Source: Paeniglutamicibacter sp. Y32M11
GTDB lineage: Bacteria; Actinomycetota; Actinomycetes; Actinomycetales; Micrococcaceae
Direction: 5' to 3'
Assembly (NCBI RefSeq): GCF_019285735.1
Contig: NZ_CP079107.1
Span: 1,178,001 to 1,242,000 of the forward strand
DNA length: 64,000 nucleotides
A program made the position numbers and the translations under genes. Below the pieces are notes generated by a model, which saw nothing but the letters and a program-made list of their open reading frames with translations, was not told the origin of the DNA and did not search any database. Below, piece after piece: positions 1 to 64,000 of this stretch; position 1 is the stretch's first letter; every line of letters starts with the position of its first letter.

Positions 1-1337
1 GCGTCAAAGTCATTGTTGCAGTAGTGGCTCAGGTTGTATCCGCCGGCGCAGGTGTAGTCGGCCTGCAGGAAGCCAATGGGATCGGCAATGTCGATCATCC
101 GGTTGCGCTGGCTGAGCACCATGTCGTAGTTGCCCTTCAGCAGGTCCGGTTCCACCGCGCCGTAGGCCTTGGTCACGACGTTGGCCTGCAACCCGATCTG
201 CTTAAGCTGCTCCTGGATGATCGCGCCAACCGAGGCGAACTCGGCGCGCTCGACGATAGCAATGATTTCCAGTGGCTTGTCCTGGGTATATCCAGACTTC
301 TGGACCAGGGCCTTGGCCTCGTCCAGGTTGACCGTGGGGACACCCAACTCGCCATTGGCCCATGGCTCGCTCGGGGCAAACGGTCCGGTGGCCGGCTCCG
401 CAATGCCCTCATAAACGCTGGCGGCGATGGCCGGCAGGTCAAGCGCCTTGGTGACGGCCTGGCGCAGCTGCCGGTCCTCGAAGGGGGCCCGCGAATTGTT
501 CAGGTAGAGCGTTGCGGTGCGAGGGGAATCGGCCTTCGCCAGTTCCACGGACGGATCGGCTTCCAGCGTGGCAATGTTGGTGGCCGGGATGGACATCGCA
601 ATGTCCGATTCCCCGGTCTGGACCTGGGTGGAGCGCGTGGTTCCGTCGGTGATGTAGCGGATCTCGCCTCCGGCCAGCTTCACCTCGCCGCCCCAGTAGC
701 TGGGGTTCCGATCCATGGTCAGTGACTGGCCGGCTTTGGCGGACACCGGGGCGAACGGGCCGGTGCAGTGGCCGAAGGGGTCGATTCCCTTGGCGGTATA
801 GGCCGCCGGAGACAGAACTCCGGCATTCACGCTGGCCATGCGGTAGGGCAGTAGCGGATCCGCTGCGGGAGTCGTGATGCGCACGGTGTCCGCGTCCACG
901 GCCTTGACCTTGGAGATGGTCTTGGGATTGACCGCACGGGCCGGTGCGGTGGCCTTCAGTACGTGGTTCAGGGAATTGACGACAGCCTTGGCATCAAATG
1001 CGGTACCGTCTTGGAACTTCACGCCGTCGCGCAGGTTGAAGTCCCACTCGGTGGCGGAAGTCTGCTTCCACGACTCGGCCAGCATGGGTTGAACCTTCTT
1101 GTCCACCTGGTCATAACTGGCCAACGTCTCCAGGCACCCCGCGATGGACAACACGTAGGCGTCGTCGCTCTCCATGGCCCAGTTGGACACCGGGGCACGG
1201 AAGTTGGCAACGACCAGACGAGCCTCGGAGTCGACCGCTGCCGTGGCGGCGGGATTCTGGTTCGAGGCACCGCATGAAGCAAGTACAGCGGTGAGTAAGA
1301 CGGTCGCAGTCGCGGTGTGGAGGCGTCCCAATTTCAT
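1..1337 (-). CDS. Family 5 extracellular solute-binding lipoprotein (ABC transporter), C-terminus cut by window edge
   Basis: Reading the minus strand from the ATG at 1337 gives a secreted lipoprotein. It has a basic start (MKLGRLHT), a hydrophobic stretch and the lipobox LASC at about residues 19-22, then a family 5 (DppA/OppA/NikA-like) solute-binding fold with typical segments such as GCLETL, AESW, FNLRDGVKFQDG and LYLNNSRAPFEDRQLRQA. It should capture a peptide, opine, nickel or metal-chelate ligand outside the membrane and pass it to an ABC importer encoded beyond the window. The reading frame runs off the left edge after about 445 codons, so it is partial. The RBS is AAAGGAT just before the ATG. 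An iron-box-like operator lies 51 bp upstream, which suggests repression by an IdeR/DtxR regulator when iron is sufficient. The substrate is not decidable from sequence. Confidence 0.88.
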   Translation of the reverse strand, partial: MKLGRLHTATATVLLTAVLASCGASNQNPAATAAVDSEARLVVANFRAPVSNWAMESDDAYVLSIAGCLETLASYDQVDKKVQPMLAESWKQTSATEWDFNLRDGVKFQDGTAFDAKAVVNSLNHVLKATAPARAVNPKTISKVKAVDADTVRITTPAADPLLPYRMASVNAGVLSPAAYTAKGIDPFGHCTGPFAPVSAKAGQSLTMDRNPSYWGGEVKLAGGEIRYITDGTTRSTQVQTGESDIAMSIPATNIATLEADPSVELAKADSPRTATLYLNNSRAPFEDRQLRQAVTKALDLPAIAASVYEGIAEPATGPFAPSEPWANGELGVPTVNLDEAKALVQKSGYTQDKPLEIIAIVERAEFASVGAIIQEQLKQIGLQANVVTKAYGAVEPDLLKGNYDMVLSQRNRMIDIADPIGFLQADYTCAGGYNLSHYCNNDFD

Positions 1338-1387
1338 GAAGATCCTTTGAGATTACGTGATGATTAGGCCCCTTAATCACAAAAAGC

Positions 1388-1406
1388 CTTGGTAAGCATA
1401 CCCTAA
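1388..1406 (-). promoter_or_regulatory. Putative IdeR/DtxR iron box upstream of the solute-binding protein
   Basis: On the minus strand the 19-mer TTAGGGTATGCTTACCAAG matches the actinobacterial DtxR/IdeR consensus TTAGGTTAGCCTAACCTAA at 13 of 19 positions by hand count. It is a near-palindrome and lies 51 bp upstream of the start codon, where a repressor would block the promoter. The rest of 1338-1634 holds no gene I recognise. Confidence 0.5.
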
Positions 1407-1634
1407 CTCTGACTGCGGTCATGGAATGAAAGTCGCTCGGGGAAGCGGTCAATCGGATGGTGGATCGTCGTGCGTTGGCGGGTGGAGGGTCGGCCGCATG
1501 GCACGAAAAAGATTAGCAAGATGACGGAGGCAACGAACTTTCAGGTCAACGCCAGAAAGCATGCGTTTTGCTGATACCGAGAAAGTGGCCGCGGCCGGCG
1601 CTGCTGGTCAGACACGAGCGGGACCTGACTTGCG

Positions 1635-2930
1635 TCACCGAGATTGAATCTCTGTGGGAACCGTGGACTTTTCGGACCTTGTGAGCAGGCCTCGAACAAT
1701 TCCGGGGGCAAAGAATGCCGCAAGCAGCAGAGGAACGATGAGGACCAGCCATGGCAGGATGCTGGCGGGTCCTGGGGACGCGGGTTCGTTCAGAAGCCCT
1801 CCGATCAGGAGATTGCCCAGGAGAACGGCAATGCCGCCGCAGGTGGCCAGAAGACCGTAATAGGAACCTACCGGTCTCGCTCCGGCAATCCGGGGGATGA
1901 GTCCGAGCGCCGTGGAATGAGCCGTCATATGCCCCAGCGCAAGTAATGTCACCGCCGCAAGGATCGTGATGGGAGCTGTTCCCTGTTCCATTGAAAATAT
2001 GCCGGTTATCCCCAGTGTGCAAAAACCCAGTGCACCGAGAATGTAGCCCATGCGCAGGGCGCGTGGTGCGCCCACGCGTGCGGCCAGCCAAGAGATCGGC
2101 AACTGCAGCGCGAGAGTTAAGACTGAGACCCAGGCGAAGACCAGCCCAAGGAATTGGGTGGCGACTTCTGCCCGTCCGAGTTCGAGGGGGATCGCCAGGT
2201 ACAGCTGGTTGTAGGCCAGCAGGTCCACGGCATGAAGGCCGGCGAACGCGATGAAGCGGCGGTCCCGAAGGCTGCCCCACGACCGTCCGGAGGTTTCCGT
2301 GGATCGTGCATTGGATGTCTCCGGGCGCGGGGTATTGCCGAGTGTTCGCCAGAGCAGCACACCAATGCCGAGGAAGAAGGCGGCTCCGAGTCCGGCAACC
2401 GTGGCAAAGCCCCAACCCCAGAGCGCCGCGCCGACGAGTGGGCCGACAACTGCTCCGATTTCACCGGTGATGCTCAGCCAAGCAAAGAGCGTGACTCGTT
2501 GCGCAGCCGACTGCGAGCCGTCCCGCCGTGTCGTTTCCACAGCGGCCACCAGAACGTTGAGTCCAGGGGAAAATAGCGCGCCGCCGAAACCGGTGAGCAG
2601 GGTGCCGGAAATGAACAGCCACAGGATTGGGGAACCGGTGAATAGTGATGCCGCCAGGGTGAAGAATCCCAGAGCCCGAACAGCGCAACCCACCAGGATG
2701 ACCGACCGAGCGCCGAAACGGTCAGCGAGGGTTCCTCCGACGATAAACAGTCCTTGTTGGGCGAAGGTGCGCACGCCAAGGATGAGCCCGACAGCAGTAC
2801 CGGCCAATCCGAAGTCCTCAGTGAGGACCAGGGCAAGAAAGGGGACCACCGTGTAGAAGCCAATGTTGAACAACGTTTGCGTTCCGAGGAGGACGGGCAC
2901 TCCGTTGCGGACACGTGGGCGTTGTTTCAT
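1635..2930 (-). CDS. MFS transporter (drug/metallophore exporter-like)
   Basis: A 431-residue, 12-helix major facilitator protein starting at the ATG at 2930 (MKQRPRVRNG). The frame stays open a further 64 codons upstream, but that part is polar and unlike MFS N-termini. The first helices read TQTLFNIGFYTVVPFLALVL and the loop between helices 2 and 3 carries the MFS motif GGTLADRFGARSVI. A charged central loop (about residues 190-210) separates the two six-helix halves. It probably uses the proton gradient to export a small molecule. It lies on the same strand as, and about 300 bp upstream of, the iron-box-controlled solute-binding gene. A metallophore exporter paired with an importer is therefore possible, but this rests on context only. 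Confidence 0.85.
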   Translation of the reverse strand: MKQRPRVRNGVPVLLGTQTLFNIGFYTVVPFLALVLTEDFGLAGTAVGLILGVRTFAQQGLFIVGGTLADRFGARSVILVGCAVRALGFFTLAASLFTGSPILWLFISGTLLTGFGGALFSPGLNVLVAAVETTRRDGSQSAAQRVTLFAWLSITGEIGAVVGPLVGAALWGWGFATVAGLGAAFFLGIGVLLWRTLGNTPRPETSNARSTETSGRSWGSLRDRRFIAFAGLHAVDLLAYNQLYLAIPLELGRAEVATQFLGLVFAWVSVLTLALQLPISWLAARVGAPRALRMGYILGALGFCTLGITGIFSMEQGTAPITILAAVTLLALGHMTAHSTALGLIPRIAGARPVGSYYGLLATCGGIAVLLGNLLIGGLLNEPASPGPASILPWLVLIVPLLLAAFFAPGIVRGLLTRSEKSTVPTEIQSR

Positions 2931-3167
2931 GCGAGCAAGCTTTCGGGCCTCACTGATGCTGGATCGTGTTGTGGATGCATTGGCAATCTGCCACTCTAAC
3001 TTACTCCCGCGGAAGGGAACCCGCCTTGAAGTCTTTTTGACTCGCGGATTCTCAAAGACGCGGGCATGAAATGGTGAGCAATTCATATTCTGTGCGTCTG
3101 CTGGCCCTGCGCATTTGATCAAGCCGCTCGCAAATCATGAGGTGACTGTGCCGGTTCGGCTGCTTGC

Positions 3168-3818
3168 TTAGTTCCTGTTCAGGCCGAAGCTGCGTGTCAT
3201 CAGTGCTTCCTTGTAGTGGGCTTCGGCAGCATCCACCTCTGAGGAGGGAGTGCTGGGCCCGAACACGCGCAGGAGGCTGAAAACAAAGTGCCGTGCATGG
3301 TCTGTCTTGGTCCCAGCCGCGCTGTGGTGGGCAAGCTCGCGGAGGGCGACGTTACCGCCGTGGCCGTCGCGCGCATAGACGGTCCAACGACCGAGGATGC
3401 GCTCGGTGCCGTCGGCCTTGCCGACGTACTGCTTGCCGTTGCTGGAATCCGTAATGAGGTAGATCCCTTGGACTTCGGACAGTGCAGCACGCCAGTCGGC
3501 ATAGCGTGGACCATCCACTATGTCGCGAAGCTGATGGTAGGGGAGCAGCACTCCGTCGAAACCGGGAAAGGGCACCTTGTCCCGGTCGGCGATCTCCAGC
3601 ACGGGCATGCGTGCGGCACTGGCAGAGGTGCCACTTCGATGCCAACTGCGTGGGTTGTCCCATTCGATCACGAGCCGGTCATGCAGGGGTGCAAGGAATT
3701 CTGTCGGGCGCAGGTCGAAGAACCGGCACGCTTCGTTTCGTTCCGCGGCCGCCTCGCCGCGGTTCTCGAAGATCCCCGAAAGGCGTGAGCGTCGCTGGCC
3801 GTCGGCGACAAGGATCAC
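3168..3818 (-). CDS. GIY-YIG nuclease family protein
   Basis: The C-terminal half (residues about 120-215) is a GIY-YIG nuclease module. GIYLITD begins the fold, YVGKADG is the paired YIG-type strand, and a conserved arginine follows in ILGRW. The N-terminal half is unassigned. GIY-YIG domains cut DNA in homing enzymes, repair proteins and defence proteins; the target here is unknown. The frame begins only 17 codons earlier at a stop, and the first usable start is a GTG at 3818 without a clear Shine-Dalgarno. The N-terminus may thus be truncated or the annotated start wrong. It sits at the left border of the defence island, next to the MFS gene. Confidence 0.7.
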   Translation of the reverse strand: MILVADGQRRSRLSGIFENRGEAAAERNEACRFFDLRPTEFLAPLHDRLVIEWDNPRSWHRSGTSASAARMPVLEIADRDKVPFPGFDGVLLPYHQLRDIVDGPRYADWRAALSEVQGIYLITDSSNGKQYVGKADGTERILGRWTVYARDGHGGNVALRELAHHSAAGTKTDHARHFVFSLLRVFGPSTPSSEVDAAEAHYKEALMTRSFGLNRN

Positions 3819-4413
3819 CCAGTATCGGGGAGGATGAGAAGGGATCAGCCGGGCGATGGTCTAAAAGGAGCTCAGCCTCGGCAGGGAATGAACCGCAAGT
3901 GTAACCGTAGCAAAAAGGCAGTGGTCTGATTCCCCGGACGCTTCAGACTGTTCCCTCATCGCCTGCTATGCCATCCAAAAAATCACGCAAGTCCTTTCTG
4001 TTCCCGACTTGATTTCGGTCAGGCTAGCCAAAAGAAACTGCTCTGGACCGGTCAGATGAGGGGCAGACCGCATCTTCAGCATCAGGACGTCGATGCTTTT
4101 CGGCAGAACTGCTGTTCAGGTCCTGGCGGCCTCTACAAACCATCAGTATTTGACTCGTCGATACGGTTGTTCACGACTCATCAAGTGCCATTTAGAAATA
4201 GTTCGCGCATTAGATTGCTTCCATTCGACATGGTGCACCCTATGGTCGTCGTGATCGTAACTACCTCGATCAAAGATAACGGATGCTACAGGTATCGGAA
4301 GGACTTGTAATCCTTCGATTCCGAGAAGAGCGTCGGAGCGCAGCACACCACCCGGCTTCGAATGTGCGGGCGTCAGCTATCAAGGCAGCATCGAAGAATG
4401 ACAGATGGAGCGG
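3819..4413. other. About 600 bp without a recognisable gene
   Basis: Only short, unconvincing reading frames on both strands; no similarity I can name and no clear structure. It sits between the GIY-YIG gene and a recombinase remnant and is probably decayed island DNA. Confidence 0.4.
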
Positions 4414-4571
4414 GAAGGAGACGGATCACTGCGGAGCATGGCAAGGTGAAGCATTTCCATGAGCTCAAGGCTCAGGGGATCAAGCCCGCCGATATTGGCA
4501 AGATTCTTGGCGTTAGCAGATCTATAATTTACCGCTACCTATCCCTAGGTGATGAAAATGTTTCAGCATAA
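4414..4571 (+). pseudogene. C-terminal scrap of a serine recombinase (resolvase)
   Basis: The reading frame ending at 4571 contains ELKAQGIKPADIGKILGVSR followed by IIYRYLS. This is the helix-turn-helix that closes resolvase/invertase-type serine recombinases and normally binds the res or gix site. The catalytic N-terminal domain with its active serine is absent upstream, so this is a remnant only. It is one of three such scraps in the window (others near 31.9 and 59.4 kb). Confidence 0.65.
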
Positions 4572-4669
4572 AAGCCCTGTACTTGATAGGCGACGGCTCC
4601 TTGCCTACGCCGGAGCAAACGAGAAGTTTTCCAAAATTTTCAAAACGTTCTGTCGCCCCATCCGTCGTC

Positions 4670-5737
4670 CTAGTAAAGGCGAAAAGTAAATTCTTGTCGC
4701 CCACGTTGGATCACATAGTCCCATGTCTGTGAATCTGCCCATTCAGGCTGTTCTATGACTGGAGTGAGTGAGTTGTTGCCCGGAAAACTGGCTGGCGGGA
4801 ACTTGCTTTTGGGAAGTACGAAGTCTTGACTGGGGCACTCGATGGATTGGTCAGTCAGATACCAGAGGGTTTCTGTCCCAATGATTTCGGCGAGGCGTCC
4901 CTTCAATTGAAGGCTGCCCGGCTGTTTTCTGGTTGATTTCGCGGCGACTGCCAAACCGTCGACCAAACGTCTGTGAACGGCATCCCATTCAACGAGAGTC
5001 GCTCGTCCCCATGCACGTCTGCGTTCAAGATCCCCTACCAATTTGGTGATAACATTTTCGAAGTTTTCAGTGTTTTCCCATTCGACTGCGGAGAACCCTG
5101 GAGTGTCAGCGGTGTACCCAACGAGTTCAAGGATCTTGTCTTCTGGGTCGACTTCTTGTCTGCCGGAGTATTCACTGATTTGAAGTTCTTCCGGAATAGC
5201 CAGCCTCAGCCCGATACATAGTTCACCTGGGTGGTCGGTAGCTTGGACAATGATCTCGTTGTTGTGCAGGCTCATATATTCCGCAGCTGCGCCCACCGCA
5301 CTTCGAGCACTTTCGTATGAGTCGTCGTCGGCGAAGTCAGCTATCTTCATGTCTTGGCTGGTTAGTCCGTCTTCCAAGGCTGATTCGATTCTCTCTTTTA
5401 GGGAAACGAATCTCTCTTCGATGTCCCCCTGGACATCCTTGAGAAGATCTTGTCGCATTGAGGTTGTCATCGATTCGGCTGCATTGCTCACGACCTTACT
5501 TACAGCTCTACGAACTTTCGGCTCAACCACAAGCAAGAGGCCCGCCATCATGAGGGTCGTGCCGAAATTCGTAAGAATCGATCGCCATATCCCCAGATCA
5601 TCGGTGCCAAGTATGGGAGCAAGGGTTCCCACGAAGAATGGGCTCGCCGTGAAAAGCACTCCTGCTACGAGAAGCCCCGCCATCCATCCATGAAGAATTC
5701 TCTCTTTGCCTGCTTGTTCTTCATTCCGATTGTTCAC
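4670..5737 (-). CDS. Unknown membrane-anchored protein, two N-terminal TM helices plus soluble domain
   Basis: A 355-residue protein with no family I recognise. After a charged start (MNNRNEEQAGKERI) come two hydrophobic segments at about residues 18-40 (WMAGLLVAGVLFTASPFF) and 50-68 (LTNFGTTLMMAGLLLVVEP). A helical, probably coiled-coil stretch follows at about 70-125 (SMTTSMRQDLLKDVQGDIEE), then about 230 residues of soluble domain. The predicted topology is a short membrane anchor with a large cytoplasmic sensor or effector part, as in many membrane components of defence modules. It stands alone in the island on the minus strand. Base composition is lower in GC than the housekeeping genes, which suggests acquisition. 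Confidence 0.7.
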   Translation of the reverse strand: MNNRNEEQAGKERILHGWMAGLLVAGVLFTASPFFVGTLAPILGTDDLGIWRSILTNFGTTLMMAGLLLVVEPKVRRAVSKVVSNAAESMTTSMRQDLLKDVQGDIEERFVSLKERIESALEDGLTSQDMKIADFADDDSYESARSAVGAAAEYMSLHNNEIIVQATDHPGELCIGLRLAIPEELQISEYSGRQEVDPEDKILELVGYTADTPGFSAVEWENTENFENVITKLVGDLERRRAWGRATLVEWDAVHRRLVDGLAVAAKSTRKQPGSLQLKGRLAEIIGTETLWYLTDQSIECPSQDFVLPKSKFPPASFPGNNSLTPVIEQPEWADSQTWDYVIQRGRQEFTFRLY

Positions 5738-5850
5738 AAAGAAACCGTACAGGGCTGGTCATCAGCCAGCTAACGGAAGATGCCCCTCTTGTGAGGAACC
5801 TTTGCGAAACAGAGCGCCATGAACGCGTGGCAAATCTTCTCCTTATTCAC

Positions 5851-6852
5851 CTACTTTGTATTCAGTTGACGTTTATGCGCAGTAATTTCCTTCTCCAGGG
5901 CGTCTTCTTCGAAGCCTTCTTCACTGATGCTTAACCTTTGCAAGAAGTAGCCACCCTCACCTTCTGCGCGGCCAACTAAGTGGCCTTACATTTCGGTGGT
6001 CTCGATCAGTCCGAACGATTCCATCTGTTTTCGGGCCAGCATGTAGGGATCGCGGGCGATGCCGCAATAAAGGAGTCTTGCATCGGATGGAATAGCAACG
6101 AGCGGTCCGGGCAAACTACCCTACCTGCCGGCAATCATCAGTAGGAGGGCTATCTCAGAGTTTTCCAGCACCTGGATCCAGGACTTCAGAACTAAGCCAG
6201 CGGGGAGCTTCAGTACCGAATCACCAATCTTTGGGACCCTGTATGGTTCCACGGTCCCGCCTTGCCCGCCTGCTTCGTCGAAGCGATAGTACTAATCAAA
6301 GCTTCCGCGTTTGCCGGTTGGTTCCGCGAATGCCAAAAGTTTTGCTTCTTCAAGGGTATTTAGGCTTCAGCGAACCGATCTGGCTCTCTTGTCCTTGGAA
6401 TCGATGTCTACCGATCCCATATAGCCCTCCGTATTTGTGGCGACTATATCGGTCCGCCCCAGACGGGTAGTTTGCCCGACGATCGGCAGGGGACCAGCCA
6501 GGCCGACGGATTTCTTCTCAATCTAGGTTATTGCGAGGGCCAGCAAATATAGCCTGCGCGTCGAACCCTGACTCGACGATTTGCGGGTGGCTGGTGGACG
6601 GATACTGCGGGGAGGCACTGTTCGATCCGAGTATTCACTCATCGGGGCATTCTCTTGGTAGCTAAAAGCATGCCGCACACGAAAGCTGTGCCCTTTCAAA
6701 GGCCCTCTACCACTTTCCTTGGAAAGGAGCTTGACTGCCGCATCCCGTACGATCTTACAGTAGCTCCCCTGCAGTCTACGGAGCCGGAAAGCGAAGGATT
6801 TTCGTTCCATTCCGCTCGGGGGACGTGAGGGATCGACGATTTTTGCATCCAT
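5851..6852 (-). pseudogene. Decayed 334-codon reading frame with five in-frame stop codons
   Basis: Reading one minus-strand frame from an ATG at 6852 to the TAG at 5851-5853 gives a protein-like sequence interrupted by TAG (6523-6525), TGA (6367-6369), TAG (6292-6294), TAG (6121-6123) and TAA (5986-5988), with no frameshift. Segments between stops look like real protein: LEEAKLLAFAEPTGKRGSFD, then YYRFDEAGG and YRVPKIGDSVLKLPAGLVLK, then DPYMLARKQMESFGLIE, which resembles a winged-helix motif. All five stops could derive from CAG, CAA or CGA by single C-to-T changes. The family is not recognised; a replication- or regulation-type winged-helix protein is possible. Confidence 0.6.
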
Positions 6853-6970
6853 GTAGTGTCATTTCCTGCATGTAATCCTGACCATCTACCACCACTGAAA
6901 CCACCAGAACATAGTCATCTGTGTGGCTTCGGACTTGTCAACCTTCGGTATCGTTGTCGAAGCGCCCGAA

Positions 6971-9900
6971 CTATATCCGCGGGACGTTTGGCACCCAGTC
7001 TTTGTCCGCAGCTTCGTTTGCTAATGAGGATTCTCGGTTTGATGAGGAGTGCCATCCTTCTGCTGCGCGTACCCAAGCGCTCGGGAATAAGGCGGGATTC
7101 TGCAGGATACGGTCAGTAACTCGCGCTTCCATAGGCGATGCGACATACCCGATTTCTACTAGACATTCCGGCCCCAAATTGGACAGTGCGTCCAGCAAGT
7201 TCTCGTCGTAAACATGAAGCAAACGATCCGTGACGGCAATGGCAACGCTCCAATGGTGAGGTGCTGATGTCGACATGCCTAGGAGCTGTTCGTCTGTCAA
7301 CGGCGCAAGCGGATCACGGACGTCGTGGTCAGCTGTGAAATGCGAAACGACTAGTGCCAGTCGATTCGAGTACCGGGCAGCGGCGCCCAAAGCATCGTTT
7401 CCCATCCGTCGAGGGATAGCTGTTGCCCCGAGTCGGCTTGTCGACATGGCCAACGAATAAAAATCATCGTCTGATGCTGCATCCAGGACCTCCGCTACAT
7501 TAGCCATGTGTTCGAGCACAATGTCTTCACGCGCCGTCGCCAGGAGGGCAAAAGCCCAAGTCCTCCTCGAAAGGGAATCTTGGTACATATCAAAGGTGTT
7601 CTGCCACCATTCTGAAGTTTGTCCCTTGCGGAGAGCCATAACGAGTGTGCCGTAGTCTGTAGCTGGGCCGAACGGCTCCCCGTTTTGACTCATCGATCCC
7701 TCGGGCCTCGTGTTCTGCGTTGCAGCCCCAATGATCGCTATATCTGCAGCCAACCAACATGGCCCGTGTATCCGCGCCAGTTCTCGTGCTGCGTTCTGCC
7801 AGGGCTCCGTCGTGCCCTTTTGGCCCTTCGCTTGTGCCCTCGCCGCCTGTTGGAGGCGTTTGTATCGTCCATCCTCCGCCACGAGGGCCTTGAAGGCATC
7901 TGGCCGTGAGGAACGCTCCGGTTGTTCTGTCCAAAAGTGGCCAGAGGCCACGGCTTGCCCCTCACGACCTGCTTCAGCCAGTCGGATGAACCAGAACGGT
8001 CGCATGCTCCGTAGTAGATTGCCCGCGTGGCTTGAGCTCAGCGTCTCTACTTCAGAGCACCATCCATCGAGGACGGACTGGAGGAGCCGGACGTCTTGGG
8101 CTGCTCCCCAGGCTGGCGACGCGCCCGCCCATAAGGCCGCTCGGCAGGACTCTGCATTGACAAGTAGAAGTCTCTCCGTGACGGGAGGAGCAAGCTTTGG
8201 TACTCCAAACCTGCCTCCGAGGGCCAGCCAAGCTGGCTCTAGTGGGGTACCCATAGCAGCAACAGCCTTTGGTTCCCACCACGCTGAGAAGTCCTTGGAG
8301 CTGATCAGGGAGTGATGACGCAGCATGGTGACTCGGGCAAGAGAACCAACATATTCGGGTGCCTTGTCAATGTCATCCAGTAGTGCTCGCTTCAACTCCT
8401 CGCCTCCAGATGATTCGCCTAGTCGCGGAAAGTTGGTCGTCCCGCTTACATGCGCCATGGTCGCCAGCCGGACTGTTAGATCGTCGGCCAGTAGTTTTGC
8501 AACGTCTCGCTGAACCGCTGTTTTATTGGTGAAGATACCGTCGCTGAGTATGGTCCATACAGCTACACGTTCTTGCAATGGATGCAGTCTGTCTTCCAGT
8601 GCCTCGTCCAGCCCGTACCTAAGGCTTGCAAGCTCGTTAGGGTTGGCAAAGCCCGCGTAAAACCTTGCTGTATTTAGCCAGTAATTACGCTTCACGAGTT
8701 GCTTCAGGACATCGGATTTTGGCAATGGATCCCGACGGTCCTGCCCGGCCCACTCGGCAAGGAACTTCGCCGCAAAGTATTCGCGGACAGGCTGTACTGC
8801 AAACTCGAATGTCCCCTCGGATTTGCTAGTGAGCGCCCAAAAGCGGTCCGTGACGGCCTGAAAGAGTTCTGCAGCCCGGTCAACAGGTCCATCTGTCCGG
8901 CGGAAATATAGAAAGAGCGTGTCTTGAATGGCTTGAAGTGTCATGTGGTCAGCCCCGCGTTGACTCTCCACTCCAGACTGCATATGCCATCCCAAGAAGG
9001 ACGTTACTTCGATGACGTGCGGAACATGATCTCGGTGAATCTGCTGCTTATTTACCTCTCTGTCCATGAAAGTTTCCATGTAGTCCGTGTAGAGCGGAGT
9101 TCTGCTGATAGGCACGGCATCGCCTTTTCTGCTGATCAGGAAAAGCAGGATTGTCAGCTGCATCGGATTGTCAGCAAGCTGGGCGACGTGATCGTACGTC
9201 GTCCGTTCCTCGAAGGTGCGCCTCAATTTCTTTCGGGCCATCCCGCGGACGCCGTTTAGATTGGCCCAGCGGGATACAAATTCGCGCTGCAGCTGCACGT
9301 CCAGCGGGCATAGCTCAAGGGTTTGGAATATATCCGTATCTGGCTCCGGCAAACTCGATGCGTTGGGCCGAGCAGTAACCAAGATTTGGAATCTTCGTTT
9401 TGCCTCGGATTGGCCCATCCTTAAAGAGAATCGATTGATTTCGTCCACGACGATCTTGCGAAGCCGCAAATCGGCGACTTCGTCCAACCCATCGAGTACC
9501 AACAGACTTGGGTACCTGTCCAAGAGGCTCTGTAGTTGTTCCACCGTCACATGTCGCCCGCCACTGTGGAATGTGCACAGGGACACGAGGAACAGTTCTA
9601 TGGAACGCTGGTCCTTGCGTCGGTTACGAAGTTTAATGTTGGTGTCCTCATCGCCAAACGGGTCCCGTCCCGAAAGCCATAGCGCGTAGTCACTGAGATC
9701 TACACGAAGAGGCAGTTTGGGGTCATTCGCCGTCGGCAATTCAGTGGCTCTTATTGCTAGGTCAGGCGTAATTGACGCCCGGTGGATTTGACAGAGATAT
9801 TGGCCCAAAGTGGACTTCCCCTGCCCCGGAACGCCAAGAAGGTAAGTCAAGGGGAACAATGAATTTAGCATGTAGCCAACAGCGCCTGTGCTGTCACTGA

Positions 9901-10768
9901 TGCTTTCATGATCGGTGTAGAAGCGCTCCTTTGAAGACCCCGGCTGCTGTATTCGTCGCGCCTTGACATCTATGAAGAGCTCCGAAATGTCCACCCGGTC
10001 CATGTCGAGTTGTGAAAACTTAATCTTGGAGTCATCGCCCCACTGGGAAGCAATGACCTTGAGGATCGTCTCCCGCATCTCATGCGCGGTACCCTGAGCG
10101 AGGGCACCAAATATAAGATAACGAATGGCTTCTGATCCCGCGAGCATCTCTTGATAGGACCACTTGATAGAGTCTGGGGCTGCATCAACTTCGGCGTCGA
10201 TGTCAGCCTGCCACCAGCATTCAACAGGTATGCCAATTTCTCGGCCGAATTCGTCGAGGAAGATTTGCAGTTTCTGCATACTTCCGGTGTCTTTGGAAGT
10301 AGTTGTTCCGGCCACGGAAGTCATTAGAATGTAGCGGGAGATCCCTTTTTCGCGCACCAGTTTTTGGATCTTTGTCCGCTCCGCCTCGATGGTGGCCTTC
10401 AACCAAGTGTGGGGATTCTGCTGCATTTTGCTTGACCACTTGACTTGATAAATAATGCTGCCATTAGTGATGGCATCGATGCCGCCGTCAGCCATCCCCA
10501 CTGGGAAGCATTGGACAGGGTCGTACCGCAGGCGGAGCAGTGCGCCGCACAACTGCTGAAAGGCACCCTCGCTGAGCCGGGAATAGAGGTACTTAAACGA
10601 GTTTCCTGGCTGCTCAGAGGCGGACCGTGTCGTACTCACAGTTCCGGGTTTGGGCTGCCGTCGCTGACTCCGGAAGGCCGGCCGCGGAGTACCTGGCCTC
10701 GGTATTGTTGCGAATGGGTTCGATCCTGGTCGTGGCCTGGGAAGATTACCTGAGTCCATAGGCAACAT
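6971..10768 (-). CDS. Nuclease-NACHT STAND protein (putative anti-phage NLR, Avs/bNACHT-like)
   Basis: A 1265-residue three-part protein. After a proline- and arginine-rich leader of about 55 residues comes a PD-(D/E)XK (Mrr/REase-like) domain at about 60-200, with GGIDAI (D98) and YQVKW (K110) as the acidic and QxK active-site motifs. A NACHT NTPase follows: Walker A GVPGQGKST at 312-320 and Walker B LLVLDGLDE at 422-430, then a helical lid. The last 700 residues are alpha-helical repeats that would act as the sensor. In bacterial STAND/NLR defence proteins, binding of a phage product to the sensor drives NTP-dependent oligomerisation and activates the N-terminal nuclease, which degrades DNA; that is the inferred role here. 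It is divergent from the DISARM operon. The start may be the second ATG at 10759. The C-terminus is not of a kind I can assign. Confidence 0.82.
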   Translation of the reverse strand: MLPMDSGNLPRPRPGSNPFATIPRPGTPRPAFRSQRRQPKPGTVSTTRSASEQPGNSFKYLYSRLSEGAFQQLCGALLRLRYDPVQCFPVGMADGGIDAITNGSIIYQVKWSSKMQQNPHTWLKATIEAERTKIQKLVREKGISRYILMTSVAGTTTSKDTGSMQKLQIFLDEFGREIGIPVECWWQADIDAEVDAAPDSIKWSYQEMLAGSEAIRYLIFGALAQGTAHEMRETILKVIASQWGDDSKIKFSQLDMDRVDISELFIDVKARRIQQPGSSKERFYTDHESISDSTGAVGYMLNSLFPLTYLLGVPGQGKSTLGQYLCQIHRASITPDLAIRATELPTANDPKLPLRVDLSDYALWLSGRDPFGDEDTNIKLRNRRKDQRSIELFLVSLCTFHSGGRHVTVEQLQSLLDRYPSLLVLDGLDEVADLRLRKIVVDEINRFSLRMGQSEAKRRFQILVTARPNASSLPEPDTDIFQTLELCPLDVQLQREFVSRWANLNGVRGMARKKLRRTFEERTTYDHVAQLADNPMQLTILLFLISRKGDAVPISRTPLYTDYMETFMDREVNKQQIHRDHVPHVIEVTSFLGWHMQSGVESQRGADHMTLQAIQDTLFLYFRRTDGPVDRAAELFQAVTDRFWALTSKSEGTFEFAVQPVREYFAAKFLAEWAGQDRRDPLPKSDVLKQLVKRNYWLNTARFYAGFANPNELASLRYGLDEALEDRLHPLQERVAVWTILSDGIFTNKTAVQRDVAKLLADDLTVRLATMAHVSGTTNFPRLGESSGGEELKRALLDDIDKAPEYVGSLARVTMLRHHSLISSKDFSAWWEPKAVAAMGTPLEPAWLALGGRFGVPKLAPPVTERLLLVNAESCRAALWAGASPAWGAAQDVRLLQSVLDGWCSEVETLSSSHAGNLLRSMRPFWFIRLAEAGREGQAVASGHFWTEQPERSSRPDAFKALVAEDGRYKRLQQAARAQAKGQKGTTEPWQNAARELARIHGPCWLAADIAIIGAATQNTRPEGSMSQNGEPFGPATDYGTLVMALRKGQTSEWWQNTFDMYQDSLSRRTWAFALLATAREDIVLEHMANVAEVLDAASDDDFYSLAMSTSRLGATAIPRRMGNDALGAAARYSNRLALVVSHFTADHDVRDPLAPLTDEQLLGMSTSAPHHWSVAIAVTDRLLHVYDENLLDALSNLGPECLVEIGYVASPMEARVTDRILQNPALFPSAWVRAAEGWHSSSNRESSLANEAADKDWVPNVPRI

Positions 10769-11819
10769 CCTGCCATACTCAGATCGGCTCTATCTCTCGT
10801 GCCTGCCACATGGATTGTTCCTAGTTAGCTCCGTGATTTGTCCGTTGCCATAGGCTTGCATGGGATACGTCCTGGCTATCAGGAAGCGGATCCAACGGTG
10901 CTGGACCGGGACCACGAAGTTCGATCGGCTGATTTCGGCGACTAGAAAAGATTTGTCCTGTCCACAGATTCCTCCGAGTTCTGGACCGTCCGGGATACGC
11001 ACAGCCAAAACCAATCGCAGTGATCTACAAGAATGATGCTCGGTCGGCGTATTCCCCCCGGGTTTACTGCTTAGCCGAGTCTCCTGGGGATCAGGACCTC
11101 GGCGACAGGGTCCCGCCGCCGAAAATCAAGCGCCGCCAGGTCGTGCCGCCTGAATCAGGGGTGGTTTAAAGGCAAGATCTAAAGGACCAAACCGGCTCCA
11201 TTGTGAACACTTGCAAAGGCGATCCGGGGTCATATGTCCGATAATTTGTCCCAGGGGGAGGTCTTTGCCGCATTCGGCATTGGCCATTTGTGCAAAGGTT
11301 TTGCATCTTCCCCGAAAGCTCTATGCCACAGGGTATGGGAGTCAATCTACGATCCGACTAATTAGGTAGCCGATCAGAAACTTGAAACTCGGTCACGACT
11401 TAACCTCACTTGGCAGGTTGCATTGAATTACCGGTATATCGCATACTCCATGCGACGCGGAAGAATCTGGCGATTTCTATGCTGGTGTGGTGTCCACCGT
11501 GGGGGACGACGGCGAAGTTCTTTTCTAAAGCACGCGACGGGCAGCTCTGACGCGTCGTCAGTCCGTTGCGCCGCGATGCCGAATAGGCGTGTCGTAACAG
11601 CTGTTTCGAATTCTTTTAGGCTCAACCTTTTCTTACGCTAGATTTAGCAATGGAGTGTTGTTTTCCGTTGGCTTTGATGACATGGGGAGTATAAGTGGTT
11701 ACGGTTTCTGTTCCTACTGCTAGTGAACTGAACGTTGCATCGGGTCATGTACCCCGTGTACAGGACACAGATGCGTGCTTTATGGGTCTTGCGGACTCGG
11801 CAGCAGGGGAGCTGAACTG
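10769..11819. other. 1.05-kb divergent intergenic region between the NACHT gene and DISARM
   Basis: No convincing gene on either strand; only frames of 65-74 codons without recognisable motifs. It must contain the divergent promoters of the NACHT gene and of drmD. Composition shifts toward AT near 11,300-11,720. I see no clear operator or non-coding RNA, though the length is generous for promoters alone. Confidence 0.4.
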
Positions 11820-14800
11820 ATGACCGCCCAGCTGGATGCAATGCCACGTCTTCCGAAGCCGGGGGACATCGTCGAGGCGCGGGGCGCGACCTGGGCCGTC
11901 GCGGATGTCCGCGAACAGGGTCTTCCGCGCAGCTCGGCTGACGACGGGGTTCCTCAGCTCAACCACGTCATCTCGCTGCAATCCTTGGCCGAAGACAGGA
12001 TGGGCGAGGAGCTCAACATCATCTGGGAGCTGGAGGTTGGTCACTCGGTCGCCCCGGACCAGGGCCTGCCGGAGGTAATCACCCCGGAGGGGTTCGATGA
12101 CCCGAACCGTCTGGCCGCATTTGTCGACGCCGTTCGCTGGGGCGCAGTGACTTCTGCAAACGAGGGCGCATTCCAGGCACCATTCCGCTCTGGAGCGAAC
12201 GTCGAGGCCTATCAGCTCGAACCGTTGCGTCGAGCTCTGCAAGCACCACGCACCAACTTGCTACTGGCAGATGACGTCGGGCTGGGCAAGACGATCGAAG
12301 CTGGCCTTGTTGTCCAGGAACTGTTGCTTCGGCACCGGGCCCGTTCTGTCGTCATCGTGTGCCCGCCGAGCCTGTCGCTGAAATGGCAGGACGAGATGCG
12401 AGAGAAATTTGGTCTTGACTTCGTCATCGTCAACTCTGAGGTAATGGCCGAGGTACGTCGTACTCATGGCCTGAATGCCAATCCACTTCGACTCTTTCCA
12501 CGCGTGATCGTGTCGATGGCCTGGTTGCCGGGGCTCCGCGCGCAGCGGCTATTGCGGGACGTCTATTCCGAGGCCGGCAAAGTTAACAGTGCTCGCCGAT
12601 ACGCGTTCGACCTGCTCGTGGTCGACGAAGCCCACCACGTTGCTCCATCGAGCCCGTCGTCAGTCGGTGGCGCTCGGGGATACGCAGTGGACTCCCAGCG
12701 CACGATTGCCGTGCGTGACCTTGCAAAGGTCTGTGAGCACCGGCTGTTCCTTTCTGCGACACCGCACAACGGGCACTCCGAATCCTTCACAGCGCTGCTG
12801 GAGATGATCGATAACCGCCGCTTCTCCCGGGGAGCCACGGTCGACCCCGCAGCGCTGAAGGATGTGACGGTGCGCCGGCTCAAGCGGGACATCAAGGAGA
12901 AGGGCTTCAAGGCGCGCCGGCTCGAGACAATCCACTTCGCTCCGAGCAAGGACGAACAAGATTCGTTTGAGACACTTGACGGCATCTTGGAAGCGAGCGC
13001 CCGGGCGAATGGACAGAAGCGTTCTGGCGATATCGTTTCGATGCTGCTGAAGAAGCGCTTCCTGTCCAGTCCATACGCATTCGGGTCCACGTTGGCTGGC
13101 TACCGCGCGACCGCCGCTGCGGCTCGGGGGGAGTGGGACGACGAGGACGAATACTACGCCGAGGTCCTGGGCTCTGACCAATCGGATGAGGAGGAGGGCG
13201 GAGCCGAACACCCGGAGTTCGACGCGCTGCGCCGGTCCAAATCGACGGACCCGCTCGTGACGGCCACACCGGAGCAGATTGGACGGCTCGTGGACTGGGG
13301 TCTCGGCTACCAGTCCAAGCCTGACTCCCGGTTGAAGGCATTGATCGAATGGCTTAACGCGATTTGCAGGCCTGACGGCAAGACTTGGACCAACGAACGC
13401 GTGGTCATCTTCACCGAGTACGCCGACACTCTGAACTGGATCGTCGAGAACCTGCGCCAGCGTGGCTACGACGAGACGCGTCTGGCCACGATCGAGGGCT
13501 CGATCGGAACCGACGACCGCGAACTGACCCGTGCACGCTTCAACGCCGACCCCAGCCGCGAACCCATCCGCGTACTGGTAGCCACCGACGCCGCCGGCGA
13601 GGGCATTGACCTTCAGTCGTACTGCCACCGTTTGGTCAACTTCGACGTCCCCTTCAACCCATCGCGACTGGAACAACGCATCGGCCGTATCGACAGATAC
13701 GGGCAGACCGAGACTCCCAAGGTGTATCAGTTCCTGCCCGAAAAGTCGGCCGGAACCTACGGGGCGGACATGGACTTCATGCGCCGTATCGCGGAAAAGG
13801 TCGCAACAGTCGCCGACGACTTGGGCTCGGTGAATCCGGTGATTGACGCCGACATACAGAACCACTTCGGTCGGATCAAGGTCGCCAAGCACTCCCAGGT
13901 GCTCAAGGATGAAGGCAACGCCATCATCAACAAAGCTCTGGCCGGCGACCAGGAGATCAACCGGGCACTTACGGAGCTCGCGAATACCTACGACGTGCAA
14001 AAAGGCCGGATGCACCTGACTCCGTTCAATTCACGCCGCGTCATTGACACCGCACTCGCCTTGACCAACCAGCCAATCCTTCTCGAGGAAGGCTCGCAGG
14101 ACTTTGATGCCGAGGTGTTCCGCGTTCCGGTACTGGGCCGGTCATGGCAAGACGCTGTCAAGGGCCTGGACACCCGCCTTCACCCGGGGGCGTACCGGCC
14201 CATCACCTTCGATGATTCCGTGCTTCAAGGCGGATTCGAGGACGTTGTCCACGTGCACCTCGGGCATGGTCTGATGCAGAAATCAGCCCGCATCTTGCGC
14301 GCGTCGCTGTTCAGTGCCGAGTCCTCAATCAATCGGGTGACCGCAGTGGTCGTACCGGGCATCGAACAGTCTTGCGTCGCGGCGATCTCCCGTCTGGTTC
14401 TAGTTGGGCGAGGTGGACTACGCCTGCATGAGGAAATCTTCGTGACCGGCATCCGTGTCAAGGGTCAGCGACTGGCTGAGTCAAAGGCCGAAGCCTTGCT
14501 CGAACAGACTCTCGATACCTCGGATCTCACTCTGGCAGATGAAACTATTCGATCCAGTTTGGCTCAAGAATGGAATGCTGAGAATGGTCGACTGCGTTCC
14601 CGTCTAGAAACGGAGATGCGCAAACGCGCGACTAAGCAGCAGGAGTCGGTCACCGCCGATCTGGAGAAGCGCAGGAATGCAGATATCGAACGTGCCACGC
14701 AGATCTTTGCCAACTTCCGCCGCAACCTGCAGGAATCCCTGCGTGATCGGCGGGAGAACCAACACGAGCTTGAGGGGATGCTGTTCGACTTCGACCCCCG

Positions 14801-14987
14801 GCAGGCCGAGCAGTACCGCTTGGATATCCGGTCGATGGAGAATCGTCTGGCCAATCTCGCCGAAGAAGAGGCGCGCGAAATTGCTGCGATCACGGAGCGT
14901 TACACCGACATCCGTCCCTTCGTTTCAGCTGCGGCCGTGGTGTTCGCGCTGACCGAACAGGACGCCAAGCAGGGAGAACTGTCATGA
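11820..14987 (+). CDS. drmD: DISARM class 1 SNF2-like helicase DrmD
   Basis: A 1055-residue SNF2/RapA-type helicase. Walker A is DDVGLGKT at about 150, followed by the SNF2 motif CPPSLSLKWQDEM and the DEAH box VVDEAHHV near 268; the second RecA lobe carries ATDAAGEGIDLQ near 590 and QRIGRIDRYGQ. The C-terminal 250 residues are charged and coiled-coil (LRSRLETEMRKRATKQQ). DrmD is the signature subunit of class 1 DISARM, an anti-phage system that uses DNA methylation to tell self from non-self; its motor probably moves on DNA. The start at 11820 is chosen for the GGGGAG upstream and the typical MTAQLDAMPRL beginning; the frame is open 15 codons further. Its stop overlaps the drmMI start (ATGA), giving translational coupling. 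Confidence 0.9.
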   Translation: MTAQLDAMPRLPKPGDIVEARGATWAVADVREQGLPRSSADDGVPQLNHVISLQSLAEDRMGEELNIIWELEVGHSVAPDQGLPEVITPEGFDDPNRLAAFVDAVRWGAVTSANEGAFQAPFRSGANVEAYQLEPLRRALQAPRTNLLLADDVGLGKTIEAGLVVQELLLRHRARSVVIVCPPSLSLKWQDEMREKFGLDFVIVNSEVMAEVRRTHGLNANPLRLFPRVIVSMAWLPGLRAQRLLRDVYSEAGKVNSARRYAFDLLVVDEAHHVAPSSPSSVGGARGYAVDSQRTIAVRDLAKVCEHRLFLSATPHNGHSESFTALLEMIDNRRFSRGATVDPAALKDVTVRRLKRDIKEKGFKARRLETIHFAPSKDEQDSFETLDGILEASARANGQKRSGDIVSMLLKKRFLSSPYAFGSTLAGYRATAAAARGEWDDEDEYYAEVLGSDQSDEEEGGAEHPEFDALRRSKSTDPLVTATPEQIGRLVDWGLGYQSKPDSRLKALIEWLNAICRPDGKTWTNERVVIFTEYADTLNWIVENLRQRGYDETRLATIEGSIGTDDRELTRARFNADPSREPIRVLVATDAAGEGIDLQSYCHRLVNFDVPFNPSRLEQRIGRIDRYGQTETPKVYQFLPEKSAGTYGADMDFMRRIAEKVATVADDLGSVNPVIDADIQNHFGRIKVAKHSQVLKDEGNAIINKALAGDQEINRALTELANTYDVQKGRMHLTPFNSRRVIDTALALTNQPILLEEGSQDFDAEVFRVPVLGRSWQDAVKGLDTRLHPGAYRPITFDDSVLQGGFEDVVHVHLGHGLMQKSARILRASLFSAESSINRVTAVVVPGIEQSCVAAISRLVLVGRGGLRLHEEIFVTGIRVKGQRLAESKAEALLEQTLDTSDLTLADETIRSSLAQEWNAENGRLRSRLETEMRKRATKQQESVTADLEKRRNADIERATQIFANFRRNLQESLRDRRENQHELEGMLFDFDPRQAEQYRLDIRSMENRLANLAEEEAREIAAITERYTDIRPFVSAAAVVFALTEQDAKQGELS

Positions 14988-17900
14988 AGTCACACGGTAC
15001 CCAGCGACGCACCAGAGAGCACCGGGACTGGCTCGAACTCGTCGACCGTGACGGCCCGTTCGTTGCAATTCCTGCGATCAAGCGCGTGTGGCCCCAAGGA
15101 ATGCCCCAGTTGGGAGCGAGTGCGAAGGCTGCATTGCGGGACGCTAAGCCAAACTTTGATCGCGCTTGGGATGACTGGAGCAAGGGCCCTACGGACGACG
15201 ATGCCGCTGTTGAGTCGTATCGTGGTGCCAGAAACAAGTGGATCGATGCCGTGCTGCGTGACGTCGCCCGCTGGGACGCGCACTTGGTTTGGGACGACGA
15301 AGAGCTCGGTGGGAGTCGACCTCGAGGGGCATCCGCAAAACACATGATCGGTGCTAAGGCAGCCGGAAAATTCGTTCGCGAGGGTGTCGCTTCCGCATTG
15401 GTGATGGTCTTCGATCCTGTCGATTCGCTGCGGGATCCACTCAATGACGCCTGGACCGCAAGCCCCATCGACCGGATGGACGCGCTCCTGCGCAAGTCCG
15501 AGCAAAAAGTCGGTGTGGTCACCGACGGACGTTGGTGGGCAATCATCTGTGCCCAGGACGGAGTCATGACTGCCTCCGGCATTGTCGACGCACAGACGTG
15601 GATCGAAGAGTCGGACGTCCGTGATGCCTTCCTTGAGCTCATCTCGCCCCAGCGTCTGGCTGGCGGCAGTGAAAGCGATCGGCTGCCGGAATTGTTCCGC
15701 GAGTCGATCACTGCAGCGGAAGACATCACCGTCGCCCTGGGTACCCAGGTACGTCGCGCTGTCGAGCTCTTGGTCACAGCCTTCTCCGAGGAAGCGTTCG
15801 AAGCGCGAGAAGCCGGATGGCCCGACCCGCTGCCGGCTGACCGCGTGCTGGTCTACGAGGGCGCAGTTACCGCGATGATGCGTGTGGTGTTCTTGCTATT
15901 TGCCGAAGAACGCTCGATGATGCCCCAGTCGCCACTGTTTACTGAGGCCTACGGTGTAAGCGGTCTGCTGGATGACCTGGACAAACGCATACGCGATGAA
16001 GGCCCTGAAGCCCTTGACGCAACGCACTACACCTGGCATCGTCTGCTTGCAACGTCCAAGGCGCTGTATGGAGGAGTAACTTCTGAGGACGTTCGACTGC
16101 CCGCTTACGGCGGATCGCTCTTCGATCCGGAACGCTTCCTCTTCCTCACTGGTATTGACGAGCGTGGTGCCTTGGCAATTGCAGTCAACGACCGTGTCAT
16201 GCTCGAAGTCTTGCGAGCTGTACAGTACGCAGTCATTGGTACGGGCAAATCGGCAGAGCGTCGAAGAGTGTCCTTCCGTGACATCGACGTCGAGCAGATC
16301 GGCTATATCTATGAAGGCTTGCTGGGGTACACAGCCAAGGACGTAGACGAGGTAACGGTCGGGCTCGTCGGTAAGGACGGAGAAGAACCGGAAATACCGC
16401 TTCGGGTACTAGAGGAACTCGTCGAGGCGAACCCAGTCCCTGCAGAGTTCGTGGCCTCGGTCATCGCGTGGGTCAAGAAGAAGCAGCCGGCGGCCACGAC
16501 GCTGTCGGCTGCTGCCTTGCCGAAATTGCTGGATGCAACGGTTGAGGACGGGGAACGTGCCCTTTTATCTGTGACACGTGATGACGCGCTGCTGGCAAGA
16601 CTACGACCGTTCCTAGGCATTATTCGCCGCGATCTGCGTGAATGGCCTGTAGTCATCCAGCCAGGCGGACTCGCAGTCGTTGAGACCCCTTCACGAGCAA
16701 ACTCCGGAGCACACTACACACCGAAGTCGCTGGCCCAGGAAGTCGTACGCTATGCACTCGAACCGCTGGTATTCCAACCCGGTCCGCACCAGACTGCCGA
16801 CGAATCGCAGTGGAAGCTGCTTGACTCCAATGAAATCCTCGATCTCAAGATTGCCGACATTGCTTGTGGATCAGGGGCTTTCCTTGTGGCTGCCGCCGAG
16901 TATCTGGCGGAGAAGGTTATTAATGCTTGGCATGCCGAAGGCATCACTGGTTCCCCACACGAGCTCGAGATAAAGGCTAGGCGGCAGGTCGTTGCTCATT
17001 GCCTCTACGGCGCTGACATCAATGGCATGGCGGTGGAGATGTGCAAAATCTCCCTCTGGCTTGTGTCTCTGGATCCGAGGGTTCCGTTCTCCTTCGTTGA
17101 TGACAAAGTGCTTCACGGGAATTCCCTGCTTGGCATCACTGACCTTCGCCAACTCGAGGCTGGGCATATTGATCCTTCTCGGGTGAAAACGCTTAAAGGG
17201 GGAACCCACTACTCTTCGGGCACGCTCTTTGGAGAAGGCTCAGAAGCACAAGGCCTTCACGTGATTGACGTCCAAACGGTGGTCCAGAAGGCTGTCAGAC
17301 TGCGTCAAGGCTTGGCCAACGTCGTCGACGAGAACGATCCTGCACGCTCGACCAAAACCAAACGAAGGATCTGGGACGAATATCAGGGACTGATCTCGCA
17401 GCTTAGCGATTTGGCAGACGGCGTCATCGCTGCTGGGCTGATTGAGGGTGGAAAACCGAGCAAGAAGCTTGACGAACAGTACGTCAACTTGCGGATCGCC
17501 GCGGATCGCGCGTTCGCTCCGAACGGGAAGGACGATCGAGCGATGCTTAAGGGCATCATCGACAAAGGGCTGACCCCGTCGGTCGAGACCGACTACGAAC
17601 GGTGGAAGCCTTTGCACTGGGCTTTGGCTGTACCCGATGTCATGGAGCGGGGAGGATTCGATGCAATCATCGGAAATCCACCATTCTTAGTGGGCAAAAA
17701 GATCTCGGGTGTGATCGGCGTTGAACACCGCGCATTTCTGGTTAACCAAATTGCTGGCGGTATTACAGGTAACACCGACCTAGTTGCGTTCTTCTTACTG
17801 CGAGCCACGCGTCTACTTACGCAAGCGGGGACTTTAGGTCTGGTGACTGCAAAAGTTATTGCAGAAGGTGACACTCGCGAGGTCGGGCTGGACACGTTGG

Positions 17901-19057
17901 TCGCGGCAGGATTTAAGATCCAACGCGCTATCCGAAGCGAAGATTGGCCCGCCAAGTCGGCCGCCACAAGGTACTCAGTGATTTGGGGGGGATTCAGCGT
18001 CCAAGCAAAAGAACGCGTCTTGGACGGCAAATCAGTCGCCCTTATTACTCCGTCACTTGAAGAGGGTGGGCGAGTGGTCGGGATCCCATTCAAACTTGCT
18101 CAGAACAAGGGGCTGAGTTTCAAAGGGTACGATCTCGGTGGGGACGGATTCCAGTTATCCGAGGCAGAAGCCCGGGACATGATTGAAACCGATCCAAGAA
18201 ACGGAGAAGTGCTATTCAGATACCTCAATGGCAAGGACTTGACTTCAAATCCGGATCTCCAAGGGGAAACGTGGGTAATTAGTTTCGGGACGCGAACGTT
18301 GGCTGAGGCGCGCGAATATCGTGCACCATTTGATCGCGTTCGTGATCTTGTATACCCGGTCAGAATGAGAAGTAACCGAAAAGCTCACCGTGACCGATGG
18401 TGGATCTATTCCGAAGCTCGTCCATCGTTGACCGAACGACTTGCCGGTTCCAGTGCGGTTATTGGCATCTCGGCTGTGAGCGTCCATGCCGCGCCGATGA
18501 TTATTCCAGTTGGGGCAATAATGAGCAGCGCGATTGTAGTCATACCGGACAGATCTTTTAGTAATCTGGCGGTCTTGTCATCTTCGGTTCATTCGAATTG
18601 GGTGTTGAGGTGGGGTTCTTTGTTGGATCTTCGCGTCCGATACTCGACTACGGATGTGCTTGATACGTTCCCGTTGCCACAAGTGAACGAATCTCTCGAT
18701 TCGATCGGCAAAGAACTGGATGTCAAGCGCCGTAAAATAATGCTTGAACGGGGACTTGGCGTTACCAAGTTATACAACCTTGTGAACGACCCAGACGTGA
18801 CCGATCGCGATCAAGATATCAATGAGCTTCGGCAAATGCAGGTGCGAATTGATCACGCGGTGATGAACGCCTATGGCTGGTCCGATATTCCTCTCGAGCA
18901 CAGTTTTCATGAATACCGTAAAATTTTCCGATGGACTGTTGATCCTAGCGCGCGGGTGCGAATACTTGACCGACTCCTCGAGGAGAACCACCGTCGTGCA
19001 GCACTCCAGAGCCAGGAAGTTTCGTTCTCCAGTTCGAAGGACAGTGACGACGAATGA
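14984..19057 (+). CDS. drmMI: DISARM class 1 adenine-N6 DNA methyltransferase DrmMI
   Basis: A 1357-residue type IIG/PglX-like methylase. The N-terminal 550 residues are a helical, target-recognition-associated part. The catalytic core has HYTPKSLA at about 575, the AdoMet-binding motif ADIACGSGAF near 622 and the catalytic NPPF (DAIIGNPPFLVGK) near 894, diagnostic of N6-adenine methylation; a C-terminal target-recognition region follows. In DISARM the methylase marks host DNA so that it is spared. Length and architecture resemble BREX PglX, but the neighbours (DrmD, DrmA, DrmB, DrmC, no PglZ or BrxC) settle the assignment. It overlaps drmD and drmA by 4 bp each. No endonuclease domain is evident. 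Confidence 0.9.
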   Translation: MKSHGTQRRTREHRDWLELVDRDGPFVAIPAIKRVWPQGMPQLGASAKAALRDAKPNFDRAWDDWSKGPTDDDAAVESYRGARNKWIDAVLRDVARWDAHLVWDDEELGGSRPRGASAKHMIGAKAAGKFVREGVASALVMVFDPVDSLRDPLNDAWTASPIDRMDALLRKSEQKVGVVTDGRWWAIICAQDGVMTASGIVDAQTWIEESDVRDAFLELISPQRLAGGSESDRLPELFRESITAAEDITVALGTQVRRAVELLVTAFSEEAFEAREAGWPDPLPADRVLVYEGAVTAMMRVVFLLFAEERSMMPQSPLFTEAYGVSGLLDDLDKRIRDEGPEALDATHYTWHRLLATSKALYGGVTSEDVRLPAYGGSLFDPERFLFLTGIDERGALAIAVNDRVMLEVLRAVQYAVIGTGKSAERRRVSFRDIDVEQIGYIYEGLLGYTAKDVDEVTVGLVGKDGEEPEIPLRVLEELVEANPVPAEFVASVIAWVKKKQPAATTLSAAALPKLLDATVEDGERALLSVTRDDALLARLRPFLGIIRRDLREWPVVIQPGGLAVVETPSRANSGAHYTPKSLAQEVVRYALEPLVFQPGPHQTADESQWKLLDSNEILDLKIADIACGSGAFLVAAAEYLAEKVINAWHAEGITGSPHELEIKARRQVVAHCLYGADINGMAVEMCKISLWLVSLDPRVPFSFVDDKVLHGNSLLGITDLRQLEAGHIDPSRVKTLKGGTHYSSGTLFGEGSEAQGLHVIDVQTVVQKAVRLRQGLANVVDENDPARSTKTKRRIWDEYQGLISQLSDLADGVIAAGLIEGGKPSKKLDEQYVNLRIAADRAFAPNGKDDRAMLKGIIDKGLTPSVETDYERWKPLHWALAVPDVMERGGFDAIIGNPPFLVGKKISGVIGVEHRAFLVNQIAGGITGNTDLVAFFLLRATRLLTQAGTLGLVTAKVIAEGDTREVGLDTLVAAGFKIQRAIRSEDWPAKSAATRYSVIWGGFSVQAKERVLDGKSVALITPSLEEGGRVVGIPFKLAQNKGLSFKGYDLGGDGFQLSEAEARDMIETDPRNGEVLFRYLNGKDLTSNPDLQGETWVISFGTRTLAEAREYRAPFDRVRDLVYPVRMRSNRKAHRDRWWIYSEARPSLTERLAGSSAVIGISAVSVHAAPMIIPVGAIMSSAIVVIPDRSFSNLAVLSSSVHSNWVLRWGSLLDLRVRYSTTDVLDTFPLPQVNESLDSIGKELDVKRRKIMLERGLGVTKLYNLVNDPDVTDRDQDINELRQMQVRIDHAVMNAYGWSDIPLEHSFHEYRKIFRWTVDPSARVRILDRLLEENHRRAALQSQEVSFSSSKDSDDE

Positions 19058-22000
19058 CAGTTGAGAATGGGGCCGCCGCTCGGCAGGGGGCGCCCTTCCC
19101 GGATTACGAACTGACGAACGCTCCTGATGGATCGTCCTGGACGGATCGCGAGAACCTGAGCGACATCATGGAACGCGAGCTACTTGGCCCCGCTCACGGG
19201 GATGACGAACTCTTAGACGCAGTGCCGGACGCTTTGTACCTAGTGGGCCGCATCGCGCCGGCAAAGTTGATAGGCAAGGGCGGAGTGACGCTGGCCGAAG
19301 ACGCAGAGAATGCTGCTGACGAGGATGTCGTTTCTGCAGGGGAATCTGATCTTGGACGCGGTGTTCCAGCCGTGCAAGAAAGCGAGACAGGCGGCTCGGA
19401 CGATGAAGGCGCCGAGGACGTTCCACTGCGTCGTGGACTGATGATTCCTGCCTCAATGGGACTGCGTTTTCAGGTCGGTCTCGACGTTGAGAGCGTCGTC
19501 ATCCGTGCGGAATGGGGTACTTACCGTTCGGAGGAGTCGGATGAGGTCACTGCGTCGGGCAGGCAGAAGCGTAAGTTCCGTCGGACTCAGCATGCCTACC
19601 CGGTGTTAGTACCCGTCGGTTCCTTGCAAGCGGGGGAGACTGCAGATTTTCCTTTGGAGGATTCGATCCTCATCCGCGTGGATGTCATGGACTACGAGGG
19701 TAAGCGGATTGTAGAAGCCGCGCTGTGCAATGACCGTGAAACCCCTCGACAGATCCCGGTGGACGCTTGGCTCTATCAAACCAAGCTCTACGTTGAGGCC
19801 ACCACCGACGCGTCCCATAAAGACGTCTTCCTCCCGGTGGCCGATGCCATGGAGGATCCGCATTTGGACAGCGAGCCGGAGCTTGCCCGTCTTCAACTGC
19901 AGTACCGGGACCGGCTGGAATTCGGCATCGGTCGAACCTGCTCGGTTGACTGGACTGTGGCCAAAGGGGCACGTCGGGCGACACAGGTTCGGACCACTTG
20001 GTTGCCGGTCTCCGAGACGCCGCAGACAAGTGCACTCGACATCGACGGCGTGCTGCTCGACATGACCAAACTCGCGACTGTGGGCGTCCGGGAACTGGGC
20101 GCTGGATTGCGTCCAATCGTGGAGGGATACCAATCGTGGTTGGACGGGCAGAAATCGCTTGCCACCGCGTTGCCAGACCACCTTCAGGACGTCGCCGCCG
20201 AAGCGATACAGGACGCAGGAGTGGTGGCAAAGCAACTAGAACGTGGGATGGACTTCCTACTCGGCGACGAGAAGGCTCTGCGCTGTTTCCGATTCATGAA
20301 CCGAGTCATGGCCGACCAACGTATCCAGACCCAAGTCGCCGAACTTCGTGCCTCACACCCCAAACTCAGCCTGAATGCTGCCCATGCCCAAGTGCTCAAG
20401 CTAGGCCCCCGCGCACATTCATGGCGCACGTTCCAGCTGGCGTTTGTGTTGATGCAACTCGAAGCTCTGACGAATCCGGAACTCAAGCGTCGTTCTTCCT
20501 CGATGGCCAAAGCCGAGCTGTTGTTCTTCCCAACGGGTGGTGGCAAGACCGAGGCTTATCTCGGCCTCGCCGCATTCACGTTTGGGATCCGGCGTCGCCA
20601 GGGCGTCATTGACGGTGCAGACGGCCGGATCGACGGCAACACCGGCGTCGCGGTCCTGATGCGCTATACGTTGCGCCTACTGACCGCCCAGCAGTTCCAG
20701 CGCGCGACTGCACTGGTGTGTGCAGCTGAGGTTGCCAGACGTAAGGACGAAGCAACATGGGGGACCGAGCCGTTCCGCATTGGCCTGTGGGTCGGCACCG
20801 CCGTCTCGCCGAAGCGGTATGACGAGGCGGCCGAACAACTTGCCGAGGCCAACGACGGACGCAAGTACGGTCTAACAGTCCTTCAGCTGCAGCGATGCCC
20901 ATGGTGCGGGACTCCGATCGAACCCAAGAACGTCAAGGGCGACGATGCCCAGCGAAGAATTCGTGTCTACTGCGGCGACGACTTCGGTGACTGCCCGTTC
21001 TCTGAGGGCGCACAGGGCAGCAGTGAAGGACTTCCGGTCCTGACGGTTGACGAGGAAATCTATCGGCTGGCTCCCTCGTTTGTCATTGCGACGGTGGACA
21101 AGTTCGCCCGTCTGGCTCGCGAAGGCGAAGCCGCGGCCCTTTTCGGGTACGTACGCAAGTGGTGCGAGCGGCACGGGTACGTGCACGATGACCAACATAA
21201 ATTCTGCAAGATTGATATCGGGGGCAAACACCCCGCCAGAAATGGTATGCCATCCGCTTCAGTGCGTGCAACGGACAGGTTGCGGCCTCCGGACCTGATT
21301 ATCCAAGACGAACTGCACCTGATCACCGGAGCCTTGGGCACAGCGGTCGGGGCGTTCGAGCTCGCGGTTGACGTTCTGACAACGTGGAAGGACGCCGCCG
21401 GGAACTCGATCCGCCCACTGGTCGTGGCCTCGACCGCGACGGTACGCAACGCAGCCGAGCAGATCAAAGCGCTGTACGGTCGTCGCGTAACAATCTTCCC
21501 ACCCCAGGTGTTGGACGTCTCGGACACCTACTTCTCTACGGAAGTTCCGGTAACACCAAAAACGCCCGGACGCCGTTACATCGGCATCAGCACCACGGGC
21601 GTGAGACTGACCTCGGCTGAGATCGTGGTAGCCAGTACTTTGCTGTCGGCGGGCCAAATACTTATGGATCAGGCGCAAGCGCCAGCGGCGGATAAACCGG
21701 TTTCGGCGGACCCCTACATGACCTTGGTGGGCTACTTCAACGCCACCCGCGAATTGGCAGGTATGGCCCGCTACGTTGCAGATGACGTGCAGACAGCGAT
21801 CAAGAAGCGGCGACCGGGCAAGAATTTCCCGCCTCGATACGGCACTCAGCCGGCGGGTCTAAATGTTGCGGAGCTGACCTCTCGAGTCTCTTCCTCCGAC
21901 ATCACCGGAACTCTTGATCAGATGGGTCTGGCTTTTGACCCACATTGGGACTCCAATGAAGGGAAAAAATTACGAGCTGTCGAGTCCCGGGCCGCGCGTG

Positions 22001-22827
22001 AGGCCAACAAACGCTTTACCTACCGTGGGCCTGATCCGTACGACGTTGTGCTGGCGACCTCGATGCTCCAAGTGGGTGTTGACGTGACCAGGCTGGGGCT
22101 GATGCTGATGATCGGCCAGCCGAAGAATACTGCCGAGTACATTCAGGCTTCCTCTCGCGTGGGACGAGACGCCTCCAGACCCGGGTTGGTGGTCACGCTG
22201 GGCAACTGGGCGCGGCCCCGGGACCTAGCACACTTCGAGCAGTTTCGCCACTATCATGAGACCTTCTACTCCCAAGTGGAGCCGCTGTCGGTCACGCCGT
22301 ACTCTTACACCTCGATCGACAGATCCCTCGATGGAGTACTTGTCAGTGCTGCACGGGTATCGGAGGCAACCCGGGCTGAGGGGCTTTCAAATGAGCGCAG
22401 CGCTTGGCGGATCGACGACTCACTAGGCCGTCTCGACCTGTTGATTGATCAGATTGTCGAGCGGGCCAAGATCGCTGGCGGCGAGGAAGCCGCCCACGTG
22501 GTTGAGGAACGTCTGAAAAATCGACGTGACCAATGGTCCAAACGACGTGCATTCGTCCAGAAGAAACACCACCAACTGGTGTACGAGAAGATTCCTGAGG
22601 GCAAGGACGGCGAGTTCAGCGCTCTGCTACTCTCCCCGGAAAACCAGCGAGCAAACATTGGAATGGCAGACAGCCCGCCGTTCACTGTGGCCAACTCGAT
22701 GCGCGAGGTACAGCCGGAGATCAATCTGCTCGTCACGCCTAAGAAGGAGAATCTCATGTCCTGGGAACTCCAAGATGCACCGGAGTGGGTACCTGCTCCT
22801 AAGCAGGATGGAGAATCTGATGAATGA
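19054..22827 (+). CDS. drmA: DISARM core helicase DrmA
   Basis: A 1257-residue DEAD/DEAH-like helicase. The N-terminal 480 residues are family-specific. Then come Walker A FPTGGGKTEAYLGLAAF near 490, a probable zinc-binding insertion with CPWCG and CGDDFGDCPF at about 613-650, a DEAD-box variant IIQDELHLITGA near 750 and the second lobe with QVGVDVTRLGLM and QASSRVGRD at about 1005-1045. DrmA and DrmB form the DNA-binding DISARM core complex; DrmA is the ATP-driven motor that engages incoming, unmethylated DNA. It is coupled to drmMI by the ATGA overlap and overlaps drmB by 8 bp (or 20 bp if the upstream drmB start is used). Confidence 0.9.
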   Translation: MTVENGAAARQGAPFPDYELTNAPDGSSWTDRENLSDIMERELLGPAHGDDELLDAVPDALYLVGRIAPAKLIGKGGVTLAEDAENAADEDVVSAGESDLGRGVPAVQESETGGSDDEGAEDVPLRRGLMIPASMGLRFQVGLDVESVVIRAEWGTYRSEESDEVTASGRQKRKFRRTQHAYPVLVPVGSLQAGETADFPLEDSILIRVDVMDYEGKRIVEAALCNDRETPRQIPVDAWLYQTKLYVEATTDASHKDVFLPVADAMEDPHLDSEPELARLQLQYRDRLEFGIGRTCSVDWTVAKGARRATQVRTTWLPVSETPQTSALDIDGVLLDMTKLATVGVRELGAGLRPIVEGYQSWLDGQKSLATALPDHLQDVAAEAIQDAGVVAKQLERGMDFLLGDEKALRCFRFMNRVMADQRIQTQVAELRASHPKLSLNAAHAQVLKLGPRAHSWRTFQLAFVLMQLEALTNPELKRRSSSMAKAELLFFPTGGGKTEAYLGLAAFTFGIRRRQGVIDGADGRIDGNTGVAVLMRYTLRLLTAQQFQRATALVCAAEVARRKDEATWGTEPFRIGLWVGTAVSPKRYDEAAEQLAEANDGRKYGLTVLQLQRCPWCGTPIEPKNVKGDDAQRRIRVYCGDDFGDCPFSEGAQGSSEGLPVLTVDEEIYRLAPSFVIATVDKFARLAREGEAAALFGYVRKWCERHGYVHDDQHKFCKIDIGGKHPARNGMPSASVRATDRLRPPDLIIQDELHLITGALGTAVGAFELAVDVLTTWKDAAGNSIRPLVVASTATVRNAAEQIKALYGRRVTIFPPQVLDVSDTYFSTEVPVTPKTPGRRYIGISTTGVRLTSAEIVVASTLLSAGQILMDQAQAPAADKPVSADPYMTLVGYFNATRELAGMARYVADDVQTAIKKRRPGKNFPPRYGTQPAGLNVAELTSRVSSSDITGTLDQMGLAFDPHWDSNEGKKLRAVESRAAREANKRFTYRGPDPYDVVLATSMLQVGVDVTRLGLMLMIGQPKNTAEYIQASSRVGRDASRPGLVVTLGNWARPRDLAHFEQFRHYHETFYSQVEPLSVTPYSYTSIDRSLDGVLVSAARVSEATRAEGLSNERSAWRIDDSLGRLDLLIDQIVERAKIAGGEEAAHVVEERLKNRRDQWSKRRAFVQKKHHQLVYEKIPEGKDGEFSALLLSPENQRANIGMADSPPFTVANSMREVQPEINLLVTPKKENLMSWELQDAPEWVPAPKQDGESDE

Positions 22828-24838
22828 ACCTCTCGAAACTGGCGGGGTCTTGGACCCGGTCGGCGATTTGGAGGCTGACGGTGCTCAATCGGCGACCAAA
22901 AATCGAGCCAAGGTGGGCTCCTCGCGGCCCTCGTCTTTGCTGTACACCTATGGACCGGGCGCCACGATGGACCTTCCATCCTTCACGATCATGCCAGCTG
23001 GACTTGATGATTGGGAACGAATTTGGGCTCGTAGAGGATCGGTACCCACGGTTCATGCTCCACGGCTGTTGGACGCAGTCAAAGTCCATCTGGGACCGCA
23101 GGTTGCCGAGTTACGGCCGTTCCCGTGGGCACCGAAGCCGTCGTCCAATAGTAAGGAAGGCGACGATCTTGGCGTGCCCGCACGCGTGTTTCCGCAATGG
23201 CTGCGCTGCACCCATTGCGACATGCTTGCCCCACTTACTCGATTCGCCTACCGCAATACCAACCCCTACCGGCCAGACCAAGCACGGTTCGAGCATGATA
23301 AGTGCCCCGGTCGCAAGGGCCGCATATCCAAAAGACCAATGCCGGCTGTCCCTGCCCGCTATTTGCTCGCTTGTCCTGACGGGCATCTAGACGAATTCCC
23401 CTACGACTGGTGGGTCCATGAGGGCGTCAAATGCACGGCTGCGGAAGTTCCCAACATGGCGATGCACGACCAATCAGTGGGCAAGGGTGCATCGGCCACG
23501 ATCGAGTGCGGAGCTTGCGGGCTGAAACGTCCAATGAATCAAGCACAGGGCGAAGCCGGCGCGGCCAAATTACCGCGTTGCCGTGGCCGGCATCCGCACC
23601 TCGGTCTCTTCGACAAGGATGGCTGCCCTAACGCCACCAAGCTCATGTTGCTTGGTGCCTCAAACCTTTGGTTCCCCGCCAGCCTCTCTATTGTTGTCAT
23701 GCCGGAGGTCAGCGCCGAGTCCCAAGAGACGGTTGCCGCTGAGCTCCTCAGAGTCGCAGGGCTCAAGCGGCTTGAAAAGTTTGGTAGTGACCTCGACAAA
23801 TGGCGTGAGTATCTGGACGATGAGGATTCTCCCCTTGTCGGTCTTTCGGATACTGATATAGCTGCCGCGATCGCCCGTCTGTTAGAGCCGCCGCCATCGG
23901 AGGAGGAACTAGCCGAGCAGCGACGCAATTTCGATCCGATCTCCCTGCTCGTTCCGGAATGGAACTTCCTGCTGCGAGATCCCCTCGGCAAGTTGCACAA
24001 GGCCGACGAGAAAAGTGGTCTCGTCCTGTCTCCACCACTCGGAGGAATCCATCCCGGTCTATCTGCCAAGCACGTCACCCGTGTCATGGCCATTGACAAG
24101 CTGCGCAAGGTCAATGCGGTCCTCGGCTTTACTCGTATCGATGAGATGGAACGAGCCAACGACATCGGCCAGCGTCTAGTCCATTTGAGCCGAAGCGGTC
24201 GGCCGAAATGGACGGTGGCCACCGAAGATCGTGGCGAAGGGATCTACCTGCAGCTTGATGAGCAAGCTGTCGCTTCCTGGGAAACGAAGATCGAGGTCAC
24301 CGACCTGTGGGAAGCCCATCGCGCTGCGCATGAACGGAACTTCCTCGCACGATTCTCTGACACAGCGAAGGACGTTGATCCTGAGAGTCGGTTCCGCCCG
24401 GCTAGGTACTGGCTGATGCACACGCTCGCCCATGTGCTTATCCGTGAGATGGCTATGTATGCCGGATACTCGGCTGCCTCGCTATCCGAACGAATCTATG
24501 CGTGGAAGCCCGAAGGGGAACGGCCTGCTGCGGCCGGACTTCTGATCGTGACGACAGCATCGGACTCCGACGGCACGCTCGGCGGGCTGGTCCAGCTGAG
24601 CGCTCGGGACAATCTCGAACGCGTGATGAGCAGGGCACTTGAACGAGCTCTTCGTTGCTCGTCGGACCCAGTGTGCGCGCACCGGATCCCTAAGGATCCC
24701 GAAGAGTTCCTGCACGGGGCTGCTTGCCACACCTGTGCCATGGCGTCCGAGACCTCTTGTGAGCGGGCCAACCGCTTCCTCGACCGCAGGTTTCTTGTCG
24801 ATCTCCCCGGGTCGGTGGGACTTGGCTTCTTCAACTGA
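22820..24838 (+). CDS. drmB: DISARM core protein DrmB (DUF1998)
   Basis: A 672-residue protein with the DUF1998 domain at the C-terminus. Near the start is LLYTYGPGATMDLPSFT, a typical DrmB opening. Two cysteine-rich patches look zinc-binding: CTHCDMLAP with a later CPG near 130-165, and CAHRIP with CHTCAMASETSC at about 617-650. DrmB partners DrmA and is needed for anti-phage activity; the conserved cysteines belong to DUF1998. The start at 22820 follows GGAG at good spacing; an ATG at 22808 in the same frame is the alternative. It ends 7 bp before drmC. Confidence 0.9.
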   Translation: MNEPLETGGVLDPVGDLEADGAQSATKNRAKVGSSRPSSLLYTYGPGATMDLPSFTIMPAGLDDWERIWARRGSVPTVHAPRLLDAVKVHLGPQVAELRPFPWAPKPSSNSKEGDDLGVPARVFPQWLRCTHCDMLAPLTRFAYRNTNPYRPDQARFEHDKCPGRKGRISKRPMPAVPARYLLACPDGHLDEFPYDWWVHEGVKCTAAEVPNMAMHDQSVGKGASATIECGACGLKRPMNQAQGEAGAAKLPRCRGRHPHLGLFDKDGCPNATKLMLLGASNLWFPASLSIVVMPEVSAESQETVAAELLRVAGLKRLEKFGSDLDKWREYLDDEDSPLVGLSDTDIAAAIARLLEPPPSEEELAEQRRNFDPISLLVPEWNFLLRDPLGKLHKADEKSGLVLSPPLGGIHPGLSAKHVTRVMAIDKLRKVNAVLGFTRIDEMERANDIGQRLVHLSRSGRPKWTVATEDRGEGIYLQLDEQAVASWETKIEVTDLWEAHRAAHERNFLARFSDTAKDVDPESRFRPARYWLMHTLAHVLIREMAMYAGYSAASLSERIYAWKPEGERPAAAGLLIVTTASDSDGTLGGLVQLSARDNLERVMSRALERALRCSSDPVCAHRIPKDPEEFLHGAACHTCAMASETSCERANRFLDRRFLVDLPGSVGLGFFN

Positions 24839-24845
24839 AGGACCT

Positions 24846-25574
24846 ATGGCGAGGACAGATGCCTTCCGGAAGCTCGGTGTCCTGCTCACGGGGACCGAGG
24901 CTGGCCTAGTTGCCGAGGCGCTTGAGGATGGAGAAAGCCTGACTTCGGCAGTCGGAGCGATCGACGTCGCCAAGCGCCCAGACGTTTCCCGAATTCTTGG
25001 TGCAGCAGGTCTGCGCTTTGAAGGTAGCCTCGTCGCGGCGGTCTTGCGGGGGATCGAAGGTGCGAGGTCCACGACACGCGCGGTGGACACATTGTGGACG
25101 TCGCCGGGGCACGTTTTCGGATCGGGTGCCTTGACGACGTCCTTGGTCTCGATGGTCGATAACGCTCGGCGATCTGTAGTGTGTTCGACCTTCAACTTTC
25201 AGAAGACCTCCGGAATGTGGACGGCGCTCCACCACGCCGCGAAACGACCTGCTGTCTTAGCCCGCATCTACATCGATGCGGAAGCTAACGCCGGTGAACG
25301 AGGTCCTAGCGCTGATGAAGTCGCAACGTGGCTATCGCCGGGAGTTGTGCTCCGAACGAAAAAGTTCGGTGGAAAATCAGTCCGCAACCACGCGAAGTTT
25401 GTATCAATTGATCACCGTTTCCTAGTCATTACAAGCGCAAACTTCAGCTGGAGCGCCGAATACGGCAACATCGAACTTGGCGTTGTCATTGATGATGAAC
25501 ATCTGGCCGAGCGCATTGAAAATGAACTGCGCGCGGCCGAACCACACCTCTATGAACGCCTGAACGGGGCCTAG
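24846..25574 (+). CDS. drmC: DISARM phospholipase-D-like protein DrmC
   Basis: A 242-residue protein with a single phospholipase-D/HKD motif: NHAKFVSIDHRFLVITSANF at about residues 180-200, supplying H, K and the downstream S/N pair. Members of this superfamily can act as nucleases by dimerising to complete the active site. DrmC belongs to the DISARM core gene triplet, although it has been reported as dispensable or partly dispensable in tested systems. The start at 24846 is preceded by AAGGA. It sits 7 bp after drmB and only 2 bp before the disrupted DUF262 gene, so all six lie on one likely transcript. Confidence 0.88.
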   Translation: MARTDAFRKLGVLLTGTEAGLVAEALEDGESLTSAVGAIDVAKRPDVSRILGAAGLRFEGSLVAAVLRGIEGARSTTRAVDTLWTSPGHVFGSGALTTSLVSMVDNARRSVVCSTFNFQKTSGMWTALHHAAKRPAVLARIYIDAEANAGERGPSADEVATWLSPGVVLRTKKFGGKSVRNHAKFVSIDHRFLVITSANFSWSAEYGNIELGVVIDDEHLAERIENELRAAEPHLYERLNGA

Positions 25575-26441
25575 AAATGGAATCACATACTCGGAGTCCT
25601 CGGGAACTCTTTGAGGGTAAGGAACACTACGAAATCCCGGCATTTCAGCGACCTTACGTCTGGAACGAAGAAGATCAATGGGCGCCACTTTGGGACGACG
25701 TACTTCGTGTTGCCGAAGGTTTTGTCGTTGCCAAACTCGAAGATGAAGACGCTGACCCCGAAGGACAGCATTTTCTAGGTGCGGTAGTATACGAGTCCAA
25801 AAAGCCCGTAGCCGGTGATGTCACTCGGCATGATGTAATTGACGGTCAGCAGCGGATGACTACAATCCAGATCCTTCTGGATTCTGTGCACGAAGTCGTT
25901 AGCGCGCGGGGTCACGATGACCTGGCCGAATCCCTCGAAGAATTGATCATCAACGGCTCGCCGCGGTTTAAAGGTAAGAAGGAACGCTTCAAACTATGGC
26001 CATCTCAGGCTGACCGGAAAGCGTTCGAATTCGCAATGGACTCTAGCGGAGATTGGACCGGGGAGCACCGAATCATTGAAGCCCATCGATTCTTTCTCAA
26101 CGAAGCTGAGCGATGGATATCAGGTGAACCGGACGAAGACGAAAAATTCCCACCTGGTGATGAAATTTTGCGAGTGGAAGGGCTCAGCTCGACTCTGCAA
26201 GACAGATTGTTGCTCGTAGCTATTGACCTTACGGGTCACGATGATGCACAACTGATCTTTGAGACGCTGAATGATCGTGGAACCCCACTGCTCAAAGCGG
26301 ACTTGATAAAGAATTGGATCTTCCGTGAGGGAGAAAAACTGAAGGCAGACGTCAACCGCTGGGCTGATGAAGTTTGGGCTGAATTTGACGGCGTCTGGTG
26401 GCGTGAAGAGATCAGTCAGGGAAGGCTGATATGTAAGAAGG

Positions 26442-26719
26442 TTTGTCAAGAGTCATAGATGAGCGGCTTCCGGAAAACAGACTTCCGGGAGCCGCTCTCC
26501 TCATGCCCCGGCGGTGGCGTCGAGTCTGGTTTGGCAGGTCATGGTCGACGACATGGTCAGACTGATAAACGCGGGTTGGGTACCGCATGACAAGGAATTC
26601 GAGTGGAGCGTAACGTGGTCTAAATTCGGGCGTCGGCTTTGGGCCTACCCATAGTCTGTCCTCGTGTTGGCTCCGCATGTTGCCTCGTCCAGGTGCGCCC
26701 GTCGGGGCACGTCTTAGGG
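26442..26719 (-). ncRNA. Candidate bridge RNA region of the IS110/IS1111 element
   Basis: This 278-bp stretch between transposase stop and element end has no coding potential but contains a stable hairpin (26461-26497; arms GAGCGGCTTCCGG and CCGGGAGCCGCTC) and further short complementary segments. IS110-family recombinases use a bridge RNA with two loops, one matching the target and one the donor ends. In the IS1111 group it lies 3' of the transposase, as here. The plus-strand stretch GGTCTAAATTCG at 26617-26628 shares CTAAA with the target half CTAAACCG, a possible guide, but the match is short. Confidence 0.4.
26459..26500. repeat. Strong hairpin at the left end of the IS110-type element
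   Basis: Arms 26461-26473 and 26485-26497 pair at 12 of 13 positions with an 11-base loop. It may be part of the bridge RNA or serve as a terminator protecting the element from read-through out of the DISARM operon. Confidence 0.6.
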
Positions 26720-27829
26720 TCACCGTCCTATCATGGGACGGCCTTCCTGCAGCGGCGCGGCCAAGGACCAGCACCAACCTGCAAGTTCGCGGGCAACGGC
26801 GGTCCGCGCCTTCACGGGCATCTTGTGCCGGTCATCGAAGGCCACGGCACGGGCGTGGAGGCGTTGGTTGCCCTGCCGAGCGCGGGCTGCGGTGGCCGGG
26901 GACACCAGCTCGAGCTGGCGTAGCTCCTGGACCCCGGGCCTGCGGTACGGGCGTTTGTGCACTGTGGCTGCCTCAACCAGCAGGTGGCGGGCGTAGGTGT
27001 TTCCGGCCTTGGTGATCGAACCTTGGGTTCGAGTCTCGCCCGAGGAATGCTCCGAGGGGACCAGCCCCAGATAGGAACCGATAGTGGCGCCAGTGAAGCG
27101 GGTCCAGTCCCCGATCTCGGTGGCCAGCCCGAAGGCACCGACGATACTGAATCCCCGTAGGCAGGCCAAGGCATTGATGACCTCGGTATACCGGCAGTTA
27201 GCCGCCACCCGGGCGACTTCCTTATCAATGCGCTTCAGCCGCACGGACATGGATTCCTCTTGCGCCAAGGATTCCTGGAAAGCGAACTCCAGTGCCGGGT
27301 CATCGAAGTGCTGCTGATGCAGCCATTTCAGGTGTTCGCGGGTCCATCGGGACTTGCCGCCGTGGAAGAGGACGCCGTGTCGCAGCAGGATCGCGTTGAC
27401 CCGCTGCTTGGCATGAGAGAGATCGATCGAGGCGACGTGTCGTGTCCGCGAAAGGTCCCGCAGTGCTTCCTGTTCAGTGTCTGGGATGGTGACCTTGGTG
27501 ACTTCACCCAGGGCGAGCATACTTGCTAGGATTTTGGCATCTCGGCGATCCGTCTTAACGCGGTCGCCAGGAGCTCGCAACAGTTTCGAAGGGGCGGCGA
27601 TCACGCAGTCGATGCCGGCGGCCTGGAAGTGTCGGGCCAATCCGAAGCCTGTGGGCCCGGCCTCGTAGACGACCCGGACCTCGGGGCCGAAGCCCTGTAC
27701 CCACTCCGAGACGGCCAGAAGGTCGTCCTCGAAACATGAACGGGTCAATTCGCCGGTGTCGATATTCAGTGCGCATCCTACGATGCTGCGGGCATGGACA
27801 TCGAGCCCGATATAGGTACGCTCGAACAT
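26720..27829 (-). CDS. IS110-family transposase (DEDD recombinase)
   Basis: A 369-residue protein with the N-terminal DEDD_Tnp_IS110 RuvC-like domain (YIGLDVHARSIVG, with later acidic residues in VVYEAGPTG and KTDRRDAKIL) and the C-terminal Transposase_20 domain (CLRGFSIVGAFGLATEIGDW), with the serine-containing QGSITKAGN of the family. Start chosen at 27829 because GGAGG lies 8 bp before it; the frame is open 5 codons more. It appears intact and full length. It is transcribed opposite to the interrupted DISARM-operon gene, which limits read-through into the 3' half. Confidence 0.92.
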   Translation of the reverse strand: MFERTYIGLDVHARSIVGCALNIDTGELTRSCFEDDLLAVSEWVQGFGPEVRVVYEAGPTGFGLARHFQAAGIDCVIAAPSKLLRAPGDRVKTDRRDAKILASMLALGEVTKVTIPDTEQEALRDLSRTRHVASIDLSHAKQRVNAILLRHGVLFHGGKSRWTREHLKWLHQQHFDDPALEFAFQESLAQEESMSVRLKRIDKEVARVAANCRYTEVINALACLRGFSIVGAFGLATEIGDWTRFTGATIGSYLGLVPSEHSSGETRTQGSITKAGNTYARHLLVEAATVHKRPYRRPGVQELRQLELVSPATAARARQGNQRLHARAVAFDDRHKMPVKARTAVARELAGWCWSLAAPLQEGRPMIGR

Positions 27830-29073
27830 AGCCGGGACCTCCAACCTTCAATGTGGCTCTACCATTCCACCGCGGTTTGGCTGCAAGGCCAAGACCCGAA
27901 CGCATGGCAAACCACGAAACTTTGAAGCGGAGGTCTCGGCCCCTCTTATATATTGTCTAAACCGTTCGAGAATTGATATTTTCCTGCAGTACTGGCTGAT
28001 AATGCGCCGGCAAGATGAAGTAAAAATTGAACACTCTTTCCGGATATTCACAGATTACGCTAAGCCCTTAATGACCTCGGTTGCCGATGCCGAAAGACTC
28101 CTGCGCGATCTTCGTCGAGATGCTGATACCTATCGAGAGTTCTCGCAGCTGGATGTATCGACTCCAGAAGGACGGTTCTACTCGCGGGTGATTGAACGCC
28201 TCGAACTTGCCGTAACCACCCCAGTGTTCCTATGGCTGCTTTCAACGAACCACGGAATTCCTGCTGAGCAAAGGAAAATTGGGCTTGAAGCGTTCGAAAG
28301 CTGGGCCATTCGACGAATGATATTGCGGTTGCCGACCAAAGACATGAACAAATTTGCGATTGCGATTCTTAAGATGTTGGATTTCGGTTCACCGGGAACT
28401 GCTGGACACCAGTTAGTCAGTTACTTGTCGGAGCAGAGTGCGGAAACGCGCGTTTGGCCTCTGGATTTTGACATGCATAATCAACTTCCTTCAAAACGGG
28501 TCTACGGGAATATTCGTCAGGACCGACTCCGCGTAATTCTTGGTGCCGTGGAGCAACATTTGCGAGGGAAGAGCTCCAAATATGAGGCAGTTGATTTACC
28601 GAGCAAACTCGAAATTGAACATGTCATGCCTCGTGGATGGCGGAATTACTGGGATGCCGAGCCAAAGCTGGGTCAGGAAGCAGCTGCTGATCGCGATGCG
28701 TTGGTAAATACCATCGGCAATTTGACGCTTGTTACCAAGTCACTGAATGGATCGCTGTCAAATCGGCCATGGACAGACGAAGAAGCAAGCCAGCTTCGCG
28801 AAGGCGGTTTGCCCGGAACCGGAAAACGAACGCTGCTTGACCAGTTCAGCCTGCTCGTTCTGAACAAGGAAATTTTGGTCAATCACCCGGTCCGGTGGAC
28901 TGAGGAGAATATTAGGGACCGTTCGGCAGAGATAATTGCCAATATCTGTGACGTGTGGCCCGGGCCCGACTTGGTCGCACAAAGTCGACCGTAATGGTGA
29001 TTCGCCAAGATTAGAAACGACTTACGCGGATTCGGTTATTACAAAAATACTTGTGAATAAGGAGAAAATATAA

Positions 29074-29559
29074 ATGGATCCAGTTAATGAGTGGGACTGG
29101 GCGGATGTTTTATCCCTTGTAGTCACCTTCCTAACCGGAGTGGGCGTATTCGCCATCGTCTGGCAAATAATAGGTGAGCGAAGTGCCCGGCATCGTGAAT
29201 TCGAGAATATGTATGTGCAACGGTACTGGGATATTGCTGGGCGCCTGCCTGTTCGATTCGTCCAAGGTCATGAAAAATATTCGATGGGTAAGTCTGAGAG
29301 AATAGCCATGCGCGAATATCTTATTTTATGCGAAGACGAGTTAGATTTGCGCAAAGAAGGTTACATAACCGATAGAACATGGGAGATTTGGAAGTCAGGC
29401 ATTATTGGAACAATCCACGACCCAAAAGTGAAGACAGTTATCAACGAATTTCCCTCGACTAGATTAGTAAATATTCGTGACCTAATGAATATTTCAAATG
29501 GAAATAGCGATCCCCTCAATAGAACTAAAATTCGTAGGTGGTGGAATGGCCTTCGGTGA
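29074..29559 (+). CDS. Small unknown membrane-anchored protein, AT-rich
   Basis: A 161-residue protein with one TM helix near residues 10-32 (DVLSLVVTFLTGVGVFAIVW) and a charged cytoplasmic part rich in arginine and tyrosine. It resembles the DUF4760-type small membrane proteins in layout only; I cannot name a family. The start is preceded by AAGGAGAA at good spacing. Codon use is distinctly AT-rich (ATA, AAT and TTA are common), unlike the surrounding actinobacterial genes. It follows the split DUF262 gene by 79 bp and may have been part of the same defence unit. Confidence 0.65.
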   Translation: MDPVNEWDWADVLSLVVTFLTGVGVFAIVWQIIGERSARHREFENMYVQRYWDIAGRLPVRFVQGHEKYSMGKSERIAMREYLILCEDELDLRKEGYITDRTWEIWKSGIIGTIHDPKVKTVINEFPSTRLVNIRDLMNISNGNSDPLNRTKIRRWWNGLR

Positions 29560-29765
29560 TCATGCCGCATCGATGATCCTGTACTAGTCGCACCTCAGTC
29601 TGGTTCGCTCGGAAGCGGAATAAGCCTCACAAGCCTGCCGTTTTCTATAATAGATAGCGGCAAGCCTGCGGCTGACTGTCAGACTTGAACAACATGGGCC
29701 GGGCTTGACTCGGACGTTTTCTGACCTGCCAAGAAGCCAAGAAGTAGTGTCATGAAGCGGGCCGT

Positions 29766-29773
29766 CATTAAGC
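29766..29773. repeat. Target-site duplication, left copy (CATTAAGC)
   Basis: Identical to 31188-31195 on the other side of the ISL3-family element. Confidence 0.9.
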
Positions 29774-31187
29774 GGCTCTCCGACTTTCGACGTGGTGACC
29801 GGGTGTTCAGCACGGCCGGAGGCGTGCCGTGTATAACAATATCCTCCATCGGTAATTCTCGTGATTGACGTAGCCGCGGCCAATTCTTTTCATGTTCTTG
29901 GCAGTGAGGTTGGCAGCCTCGCTGCGGGCGTTGGTGAGCCGAGTCAGGCAGAAGGTTTCCAGTTCCGTTTTCCAAGCCGTGAGTGTCCGGAAAAGTGACT
30001 TGGCTTCGTGCATGCTGGTGGCCTTCACGGAGGCTTGGAGCTTTTCCCAAGCCGTAGCGAACGAGTCCCGGTCACGAGTTTTTAGAAGGTCTCGGACGTG
30101 TTCCTTGATGGCATAGACGACCCCGAGCTCTGCATCCGATGCCAGAACATCTCGGAGTCGATCGGTCTGCTTGTTGGAGAGTTTCTCGATGTTGCAGGCC
30201 AGCAGCTTCCGGTACCTGTAGGCCGGGTCGATCATCTTCCCGCGGCGGTCATTGAGGTCATGTGAACGGCGTCGGCGTACCGCGTTGATCATCTGGTTCG
30301 CTCTTTGGATGATGTGGAAATGGTCAACAGAAATCCGCACCTCAGGCAAAGAATCACGGATGGCCTTCCGAAATTCTGCGGACATATCCATGGCCACGTA
30401 CTCGATATTCCGCTTCCACGACGCCGGACGTTGAGCCATCCAGGTAGTCACTGCCTTGCCACGGCGCCCGTCCACCACATCAAGGATCGTTCCGGTGCTC
30501 AGGTCCGTGAATACAATTGACCACGGCTCGACCCGCATCATCTTGCCCGTGGTTCCCAGCACGAAACGCACCCTACGGAAACGGTGTTCATCCACGCCCA
30601 GCTGGCGCACGAGACGCTGGTCTACGTCTAGGACGATTTGTTCGGTGACTAGGAGCTTGCGCATGACGGTCGGCCAGGAAACGCGGTGGGCTCTGGCGAT
30701 GCCGGTGATAGCGCGTAGCTCGTGGATGGCCGCTTCAACGATTTCACCCACCAGCCGGGTGGTCAGTCTGGACCGCAACGGAATCTGGTCGGTGACCTGC
30801 ACGAAGGTCCGCTTGGGACAGGCATCCTCCAGACAGACCAGCCGGCGTTTCTTCACCATCACTTCCAGGCCCTGGCCACCACAGGCTATGTCCTTGACCC
30901 GGTGCACGGGTCTGGCCTGGATCCGGCGGGAGAATACTCCGCATTCAGGGCATGGCGCTTCAGGGTTGAGGGGCTCAACCAGCACCGAGCGGGAATCACC
31001 AGTTCCTTCAACGCTCAGCACCACATGGTCATCAAGATTAAACAGAGTCGACGCAGCATCAACTGCGCCCGTATTGTTAAACACGGCTCGTAGTCCTTGG
31101 TTTTATGAATGTCTAGACAACACCCATAATTCCGTAGGGCTGCGAGCCTTACTCATTTGATGACACCACGCTCAAAGTCCGAGAGCC
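29774..31187 (-). mobile_element. ISL3-family insertion sequence, apparently intact, with 8-bp target duplication
   Basis: Terminal inverted repeats begin GGCTCTCCGACTTTCGACGT at 29774 and, reading inward from 31187, GGCTCTCGGACTTTGAGCGT, followed on both sides by GGTG. The element is 1414 bp and is flanked by the identical 8-mer CATTAAGC at 29766-29773 and 31188-31195, the duplication length typical of ISL3. Full-length transposase, clean ends and a perfect duplication indicate a recent insertion. Confidence 0.93.
29807..31084 (-). CDS. ISL3-family transposase
   Basis: A 425-residue DDE transposase. It has an N-terminal zinc-ribbon (CPECGVFSRR with a later CLEDAC), an HTH segment (GIARAHRVSWPTVMRKLL) and the DDE_Tnp_ISL3 core with LGVDEHRF, VVDGRRG, YVAMDMSAEFRKAI and VDHFHIIQRAN; the C-terminal SEAANLTAKNMKRIGRGYVN is family-typical. 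Start is a GTG at 31084 with AAGGA upstream. No frameshift or stop is visible, so it is probably active. Confidence 0.93.
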   Translation of the reverse strand: MFNNTGAVDAASTLFNLDDHVVLSVEGTGDSRSVLVEPLNPEAPCPECGVFSRRIQARPVHRVKDIACGGQGLEVMVKKRRLVCLEDACPKRTFVQVTDQIPLRSRLTTRLVGEIVEAAIHELRAITGIARAHRVSWPTVMRKLLVTEQIVLDVDQRLVRQLGVDEHRFRRVRFVLGTTGKMMRVEPWSIVFTDLSTGTILDVVDGRRGKAVTTWMAQRPASWKRNIEYVAMDMSAEFRKAIRDSLPEVRISVDHFHIIQRANQMINAVRRRRSHDLNDRRGKMIDPAYRYRKLLACNIEKLSNKQTDRLRDVLASDAELGVVYAIKEHVRDLLKTRDRDSFATAWEKLQASVKATSMHEAKSLFRTLTAWKTELETFCLTRLTNARSEAANLTAKNMKRIGRGYVNHENYRWRILLYTARLRPC

Positions 31188-31195
31188 CATTAAGC
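31188..31195. repeat. Target-site duplication, right copy (CATTAAGC)
   Basis: Identical to 29766-29773. Removing the element and one copy restores a perfect palindrome (see findings). Confidence 0.9.
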
Positions 31196-31280
31196 GTAGT
31201 TAATGACGAAAAGGTGCCCTGATCTGGGAAAATGTAGTTTCTACACAACATTGCACTACAGTGCAAGAAGCACCCTTTCG

Positions 31281-31574
31281 ATGCTTAATGATACCCACGT
31301 TTCCCCTTCCCTTCCCTTCCCTTCCTGCAGCTTTGACCAGCCAGTCGCTGATTTCCCGGCCGGCTTGAACGTCCTGACCTCGTTCCTGGATGCGACCGGT
31401 TTCGGACCAGTGTGTGAAGACCGTTTCTCCCAGTTCGTTCTCGACCAAGCCACCCACCGGCCCGGACGAATGGTCGGATCCCTCGGATCCCTCGCTCTCA
31501 TGCTCGCCGGCAGCGAACACGTCTCGGACCTCGATGTCTTACGCTGTAAACTGGAGTTTGAAACTGCCCACTGA
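31281..31574 (+). pseudogene. 5' fragment of an IS1380-family transposase
   Basis: About 98 codons remain of a protein that is usually around 450. GLNVLTSFLDATGFGPVCED, TGFGPVCEDRFSQFV, HRPGRMVGSLGSLALMLAG and EHVSDLDVLR match the start of IS1380-group DDE transposases of actinobacteria. The catalytic region is gone; the sequence loses similarity after DLDVLRCK near 31550. A pentanucleotide run of TTCCC units lies inside the codons for residues 8-12. Confidence 0.7.
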
Positions 31575-31648
31575 CGGCAGGAATATTGACCGGCCGAACG
31601 GCACGCCGCGCTGATGGCTACCGGTGCTCTGAAACCTTTTGCAGGTAG

Positions 31649-31838
31649 TTAGCTCATCGGCAGGGTCCCCTTCCCTGATTGCGTTTGGAGCAGCCGGATC
31701 AATTCACCACTGGTCTTGCAGACATGCGCGTGATGCAACAACCGATCCACGGTGGCAGGCAGTACCCAAAGTCTTGGGCATCAGTTGGTCAAAGCCATCT
31801 GAAAGTGGCCGTCAATCACCTGGAACAGCAGCCTGGCT
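31649..31838 (-). pseudogene. C-terminal remnant of an IS21-type IstB ATPase
   Basis: On the minus strand, pieces read LLFQVIDGHFQMALTN, then a stop, then VLPATVDRLLHHAHVCKTSG and LLQTQSGKGTLPMS before the TAA at 31649. This is the typical end of the IS21 helper ATPase IstB (F-Q-V-I, DRLLHHA). At least one in-frame stop and loss of the N-terminal AAA+ domain make it a dead fragment. Confidence 0.65.
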
Positions 31839-31859
31839 GATGAGGGGCCAGTGGCGGAA

Positions 31860-32030
31860 GCTCGGGACCCATTCGGCAGCGGTCTACAATGGCCGCGCCC
31901 GCGCCCAGGTGTCGGAGCCGGTGATCGAGCTGGTTTCCCGGGCGGCCGCCCGGGATTCCCAAGGCGCAGCTTGCCAGAGACTACGGGCGCTACCGGGAAA
32001 CGGTGTACCAGTGCGTCCGCCGCGGACACA
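31860..32030 (+). pseudogene. C-terminal scrap of a serine recombinase, frameshifted
   Basis: The plus strand reads SEPVIELVS in one frame and, after a frameshift in a GC-rich stretch, GIPKAQLARDYGRYRETVYQ in another. Together they make the helix-turn-helix end of a resolvase-type recombinase. The catalytic domain is missing. 32031-32463 shows no gene I recognise. Confidence 0.5.
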
Positions 32031-32463
32031 CTTGGTCCGGCCCGGCCCGGCCGAAAGATCCCGTCTGGAGGCGTGGGGAGCGGTACCGATTCACGGGGGC
32101 GATCATTGACATGAGATCAATCGCTTTAGCCCTTCTCTGGCACATTCGCGGTTCAATTAATCGATGATGGGCACAGATGGGAAGCTGCCCCAATTGTCCA
32201 ACGCCGTGCCAAGCCAGAGGCCGCCGGTACCAGACTGACCGCGAGTGCTAGCAATGAGAAGGACGGCTCCACGGAGAACACGTATAAGGAGCCCGCCGAG
32301 ATCAAGCTGTTGGTGGAGATCGCAATGCACTGGGACCCAGAGGGCTGTTCCGAATTGGGGTTCGTGAAGGCGGGCCAAGGGAGTCCATGGCTGACGACGT
32401 CCTCTAGGGATCCCCGGCTCGGGTTGATTTATCAGATCAGATCAGCCGCGCAGAACAAGCGGC

Positions 32464-34965
32464 CTATTTTCTGCTCATGAGTCCGGAAATACCCGTGACG
32501 AACAGGCCCAGAAGTCCCCACGATAGTAGCTTGATCATCGTAAGCAGAACGAGCAGCCACGGTGTTGTGCTGGCCTGCCACGCAGTGGATTGGCCGGCGT
32601 CCAAGGGAGAGAGGACGACGTCCATTGCGTATAGCGGAGCAATCAAACTTGGATATGCCGGGGGCGCGGGGTCAGATGCTGCAGTTGTGATTAGTTGCTC
32701 GCTAGCTGAGCCGGCTCCCGCTTTCCCCTCTGAGGAGTTGGCCGGAACTTCCTCGGCTCCTGAAACCACTACGGCTGAAAGCGCTGTACTTCTGTCAGTT
32801 GGCGTAAATGCCTCGGTATTCAGCCCGACGAGAATCGCCGATAAAAGCCAAAGCATTGCCAGCCATCCGATTGCGGCTACGGAATAGTAGCCATGGCCTA
32901 TCGTCCATTTCGTAACTCGACGCCAGATGGTTCGCGAGAACCAATCGCTTCCGCCGGCCAGCCTTCGATCCGTGGACTCGAACCTTAGCCGACGACCTTC
33001 GGATTCACGCCCATCAGCCTCGAAGGCTTTTGCGACCTCCAACCAAGGCTGCGACTGAAAGACCACCCGATCCATTTTCCGTTCGCTGCCCGGGACGCGG
33101 TCAGCTGCATCTTGGCCCAGCCAGTCCCTCGCCGCCGTCCACGTGTGGAATGGGGGTCCAGAAACGTTGGAGAATGTCACACTGGTGGTGTTCCTGACGG
33201 TCGGCATTCTCACGGCTTCAGCGGAGGTTGATTCGTTGTTAGCGAGATTGAGGTGGGTAATCGTGGAGCCCCCTAAATCCAAGTCTCCTCGCCAAGATGT
33301 TTCACCACGAATCTCAAGGTGCTGAATAACCGCTTCCCGAGCTTGAAACGACGGCATTTTGGGGACCCGCGGTGTCTTCCGGGGTCTCCTGCTGTCAGGA
33401 CGAGTGCACGGTTGGGTTTCCTGCACCGGCACGGAAGGCGCGGTGCCTCCGAGTTCGATGCGGGATGCTTCTGCGCCGTTCAGAACAATATTTCCCTGCA
33501 GATTCGTGTCGCCGTCGATGCGCAGATGTTGGAAACTGGCACCCTCGGCCAGGAAGCTGGCATCCAATGCCCGGAACCTGGTACCCGCTGGACGAAGGAG
33601 AGCGAGTGAAGAGCCGCCACTAATCGAGAACGTTCCCAGAATAGTCGCCCGGTCCGCGAGAATTCCACCCGGATCTATGATCGCTCCACTCATGGAAACA
33701 CCTCGCTCGATGTGGGCCCTAGACAAGACCAAGGCAGCAATTTTCGTTGCTTTAGGTGGTTTATGTGACGACTGTTCAGTCTGCACATTAAGGGTGCCAT
33801 CGATGCGTGCACCCTCCAGATTGACAACGCCTAGGAATGTTCCACCATCCAAGTTGACTCTTGAAAAGGAGGATCCCGTGGCGCCTACACAATCGTTGCC
33901 TATCTTATTGATGCTTGCACCGACCAAGGAAAGGTCCTTCATCTTGGCATCGTGAAGATAAAGCCCCCCCGCCTCGATATTGGTGAGTATCGCGTCGTTG
34001 CCTACCTCGATTCCATTCAGATCGATTTGGCATCCGGATTTAGCCCATGCTGCAGAACATGCGGCACCTTCCATGCGAAGCTGGCCGCCGACCCGTGCGC
34101 CTCGGATTCGAATACTACAAGTCGTCTTCAGCCCACCCATATATAAAACTCCTCCGACCGAGAGGGTGTCCATCACGATCGCATGTTTTTCGCATGGGGT
34201 GTCCGGTGTTGAATCACAAGGTACTTGGACCCTCGTATTGGCGAGCTCGAGATACCCGCCGATCCTTCCGCCTACGAGGTCTATTGCGCCAGTTACATCC
34301 ATGTTGCCCATATCCGCAATCCCTCGCACCTCGAGCATACGGGCGTCGAGGGCTCTTCGTTCGATCTGCGAATTTTCGGCAACAGGTGTACCAGAGGCTT
34401 CACCACCGAAAGCCTGGGAATCCGACGTGGCTTCCTGGACGCGGCCCAGAATGTGGGTACTTGTCAAGTCCAATTCCCCACAAGAAAGACCGCTAGCTAG
34501 CACTGCGCCTTCCACTCGACAGTTGTGAATGATCAGTCTCTTGCTAAGTTCCGCATGTACCAGCAGCACATCAGTTTTGACCACAGAATTGTAAATATGA
34601 AATTCAGTTCCTTGGAAGGACTCCAACCATAGGCTTCCTTCGATTCGCACACCGTTGAACCGAATGGGGAAGCTGAGGGAAGCAAAATCAAGGTCGAGAG
34701 TTCCGACAATTCGGACCCCGCTTAGTTCCAGTCCCCGCGGATCGGGAGTGCCTGGGAATCCAAGCAGTGCCTCTCGTAGAACCCTGGCCTCAAGGCTCGG
34801 CACGGAGTCCGCATTGCTGGAGGCCCATTCAAGTCGAGCGTCAGCATCCAGATCTTGCTCTACAGCGAAATCCAGTGGTACCCCCGAGCATAGGGCGTCG
34901 TTGATTCTCGCTGGCCAGTCAATCGAAATCGTAGTAGCCACTTCTTCTATAAAATCACTAGTCAC
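32464..34965 (-). CDS. Large beta-helix-like membrane protein of unknown function
   Basis: An 833-residue protein. Residues about 75-560 consist of degenerate repeats of about 20 residues with the pattern L-x-G-x-x-I-x-G-x-L-x-L (LELSGVRIVGTLDLDFASLS; VNLEGARIDGTLNV; LDLVGGRIGGYLELANTRV type), which should fold as a right-handed parallel beta-helix akin to pentapeptide-repeat or bactofilin-like solenoids. A linker follows (WLEVAKAFEADGRESEGRRL), then hydrophobic helices near 700-720 (VAAIGWLAMLWLLSAILVGL) and at the C-terminal end (LLVLLTMIKLLSWGLLGLFV), which should place the solenoid in the cytoplasm. Similar actinobacterial proteins are often mislabelled membrane-associated oxidoreductase; I see no redox motif. 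It stands alone beside the IS debris. Confidence 0.75.
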   Translation of the reverse strand: MTSDFIEEVATTISIDWPARINDALCSGVPLDFAVEQDLDADARLEWASSNADSVPSLEARVLREALLGFPGTPDPRGLELSGVRIVGTLDLDFASLSFPIRFNGVRIEGSLWLESFQGTEFHIYNSVVKTDVLLVHAELSKRLIIHNCRVEGAVLASGLSCGELDLTSTHILGRVQEATSDSQAFGGEASGTPVAENSQIERRALDARMLEVRGIADMGNMDVTGAIDLVGGRIGGYLELANTRVQVPCDSTPDTPCEKHAIVMDTLSVGGVLYMGGLKTTCSIRIRGARVGGQLRMEGAACSAAWAKSGCQIDLNGIEVGNDAILTNIEAGGLYLHDAKMKDLSLVGASINKIGNDCVGATGSSFSRVNLDGGTFLGVVNLEGARIDGTLNVQTEQSSHKPPKATKIAALVLSRAHIERGVSMSGAIIDPGGILADRATILGTFSISGGSSLALLRPAGTRFRALDASFLAEGASFQHLRIDGDTNLQGNIVLNGAEASRIELGGTAPSVPVQETQPCTRPDSRRPRKTPRVPKMPSFQAREAVIQHLEIRGETSWRGDLDLGGSTITHLNLANNESTSAEAVRMPTVRNTTSVTFSNVSGPPFHTWTAARDWLGQDAADRVPGSERKMDRVVFQSQPWLEVAKAFEADGRESEGRRLRFESTDRRLAGGSDWFSRTIWRRVTKWTIGHGYYSVAAIGWLAMLWLLSAILVGLNTEAFTPTDRSTALSAVVVSGAEEVPANSSEGKAGAGSASEQLITTAASDPAPPAYPSLIAPLYAMDVVLSPLDAGQSTAWQASTTPWLLVLLTMIKLLSWGLLGLFVTGISGLMSRK

Positions 34966-35759
34966 GGGTTGATCATATGTTCAATTGGGTGCAAATAATG
35001 GCTCATTACGCCTTGAAGGCAAGAGCCTTGTCTGTTGCCGTTGCAATGGTTTTTATTCGACACTTCGAGTAGGTGGTTGGCCGGGTCGCCCAGGAGTCAC
35101 CAGCTTCGCTTCGGAAGGCCATGAATTTGGCGTTGGTTGGTCAGAGATGCAAATGGTGTCAAATATTGTTTAGGGTCAGAGTTCCACTTTGGGACGCACC
35201 AGCACGGTGCCGACGAACTAAAAAATGAAATTGATGCCATGCGCCATCCGTATCGCCCATTTGTTCCCCCTGTCCTGTTCTCAACAATCGATCCTTTCCT
35301 TCAACTTCGACCCGCCGGTTGCCGCGTCGAAGTTGAAGCAATGTGAAGCGCTGAATTTCCGGGATGTCTGTGGAGTCCGACGCTTCGTGGTGGCGTTCCT
35401 CGATCGCTGTATGACGTAACCCGCACGTAAGCCCGATTCCATCAGTCCGAAACCATTGCCACGGTTCCATCGAAGCTGCGCCTAGCATCCTCGTCGTCGG
35501 CAACAAACGACAAAGGATGATCCCTCCAAAAAACCGCCAAAGAACGTCGAAGGCCGCATTCCAGCGACGAAAAAATGTCGCAATAAGGTGTCGCAGGGCA
35601 GCTGGGGGACCCCGTCGACCTATGATTTTGAGGAAATATTTGGTTCCTTTTCAGCGATTTTACAAGAATTTTCTCGGCAATTCCCTCTATCTCAAAGCTG
35701 CAGCACATTCACTGGATACTTCAAGTATCTGCAATCAGTTTCAGGGCTGACAGCTGTTT
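34966..35759. other. About 800 bp without a recognisable gene
   Basis: Only short frames without motifs. It contains the promoter side of the beta-helix gene at 34966-35050 and a perfect 13-bp inverted repeat at 35299-35338. Confidence 0.4.
35299..35338. repeat. Perfect 13-bp inverted repeat (hairpin)
   Basis: Arms CTTCAACTTCGAC (35299-35311) and GTCGAAGTTGAAG (35326-35338) with a 14-base loop. No T-run follows on either strand, so it does not look like a simple terminator. Confidence 0.6.
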
Positions 35760-36078
35760 TGTCCGAAAGATTCCACGAGTCGGTCTGCGATTTGGTCCGT
35801 TTGCTTGATAGCGGGTATGGGGCATCTCCGAAGTTGGTACCACCTCCCGGAAGCATGCCTGCCACGTGGAAATGAAGGTGTGCAATGGCTTGATATGCCG
35901 CAGTTCCGAGATTCTGCAGACGGCAATTCCTGGCCGTTCGTACGCTTCGCCCATGGCGGCTGTCGCTGTAGCCGCTGCAGCTACGAGGGCATGACGTTCC
36001 TCTTTGGTTCCTTCTAGCAGTGTTTGGCAGTGACGGGTGGGGATAACGAAGCGATGGCTGATACCTCGTTAGTCCCCC
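35760..36078 (-). pseudogene. Frameshifted HIT-family nucleotide hydrolase
   Basis: One minus-strand frame reads HRFVIPTRHCQTLLEGTKEE, HALVAAAATATAAMGEAYE and RPGIAV. The next frame continues QNLGTAAYQAIAHLHFHVAG and MLPGGGTNFGDAP. These are consecutive parts of a HIT (histidine triad) protein, with the catalytic H-x-H-x-H as HLHFH. The sequence GTCTGCAGAAT at the switch would be VWQN if one G were restored (GTCTGGCAGAAT), so a single base deletion explains the shift. The N-terminal end is also degenerate. HIT proteins hydrolyse nucleotide phosphoramidates and dinucleotides. Confidence 0.7.
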
Positions 36079-36836
36079 CATTACGAGTACCGCGACGAGA
36101 TTCGTGCGGCAGAGGATCGTTTGCCACTCAGGCAGTCGCAGAATGAACTTGGATCGTCATTGGGCAGTTTGACGCTGCTATCTGTCATGAGGTCACCAGC
36201 GAGGTCAGGCACGCTTGGAATTCTGGCAGGTTGATTATTGCTGCTCGTCAGGGCGGATGACGATGCGTAGTTCGCAGCGAATCCGACTTCCTGGAAATTT
36301 GAACTGTTTCGAAAGTTGACTTTTTGGTGCTCGGATGTCGCAGTGGCGGCCTAACACTGCAAGACACACGTCATCATCGGCACGCTCATCGTGTCCTGTT
36401 TCGGTAATTGCATGGCTAGCGGACGCACAGGAAACGGCGCAATAGACGAATTCCAATCGTGCTCTTGCAGTGAAATCGACGACGATTCACCCTGCGGTTC
36501 GCTCGATGGCCAAAGGCGCGAGATCTTCACCTATGCAGCGTCGGGACCCACAGCTAGATTCCGGCTCACTGCGCGATCGCGCCGTCACTGCGCCGAATCC
36601 GTTAACCCGGTAGGCTGGTCTATGTATGGTTTGCAATTTCGCATGACCAGCACAGAAACAAGACGAAATATCCGCGCACCTCGCGCACCTGACTCACCGG
36701 AATGACAATTGCGGTCCTCGGTAGTGGCTTTCGCTCTTCCTCTATGAAGAGCGCGAGTCTCGATCGAAGACCAGGTTGCACCGTGGTGTTTCCTGTTCGC
36801 CGTGTGCTGCGGATATTGATCGAAAGGACACGCCCC
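36079..36836. other. pnp leader and upstream region, no gene
   Basis: No convincing coding frame. It should hold the pnp promoter. A stem-loop at 36732-36754 (CGCTCTTC paired with GAAGAGCG, 7-base loop) lies about 80 bp before the pnp start; in many bacteria a leader stem-loop is cut by RNase III for PNPase autoregulation. rpsO, the usual neighbour upstream of pnp, is absent. Confidence 0.45.
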
Positions 36837-39065
36837 ATGGAGGGTCCCGAAATTCAGTTCGCCGAGGCAGTGATTGACAACGGCCGTTACGGCAAGCGCG
36901 TCATCCGCTTCGAAACCGGCCGTCTGGCCCAGCAGGCCGCAGGTGCGGCCATGGTTTACATCGACGAAGACACCGCACTGCTCTCGGCCACCAGTGCCGG
37001 CAAGCACCCGCGCGAAGGCTTCGACTTCTTCCCGCTGACCGTGGACGTCGAGGAGCGTATGTACGCTGCCGGCCGTATCCCGGGCAGCTTCTTCCGCCGC
37101 GAAGGTCGCCCGTCGACCGAAGCCATCTTGGCTTGCCGCCTGATGGACCGCCCGCTGCGTCCGGCCTTCGTAAAGGGCCTGCGCAACGAGGTCCAGATCG
37201 TGGTCACCGTTTTGGCCATCAACCCGGACGAGCTCTACGACGTGGTGGCCATCAACGCCTCCTCGATGTCGACTCAGCTCTCGGGTCTTCCGTTCTCCGG
37301 CCCGATCGGTGGCGTTCGCGTTGCACTGGTTAACGACGGAAACGGTGCCCAGTGGGTTGCCTTCCCGAAGCACAGCCAGCTGGAAAGCTCCGTGTTCAAC
37401 ATGGTTGTTGCCGGCCGCGTTGCAGGCGACGACGTCGCCATCATGATGGTTGAAGCAGAAGCCACCGATAACGCCTGGACCCTCATCAAGGAACAGGGCC
37501 ACACCGCCCCGACCGAAGAGGTTGTTGCAGAAGGTCTTGAGGCTGCAAAGCCGTTCATCAAGGCCTTGTGCGAGGCTCAGGCAGACTTGGCAGCTCGCGC
37601 CGCCAAGCCGACCGTCGAGTTCCCGGTCTTCCGCGACTACGAGGCAGACGCTTACGCAGCTGTAGAGGCCAAGGCCGCTACCAAGCTTGCCGGCATCTAC
37701 CAGATCGCCGCCAAGCAGGAGCGCGACAACGCAGCCTCGGCCTTCAAGGACGAAGTTGTTGCAGCACTCACCGCCGAGGGCAGCGAATTCGCTTCCCGCG
37801 CCGGAGAAATCTCCAAGGCCTTTGGTGCCGTCACCAAGCAGGTTGTGCGCCAGCGCATCCTGACCGAGCAGGTTCGTATGGACGGCCGCGGCCTGTCCGA
37901 CATCCGTAAGCTCACCGCCGAGGTCGAGGTTCTTCCTCGCGTCCACGGTTCGGCAATCTTCGAGCGCGGCGAAACCCAGATCATGGGCGTCACCACCTTG
38001 AACATGCTGAAGATGGAACAGCAGATTGACTCGTTGAGCCCGGTAACGCGCAAGCGCTACATGCACAACTACAACTTCCCGCCGTACTCCACCGGTGAAA
38101 CCGGCCGCGTGGGTTCGCCCAAGCGCCGCGAAATCGGTCACGGCGCCCTGGCAGAACGCGCTCTCGTGCCGGTACTGCCGTCGCGTGAAGAATTCCCGTA
38201 CGCCATCCGCCAGGTCTCCGAGGCATTGAGCTCTAACGGCTCAACCTCCATGGGTTCTGTTTGCGCATCGACCCTGTCGCTGCTCAACGCCGGCGTCCCG
38301 TTGCGCGCTGCCGTTGCCGGCATCGCCATGGGCTTGGTTTCTGACGAAGTTGACGGTCAGACCCGCTACGCGGCCCTGACCGACATCCTCGGCGCCGAAG
38401 ATGCCATGGGTGACATGGACTTCAAGGTTGCAGGTACCTCCGAGTTCATCACCGCCATCCAGCTCGACACCAAGCTCGACGGCATCCCTGCCTCGGTCCT
38501 GGCCGCCGCGCTGACCCAGGCTCGCGAAGCTCGTCTGCACATCCTCAACGTCCTGAACCAGGCCATTGATACCCCGGATGAGCTCTCCACCTTCGCACCG
38601 CGCATCATCTCGGTGAAGATCCCGGTTGACAAGATCGGCGAACTCATCGGCCCGAAGGGCAAGATGATCAACCAGATCCAGGAAGATACCGGAGCGGATA
38701 TCTCCATCGAGGACGACGGAACCGTCCTCATCGGCGCCACCAACGGAGAGTCGGCAGAAGCCGCACGCTCCGCAGTGAACGCCATCGCCAACCCTCAGGT
38801 TCCTGAGATCGGCGAGCGTTACCTCGGCACCGTCGTGAAGCTGACCACCTTCGGTGCGTTCGTTTCGCTGACCCCGGGCAAGGATGGCCTGCTGCACATC
38901 TCCGAGCTGCGTAAGCTCGCCGGTGGCAAGCGCGTGGATGACGTTGAAGACGTTGTCTCCGTGGGCCAGAAGCTTCAGGTTGAAATCACCAAGGTTGATG
39001 ATCGCGGAAAGCTTTCACTCGCCCCGGTGGTTGCTGACGAAGAACTCGTCGAAGCTGCTGAGTAA
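36837..39065 (+). CDS. pnp: Polyribonucleotide nucleotidyltransferase (PNPase)
   Basis: A 742-residue PNPase that degrades RNA 3'-to-5' by phosphorolysis, releasing nucleoside diphosphates, and can polymerise in reverse. It has two RNase PH domains (the first with [20 protein letters not shown], the second with [12 protein letters not shown] and [14 protein letters not shown] and the active-site [10 protein letters not shown]), a KH domain ([20 protein letters not shown]) and an S1 domain ([17 protein letters not shown]). The start is the ATG at 36837 ([16 protein letters not shown]) with AGGA 9 bp before; the frame is open 45 codons upstream but without homology. It is followed by a strong terminator. 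Confidence 0.98.
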
Positions 39066-39087
39066 TCAGTTCCTAGTTTTCTAGGCT

Positions 39088-39129
39088 AAAAAAGTCCCGG
39101 CTCACCGAAAGGTGGGCCGGGACTTTTTC
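39088..39129 (+). terminator. Rho-independent terminator after pnp
   Basis: Stem AAGTCCCGGCTCACC / GGTGGGCCGGGACTT with a GAAA loop and T-run. A-run on the left side could make it bidirectional. Confidence 0.9.
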
Positions 39130-39293
39130 TTCGCCCAGAATGGGGGAGTGCGCTGCTAGGAGCGATGCTCAAATGAGAGTCCACTCATAGCTCTGCTACT
39201 TCCTCATGGCACTGTGGAAGAATAGATGAATGTGTTTCGCGCTCCACCAGGCGCGGACCACCCAATATTTGGTGGACAGTTAGGAAATGCTCA

Positions 39294-40697
39294 GTGGCCA
39301 TGATTCCCCTGCCGCTCGACGGCGTTGGAATATCCCCTGCCTTAGCAGCGGAGCGCGGCGCAGCCGGTGCCCCCGCCCCCATCGAGACGGGCGACCCCAC
39401 AATCATTCACGGTCAGGTCGGTGGGGCGCTGGTGCGTCGCTCCGTACTGCCCGGTGGCGTACGTGTGTTGACCGAGGCCATGCCCGGTCAACGTTCGGCC
39501 ACCATTGGTTTCTGGGTCGGCGTTGGATCTCGTGATGAGCAGGAGGGCCAACACGGCTCCACTCACTTCCTTGAACACCTGCTATTCAAGGGCACCAAGC
39601 GCCGCACGGCGCTAGAAATTGCCTCGGCCTTTGACGAGGTCGGAGGAGAATCCAACGCCGCCACGGCCAAGGAATCCACCTGCTACTTTGCTCGTGTACT
39701 GGATACGGATCTGCCCCTGGCCATCGACGTCATCGCCGACATGGTCACCTCCGCGGTACTCGATCCCAACGAACTCGAGCAGGAACGCGACGTGATTCTC
39801 GAAGAGATCGCCATGGACGCGGATGATGCCGGCGACGTCGCGCACGAGCGCTTCGTCGAAGCCGTTCTGGGAGAACACGCCCTGGGCCGTCCGATCGGCG
39901 GTACCCCCGAGGCCATCACCGGAATCGGCCGCGACGCCGTCTGGGAGCACTACCAGCGCTTCTACACCCCCGATGAACTGGTCATCACCGCCGCCGGGTC
40001 CTTGGACCACGACGAGGTTTGTGCCCAGGTCCTTGAGGCCCTGCGCACCGCGGGCTGGGATCTGACCGAAGGTGCCTCACCGGTACCGCGTCGCTCCACC
40101 GTCCCGGTGGAGATCACCGGGGTGCAGCGCATCGACGTGATTCGTCGCCCCGTAGAGCAGGTCAACATCATCATGGGTTGCCCCGGCATCGTGGCCACCG
40201 ATGAGCGTCGCCACGTGATGAGCGTGCTGAACGCCGTCCTCGGTGGCGGCATGTCCTCACGCCTCTTCCAAGAAATTCGCGAGAAGCGCGGTCTGGTGTA
40301 CTCCACCTACTCGTTCTCCGCCGCGTACTCGGACGCCGGCTACTTCGGAATGTATGCAGGTTGCGCACCGGCGAAGACCGAACGCGTCATCAAGCTGCTC
40401 GGCGAAGAGTTGGACAAGCTGGCGGCAGACGGCATCACCGACGAGGAGCTGCGCAAGGCCGTTGGCCAGCTCTCCGGCGGACTGGTACTGGCCCTGGAAG
40501 ATCCGGGATCGCGCATGTCGCGCCTGGGTCGCGCCGAGCTGGTCACCGGTGTCTTCCACGACATTGATGAGTCGCTTGACCGCGTTAAGGCTGTCACCCC
40601 GGCGCAGGTGCAGGAACTGGCGGCACTGTTGGCCGCCCGTCCACGCACCATCACCGTGGTGGGCCCGTTTGATAAGCCGTCCGACTTCGGAATGTAG
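39294..40697 (+). CDS. M16 family zinc metallopeptidase (pitrilysin/insulinase-like)
   Basis: A 467-residue M16 peptidase. The inverted zinc motif HFLEH is at about residues 91-95 with the downstream glutamate in the ESNAATAKESTCYF region; the C-terminal half carries SRLFQEIREKRGLVYSTYSF, the M16 C domain. These enzymes cut short peptides inside the cell, and in actinobacteria the gene normally follows pnp, as here. Start taken as GTG at 39294 (AGGAA 8 bp upstream); an ATG two codons later is possible. It lies 228 bp after pnp beyond a terminator, so it probably has its own promoter. Confidence 0.93.
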   Translation: MAMIPLPLDGVGISPALAAERGAAGAPAPIETGDPTIIHGQVGGALVRRSVLPGGVRVLTEAMPGQRSATIGFWVGVGSRDEQEGQHGSTHFLEHLLFKGTKRRTALEIASAFDEVGGESNAATAKESTCYFARVLDTDLPLAIDVIADMVTSAVLDPNELEQERDVILEEIAMDADDAGDVAHERFVEAVLGEHALGRPIGGTPEAITGIGRDAVWEHYQRFYTPDELVITAAGSLDHDEVCAQVLEALRTAGWDLTEGASPVPRRSTVPVEITGVQRIDVIRRPVEQVNIIMGCPGIVATDERRHVMSVLNAVLGGGMSSRLFQEIREKRGLVYSTYSFSAAYSDAGYFGMYAGCAPAKTERVIKLLGEELDKLAADGITDEELRKAVGQLSGGLVLALEDPGSRMSRLGRAELVTGVFHDIDESLDRVKAVTPAQVQELAALLAARPRTITVVGPFDKPSDFGM

Positions 40698-40715
40698 GCT
40701 TTTCGGCCTCTGGTC

Positions 40716-40761
40716 AAAAGGACCGTTTTTTGCTTCGTTGGAAGCAAAAAACGGTCCTTTT
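40716..40761. terminator. Long perfect hairpin, likely bidirectional terminator (repeat copy 1)
   Basis: Arms of 21 bp (AAAAGGACCGTTTTTTGCTTC, its full inverse at 40741-40761) with a GTTG loop. It ends the M16 peptidase gene. A second, closely similar copy is at 43241-43286. Confidence 0.85.
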
Positions 40762-41127
40762 CTCAATTTCCAGGAACTTTCAGTATTTTCCTAGATTCCT
40801 TGAAACAAGGATTTTGACCATAGCTTCGTGGTCAGAATCGGGACGTGACTTCGGGGCCCGGTGGATGCTGTTGAGGCCGAACACCGCGAACAGGATATGC
40901 CATGACGGTGCGGATGTTGCAGGGCTATGTCGCCACCGTTTGATCGAGTCGAAGTCCCGCAGAAGGCACGCAAAAAGGGACAAATTTAATTTGGAAACAG
41001 AAATTGCGGTCCGGCGGATGAGATAGTTTTAAATGTGATTGCGCGGCTAAAACAGGCCATTTACGGTTAGCTACAAGTAATCCCTAGTAGACTGCAACTT
41101 GTCCCAGAGCCTTCCAAGGAGTACTTC

Positions 41128-42354
41128 ATGCTGAACCCACTCGACCTCGGCGCGACCTCGTCCCCGCAGGTAGGAAATCCACTTGAGCTCGAGCCGCCGA
41201 AACCCATAGTAGAGGTTGTGGTTCACGCCCCGGAGAAGGTCGGCGGCATGATCCTGGTGGATGCCGACGCACAGCAGAAGCACGCCGAGACTGCCAAAAC
41301 TTTTCTTGATGACCTGCTCGCTACGCCGCTCCAGAGCCCGGAGTTTCAGACCAAGCTAGCGCAGCTGACCCGTCTGGGCGAGGGCACGATGCAGCAGGCA
41401 AGCTCCGCGTCCAACCGCATGTTGAAGAGGCCTGCCGCCGCGCTCGCAGCCACCGGCGCCGACCCTGCATCACGTACCGGCAACACTCTGGCCGAACTGC
41501 GACAGATCGTCACCGAGCTAGACCCCAAGCGCCATGATTTGACCGGTGCGAAGCGCATTTTGCGGTTCCTTCCCGGAGGTAACGCCATCCAGCGATACTT
41601 CATGAGGTACGAGTCGGCTCAGGAACAACTTGACGCCATCACCAAGGCACTTAAGGGTGGCCAGGATGATCTCCGTCAGGACAACGCCGCCATCCAGACC
41701 GAACGCGATGCGCTCTGGGCAGCAATGGGGCAGTTGGCGAACTACGCCGTGCTCGCGAGCCATCTTGGAAACGGTTTGGAGCAGCGGATCGTTGAGCTGC
41801 GCAATACGGGCAAAGCGGACGATGCCACAACACTCGAAGCAGATGCCCTCTTCTACGTTCGCCAGCGCCACCAAGACCTCTTGACCCAGATGGCGGTATC
41901 CATCCAAGGCTACCTAGCTCTTGATGTGGTCAAGAAGAACAACTCCGAGCTGATCAAGGGTGTGGATCGGGCGCTGGACACCACTCTCGCGGCGCTTCGG
42001 GTAGCGGTGATCGTTGCGCAGGCTCTGGCTCAGCAAAAGATCGTGCTGGCGCAAATTGATGCACTCAATTCAACTACCTCGGACTTGATCGTCTCGACCT
42101 CGGAACTCCTTCGCTCCCAGGGCGCAGCAATTCACAAGACTTCTGCCCAGGCCTCGATTGACTCCACCAAGTTGCAAGAAGCATTCGATAATGTTTTCCA
42201 GGCCATGGACGAGATCGATAGGTTCAAGGTCGAAGCAGCACAGTCAATGAAACAGACGGTGCAGGTCCTTGAAGGTCAGATGGGGCAGGCTCGACTTCAG
42301 CTGGAGCGGAGTCATGCCTTTGACGCCGCTACTACGCACCCACGGGGCGCATAA
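41128..42354 (+). CDS. TelA-family toxic anion resistance protein
   Basis: A 408-residue, largely helical cytoplasmic protein of the TelA/YaaN/KlaA family. Typical stretches are LDPKRHDLTGAKRILRFLPG followed by NAIQRYFMRYESAQEQLD, RQRHQDLLTQMAVSIQGYLA and IKGVDRALDTTLAALRVAVI. The family was named for tellurite resistance and also affects tolerance to cell-wall-active antibiotics; its biochemical role is unclear. It has a perfect RBS (AAGGAG at 41116-41121). Its stop overlaps the start of the next gene (TAATG), so the two are co-translated. The pair is bracketed by two similar hairpins. Confidence 0.9.
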   Translation: MLNPLDLGATSSPQVGNPLELEPPKPIVEVVVHAPEKVGGMILVDADAQQKHAETAKTFLDDLLATPLQSPEFQTKLAQLTRLGEGTMQQASSASNRMLKRPAAALAATGADPASRTGNTLAELRQIVTELDPKRHDLTGAKRILRFLPGGNAIQRYFMRYESAQEQLDAITKALKGGQDDLRQDNAAIQTERDALWAAMGQLANYAVLASHLGNGLEQRIVELRNTGKADDATTLEADALFYVRQRHQDLLTQMAVSIQGYLALDVVKKNNSELIKGVDRALDTTLAALRVAVIVAQALAQQKIVLAQIDALNSTTSDLIVSTSELLRSQGAAIHKTSAQASIDSTKLQEAFDNVFQAMDEIDRFKVEAAQSMKQTVQVLEGQMGQARLQLERSHAFDAATTHPRGA

Positions 42355-43166
42355 TGCTGTCGCGCTTCACTCGAGGCAACATCCTCAAAGTGGTTCTTGC
42401 CTTCGTGTTTTGGCTTCTCTCAGCTTTTTACGTGCTCATCATCGGCATGGGCGCCAAGAACAGAAAGGTCATGCTTGAGGGGGCGCTCTACGCTGTCCTC
42501 TTTATCGGTGCTTTTTCTCTTCCCAATGGCAGCGGCGCCATGCTCGGTCTCGGATCCATGGTCTTGTCGGCCGTGCGGTCCTACATGCTTCGCGATCTCT
42601 GGCTTCCCAGGCGGGTTCGGAAACTGCGCAGTGGCGAGGCCGTCGCGGCTCCAGCGCCAGTGGCCGCACCAGCGACGCCGATCCAGTTCTACCAAGCATC
42701 CCCGGCGGCAACGCCGCTCGCGGGAATTTCGAACGAACAGTCGACCGCTCTGACATGGGTGAGCGCGCAGGCCAAGCAGAACAAGCACCGTCTTCCTGCT
42801 GATACGTATGTCACCATTCTGGAAACATGCCAGATGCTGGACTCGGTCATCGACGCGGAAGCCCGGCAGCCCTCTGGCGATGCGCGCTTCGAGTATGAAC
42901 TCGAAGCCATGGTGCGACAGTACCTACCAAATGTTCTTCAGGGATTCTTGGCCGTACCGCCGATTATGGTGGACAACCGGCAACCAAACGGGCGAACCCC
43001 CAATGAGGAATTCGTTGAGCAACTTGGTCTGCTTCAGGGACAGGCCGAGACATTGCACTCCACCCGGCACAACCAAACGTCGGCGGACTTGAGCAGCACG
43101 GGCAACTTCCTTAGGGAGCGGTTCGGGCATCATCAACCAGGTGGCTTCGACTTCGGGATCAAGTAA
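42354..43166 (+). CDS. XpaC-like membrane partner of TelA
   Basis: A 270-residue protein with two N-terminal TM helices at about residues 10-30 (ILKVVLAFVFWLLSAFYVLI) and 41-65 (LEGALYAVLFIGAFSLPNG), a proline/alanine-rich linker (AAPAPVAAPATP) and a C-terminal helical domain (QSTALTWVSAQAKQNKHRLP). In Bacillus xpaC is the operon partner of the telA-like yaaN. The one-base overlap with telA here and the same layout suggest the same pair, so it may anchor TelA at the membrane. Sequence similarity to XpaC is judged by layout and is weak. Confidence 0.6.
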   Translation: MLSRFTRGNILKVVLAFVFWLLSAFYVLIIGMGAKNRKVMLEGALYAVLFIGAFSLPNGSGAMLGLGSMVLSAVRSYMLRDLWLPRRVRKLRSGEAVAAPAPVAAPATPIQFYQASPAATPLAGISNEQSTALTWVSAQAKQNKHRLPADTYVTILETCQMLDSVIDAEARQPSGDARFEYELEAMVRQYLPNVLQGFLAVPPIMVDNRQPNGRTPNEEFVEQLGLLQGQAETLHSTRHNQTSADLSSTGNFLRERFGHHQPGGFDFGIK

Positions 43167-43240
43167 GAGAAGACTGACCGAAAGCGCCAGTCTTTCGCGT
43201 GCTAACCACGTACCGATCAGCGGGCTTTCCGTCTCTGGTC

Positions 43241-43286
43241 AAAAGGATCGCTTTTTGCTTCTTGATAAGCAAAAAGCGGTCCTTTT
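43241..43286. terminator. Long hairpin, likely bidirectional terminator (repeat copy 2)
   Basis: Arms AAAAGGATCGCTTTTTGCTT (43241-43260) and AAGCAAAAAGCGGTCCTTTT (43267-43286), one G-T wobble, 6-base loop. Both flanks resemble copy 1 (TCTGGTCAAAAGGA before, CTCATTTTCC after). Confidence 0.85.
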
Positions 43287-43466
43287 CTCATTTTCCGCGA
43301 CATTTTCGGTCTTTTGGCACAAAAAGGCGTCCCATCGTCTAGATTCATCTGGATGTAACGCGCGTGTGACTGGGACTTATTGAATTGCGCCTATGATGGG
43401 TAAATTGTGAAGCTCATCACTTTCACAATTTATCCACTCGCACAAGACGATATGGGAGCCATGCAC

Positions 43467-44978
43467 ATGGACGACCTCGCAACACTCTTCGGAGACATCA
43501 GTAGCGTCATCTGGGGACCTTACATGCTGATCCCGTTGCTGCTGGGCACCGGGCTGTACCTGACTTTCCGCCTCGGCGGACTGCAATTCCTCAAACTGGG
43601 TGCCGCACTGCGTTTGGGATTGCTCAAACGCAAGGACGCCGGGTCCGAGGGTGACATCTCCCAGTTCCAGGCCTTGACCACGGCGCTGGCCGCAACGGTC
43701 GGCACCGGCAACATTGTTGGCGTGGCCACGGCCATCGGCATCGGTGGACCCGGCGCACTGTTCTGGATGTGGGTCACCGGTCTGGTGGGCATGGCAGCCA
43801 AGTACTCGGAGGCCTACCTCGGTGTCCGTTTCCGCGGCACCGATGACGCCGGAGAAAAGTCCGGTGGACCGCAGTACTACCTCGAACGTGGCATCCGCGG
43901 CCCCTTCGGTAAGTTCCTGGCACTGTTCTTCGCCATCGCAGCAACCATTGCTAGCTTTGGCATTGGCAACATGACCCAGGGCAACTCAATCGCCGCCAAC
44001 CTGGAGAACTCCTTTAGCGTTCCGACCTGGACCACCGGCCTGGTGCTGACCATCCTGGCCATGGTCGTTCTGGTCGGTGGCATCAAGTCCATCGGTAAGG
44101 TCACCGCAGGCTTCGTTCCTGTCATGATCGTCTTCTATGTCACTGCCGCAATCTACATCCTGATCGCCAACGTCGGCCAGGTCCCGGCCGCCATCGGCCA
44201 GATCTTCTCCGAGGCCTTCACCGGCACCTCGGCCGTCGGCGGCTTCGCCGGCTCTGCCATCATCATCGCCGTGCAGTTCGGTGTTGCCCGCGGTATCTTC
44301 TCCAACGAGTCGGGCATGGGCTCGGCCGCCATCGCCGCTGCCGCAGCACAGACCACGCACCCGGTGCGTCAGGGCTTGGTCTCGATGACCCAGACCTTCA
44401 TCGACACCATCATCGTGGTCACCTGCACCGGCCTGGTCATCATCACCACCGGTGCCTGGAACTACGTTGACCCGGAAACTGGCGAGCAGATCTCCTCGGC
44501 TCTGATGACCGGCCACGCCTTCACCTTCGGCCTGCCCGGCGAATGGGGACACTGGATTGTGACCATCGGTTTGGTCATGTTCGCCTTCTCCACCATCTTG
44601 GGCTGGTGCTACTACGGTGAGCGCAACATCGAGCGTCTGATCGGACGCAAGGCGGTCATGCCGTTCCGCGTAGTCTTCTCGCTCGTTGTCTACGTGGGCT
44701 GCACCACCCAGCTCACCGCCGTGTGGAACTTCTCGGACATGATGAATGGTTTGATGGCTCTGCCGAACCTCATTGGTCTGTTGATCCTCTCGGGCATGAT
44801 CGCCCGCGAAACCAAGTGGTACCTCAAGAACGACCCGACCTTGGATGCCACCAAGGACGACATCGAGGCATTCATGAAGGATCGCCCGGGATGGGACGAA
44901 TGGAAGTCCGGCAACGTTCTGGGCTCCAGCCGTAACCGCAGTGGGACTGTCCCAGTGCGCGAGGCCGATTCGGTATAG
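43467..44978 (+). CDS. AGCS-family sodium:alanine/glycine symporter
   Basis: A 503-residue transporter with 10-11 TM helices. Family signatures include GTGLYLTFRLGGLQFL, the AGCS motif TTALAATVGTGNIVGVATAI, then FGIGNMTQGNSIAANLE and GVARGIFSNESGMGSAAIAA. It imports alanine or glycine with sodium. The start is set at 43467 (MDDLATLFGD), where GGGAG lies 8 bp upstream; in-frame starts at 43461, 43452 and 43407 are less likely. Followed 20 bp later by a strong terminator. Confidence 0.94.
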   Translation: MDDLATLFGDISSVIWGPYMLIPLLLGTGLYLTFRLGGLQFLKLGAALRLGLLKRKDAGSEGDISQFQALTTALAATVGTGNIVGVATAIGIGGPGALFWMWVTGLVGMAAKYSEAYLGVRFRGTDDAGEKSGGPQYYLERGIRGPFGKFLALFFAIAATIASFGIGNMTQGNSIAANLENSFSVPTWTTGLVLTILAMVVLVGGIKSIGKVTAGFVPVMIVFYVTAAIYILIANVGQVPAAIGQIFSEAFTGTSAVGGFAGSAIIIAVQFGVARGIFSNESGMGSAAIAAAAAQTTHPVRQGLVSMTQTFIDTIIVVTCTGLVIITTGAWNYVDPETGEQISSALMTGHAFTFGLPGEWGHWIVTIGLVMFAFSTILGWCYYGERNIERLIGRKAVMPFRVVFSLVVYVGCTTQLTAVWNFSDMMNGLMALPNLIGLLILSGMIARETKWYLKNDPTLDATKDDIEAFMKDRPGWDEWKSGNVLGSSRNRSGTVPVREADSV

Positions 44979-44997
44979 CAACAGCTCAACACCCTAG

Positions 44998-45053
44998 ACC
45001 CGGGGTCGTCGGCAGCAGTGGAAACTGCTGCCGACGACCCCGGGTTTTCCTTT
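44998..45053 (+). terminator. Rho-independent terminator after the AGCS symporter
   Basis: Near-perfect stem of about 21 bp (CCCGGGGTCGTCGGCAGCAGT with its inverse) around a GGAA loop, then TTTTCCTTT. Confidence 0.9.
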
Positions 45054-45116
45054 GCCCGGAATATTGCCTTGGCCTCAAGGGTCCAAGCAGGCAACGGTAG
45101 AACTACACTGGGGCGC

Positions 45117-45728
45117 ATGGAATTGACATGGGATGAGCAGCGCCGGGCGTTCACCGAGGCGGCGCTCTGGTTTGAGCGCATCAGCGGCCTGGCTCGTGAG
45201 CAGTGGCAAAAACCGGGGCTGGGGGAGTGGGATATCCGCGCGCTGGTGGGCCACACCAGCCGAGCCCTGCTGACCGTTGAGACATATCTGGAGCAGCCTG
45301 CCACCAGCATTGAGGTCACGTCCGCGGCCGAGTACTTCCGCGCGGCACGAACGGCTGACGCGGCGGCCGTCGCCGCGCGTGGACATGAAGCGGGCCGGGC
45401 CCTGGGCTCCGATCCGGCGGCCACGGTGGCGGAGCTGACCGCCCGAGTGATTCCGTTGCTGGAATCCCGTGACGGAACGGAGCTGATCACCACGATCTTC
45501 GGCGGCATGCAATTGTGCGACTACCTGCCCACACGCACCTTCGAATTGACGGTCCACACCACGGATCTTTGTGTTGCACTCGGGGTCATCGCCGAGGTTC
45601 CGGATTCCGCGGCGGTGCAGGCGTTGGCAATCGTCTCGGATTTGGCGATCTCCGGAGGGTTGGCGGGGCCGCTTTTGCTGGCCGCCACGGGGCGAGCGAG
45701 TTATCCCGCCGGCTTCTCGGTGCTCTGA
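45117..45728 (+). CDS. MDMPI N-terminal (DinB-like) domain protein, maleylpyruvate isomerase family
   Basis: A 203-residue protein of the mycothiol-dependent maleylpyruvate isomerase/DinB-2 fold. LTWDEQRRAFTEAALWFERI, GEWDIRALVGHTSRAL (with the conserved metal-ligand histidine) and LPTRTFELTVHTTDLCVAL (with H) are typical. Members bind a divalent metal with three histidines and often act with mycothiol; the substrate is unknown. The start at ATG 45117 is preferred, since the 33 upstream codons read through the terminator hairpin. Convergent with cycA. Confidence 0.8.
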   Translation: MELTWDEQRRAFTEAALWFERISGLAREQWQKPGLGEWDIRALVGHTSRALLTVETYLEQPATSIEVTSAAEYFRAARTADAAAVAARGHEAGRALGSDPAATVAELTARVIPLLESRDGTELITTIFGGMQLCDYLPTRTFELTVHTTDLCVALGVIAEVPDSAAVQALAIVSDLAISGGLAGPLLLAATGRASYPAGFSVL

Positions 45729-45773
45729 AGCTAGAACGCCAACGCGCCGCTGGAGTGGCAAGAGGGATCAAAA

Positions 45774-45840
45774 AAGACCAACGGCCGGGTGTCTCGATTC
45801 CTTGATCATCCAGGGGTTCGGGGCACCCGGCCGTTGGCCG
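45774..45840 (-). terminator. Hairpin between convergent genes, terminator for the cycA-like gene
   Basis: Arms CCAACGGCCGGGTG (45778-45791) and CACCCGGCCGTTGG (45824-45837), loop of 32. On the minus strand the stem is followed by GTCTTTTTTGA. Confidence 0.75.
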
Positions 45841-45855
45841 GTGAAACTGAATTGG

Positions 45856-47331
45856 CTAGGCGTTGATACGTGCCTTGCGTTCAGCGTGTTCTTGCGCGAC
45901 CTTGGCATCGTGCTCGGCCCGAATGGCTGCGTGCTCCGGGTTGCGGCGCAACATCAGGTAGCCAATGCCCAGGGCAACAAACCAGATCGGCGTGAAGATC
46001 AGGGCCGCCATGGTGTCCGGTTGGGTGGTCAGCGCCCAGATGATGAAGCCGAAGAAGGCCAGCACCACGTAGGGCATGAAGGTTCCGCCGGGCATCTTGA
46101 ACGTGCTGGCTTCGTGCAGCTGCGGGCGGCGACGGCGGTACACGATGTAGCTGATCAGGATGATCGACCAGACGAACATGAAGCACAGTGCCGAGATCGT
46201 GGTGACCAGGGTGAAGGCCTCGGCCACGGAGCCCTCCGCGTAGAGCAGTGCCACGCCGGCGAGCAGGAACATGCAGGAGAAGATCAGCGCATTCTTGGGG
46301 ACCTTGCGGCTAGAGAGCTTGCCGAACCCCTTGGGTGCATCTCCCTCACGGGCCAGTCCGTAGACCATGCGCGAGGTGGAGTAGATGCCGGAGTTGGCGC
46401 TTGAGGTCGCCGAGGTGAGCACCACGAAGTTGATAACTCCTGCGGCGCCGACCAGACCGGCCAAAGCGAACATGCCCACAAATGGAGACTCGTCGGCGGT
46501 GTAGCTGGTCCAGGGACGGACGGCCATGAGGATGATCAGGGCGCCCACGTAGAAGAGCAGTACACGAATCGGGATGGAGTTGATGGCTCGAGGAAGGTTC
46601 TTCTCCGGTGCCTTGGTTTCCGCGGCAGCCGTACCGACCAGCTCGATTCCCACGAAGGCGAACACGGCGATCTGGAAACCGGCAACAAAGCCCATGAAGC
46701 CGGTCGGGAACATTCCGCCGTGATCCCACAGGTTGGTGAAGGAAGCTGTAGCACCCTCGGTTTCGAACTGCATGATGATCATGACCAGGCCGACAATGAT
46801 CAGAGCCATAATGGCAATGATCTTGATCAGTGCGAACCAGAATTCGGTCTCACCAAAGGCGCGAACCGTGGGAAGGTTCAAACCGAGCAGGATCAGGATG
46901 CAGAGGATGGCGGGAATCCACAGCGGAAGGTTTGGCCACCAGAAGGCTACGTAGTGGGCAATGGCGACCACGTCGGCGATGCCGGTCACGATCCAGCAGA
47001 ACCAGTAGGTCCAGCCGGTGAAGAACGAGGCCCACGGGCCCAGGATATCGCCGGCGAAGTCACCGAAGTTCTTGTACTTCAGGTTGCTGAGCAAAAGTTC
47101 GCCCATGGCACGCATGACGAAGAAGAGCATGAAGCCGATGATCATGTAAACGAAAATGACCGAGGGGCCGGCTACGGAGATGGTCTTTCCCGAACCCATG
47201 AACAGGCCGGTGCCGATGGCGCCGCCGATGGCCATGAGCTGGATGTGGCGGTTTGAGAGGGCCCGCTCGAGCGGCGGGTTATCGCCGGTGGCGATGCCCT
47301 CCGGCTCCACGTGGGTGGACTTTTCAGTCAT
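45856..47331 (-). CDS. cycA: CycA-like D-serine/D-alanine/glycine permease (APC superfamily)
   Basis: A 491-residue 12-TM amino-acid permease. Long stretches match E. coli CycA as I remember it: NRHIQLMAIGGAIGTGLFMG, MIIGFMLFFVMRAMGELLLS, GPWASFFTGWTYWFCWIVTG, FAGFQIAVFAFVGIELVGT-like and VINFVVLTSATSSANSGIYS. It should import D-alanine, D-serine and glycine with protons. The start at ATG 47331 (MTEKSTHVEPEG) has AAGGAT upstream; the upstream open frame of 31 codons is not conserved. Divergent from the PadR gene. Confidence 0.9.
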   Translation of the reverse strand: MTEKSTHVEPEGIATGDNPPLERALSNRHIQLMAIGGAIGTGLFMGSGKTISVAGPSVIFVYMIIGFMLFFVMRAMGELLLSNLKYKNFGDFAGDILGPWASFFTGWTYWFCWIVTGIADVVAIAHYVAFWWPNLPLWIPAILCILILLGLNLPTVRAFGETEFWFALIKIIAIMALIIVGLVMIIMQFETEGATASFTNLWDHGGMFPTGFMGFVAGFQIAVFAFVGIELVGTAAAETKAPEKNLPRAINSIPIRVLLFYVGALIILMAVRPWTSYTADESPFVGMFALAGLVGAAGVINFVVLTSATSSANSGIYSTSRMVYGLAREGDAPKGFGKLSSRKVPKNALIFSCMFLLAGVALLYAEGSVAEAFTLVTTISALCFMFVWSIILISYIVYRRRRPQLHEASTFKMPGGTFMPYVVLAFFGFIIWALTTQPDTMAALIFTPIWFVALGIGYLMLRRNPEHAAIRAEHDAKVAQEHAERKARINA

Positions 47332-47590
47332 GAAGGATCCTTGAGCAACTAGATGCGAAAGTGTGATGCGTGGTACAACGGTCAAAACCTTACGCCCAAC
47401 TTCCAAGCATGTGAACGCGGGCACACTAGGCCCGAGGTGAATGCGTTGTGAATCACATGCTTGAGTGCCGGTCGTCGTAGCTGCGCGACCGTGTGTCCCG
47501 GTGAACCGTTACGGCATGCTGTGGATGGCGATTCTTTGCTGTGTATCTGCTGGCAGAAGCGGTGAAACTCTTGTTTTTGCTCAAATGGGC

Positions 47591-47630
47591 GATATATCGT
47601 TGAGTATCGCTACACATCGTTCACGATTGA
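47591..47630. promoter_or_regulatory. Candidate PadR operator (repeated TATCG / ATCGTT motifs)
   Basis: The segment GATATATCGTTGAGTATCGC and following TACACATCGTTCACGAT contains repeated TATCG and ATCGTT units, 15-55 bp before the padR start. PadR regulators often repress their own promoter at such ATAT-rich dyads. Inference only. Confidence 0.4.
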
Positions 47631-47644
47631 TTCGGGAGAGCACA

Positions 47645-48187
47645 ATGCGTAATTCCTATCAGGCCGGTGGATTTACCGGCAACAACTTTGATTCCATGTG
47701 GCAGGCGGTCGAGGAGCTGCGTTCACGGTTCGAAAAGCGTCCAGGCACCCGCGCGGGACGAGGCGAAGTGCGCTCGGCCATATTGGCCCTGCTTGCCGAA
47801 CGCCCGATGCACGGGTATCAGGTCATCCGCGAAATCGAGGAACGGAGCGGAGGCAATTGGAAGCCCAGTGCGGGTTCCGTTTACCCGACACTGCAGCTGC
47901 TGGCCGATGAGGGTTTCATCAGTGTCGAGGAAGCCAATGGCCGCAAGATCTACTCGCTCACCGAAGCGGGCAGGGCAGAAGCGGCCGAGATAGGTCCATC
48001 GGCGCCGTGGGAAACCATGGCACCGTCACCTAGTTCGGCATTTTCCGCGCTGCCCAAGGCAGGCGTCGAGCTAGCGCAGGCAGCCACCCAGGTGGGTCGC
48101 ACCGGTTCGCCGGAACAAGTGAAAGAAGCCGTTGCCGTGCTCGATGATGCACGACGCCGACTGTACGCAATCCTCGCCCAGGACTGA
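47645..48187 (+). CDS. PadR-family transcriptional regulator
   Basis: A 180-residue regulator. After a glycine/asparagine-rich leader, the winged helix is at about residues 45-115: GEVRSAILALLAERPMHGYQ followed by VIREIEERSGGNWKPSAGSV, then YPTLQLLADEGFISVEEANG and RKIYSLTEAGRAEA. A C-terminal amphipathic helix (about 145-178) should dimerise. PadR proteins repress stress or efflux genes. The start ATG at 47645 follows GGGAGAG. Only 5 bp separate it from the AarF kinase gene, so the two form an operon. Confidence 0.88.
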   Translation: MRNSYQAGGFTGNNFDSMWQAVEELRSRFEKRPGTRAGRGEVRSAILALLAERPMHGYQVIREIEERSGGNWKPSAGSVYPTLQLLADEGFISVEEANGRKIYSLTEAGRAEAAEIGPSAPWETMAPSPSSAFSALPKAGVELAQAATQVGRTGSPEQVKEAVAVLDDARRRLYAILAQD

Positions 48188-48192
48188 CACCG

Positions 48193-49905
48193 GTGCCAGC
48201 AGTTTCTCCGGAGCGAATCGACCCGACGCCCAGTGCACGGGCAACTCGTGCCAGGTACCGTCGCATCCTTCGCTTCGCGGCCTGGCACTTGGCGGTCACG
48301 TGGCTTTTTGAGCTGGCCTTTCCTCGCATCGGTCTGTCCAAGGTGGCCGAACGCACCCGCACCCAGCGCATGCGACGATTTGCCCAGCGCTTCCACGCCC
48401 TCGCGCTGGACTTGGGTGGACTGATGATCAAGGTGGGACAGTTCCTCTCCTCACGCCTCGATGTGCTCCCGCCGGAAATCACCGCCGAACTCGAGGGTTT
48501 GCAAGATGAGGTGCCACCCGTACCGTTCCCCGCCATTCGGGCTCTGGCCGAGGCGGAACTGGGTGCGCCGCTGGAGACGGTATTCGCTTGGGTCGAGCAA
48601 ACACCGATCGCCGCAGCTTCTTTGGGCCAGGCACACAGGGCGCAGCTTCAAGGAATCGATGCCGACGACACCGGGCTTCAAGCCGTCGTTCTCAAGGTCC
48701 AGCGACCCGGTATCGAAAAGATTGTTGCGGTGGACCTCGCGGCACTGCGCAAGGTAGCGGGCTGGCTTAGCCACGTGAGCATCGTATCCAAACGTGCGGA
48801 TATGCCAGCGCTCGTCGAGGAATTCGCGAAGACCAGCCTCGAGGAGATCGATTACCTGCATGAGGCGGCGAATGCCGAGCGGTTTGCCTCCGACTTTGGC
48901 CACGATGAGCGGGTAGCTGTGCCACAAATCGTCTGGGAGCGTTCTACCCGCCGCGTGCTCACCCTGCAGGACGTCACGGCCATCAAGATCACCGACGCCC
49001 GAGCATTAAAGGCAGCGGGTATCGATCCGGCAGATGTCGCCCCGGTGTTCGCCTCGGTCATGTTTGACCAGCTCTTTAGCAACGGCTTTTTCCACGCAGA
49101 TCCGCACCCGGGCAACATCTTTGTCACCCCTACTACCGATCCAGCTGCCACGCATCCGTGGACCTTGACGTTCATTGACTTCGGCATGATGGGTGAGGTT
49201 GACTCCAGTACCCGCAGCGGCCTGCGCAAACTGTTGATCGCTGCGGCAGCACGTGATGGCAAGGGTTTGGTCCGGGCGATCAGCGAGGTGGGAGTGCTGG
49301 TGCCCTCGGCCGACACCGTCGAACTCGAACGGGCCATGACGCACCTGTTTGCCCGATTTGGCGGGAAGGGGTTCGCAGAACTCCGCGAGGTGGATCCCCG
49401 CGAGTTCAAGGATTTTGGCGAGGAATTCGGAGACGTGATGCGTTCGCTCCCGTTCCAGTTGCCGGAGAACTTCCTGCTGATCATCCGCGCGATGTCGTTG
49501 ACCTCCGGGGTATGCAGCTCGCTGAATGACCGGTTTAACCTGTGGGACTCGGTCGAACCCTACGCTGCGCAACTGCTACGGGATGAGCGCGGCAACATCG
49601 TGCGCGACGTCGCCCAACAGGTCATCGATGCCGCGTCGGTGGCCCTGGTCTTGCCTCGACGACTTGATGGTTTGCTGACCAAGATCGAGGATGGCTCGCT
49701 CTCGGTGGCCAATCCTCGTTTAGAGAAAAAGATGGCGCGCCGTGAGCGCACCGCTCAACGCACCGCCTCCTCATTGGTTTTTGGTGCCTTGCTGATCGCG
49801 GGCTCACTGGTGCGTGTTGATGACCTGGTGTTGGGAAACGTTTTGATGCTGGCTTCGGTACTGCCATTGCTGCACGGGCTGTGGGTGGGACGCCGCTCCC
49901 GCTGA
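48193..49905 (+). CDS. AarF/UbiB/ABC1 atypical kinase family protein
   Basis: A 570-residue protein of the UbiB/COQ8/AarF family. The family-specific KxGQ motif is in LMIKVGQFLSSRLDVLPPEI, an alanine-rich loop is ASLGQAHRAQL, the catalytic loop FFHADPHPGNIFV and the metal-binding FIDFGMMGEVD. Two hydrophobic helices lie at the C-terminus (SSLVFGALLIAGSLV, VLMLASVLPLLHGLWVG). Members support quinone or lipid metabolism through ATPase activity. The start is a GTG at 48193 with no strong RBS; translational coupling to padR is likely. Confidence 0.92.
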   Translation: MPAVSPERIDPTPSARATRARYRRILRFAAWHLAVTWLFELAFPRIGLSKVAERTRTQRMRRFAQRFHALALDLGGLMIKVGQFLSSRLDVLPPEITAELEGLQDEVPPVPFPAIRALAEAELGAPLETVFAWVEQTPIAAASLGQAHRAQLQGIDADDTGLQAVVLKVQRPGIEKIVAVDLAALRKVAGWLSHVSIVSKRADMPALVEEFAKTSLEEIDYLHEAANAERFASDFGHDERVAVPQIVWERSTRRVLTLQDVTAIKITDARALKAAGIDPADVAPVFASVMFDQLFSNGFFHADPHPGNIFVTPTTDPAATHPWTLTFIDFGMMGEVDSSTRSGLRKLLIAAAARDGKGLVRAISEVGVLVPSADTVELERAMTHLFARFGGKGFAELREVDPREFKDFGEEFGDVMRSLPFQLPENFLLIIRAMSLTSGVCSSLNDRFNLWDSVEPYAAQLLRDERGNIVRDVAQQVIDAASVALVLPRRLDGLLTKIEDGSLSVANPRLEKKMARRERTAQRTASSLVFGALLIAGSLVRVDDLVLGNVLMLASVLPLLHGLWVGRRSR

Positions 49906-49987
49906 GAGAAACATGTCGCTGGATGCCGGGGGCGTGCACCGATGGAGCAATCGAACCACAGGCTTTTCTTCTGGGGGTTAATATTAG

Positions 49988-50006
49988 TTAGGTTTACCTA
50001 ACCTGC
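49988..50006 (+). promoter_or_regulatory. IdeR/DtxR iron box upstream of the FmdE-like gene
   Basis: TTAGGTTTACCTAACCTGC matches the consensus TTAGGTTAGCCTAACCTAA at 15 of 19 positions by hand count. The core TTAGGTTTACCTAA is nearly symmetrical. It lies about 127 bp before the ATG at 50133, consistent with iron-dependent repression. Confidence 0.65.
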
Positions 50007-50132
50007 CATTGATATGGTTCTACTGGTTGTTATAGACCATGGCAAGGGCGCAACATCTATCCCGCACCGGGGGCCAAACGACCTATTTTGTCGCCCTAAA
50101 TCACTCCCGCACCCCTGAGATCGAGATCGAAA

Positions 50133-50705
50133 ATGACGAAGAACCTAGCAGCAACCGAACGCCCCGCGCCCACCCCGATCCCGAACCCCGAGCGAGCACT
50201 TCAGGTGTGGGAGGACGGGGTTCAGCTGAACTTCACCTTTGCTGACTGCATGAGCTATCACGGGCCGGGCTACCCGGGCGGGGTATCGCACGCCTTTGCG
50301 GCACTCGGGCGGGCACTTCCTGAACTCGCGGCCCGAACCGCTGGTGGCCGTGTTGAGCGCCGCGAGATTCGCGTGCGCACCCCGTTCTCCGGACCCGGTG
50401 CCCGGGATACGTTTGAGCTCGTGACTCGCGCTGTCACGGGCGAGCGCTTTGAGGTGCTCCCGGAGCTTGCCCGGCCCGAACGGGGCAATACCTTGGCTCG
50501 TTACGTGTTCGAAGTGAGTGCGGGGGAGGTAACTGTCACCTGCGTACTTCGTGATGAGAACATCGTCGCTGACGAGTTCATCGAACTCACCGCGAAGCCC
50601 GGCAAAAGCGCCGCGGAGCTCGCCCACCTCGAGGTCCTGAAGATCGAAATGCGCGATCGCATTCTCGGACTAGACCCCGCCATGGTCTACGACCTAGAGG
50701 GATGA
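50133..50705 (+). CDS. Unknown protein, FmdE-like, iron-box controlled
   Basis: A 190-residue protein. Residues 30-60 contain CMSYHGPGYPGGVSHAFAAL, which resembles the FmdE/TraR-type opening FHGHxCPG with a cysteine and a histidine available for metal binding. The remainder (RREIRVRTPFSGPGARDTFE) is of mixed alpha/beta type. The FmdE assignment is tentative; the second cysteine of the usual motif is replaced by tyrosine. The clear iron box upstream argues for a role when iron is scarce, such as iron release from a siderophore or metal handling. It stands alone, convergent with moaD. Confidence 0.55.
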   Translation: MTKNLAATERPAPTPIPNPERALQVWEDGVQLNFTFADCMSYHGPGYPGGVSHAFAALGRALPELAARTAGGRVERREIRVRTPFSGPGARDTFELVTRAVTGERFEVLPELARPERGNTLARYVFEVSAGEVTVTCVLRDENIVADEFIELTAKPGKSAAELAHLEVLKIEMRDRILGLDPAMVYDLEG

Positions 50706-50713
50706 CACCAACG

Positions 50714-50763
50714 TCCCTCTTGCCCAAGTACATCAATACTTCTCGGGCAAGATAGAGGGCCGA
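50714..50763. terminator. Hairpin between the convergent FmdE-like gene and moaD
   Basis: CCCTCTTGCCC pairs with GGGCAAGATAGAGGG across a loop of about 19 bases with a small bulge. No T-run, so the terminator role is uncertain. Confidence 0.5.
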
Positions 50764-50885
50764 CGGAATAAAGGGTTTCACCGGCCGCGGCGCAGAGGCG
50801 TGAGCTAGCGGTGAGGCGAGAGATCATGTGCCGCGCTGACGCCTTTGAGGTCCAACAAACGTTTTTGTTGTTCCTTCCGCAGCCG

Positions 50886-51179
50886 TTAGCCGCCGGCGAA
50901 GGGTGGCAAGACGTCCAGAATGTCTTCCGATCCCAACGCACGAGCATGATTCTGTTCGCTGGTGCCATTGACCAGAAAACTGCACCGGGTTAAGACGGTG
51001 CCCAGGCTCGTGGCCTTGCGCAGCAGCGGTCCATCGGAGATCGGGGGTGCGGCTGGTTCGCGGGCGGTGAGGATTGCCAAGACGTCGCCGAGAGTGGTGG
51101 TTGTGCCCTCACCGATGTTTAGACGTTCCTCGCTGGTGCCGGCGGCCTGGGCGGCCGCGGCGAAGTATCGAATCAGCAT
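50886..51179 (-). CDS. moaD: Molybdopterin synthase small subunit (sulfur carrier) MoaD
   Basis: A 97-residue ubiquitin-fold sulfur carrier ending in ILDVLPPFAGG; the terminal Gly-Gly becomes the thiocarboxylate that donates sulfur to precursor Z with MoaE. Starts MLIRYFAAAAQAAG. Its ATG overlaps the moaA stop by one base, so it is co-translated with moaA. The partner MoaE is in the plus-strand half of the cluster at 55.9 kb. Confidence 0.9.
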   Translation of the reverse strand: MLIRYFAAAAQAAGTSEERLNIGEGTTTTLGDVLAILTAREPAAPPISDGPLLRKATSLGTVLTRCSFLVNGTSEQNHARALGSEDILDVLPPFAGG

Positions 51180-52282
51180 TATCCTCCGATGGCGCTCATG
51201 GAGCGGTCCGATTGTACAAAGTCCTTTGAACCCAGCCCGGTGTGGTCCATGCCGTGGGCGCGGGGCTTGGCCCACATGGCCGCCCGCCAGCGTTCGGAGA
51301 TGGCGTGATCATCCGAGCCGTCGCGCAGCAGGGCCAAGAGATCTGTCTCCGTCCGGGAGAAGAGGCAACTCATCACCTTGCCTTCGGCGGTGATGCGAGT
51401 GCGTTTGCAATCGGCACAGAACGGTTCGGACACCGAGGCGATGATGCCTACCGAACCAAGGATTTTTTCCGGTTCTTCGTTGGCGGCCACCAAGAAACGC
51501 TCGGCGGGTGCACCGTCACGCGGCTTGGTATCGGTGGAGAGACGGAAACGAGTTTCCAGGTAGGCACGCAGGTCCGCGGCGGTGACCATGTTGTTCTTGC
51601 GCCACGTGTGGTCAGCATCCAACGGCATCTGTTCAATGAAGCGCAATTCCAGACCGCGCTCCAACGCCCAGGCGAGCAACTCGGGAGCCTGCTCGTCATT
51701 AATTCCGCGCATCAACACCGCATTGATCTTCACCGGGGTGAGACCCGCGGCCAACGCCGCATCGATGCCGGCGAACACCGAATCGATGTGGTCACGTCGG
51801 GTGAGCTTGGCAAAGGTCTCAGCGTGCAGGGTATCGAGGGAAACATTGATACGAGTCAGTCCGGCCTCGGCGAGCGCTGCAGCCTTTTTGGCCAAGCCCA
51901 CCCCGTTGGTGGTCAGGGAGATGGGTAGCTCGGGGTGTTCGGCGCGGACGCCTGCAATGATTTGGGCCAGATCCACGCGGACCAGCGGTTCCCCGCCGGT
52001 GAGGCGCAGTTCGCGCACTCCCAGATCACGGACGCCGATGCGGACGATCCGGGTGATTTCCTCAAGCGTCAACAGTTTGGATTTAGGTAGCCAGGCGAGC
52101 CCGTCGGCGGGCATGCAGTAGGTGCAGCGCAGATTGCACTTATCGATCAGCGAGATGCGCAGGTCGGTGGCCTGCCGGCCAAAGGTGTCGCTGAGTCCGG
52201 GGGAGTCTGCGGGTGCCGGTGTCAGGATGGTGGGCATGGGCAGGCTGACGGTGTTCCGTGGTGTATCAGTGTTCGTCGCCAT
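51179..52282 (-). CDS. moaA: GTP 3',8-cyclase MoaA
   Basis: A 367-residue radical-SAM enzyme that converts GTP to 3',8-cyclo-dihydro-GTP, the first step of molybdenum-cofactor synthesis. The N-terminal 4Fe-4S motif is CNLRCTYC with ISLIDK just before; LTGGEPLVR and LTTNG follow. The C-terminal cluster CxxC...C (FCADCKRTRIT, later SC) is present, and the protein ends SAIGG, the essential C-terminal GG. Start taken at ATG 52282 (MATNTDTPRN); a start at MPTILTP is also possible. Moco operon partner moaD follows with overlap. Confidence 0.94.
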   Translation of the reverse strand: MATNTDTPRNTVSLPMPTILTPAPADSPGLSDTFGRQATDLRISLIDKCNLRCTYCMPADGLAWLPKSKLLTLEEITRIVRIGVRDLGVRELRLTGGEPLVRVDLAQIIAGVRAEHPELPISLTTNGVGLAKKAAALAEAGLTRINVSLDTLHAETFAKLTRRDHIDSVFAGIDAALAAGLTPVKINAVLMRGINDEQAPELLAWALERGLELRFIEQMPLDADHTWRKNNMVTAADLRAYLETRFRLSTDTKPRDGAPAERFLVAANEEPEKILGSVGIIASVSEPFCADCKRTRITAEGKVMSCLFSRTETDLLALLRDGSDDHAISERWRAAMWAKPRAHGMDHTGLGSKDFVQSDRSMSAIGG

Positions 52283-52429
52283 ATATTGAGGGTAGTCCAC
52301 CTTGCTGGGCATTGCCGCTTGTATGGCTTGGCTCTTGGCGGACACCGACACATTTCGTTGGGGCCGAGGAAGCGCACGTCGGTGGCGGTCATTCCAATAT
52401 TGTGGAAATCAGGCCGCGCGGGTCGCACG

Positions 52430-52530
52430 GAGCGCGGCCGGTTCGACCCGTCCTTGCCGCTGGCCTTCCGCTTGGCCGAGGTTTTCGGGTGCAGAATCGA
52501 TGAGCTCTTTGACCCCAGAGGCGATGGCGC
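52430..52530 (+). pseudogene. Remnant of a short XRE-type (YozG-like) HTH regulator
   Basis: The plus strand reads DPSLPLAFRLAEVFGCRIDE then LFDP, the recognition helix and end of small Cro/XRE regulators; the first helices are missing. The wider stretch 52283-52980 holds no complete gene. Confidence 0.5.
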
Positions 52531-52988
52531 GCAGAGCAGCTGATACCCATGACCTCGACGGAAGCATCACCCGGTTATGGGCACAGTTGGCGGCGAGACC
52601 ATCGGGATCCCACCCTTGTGCGGTCCCGACGCTCTTGTCGGTAGCGCACATCAGAGATTGGATCCGATCGAAACGATACTCCCGGGGGAGAACCTGAGGG
52701 CTGACTCCAGCGAGGTCTCCCGCGTTCACGATCGCGTGGCCGGCGATGAAAACCTCGAGCGAGTCCGCCATGCTGACGCGGCACGAACTCCTCCGGGCGG
52801 CCCGAGACATGGTTGAGCGACGTGCGCGGCCAGCCCGCAGCGTCAGTGTGGTGACATCGACACTCCCGGTATTAGTTGGAACTGCCGGGATAACCGTTTC
52901 CTGAGTTCGGCATGAAGCCTACACTTGCTGCATCAAACGGCCGGCGCATTCCTCGCCGACGGTTCCAATGTGAGGGAAGAAGCGCATC

Positions 52989-53582
52989 ATGGGTGAGCTG
53001 CACGTGAACATGAACATCACGATGGACGGGGTGATCCAGGCCAACGGCGGTCCCAGCGACCAGGACGAGGGATTTGAATTCCCGGGATGGGAAGTTCCCT
53101 ATCGGACGGCCGAGGCCGGTGCACGGATCATTGCCGATGTGCAGCAATCCGATGCCCTATTGCTGGGACGGATCACCTATGAGCTCTTTGCCAGCTATTG
53201 GCCGGGGAAAACGGACGACATCGGGGTGGCCTTCGACGCGGTGCCCAAGTACCTGGCTTCCCGAGGCACCCCGGAACACACGTGGGAGAACACCACCCAA
53301 CTCGTGGATGCCGCCGCAGCACTCCCGGGACTACTGGCCGCACACCGGCAGATCCACACCTGGGGGAGTGCGGACCTGTTGCAGTCGCTCTTCACCGCGA
53401 GGCTGGTGGACCGGCTGAATCTGTGGGTGTATCCAGTGGTGCTCGGCACAGGGAAGAAGCTCTTCCCCAACGGGGTGGAAGCCAGCGCCTTCGAGCTGGT
53501 GGAACCACCACGAAGCTTTGACACGGGGGTCATGCAAGTGCGCTACCGCTGCCTGAAGCAAACCCCGGCCAGCGAGGCCTAG
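52989..53582 (+). CDS. Dihydrofolate reductase family protein (RibD C-terminal-like)
   Basis: A 197-residue protein of the RibD_C/DHFR-like fold: HVNMNITMDGVIQANGG at the start, LLLGRITYELFASYWPGKTD, IHTWGSADLLQSLFTARLVD and LNLWVYPVVLGTGKKLFPNG are family-typical. Such proteins bind NADPH and reduce unknown substrates; they are common in actinobacteria and often sporadic. It is upstream of moeA in the same direction with a 63-bp gap. It has no obvious Moco role. Confidence 0.88.
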   Translation: MGELHVNMNITMDGVIQANGGPSDQDEGFEFPGWEVPYRTAEAGARIIADVQQSDALLLGRITYELFASYWPGKTDDIGVAFDAVPKYLASRGTPEHTWENTTQLVDAAAALPGLLAAHRQIHTWGSADLLQSLFTARLVDRLNLWVYPVVLGTGKKLFPNGVEASAFELVEPPRSFDTGVMQVRYRCLKQTPASEA

Positions 53583-53645
53583 CCCCTCGTCGCAGCACTG
53601 CCACCAATGGGTATCCGTTGCCGGTTGAGCCCTAGGATGGATGCT

Positions 53646-54902
53646 ATGACCTCTCCCTTCCGCCGCAGTGTCGCCGAACACCGGGCTGGCATCAAGGACA
53701 TTGTCGTAACGGCCTTCAAGAACCCGGGCACCGAGACCCTTGTTCTGGACCGTGCCGTGGGCCGGATACTGGCCGTCCCGTTGACGGCCCCGCGTTCACT
53801 GCCGCCCTGGGACAACTCGCAGATGGACGGGTACGCGGTGAACACCGCGGACCTCGGGTCCGAGCCGCTGCGCGTGGTGGCACCCATCGCCGCAGGCGTT
53901 GGGGCGCCGACCCTGGAACCCGGCACCGCGGCACCGATCATGACCGGTGCCCCAGTCCCGACCGGAGCCAACACCGTAATCCCCATCGAGGCCGCGAACC
54001 CCAACACGTTCCCCAGCGCGGCCGAGACTACCTCCGGCTTCCATGTCCGACTGCCGGCCATGGCCGAGGCCAGCAGCTACATCCGCACCATCGGTAGCGA
54101 CATCGCGGCCGGGGACCCGGTGCTTGGCGCCGGCACGCTGCTGGGACCCACATCTCTGGGGCTGCTCGCGGGACTGGGGATCGGCGAGGTGACGGTGCTG
54201 AGGCGCCCGGAGGTGCTGCTGCTATCCACCGGGGACGAACTGGTGGCACCGGGCGGAGAACTTGCCCCCGGACAGATCCACGACGCCAACACCACCCTGC
54301 TGGCCACCGCCTTGGAAGCCGCAGGATGCGCCGTGAGCACCGTCGGGGTCCTTGACGATTCCCCCGAAAGCTTCGTGACGTCCCTCGGCCACGCCTTGGA
54401 AGCCGGCGAGCGCGCCTACTCATTGGTGCTCAGCAGCGGGGGGATCTCCCAAGGAGCCTTCGACGTGGTCAAGGAAGTGCTCATCAACCACGGCATCGAA
54501 TTCGGCTCGGTGGCCATGCAACCGGGAGGGCCGCAGGGAGCCGGGACCCTGGGGTTGCCCGGGCACACACCGGTGGCATTCATTGCCTTCCCCGGCAACC
54601 CGGTCAGCGCCTACGTCAGTTACGAGATGTTCCTGCGCCCCGCGCTCGCCGAGATCCTCTCGCTGCCCGAGCGCCAGCAACTGACGGCACGCCTCACCGA
54701 AGACGTGACCTCCATGCCCGGCAAGCTACAGGTACGCCGCGGCACCTATGACAATGGCACCTTCACCCCGCTGGGAGGGGCCTCCTCGCACCTGCTCGCC
54801 GCCCTGGCCGCCAGCAACTCGTTCATCCTCATCAACGAAGACACCACCGCCCTGCCCGCGGGAAGCGACGTGCAGGCACTGATCATTGGAGACGGCTCAT
54901 GA
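53646..54902 (+). CDS. moeA: Molybdopterin molybdotransferase MoeA
   Basis: A 418-residue enzyme that inserts molybdate into adenylated molybdopterin. Motifs: [14 protein letters not shown], the MoCF-binding core [20 protein letters not shown] and [17 protein letters not shown], then [20 protein letters not shown]-like text and the C-terminal domain IV. Start at ATG 53646 with AGGATGG at 6 bp; ATG at 53637 is possible. It overlaps moaC by 4 bp. Confidence 0.93.
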
Positions 54903-55426
54903 CCCAGGAACCCACCCCCTCGCTATCCCACGTGCGCTCCGACGGCAGCGCCCACATGGTGGATGTCAGCACCAAGGCCGAGACCAGCCGCGAAGCCACA
55001 GCCGAAGCCAGTCTCAAAACCACCCCCGAGGTCCTGGCCTTGATCGCCACCCAAGGAATGCCCAAGGGAGATGCGCTCGCCGTGGCCCGCATTGCCGGGA
55101 TCATGGGGGCCAAAAAAACCTCCGAACTGATCCCGCTGTGCCATCCCTTGCCGATTTCCAAGGTGGTCATCGACTTCGATCTGTCGTCCACCGATAGCGT
55201 GCGGATCATCGCCACGGTCAAGACCCGCGGGGTGACGGGCGTGGAGATGGAAGCACTGACCGCCGTGAGCACCGCGGCCTTGGCCCTCTATGACATGATC
55301 AAGGCCGTTGATAAGCATGCGGTGATTACCGACATGCGTGTGCTCGCCAAGTCCGGCGGAAAATCCGGCTCGTGGGATATCACCCCAGAACTACGTCCCA
55401 ACCCCGAAGGAGAACTGCGCGCATGA
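54899..55426 (+). CDS. moaC: Cyclic pyranopterin monophosphate synthase MoaC
   Basis: A 175-residue enzyme converting the MoaA product to cyclic pyranopterin monophosphate. It shows [32 protein letters not shown] (active-site histidine) and [19 protein letters not shown] with KSGGKSG. Starts within the moeA stop (ATGA) and ends within the mog start (ATGA), so it is coupled on both sides. Confidence 0.95.
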
Positions 55427-55926
55427 GTGCCTGCGAACCCCTGGGTGCCCCTCGTAAGGCAGCCATCCTGATCTCGTCCACCCGTGCCGCACTAGGCATC
55501 TATGAGGATGCCAGCGCCCCGGTGATCGCCGACTGGCTTCAGGAACAAAACTTTGATGTCATCCCCGCCATCGTGGTTCCCGACGGTCCCTCCGTCGGAG
55601 CGGCGCTGCAGGGTCTGCTGCTGGCACACCCACGGGTCATCATCACCTCCGGCGGCACCGGGCTGACCCCCGATGACACCACCCCGGAAGAAACCGAACC
55701 GCTGCTGGATCGTTTGGTGCCCGGCATCATGGAGGCGCTGCGCGCCACCGGCCGGGAAAAGACGCCGCTGGCAGCGCTGAGCCGCGGTCATGCCGGAATC
55801 GCCGGGGACACCTTCATCGTGAACCTGCCGGGCTCGCCCTCCGGAGTCATGGACGGACTGACGGTGCTCACACCGATTCTGGAGCACATCTGTGATCAGC
55901 TCGAGGGCCGCCATGCCCACCACTAA
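55423..55926 (+). CDS. mog: Molybdopterin adenylyltransferase (MogA/MoaB family)
   Basis: A 167-residue MoCF-binding-domain protein that adenylates molybdopterin. [40 protein letters not shown] and [20 protein letters not shown] are the family motifs, including the GGTG nucleotide loop. Overlaps moaC by 4 bp and moaE by 14 bp. Confidence 0.92.
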
Positions 55927-56362
55927 CCAGCCAGCTGGACCCGGGGAAGTAGTGTTTGCCGGGATCAGTGAAACGCCGCTGGCCGTGGATGTTGCCTGGG
56001 ATGCCGTGGAATCGGATCACACCGGCGCCGTGGTCACCTTCGGTGGCATCGTGCGCAACCACGACGGCGGCCGTGCCGTCACCCAGCTAAACTACAGTGC
56101 CCACCCCAGCGCGCCGGCTCGTATGCTGGAGCTGGTCACCGAGGTTGCAGCGCGCCATCCCGGGACCCGGCTCTGGGCCTCACACCGGGTGGGGGAGCTG
56201 CACATCGGCGATGCAGCACTGGTGGCAGCCGCTGCCTCCGCCCACCGCGGAGCAGCATTTGATGCCTGCCGCGATCTGGTGGAAACCGTCAAGGCCCACG
56301 TTCCGGTCTGGAAGGAACAGTTCTTCGCCGACGGCGAGGTTCAGTGGGTGGGTAGCGCCTAA
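55913..56362 (+). CDS. moaE: Molybdopterin synthase large subunit MoaE
   Basis: A 149-residue catalytic subunit that transfers sulfur from MoaD to precursor Z. FGGIVRNHDGGRAVTQLNYS, HRVGELHIGDAALVAAAASA and HVPVWKEQFFADGEVQWVGS with the catalytic lysine of PxWK are diagnostic. Start ATG at 55913; a GTG at 55892 would add seven residues. Last gene of the cluster, followed by a hairpin. Confidence 0.95.
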   Translation: MPTTNQPAGPGEVVFAGISETPLAVDVAWDAVESDHTGAVVTFGGIVRNHDGGRAVTQLNYSAHPSAPARMLELVTEVAARHPGTRLWASHRVGELHIGDAALVAAAASAHRGAAFDACRDLVETVKAHVPVWKEQFFADGEVQWVGSA

Positions 56363-56381
56363 CAATTTTCTTCCCGTCCAT

Positions 56382-56410
56382 GGCCCCAGGAGGCAACGCC
56401 TCCTGGGGCC
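56382..56410 (+). terminator. Hairpin after moaE
   Basis: GGCCCCAGGAGGC and GCCTCCTGGGGCC form a perfect 13-bp stem around AAC. No T-run, so a weak or factor-assisted terminator. Confidence 0.6.
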
Positions 56411-56498
56411 CTGACCGCTGACTCGTGGTCGTCGAAAATCCGCACCGATCGGCGAGTCATCTCCTCACCACGGACTGGCGCCCAGGAACCAGTGCGCT

Positions 56499-56935
56499 CT
56501 AGCCGGGTAAAACCTGCAGGGACAGCGATGTCGGATGATCGGTGGACATATGAATCGTATTTTCGGCCACGATCTTAATCCTGTCGGTCGCAATCGTGCC
56601 GCCGGTATTAGAGTTCACATCAAAGCGCGGAAAATTGCTTGATGAAACATCGAGGCGGATGCGGTGGCCCGCGGCAAAGAGATTTGCGGTGGCAGGTGCC
56701 GTGACCGTGACGCGATATACCTGATGCGGCTCCATGAGTTCGGGTTCGGTGTAGGAATTGCGGTAACGCACCCGCCGAATTCCTTCCGTGAGATTCATGG
56801 CGAAGCCCTGGGGGAAGTCAACGCTGGGCGGATACTCGTCGATCAGCTTGATGGTCAGGTCAGTGTCCTTGGCCGAGGACGATAAGTAGATCTCGACGCT
56901 TACTTCGCCCGCGATACTGACTTGCTCCTGCAGAG
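56499..56935 (-). pseudogene. C-terminal fragment of a CocE/NonD family hydrolase
   Basis: About 145 codons of the C-terminal jelly-roll domain remain: QEQVSIAGEVSVEIYLSSSA, KDTDLTIKLIDEYPPSVDFP, RIRLDVSSSNFPRFDVNSNT and the terminal LSLQVLPG. The alpha/beta-hydrolase part with the active serine, normally upstream, is absent. At about 56,930 the sequence changes abruptly into an AbgT-type transporter fragment on the other strand. Confidence 0.75.
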
Positions 56936-57706
56936 GGCGCAGTGCTCACGGACCAGCAGGAACGCCGTGGGCTGCGTGCTAGCGGCATCTCGGCGATGGT
57001 CTTCCTCGCGTTGTTGGCCGCGGCCATCATCCCTTCGGGATCACCGTTGCGTGGCGAGGGCGGGGAATTCTTGGAATCGCCGTTCCTGGACGGCATCGCG
57101 TTCTTCTTGTCGATGTTCTTTTTGGTTCTGGGCACGGCCTTCGCCGCCGGGTCGCAACAGCTTGAATCCGCCTCCGATATCCCTCGATTCATGGCCGATG
57201 GTGTTCGTTCGATTGCGCCACTGATCGTCCTGTTTTTTGCCGTCTCCCAATTCTTGGCGTTGTTCAAGTTCACGAAGATCAGCACCGTGGTGGCGGTGGT
57301 GGGCTCCGATGCCATTCAAGGCCTGGGCATCGGTAGCGTGGCGTTGTTCCTGATTGTTGTGGTGTGCATTGCGATCCTGAACTTGTTGATCACCTCCGGC
57401 CAAGCGTTGTGGGCGTTGGTGGCGCCGGTTATTATCCCGATGATGATGCTGCTCGGGACAAATCCTGCCACCACGATGGCGCTGTATCGCATTGCCGATT
57501 CATGCACCAATTCGATCACGCCGATGAGTACCAGCTTCGTTCTTTGTGTGGGTTACCTTCAGACGTTGAACAAGAAGGCTGGCATTGGCACGCTCATTTC
57601 CTTCACGTTGCCGTGTGCGCTGATCATGTTCGTCGTGTGGCTTGGATTGTTCCTCGCATGGTGGGCCTTGGGTATTCCGCTCGGCCCCGGTGCCCCCGTG
57701 CGGTAG
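56936..57706 (+). pseudogene. C-terminal half of an AbgT-family transporter
   Basis: About 255 codons correspond to the second half of AbgT (p-aminobenzoyl-glutamate) transporters, normally about 510 residues: LTDQQERRGLRASGISAMVF, then LFFAVSQFLALFKFTKISTV, ITSGQALWALVAPVIIPMMM and ALYRIADSCTNSITPMSTSF, ending LGIPLGPGAPV. The N-terminal half is missing, and there is no RBS at the first possible start (GTG 56942). Truncated by the same junction as the CocE/NonD fragment. Confidence 0.8.
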
Positions 57707-57735
57707 CGCAGGAGGAAACTGACCGAGTGCAATCT

Positions 57736-57770
57736 GGCGCCGGGCTCACGATCTCGTTGAGCCCGGCGCC
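57736..57770 (+). terminator. Hairpin after the AbgT fragment
   Basis: GGCGCCGGGCTCA and TGAGCCCGGCGCC pair perfectly around an 8-9-base loop. Confidence 0.6.
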
Positions 57771-57929
57771 ACGTCGTTGGGGTCTGAACTGCTGGGGAAA
57801 TAGCGGTGGTAGCCGAGGGATCTGTTGCGGCGGCATAGTCTGAACAAATCCTCTGAAGACGGTGTGTAGGTTCTGAGATTGTCGTTCTCGGGATCAGCCG
57901 TCGGTTCTGGGTGCGATAGGGTTTTTTCA

Positions 57930-58047
57930 TCAAGGGGAGTACTCCCGTCCGCGGTCGGTCCGTCAATACGTTTGCACTGGTGCATTCCGGGCCGCCGGTT
58001 CTGAGGTGATCAGAGCGGAGGAGACCTTGGCGTCGCAACCACGCCAA
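57930..58047 (+). promoter_or_regulatory. yybP-ykoY (Mn2+) riboswitch
   Basis: The leader of the terC gene contains the two conserved strands of the yybP-ykoY aptamer: AAGGGGAGTACTCCC at 57932-57945, with GGTC/GTCAATACG downstream, and GGAGGAGACCTTGGCG at 58016-58031, followed by a short GCG-TCGCAACCA-CGC hairpin, then the RBS at 58053. This aptamer binds Mn2+ and typically turns on MntP/TerC-type exporters. Identified by eye from the motif and its classic position upstream of terC. Confidence 0.75.
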
Positions 58048-58065
58048 ACCCTGAGGAGTACCCAC

Positions 58066-59079
58066 ATGCAGGTATCACCCCTGATCTGGATCATCACCAT
58101 CGCTGTGACGATCGCTTTCTTCATTTACGAGTTCTTTGCCCACGTGCGTAAACCGCACGAACCGTCCATCGGTGAGTCCGCCCGCTGGTCGGTCTTCTAC
58201 ATCAGCCTTGCCATGCTGTTCGGCGTCGGTATCGGTGTGTTTTCTGGATGGACGTATGGAAGCGAATACTTCGCCGGGTACCTCACCGAAAAGGCACTGT
58301 CGATCGACAATCTCTTTGTCTTCCTGCTGGTCATGAGTGCGTTTGCCGTACCGAGGATCTACCAGCAAAAGGTGCTGATGGTGGGCATCATCATTGCGCT
58401 GGTCTTGCGTGGCATCTTCATTGCGCTCGGAGCGACTCTGATTGAGAACCTCTCCTGGAGCTTCTACATCTTTGGCGCACTGCTGCTCTTCCTGGCCTAC
58501 AAGCAAGCGTTCTCAAACCACGAGGTAGATCCCGCCAATGGGCGGATGATGCGGTGGGTGCGCCACCGCTTCTCGGTGACTGATGAATATCACGCGGACA
58601 AGCTCGTCGTGAAGCTGGGTGGCAAGTGCTTCATCACCCCGCTGCTGCTGACCATCATCGCTATTGGTTTTGTCGACTTAATCTTCGCTGTCGACTCCAT
58701 CCCCGCCATCTACGGGCTCACCAGCGAGGCTTACATCGTCTTTACAGCGAATGTCTTCGCCCTGATGGGGCTGCGTCAGTTGTACTTCCTCATTGGTGGC
58801 CTGTTGGAGCGATTGGTCTACCTGTCACAAGGCCTCGCGGTCATCCTGGCCTTCATTGGCGTCAAACTCGTCTTCCACGCTTTGCACGTCAATGAACTCG
58901 CCTTCATCAACGGCGGGCAGCCTCTCTTGTGGGTCCCCGAGATCCCGATCTCGTTCTCCCTGCTGTTCATTGGAGCGACGGTTGCCGTGGCCACGGTCGC
59001 GAGCCTGCTGAAGACTCGTGGCAGCCAAACGCCACCGGACGTAAACACGCCGAGCGATTTCCCCGCTTCGAAGCACTAA
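58066..59079 (+). CDS. TerC/Alx-family membrane protein (probable Mn2+ exporter)
   Basis: A 337-residue protein with about nine TM helices. GSEYFAGYLTEKALSIDNLF and FVFLLVMSAF carry the conserved ALSIDN, and GFVDLIFAVDSIPAIYGLTS carries the second acidic motif AVDSIPA. These acidic residues are thought to bind Mn2+. TerC proteins export manganese, helping metalation of secreted proteins; Alx is the E. coli relative. The Mn2+ riboswitch upstream supports this. Start at ATG 58066 with GAGGAG 8 bp before. Confidence 0.92.
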   Translation: MQVSPLIWIITIAVTIAFFIYEFFAHVRKPHEPSIGESARWSVFYISLAMLFGVGIGVFSGWTYGSEYFAGYLTEKALSIDNLFVFLLVMSAFAVPRIYQQKVLMVGIIIALVLRGIFIALGATLIENLSWSFYIFGALLLFLAYKQAFSNHEVDPANGRMMRWVRHRFSVTDEYHADKLVVKLGGKCFITPLLLTIIAIGFVDLIFAVDSIPAIYGLTSEAYIVFTANVFALMGLRQLYFLIGGLLERLVYLSQGLAVILAFIGVKLVFHALHVNELAFINGGQPLLWVPEIPISFSLLFIGATVAVATVASLLKTRGSQTPPDVNTPSDFPASKH

Positions 59080-59189
59080 TCCACATGAGCTAGCGCGCCG
59101 AAATCTCTGCAACCGCCTAAGGAGTAGGCGGGTTCTCGCAGGGGGCGATTTCAACGGGAAAATGCCGTTCAGAAGTCGCGTCCTCTCCA

Positions 59190-59690
59190 GTGGCACATCG
59201 GGGGATCGCTGGCTCTGGATGGATCCGGCGTTTTGGCCAAGGTCGCGGTAGAGCGTCGCGCGGATCCACCCGACCAGTCGTGCCGCGTTCTCGGCTGTGC
59301 GCCGCCTTGGCGCGGGCGCCCTTCGCGATCGCGAGTTTATCCGCGATCACCGCCGCGTCGGAGAGCGGCTGGCCAAAACGGGTCCCGGATTGGCCAGCCG
59401 CTGCGATACGGCGTTGACTAGCTCAGCAATCAGTTCTCGCTCGTACTCCGGAAGGGAGACGTAGTAGGTCAGCATCATCTGACCGGTCGGCCCGCTAGAG
59501 CACCACGGTGTCCCCGGCCTCGGCAGACTTAAGCACCTTCTTCATTCCGGGCCGTTGGATCGCCATCCGGCTGCCGGAGGTGGCCTCGGCGACCAGGTCC
59601 CGCTTCTGCACCGCGTCCAGCGCGAGATCCTGTTCGACGGAACGCTAGCTCGCTCAACGGGCATGCATCAGCCGCCGCCAGAATATTCGA
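59190..59690 (-). pseudogene. Decayed serine recombinase (resolvase/invertase)
   Basis: The minus strand reads, in shifting frames, LVAEATSGSRMAIQRPGMKK followed by VLKSAEAGDTVVL and a stop; then GQMMLTYYVSLPEYERELIA; then IADKLAIAKGARAKA; then ENAARLVGWIRATLYRDLG. These are in order the catalytic-domain end, the E-helix and the C-terminal helix-turn-helix of a resolvase, with several frameshifts and stops. The catalytic serine region is missing. Confidence 0.7.
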
Positions 59691-59886
59691 CTCAGAAAAC
59701 ACCTCCTGAGAAGAAACGATCCAGATACGGCGCATGGCCGCGGACCACTCCGGCATCCCTCAGACTATGAACTAGGATTATTCGAAAACCAGTCCACATG
59801 CTTGATAAACCTGATAGGGACTCATCATTAATCCTTCTTCGAATCCACGGCGTAGCATCCAGCGCGCGTCGCGGACCCGGGCCACC

Positions 59887-61239
59887 TTGGCTCTTGGAGT
59901 TGCCGGCACCGTGTTATCTCTTGGGCTGACCGCTTGCATGCCTCTGTCCCCTCCGAATGCGGTGCAGTCCCTGACCGTAGATGCCTCCCCAACACCGGCA
60001 CCGAATGCCGAACAGTCCCCGAGTGTAGAGGCGTCCCCGGTACCGGTGCCCGTACCCCTGGTGTGGGCTGACGGCACCAAGGTCACCGCCCATGTCCAAG
60101 GTATCGAGCATGCGCGGGTGGCAACCAAAGACGAGGACTTCACCGAAGAATCCTCGACGCGTGGCCTCGTGAACTCGAAAACGGCGTTCTACGCCGAGGC
60201 GGTGGACTCCTCCGGAACGCTGGTGGGACTCTACGGACCTCGCTTATCGGATCAGGAGCAGGAACGGGCGCAAACCGAATATGGCATCGATCCGGAATCT
60301 CAGCGCCTCGGGCGCTACGTTTCGGGGGTCCTTGAGCCGTTCACCGTCGCGGGAACGTCAAAGAAGGATTATCTGCCGCAAAAAGTTGAGGGTATGACGG
60401 TTACCGATTCGGGGATTATTTGGAGCGAAATCCATTCCGAGAATGCCTCGAGCAGGGGATGGAAAATCCTCAGCGTCTCTCCCGGGAGCACCGAGGTCCG
60501 GGTGCTGGCAACGCGTTCATGGAAAAAGGGTCTCAACGACGTCTTTGAACACACGATGCTCAGCTCTCCAGTATTGGCCGACGGCAGGGTCTATTGGACC
60601 TTCCAACGCTCTAACCCGGAGGATGACTTTTATGAAGAGAAACTGTACTCCGTGGACCTTGAAGACCCCGGCACCGTGCGGGACGAATTCGAACCGGCCC
60701 TTACCGATGAGAAAGTGCCGAAAAATCTCATGTATGTGAATGTGTGGGAAGACAGGGTACTGGCCGCGGTCGATGTTTCGGACAACAGCAAAAAGGGGTA
60801 CACGGGAACGATCAGTACCTACGCGCCGGGAGGAAAGCGGGAGGCAATCCTCCGCGAGGCAGAGGACTCCACCGAGGATTATGGGATGCGGTTATGGGGC
60901 GCCGATGAGCGTGGGTTCGCGGTCGAATATGGCAAAAACATTTACCTCGTTGACCCTAGCACCCGCCAAACAGAGGGGTTCCAACATCCCGAAGGCGCTG
61001 AGATTTCGTGGCTAACCCAATGCGGTCCCCGGATTTCGTGGACTTATTACGGTGGATCCGAAGATCTCGCCACCAAACGCTACGTGTACGACCGCGATTC
61101 CAAGGACCTGTCGGTGGTGTCGGCTTCGTGGGAAGGGGGCATGGACTATTGCTCCGGGGACTACATGAGTTGGCCCACGAGCGATGCCCAGGACCCCGAA
61201 GCCGACTCAAGCGACGTTGTTGTCCGCTGGAAGAACTAG
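59887..61239 (+). CDS. Secreted lipoprotein with probable beta-propeller domain, function unknown
   Basis: A 450-residue protein. A hydrophobic stretch ends in the lipobox LTAC at about residues 14-17, followed by a proline/alanine/serine linker (residues 20-57). The rest is rich in short beta-strand pattern with W and Y spaced as in beta-propellers (GRVYWTFQRSN, GIIWSEIHSEN, ISWTYYGGSED). Anchored outside the membrane, it probably binds wall or ligand. The only start seen is TTG at 59887, which leaves no basic n-region; the frame continues upstream through RRSIQRASRTRAT to a stop at 59815 without ATG or GTG, so the true start may be an ATT/ATC or has been lost. It may be weakly translated. 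Confidence 0.7.
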   Translation: MALGVAGTVLSLGLTACMPLSPPNAVQSLTVDASPTPAPNAEQSPSVEASPVPVPVPLVWADGTKVTAHVQGIEHARVATKDEDFTEESSTRGLVNSKTAFYAEAVDSSGTLVGLYGPRLSDQEQERAQTEYGIDPESQRLGRYVSGVLEPFTVAGTSKKDYLPQKVEGMTVTDSGIIWSEIHSENASSRGWKILSVSPGSTEVRVLATRSWKKGLNDVFEHTMLSSPVLADGRVYWTFQRSNPEDDFYEEKLYSVDLEDPGTVRDEFEPALTDEKVPKNLMYVNVWEDRVLAAVDVSDNSKKGYTGTISTYAPGGKREAILREAEDSTEDYGMRLWGADERGFAVEYGKNIYLVDPSTRQTEGFQHPEGAEISWLTQCGPRISWTYYGGSEDLATKRYVYDRDSKDLSVVSASWEGGMDYCSGDYMSWPTSDAQDPEADSSDVVVRWKN

Positions 61240-62046
61240 TTTCCCGGCGGGTTAAGGTGTAGCCCCCGGTGGTGCTGGGTAGTTTTCCGTGCCATGGTGG
61301 CCTCGATCTTGCGGTCGAGACTGTCGCTGGCGGCGCGAACGAAGATCTTGTGGATCGTCTATCGCTTTGTTTGCGACCTTCTCTGGGGCAATGACATTCC
61401 CTTAAAAGGGTTTTGAGTCTGGGGGCGCATCACGCCAGCCAACGGTCGGTGGTTTGAAGCAACACACGCGGAATTATGAGACGAGTTTCGGTCACGTTTG
61501 CGCCGTTTGCGGCCCATCCTATTCTGGGACAGCGGACCCGCAATTCCTGCGGTTTTTGTCGCTGTCAAGAATGCGAGATTTATCGTCAAAACCACATGAA
61601 CGAGACACGGGAATCCGCGGTTGTGCTAAGCGGATTTGGAGTGTCTCGCAAGCGATCAGTTGTGGGACAAACGCAAAGTAAAGCGCGTGGGGCGTCGATT
61701 GGTCTGGTCCCGGACGTGTCCGCGACTCGAAATGTCCACAGTCCTTGAGTCGCGGGTGCAGTGAATGCGCAGCGCCCAACATGTTAGTTGGGCGCTCAGC
61801 CAGCTGGGATCAACTCGCGATGTTTTGTCCCGAGATTTTTGCCCGTTTTCACGCATGCTGTGATGGCGGAATCGGTATATCTGGAACTCCAGAGCCCGCT
61901 GGCCTAAAGTTCCAGCTGGAGCGCGAACTTCACTGCTATTTCGACAGCCATAAGGAAACTGGCCGAGCTCCGCTACGAACGCAACCTCGGTTTCACGAAA
62001 TCCGCCGAGCTAACGGTCAGAAACTCACCGGGCAAGCAACGTTGGT
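61240..62046. other. About 800 bp without a recognisable gene
   Basis: Short frames on both strands without motifs. Contains an imperfect palindrome at 61591-61640. No tRNA or RNA motif recognised. Confidence 0.4.
61591..61640. repeat. Imperfect long palindrome
   Basis: GAGACACGGGAATCCGC on the left pairs with GCGGATTTGGAGTGTCTC on the right around a loop of about 10 bases; only the centre of each arm mismatches. Confidence 0.55.
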
Positions 62047-62349
62047 CTACAGCTCGTTGCATTCACGGCAAATAATCACGCCACCCAGCACCTTAGCGGC
62101 CTGACTGCGGTGCCTAACGCTGAAGCATTCCGAGCACACGAACTCATCGGCGCCTTGCGGAATCACTTCGACGACCAACTCGTCCAGAACGATGGCGCCG
62201 GGCAACTCCTGGCCCTCGGAAAGATCAGTCTCTTCGAGGTCTGCTTGGACGCTCTTGGCGTTCGGGGCCTCTATTTTCTGGACGTCCTTGAGGACGCGCT
62301 CGGATGCTTCGGCAACATCGGGGCGTACTTCGTCGTAATCCTGAGCCAT
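62047..62349 (-). CDS. DUF4193 family protein (actinobacterial zinc-ribbon)
   Basis: A 100-residue protein widely conserved in actinobacteria. MAQDYDEVRPDV begins it; the C-terminal part has FVCSECFSVRHRSQ and IICRECNEL, a C-x2-C...C-x2-C zinc ribbon. The acidic middle suggests interaction with a basic or nucleic-acid partner. The function is unknown; it is often near cell-wall and RNA-metabolism genes such as dut or sigma factors. Confidence 0.85.
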   Translation of the reverse strand: MAQDYDEVRPDVAEASERVLKDVQKIEAPNAKSVQADLEETDLSEGQELPGAIVLDELVVEVIPQGADEFVCSECFSVRHRSQAAKVLGGVIICRECNEL

Positions 62350-62620
62350 GATGGTCCTACTTTCTTGTGGAGCTATTTACTGCCGAAATTGTAGGTCCGG
62401 GGGAGTGCCTTGACCAATTGATGACCTCTTGCGGCTGTTTACATAACCGCTCGGTGACACCTTTTGCGCATGGAGTTGCTCGGTTTGAACATCACCCCTG
62501 CGAGTTGCTCCGCTTTTACAGCCAAACAGGCCACTGCCGATCCGATGGTGATACCGCTGTGAACAATGCGCCATGGGGGCGTGGTGTGCGCTGAGTCCCG
62601 CGCACCAGTACCCTAAGTAG

Positions 62621-62863
62621 ATGACCAATGCACCAGAAATTGCCCAGTGGATCCTCGATACGATCCACGCTGAAAAAACCGTTCACCAGGAAGCCGTGGT
62701 GCCACGCATCGCTGAGGCGTTCGGCGACGAATGGGTCTACACCAACGAAAACGGTCACCCAGCCATCAACCGCGACGTTCTGAAGGCCCTGCGTAAGCTG
62801 CGCGATGCCTCGGTGACTTGGAACCGCGAGGACCGCAGCTGGAACGTCGTAGACGCCAGCTAG
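62621..62863 (+). CDS. Small conserved protein, DUF6953-like
   Basis: An 80-residue soluble protein: IAQWILDTIHAEKTVHQEAV, then NENGHPAINRDVLKALRKLR and a C-terminal NREDRSWNVVDAS. This resembles the small DUF6953 family, which I recall as winged-helix-like; no function is known. It is followed by a terminator. Confidence 0.7.
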   Translation: MTNAPEIAQWILDTIHAEKTVHQEAVVPRIAEAFGDEWVYTNENGHPAINRDVLKALRKLRDASVTWNREDRSWNVVDAS

Positions 62864-62871
62864 TATCACTG

Positions 62872-62902
62872 AAGGGTCGCCACATCATCGGCGGCCCTTT
62901 TT
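62872..62902 (+). terminator. Rho-independent terminator after the DUF6953-like gene
   Basis: AAGGGTCGCC pairs with GGCGGCCCTT around an 8-base loop and is followed by TTTTT. Confidence 0.8.
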
Positions 62903-63087
62903 GCTGCCCGGATTGTGGGGCACGACGAGATTTCTGTCTTTAGATGCCGCGCCTGGGACCATGATCTGCGCCACTGGGTCCCGGATAGGAAATAATCCGA
63001 GCACTGTTAGCAACCCCACCGCGCAGATTCCCGCTTTGGATGTCATCGACGTGAAGCGCACCCCAATTTCCCGATACTCTAGAAGTC

Positions 63088-63846
63088 ATGAGTGCACCAC
63101 TGAAAGTCGCCGTCCTCGGCGCATCCGGACGAATGGGAGCCGAGGCCGTTAAGGCCGTTACGGCCGCTGCGGACATGGAGCTGGTTGCCGCCTTAGGTCG
63201 CGGAGACAAGCTCGAAGCCATTCTGGAAGCGGGCGCCACACACGTGGTGGACCTCAGTGTCCCGGCCAGCACCGAGCAGAACGTGCGTTTCGCCGTTAGC
63301 CACGGGCTGCATGCAGTCATCGGCACCACCGGCTGGGACGATGCCAAGCGCGCAGCGCTGAGCGCCCTGCTCGCCGAGCACCCCGAAACCGGTGTACTCA
63401 TCGCCCCGAACTTTGCGCTTGGCTCGGTATTGGCCTCGGCCTTCGCCGCCACCGCCGCACGCTACTTCGAATCGGTGGAAATCATCGAACTGCACCACCC
63501 CAACAAGGTTGATGCACCCTCGGGTACCGCGGTACGCACCGCGGAGCTCATTGCCGCCGAGCGGGCGTCAGCCGGTCTGGCTGCCAGCCCCGACGCCACC
63601 GAGACCCAGCTGGACGGTGCCCGCGGCGCTGTAGTTGATGGAGTGCACGTGCACTCGGTCCGCCTGCGTGGCCTGGTGGCACATCAGGAGGTCCTGCTCG
63701 GCGGGGCCGGCGAACAGCTCACGCTGCGCCACGATTCCTATGACCGCGCTTCATTTATGCCCGGCGTATTGCTGGGCCTGCGCACCGTCGCCTCACGCCC
63801 GGGGCTGACCTACGGCCTTGATGGCTACCTCGAGTTGGGACGCTAA
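63088..63846 (+). CDS. dapB: 4-hydroxy-tetrahydrodipicolinate reductase DapB
   Basis: A 252-residue enzyme of lysine/diaminopimelate synthesis that reduces hydroxy-tetrahydrodipicolinate with NAD(P)H. The Rossmann opening VAVLGASGRMG, the strand VVDLSVPAST, then IGTTGWDD, the substrate motif ELHHPNKVDAPSGTA and LLGLRTV near the end are diagnostic. In relatives it lies just after the M16 peptidase; here 22 kb separates them. Confidence 0.97.
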   Translation: MSAPLKVAVLGASGRMGAEAVKAVTAAADMELVAALGRGDKLEAILEAGATHVVDLSVPASTEQNVRFAVSHGLHAVIGTTGWDDAKRAALSALLAEHPETGVLIAPNFALGSVLASAFAATAARYFESVEIIELHHPNKVDAPSGTAVRTAELIAAERASAGLAASPDATETQLDGARGAVVDGVHVHSVRLRGLVAHQEVLLGGAGEQLTLRHDSYDRASFMPGVLLGLRTVASRPGLTYGLDGYLELGR

Positions 63847-63850
63847 ACAG

Positions 63851-64000
63851 ATGAAAACCAAAATTTGGGTCGGCGCCATCCTGCTGCTTTTTGTCCTGTA
63901 CCTGGTGGTGGCGCTCTCCTCCGCGATGCAGTTCATCATGGCCGATGAACCCCTAGCCAAGGCCATTGGCGTTGCCGCGTTGGTTGTTCCGTTGTTGGGT
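63851..64000 (+). CDS. Small membrane protein, C-terminus cut by window edge
   Basis: Starts MKTKIWVGAILLLFVLYLVV and continues through a second hydrophobic stretch (AIGVAALVVPLLG) at the window end. It follows dapB by 4 bp, so the two are in an operon. In Micrococcaceae a small hypothetical membrane protein follows dapB. Partial. Confidence 0.75.
   Translation, partial: MKTKIWVGAILLLFVLYLVVALSSAMQFIMADEPLAKAIGVAALVVPLLG

Follow-up and report, generated by a model that had tools for sequence, protein, structure and literature searches.

In Paeniglutamicibacter sp. Y32M11, a class 1 DISARM operon that seems to be intact is very probably followed by a broken GmrSD passenger, a gene that was captured behind drmC and then disrupted by a recent IS110 insertion. 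The operon lies in a stretch of 64,000 nucleotides of contig NZ_CP079107.1, termed here the window.

The operon and the interrupted gene

The set of five genes that PADLOC requires for class 1 DISARM, drmA, drmB, drmC, drmD and drmMI (PMC9252829, as excerpted), is complete in the window, and all five frames are open (Table 1). drmD and drmMI overlap by 4 bp, as do drmMI and drmA; drmA and drmB overlap by 8 bp, and a 7 bp gap separates drmB from drmC. A prior interpretation of this DNA from the letters alone (the sequence-only reading) had described five overlapping or abutting class 1 genes, and the PADLOC profiles bear this out (5/5). The nine window proteins scanned with PADLOC were the five Drm proteins, both gmrSD halves and the products of 29074–29559 and 6971–10768; DrmE is not among the matches listed for them. 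Relatives of DrmB bear the annotation DrmB or DUF1998.

Table 1. Features of the DISARM operon and of the interrupted gene behind it (window positions)
Feature	Position	Strand	Evidence
drmD, SNF2-like helicase	11820–14987 (ATG 11820; open frame from GTG 11775)	+	PADLOC DrmD E 0; PF00176/PF00271
drmMI, MmeI/Eco57I-type DNA methyltransferase	14984–19057	+	PADLOC DrmMI E 0; PF07669, PF20466
drmA, helicase	19054–22827	+	PADLOC DrmA E 1e-293
drmB, 672 aa	22820–24838	+	PADLOC DrmB E 6e-70; 92% to Arthrobacter wenxiniae locus L039
drmC, PLD-family nuclease, 242 aa	24846–25574	+	PADLOC DrmC E 1e-104; PF13091
gmrSD-type 5′ part, DUF262 domain, DGQQR motif	25577–26458	+	PF03235 E 5e-36; alignment with whole orthologues
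IS110-family insertion element, 1.53 kb	about 26426–27958 (ends within about 3 bp)		two further full genome copies; junctions compared
IS110-family transposase (DEDD + Transposase_20)	26720–27844	-	PF01548 2e-14; PF02371 3e-14
gmrSD-type 3′ part, DUF1524 HNH domain	28002–28994	+	PF07510 E 5e-21; alignment

The gene behind drmC had been read as one GmrSD-like DUF262/DUF1524 cistron. Its position is confirmed, the ATG of the DUF262 frame lying 2 bp past the end of drmC on the same strand, and so is its family, with PF03235 matching in the 5′ half and PF07510 in the 3′ half. A single cistron it is not. DUF262 and DUF1524 are in separate frames, with the IS110-family element, which the sequence-only reading omits, between them; the arrangement is neither one continuous gene nor an adjacent gmrS/gmrD pair. 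It should be pointed out that a domain-level reading of raw sequence may miss an insertion element within a gene in this way.

The halves match consecutive parts of PDLC02693 (1–217 and 265–542 of 543 positions), so they were once a single gene. The 5′ part consists of native codons 1–283 followed by a short stretch translated from the IS, and in-frame homology picks up again at about 27959, ahead of the first ATG of the 3′ part. The native codons (283 + 345) add up to 628, equal to the length of the orthologue L142, and no codon has been lost. The 3′ part is 56% identical to the protein of Blastococcus locus L108 over residues 291–630 and keeps the HNH motifs EH..P and GNLTL..N; in the alignment, where translation of row L144 starts at a TTG and that of the C-half row at position 27969 within the open frame, neither half has lost the family motifs or its open frame.

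The element, whose transposase is antisense to the gmrSD halves, has CT at either end, and AAA follows its right end. Its 1533 bases are found twice more in the genome, once at 100% (0 mismatches) and once at 99.7% (5 mismatches), and these near-identical copies indicate that the insertion is recent. An Rfam scan over the element gave no match up to E 0.1. A recently moved element would thus have entered the gene without loss of a codon and parted DUF262 from DUF1524, and for this reason GmrSD function has most likely been lost; the drm genes stay open.

Could the insertion have turned the fused enzyme into a working pair of GmrS and GmrD polypeptides? The original description of GmrSD was of two proteins (PMC8565348 and PMC10952713, in the portions available), and the retained motifs, the open frames and the absence of codon loss would suit such a pair. 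However, in a structure model of the L108 protein the break falls in a turn between strands 284–287 and 290–293, at a nearly invariant Gly288-Arg289, and in the C half the first ATG, GTG or TTG comes 15 codons after the native part begins, where inspection by eye showed no evident ribosome site. The insertion also seems too recent for open frames to reveal selection. A working pair is highly unlikely. Scans for promoters and terminators near both halves gave counts no higher than those of shuffles.

Relatives of the operon and of the gene

In the DrmB tree the window pairs with L039 and L040 pairs with L041 (Arthrobacter sp. 35W), and the clade of these four operons has a support of 100. The gmrSD gene is split in the window and reduced in 35W to a 34-codon remnant, which sits at the same 2-bp junction behind drmC; a search of about 9 kb behind drmC did not find it in L039 or L040. 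No whole copy was found in the clade, and in these four closest operons gmrSD has not been kept whole where DISARM has been kept. The proposed history begins with a separate GmrSD gene of about 628 codons, encoding an N-terminal DUF262 NTPase and a C-terminal DUF1524 HNH nuclease, which would have been captured 2 bp behind drmC and probably co-transcribed with it. By parsimony from the four operons, the pattern would be explained most simply by a single capture in the ancestor of this Arthrobacter-related clade, followed by losses; two independent captures at one junction are possible.

Whole close orthologues are present in seven genomes (G381, found in a scan of 394 genomes, and G006, G564, G045, G536, G803 and G478, found in a scan of 395). 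They are 55–65% identical to the L108 protein, and their better-matching half is 54–81% identical to that of the window. The 20-kb region read around each has no homologue of DrmA, DrmB or DrmC; in G045, DrmA-like (36%) and DrmB-like (27%) genes are some 17 kb away from it, beyond that region. A further gmrSD copy (54–56%) is split between contigs in G220, and the half examined (L158) has no Drm match. The N-domain tree, with an SH-aLRT of 96, nests the window gene among four separate whole genes from its family and genus. Label counts in the DUF262 tree are biased, since its DISARM-linked rows were picked because of that linkage and most of the rest because they resemble L108. In two DISARM loci of Blastococcus, L108 and L109, a close relative (51–68% to the window halves) lies 2–3 kb behind drmC, and together with G045 they give some sign of a non-random pairing of DISARM and gmrSD.

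DUF262 genes behind drmC in other loci

The sequence-only reading would have been abandoned if no other class 1 DISARM locus had a DUF262 neighbour, but such neighbours exist. DUF262 sequence was found within 3.4 kb behind drmC in 10 of 84 related loci, which comprise the best 80 of 554 DrmB relatives plus four and, as far as they are named, come only from actinobacteria. The 10 matches belong to unrelated branches, lie on either strand, and are 2 bp to 2.8 kb from drmC. The other 74 loci have no DUF262 match in the DNA read, which in some stops at a contig end; at least 3 kb behind drmC is visible in 73 loci. The predicted recurrence of a 0–20 bp spacing across taxa is not seen: among the 85 loci (the 84 and the window) only the window and the decayed 35W remnant have it, and both belong to one four-operon clade.

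Pfam confirms DUF262 in nine of the 10 matching loci, the L041 remnant being outside that scan, and among the other DISARM-near DUF262 genes only those of L060 and L108 pass its cut-offs for DUF262 and DUF1524 alike. The DUF262 profile of 18 rows was made in part from L060, L108 and the window itself, and these three therefore match it by construction. Three DrmB loci on viral contigs (L119–L121) gave no GmrN or GmrC match by blastp with the window proteins. DrmB matches also occur in 74 plasmid records, of which six were examined.

These findings bear on the view that DISARM has a sixth functional subunit in the DUF262-DUF1524 protein, which might work alongside DrmAB and, for instance, supply the missing nuclease. 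The 2-bp spacing on the same strand and the identical junction in 35W speak for it, and, according to an excerpt of PMC9142583, DISARM can do without DrmC, and a further nuclease may be recruited by DrmAB. Against it stand the state of the gene in the four closest operons (split, decayed, or in two of them not found), the seven whole orthologues without Drm homologues in the 20 kb read, and the 74 loci without a DUF262 match. A sixth subunit is therefore hardly credible, and the idea is rejected, being largely refuted by spacing, decay and separate orthologues.

General clustering in defence islands may by itself have placed the gene, the site behind drmC being functionally meaningless. This is a serious possibility, only a little short of an even chance. 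In 56 genomes, by counts made by eye, 9 of 65 DrmB places have DUF262 no more than 10 kb away, compared with 3 of 48 places for the controls HSDR_N and PglZ in the same genomes (Fisher p 0.23). Placement at random, which the sequence-only reading had named as evidence against itself, is far exceeded, but there is no significant excess over the rate near other defence genes, and a DISARM-specific linkage of DUF262 is rejected on this comparison. The first ORF behind drmC is also very varied (n = 70: seven C5 methylases, six M78 peptidases, three GmrSD_N and two GmrSD_C, the remaining families, among the 25 of 26 listed, occurring once each), in a census that is rough because gene calls in the relatives are longest-ORF heuristics. 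On the other hand, the exact 2-bp junction suggests co-expression with drmC, and all 10 DUF262 matches are at most 3.4 kb from drmC although 60 loci show at least 8 kb; the region upstream of drmD is mostly out of view.

The lack of a recurrent spacing, the unrelated branches, and a rate not significantly above that near other defence genes point to a rider in a variable slot. This suggests that DUF262 genes beside drmC are optional riders and not a DISARM subunit. More tentatively, the site directly behind drmC might be an accessory slot into which unrelated modification-sensing DUF262 nucleases were recruited repeatedly and independently, giving a two-layer defence similar to BREX-BrxU, with DISARM directed at unmodified and the rider at modified DNA; riders would turn over quickly, and that of the window would just have been switched off by a mobile element. 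We consider this rather doubtful. It nevertheless offers a BREX-BrxU-like hypothesis for DISARM, open to test with the whole relatives.

Fold and proposed function

The L108 relative was modelled from a 37-row alignment with a mean pLDDT of 87.7; a first model from eight rows was dropped as poor (pLDDT 57). Ten PDB matches reach E 0.001 or better, all of them SspE, DndI-system and BrxU chains, and the fits are loose overall (TM-scores 0.27–0.58). The solved structures that the relatives match best in fold and sequence are SspE and DndI, which are DUF262 nucleases that sense phosphorothioation. The window gene differs from these in having DISARM genes as neighbours, and its genome has no DndB match; a Dnd-like phosphorothioation partner thus finds no support. 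The gene is a GmrSD-family member with an SspE/DndI/BrxU-like fold, a rider in the variable slot behind drmC.

GmrSD type IV enzymes and BrxU likewise combine DUF262 and DUF1524, have the DGQQR and HNH motifs, and occur in or beside another defence operon. A precedent for such a pairing is BrxU, which is found inside a BREX operon (PMC8565348, in the part available); its identity to the L108 protein is low, 12–14% in the fold alignment, and it adjoins BREX, whereas the window gene adjoins DISARM and is interrupted by an IS. By analogy, the DUF262 domain of the whole enzyme would most likely bind NTP and sense a DNA modification, after which the HNH domain would cut. To judge from BrxU, SspE and DndI, the rider would have covered modified phage DNA while DISARM acted on unmethylated DNA. 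An action of this kind beside DISARM is plausible for the past, and the accessory restriction module of the sequence-only reading is to that extent a fair description of the gene's history, although not as a sixth DISARM subunit.

The partly accessible literature that names both DISARM and DUF262 yielded no report of a DISARM operon with GmrSD, and a search for GmrSD in actinobacteria or Arthrobacter gave no paper. Compared with class 1 DISARM in general, the window has all five core genes alike, overlapping or abutting, and adds the broken gmrSD-type gene. An extra defence gene of a different protein family, the Shield-like RmuC protein ShdA, has been described in DISARM-like operons, in that report from Pseudomonas only (PMC10270631, as excerpted).

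The gmrSD gene and its interruption

In the window, neighbouring drm genes overlap or lie no more than 7 bp apart throughout, and on the features tested the operon is a class 1 DISARM member (see table). A 293-codon frame, starting with an ATG 2 bp past the drmC stop, carries DUF262 (PF03235, E 5e-36); DUF1524 (PF07510, E 5e-21) is in a separate open frame. The sequence-only reading had a single DUF262/DUF1524 cistron 2 bp behind drmC. The position stands, but the single cistron does not, because an IS110-family element parts two halves that cover one PADLOC profile in consecutive parts, and the sequence on either side of the element lines up, in order, with that of whole relatives (283 + 345 = 628 codons, the same as in orthologue L142).

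The genome has three full copies of the element, and the two others differ at 0 and 5 of 1533 bases (100% and 99.7%). All three show CT at either end and AAA past the right end, and no Rfam match was found within the window's copy. The element was recently active. In the window it breaks gmrSD after the residue equivalent to Arg289 of L108, a 634-aa relative from a Blastococcus DISARM locus, in a turn between strands 284–287 and 290–293 of the L108 model; the Gly-Arg at this point is nearly invariant in the alignment. Because of this insertion gmrSD is most likely inactive at present. A profile search of the genome gave no further DUF262 match, nor was there a further match to the gmrSD orthologue alignment. 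Behind the C half are a 161-aa ORF with no Pfam match and an ISL3-family transposase. A 1265-aa ORF upstream of DISARM, also lacking a Pfam match, is weakly matched by TIR-type pAgo-associated profiles (E 7e-7, residues 59–239) and is possibly another defence gene.

The DGQQR motif of DUF262 and the HNH motif are kept in close whole relatives, and the window halves keep theirs. PDB sequences matched by the gmrSD profile are a DUF262 protein (9jfl), SspE and further DUF262 or DUF1524 entries, together with three chemotaxis proteins that are matched weakly (E about 0.001) and likely by chance. The L108 model (mean pLDDT 87.7) has 10 PDB matches at E up to 0.001. All are chains from entries for SspE, DndBCDE-DndI and BrxU, and as a whole they superpose loosely (TM-scores 0.27–0.58). 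Judged by sequence, the gene is of the GmrSD family, with both domains and motifs present in the window, continuity lost and a predicted enzyme activity. Its product would be an NTP-dependent, modification-sensing nuclease, the gene having probably been captured behind drmC and co-expressed there. A division of labour can be envisaged whereby gmrSD would cover modified DNA and DISARM unmethylated DNA. BrxU offers a precedent for such a nuclease paired with another defence system (PMC8565348), and DISARM has been tied to unmethylated DNA (PMC9142583).

Features of the window and of the loci compared
Locus	Feature	Position or distance	Strand	Remark
Window	1265-aa ORF	6971-10768	-	
Window	drmD, drmMI, drmA, drmB, drmC	11820-25574	+	PADLOC profiles name 5/5
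Window	gmrSD N half	25577-26458		DUF262
Window	IS110-family element	about 26426-27958		limits from junctions of three genomic copies
Window	IS110-family transposase	26720-27844	-	antisense, between gmrSD halves
Window	gmrSD C half	28002-28994		DUF1524
Window	161-aa ORF, then ISL3-family transposase	29074-31084		transposase 29807-31084 (-)
L041 remnant	DUF262 profile match	2 bp behind drmC		
L107	DUF262 profile match	143 bp		
L060	DUF262 profile match	180 bp		
L022	DUF262 profile match	536 bp	convergent	
L044	DUF262 profile match	1.8 kb		
L115	DUF262 profile match	1.8 kb	opposite	
L108	DUF262 profile match	2.7 kb		by its own start
L109	DUF262 profile match	2.7 kb		broken frames
L103, L114	DUF262 profile match	2.5-2.7 kb	opposite	
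L103	C5-cytosine methylase, then Vsr	12768-14329		
L144 (G045)	gmrSD orthologue group	1283-10735		
L166	gmrSD orthologue	8013-9929		viral contig
L167	gmrSD orthologue	8013-9929		viral contig
L023	Inverted DrmMI copy + recombinase	5211-9099		
L024 (same genome as L023, G039)	Inverted DrmMI copy + recombinase			
L042	Inverted DrmMI copy + recombinase	2262-6095		
L073	Inverted DrmMI copy + recombinase	2762-5858		
L096	Inverted DrmMI copy + recombinase	3072-6009		

Closest operons and orthologues away from DISARM

The DrmB tree has two pairs: the window and Arthrobacter wenxiniae (L039) form one, Paenarthrobacter histidinolovorans (L040) and Arthrobacter sp. 35W (L041) the other; support for the four as one group is 100. 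All four loci retain the drm genes, and a whole gmrSD was found in none of them. The only trace outside the window is in 35W, residues 1–34, with its first codon position 2 bp past the drmC stop.

Scans of 394 class and 395 family genomes (overlapping sets) revealed a whole orthologue, with 55–65% identity to L108, in seven genomes, and one contig-split copy (54–56%) in genome G220. By blastp with the window's proteins, no DrmA, DrmB or DrmC homologue is present in the 20-kb region around any of the seven, nor is one seen in the half read for G220 (L158, 9.9 kb). The orthologue of genome G045, whose open frame is flanked by two reported TAG codons, is followed after 28 bp, in the same orientation, by DrmD-like and DrmMI/type IIG-like genes. 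These belong to another system, and the group possibly forms an operon similar to ARMADA or BREX; DrmA-like (36%) and DrmB-like (27%) genes are about 17 kb from the orthologue. In the N-domain tree the window's gmrSD is nested with four separate orthologues of its own family and genus. Two IMG/VR viral contigs also carry orthologues (59–60% to L108), and the neighbours in one, L167, resemble type III restriction genes, judged by eye.

DUF262 genes near DISARM

The wider set comprised 84 DISARM loci (80 plus L022–L025), with at least 3 kb visible behind drmC (or drmB) in 73 and at least 8 kb in 60. A DUF262 profile match was found in 10. Pfam agrees in nine, the L041 remnant being left out of the scan, and DUF1524 is above the Pfam cut-off in L060 and L108 only, with L022 borderline (the L109 C-terminal piece was left out). 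Within a biased sampling, DISARM-linked DUF262 genes spread over several unrelated tree branches. The proposal that gmrSD is a sixth DISARM subunit is thus not supported: orthologues occur with no DrmA, DrmB or DrmC homologue in the 20 kb read, no whole copy was found in the closest operons, and the DUF262 genes vary in spacing and belong to unrelated branches.

Six plasmid loci were read, five having annotated DISARM genes; their incomplete gene table lists no DUF262 gene behind drmC or drmB in any of the five. In Deinococcus sp. AJ005 a DUF262-DUF1524 gene lies upstream of drmD, at a distance of about 2.9 kb. Behind drmC, seven DISARM loci of one actinomycete family (L123–L129) have a protein kinase gene and a DUF262 gene (about 750–765 aa) in the same orientation, five with a UvrD-like helicase also. 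Matches of at least 54% to this type of DUF262 come from 13 genomes. UvrD-DUF262 may be a separate module because others of the 13 genomes carry it with no DISARM seen alongside: three loci (L246, L247, L249) show no DrmB or DrmC match in the DNA read, L248 has a DrmC fragment, and at L251 and L252 DISARM is over 20 kb off.

Could the proximity be due to chance? Across 56 DrmB-positive genomes (73 DUF262 places, about 387 Mb), 9 of 65 places, with the window left out, have DUF262 within 10 kb of DrmB, against 0.25 expected by random placement; of these nine, seven form a single group at family level that shares the kinase and DUF262 arrangement. Other defence genes are a fairer control, and in the same genomes DUF262 is as near to HSDR_N in 3/35 and to PglZ in 0/13 (DrmB versus both, Fisher p 0.23).

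The first ORF behind drmC (70 loci of L039–L118; L041 dropped, 9/80 having no usable drmC or flank) is most commonly a C5-cytosine methylase (7), followed by M78 peptidase (6) and GmrSD_N (3), other families shown having one or two each. In L103 a Vsr endonuclease follows the methylase.

Inverted DrmMI copies

Some DISARM operons, the window's not among them, have a partial inverted copy of the DrmMI target-recognition region and a serine or tyrosine recombinase between drmMI and drmA. Of the papers found that mention DISARM, phase variation, inversion and recombinase together, none is about DISARM as judged by title or opening of the abstract. The arrangement resembles a phase-variable DISARM specificity cassette that can be inverted. 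It occurs in four genomes, among 78 loci showing both genes, with arms of 118–570 nt that are 74–98% complementary; a fifth inverted copy, in L079, where no recombinase was seen, has arms at 73%.
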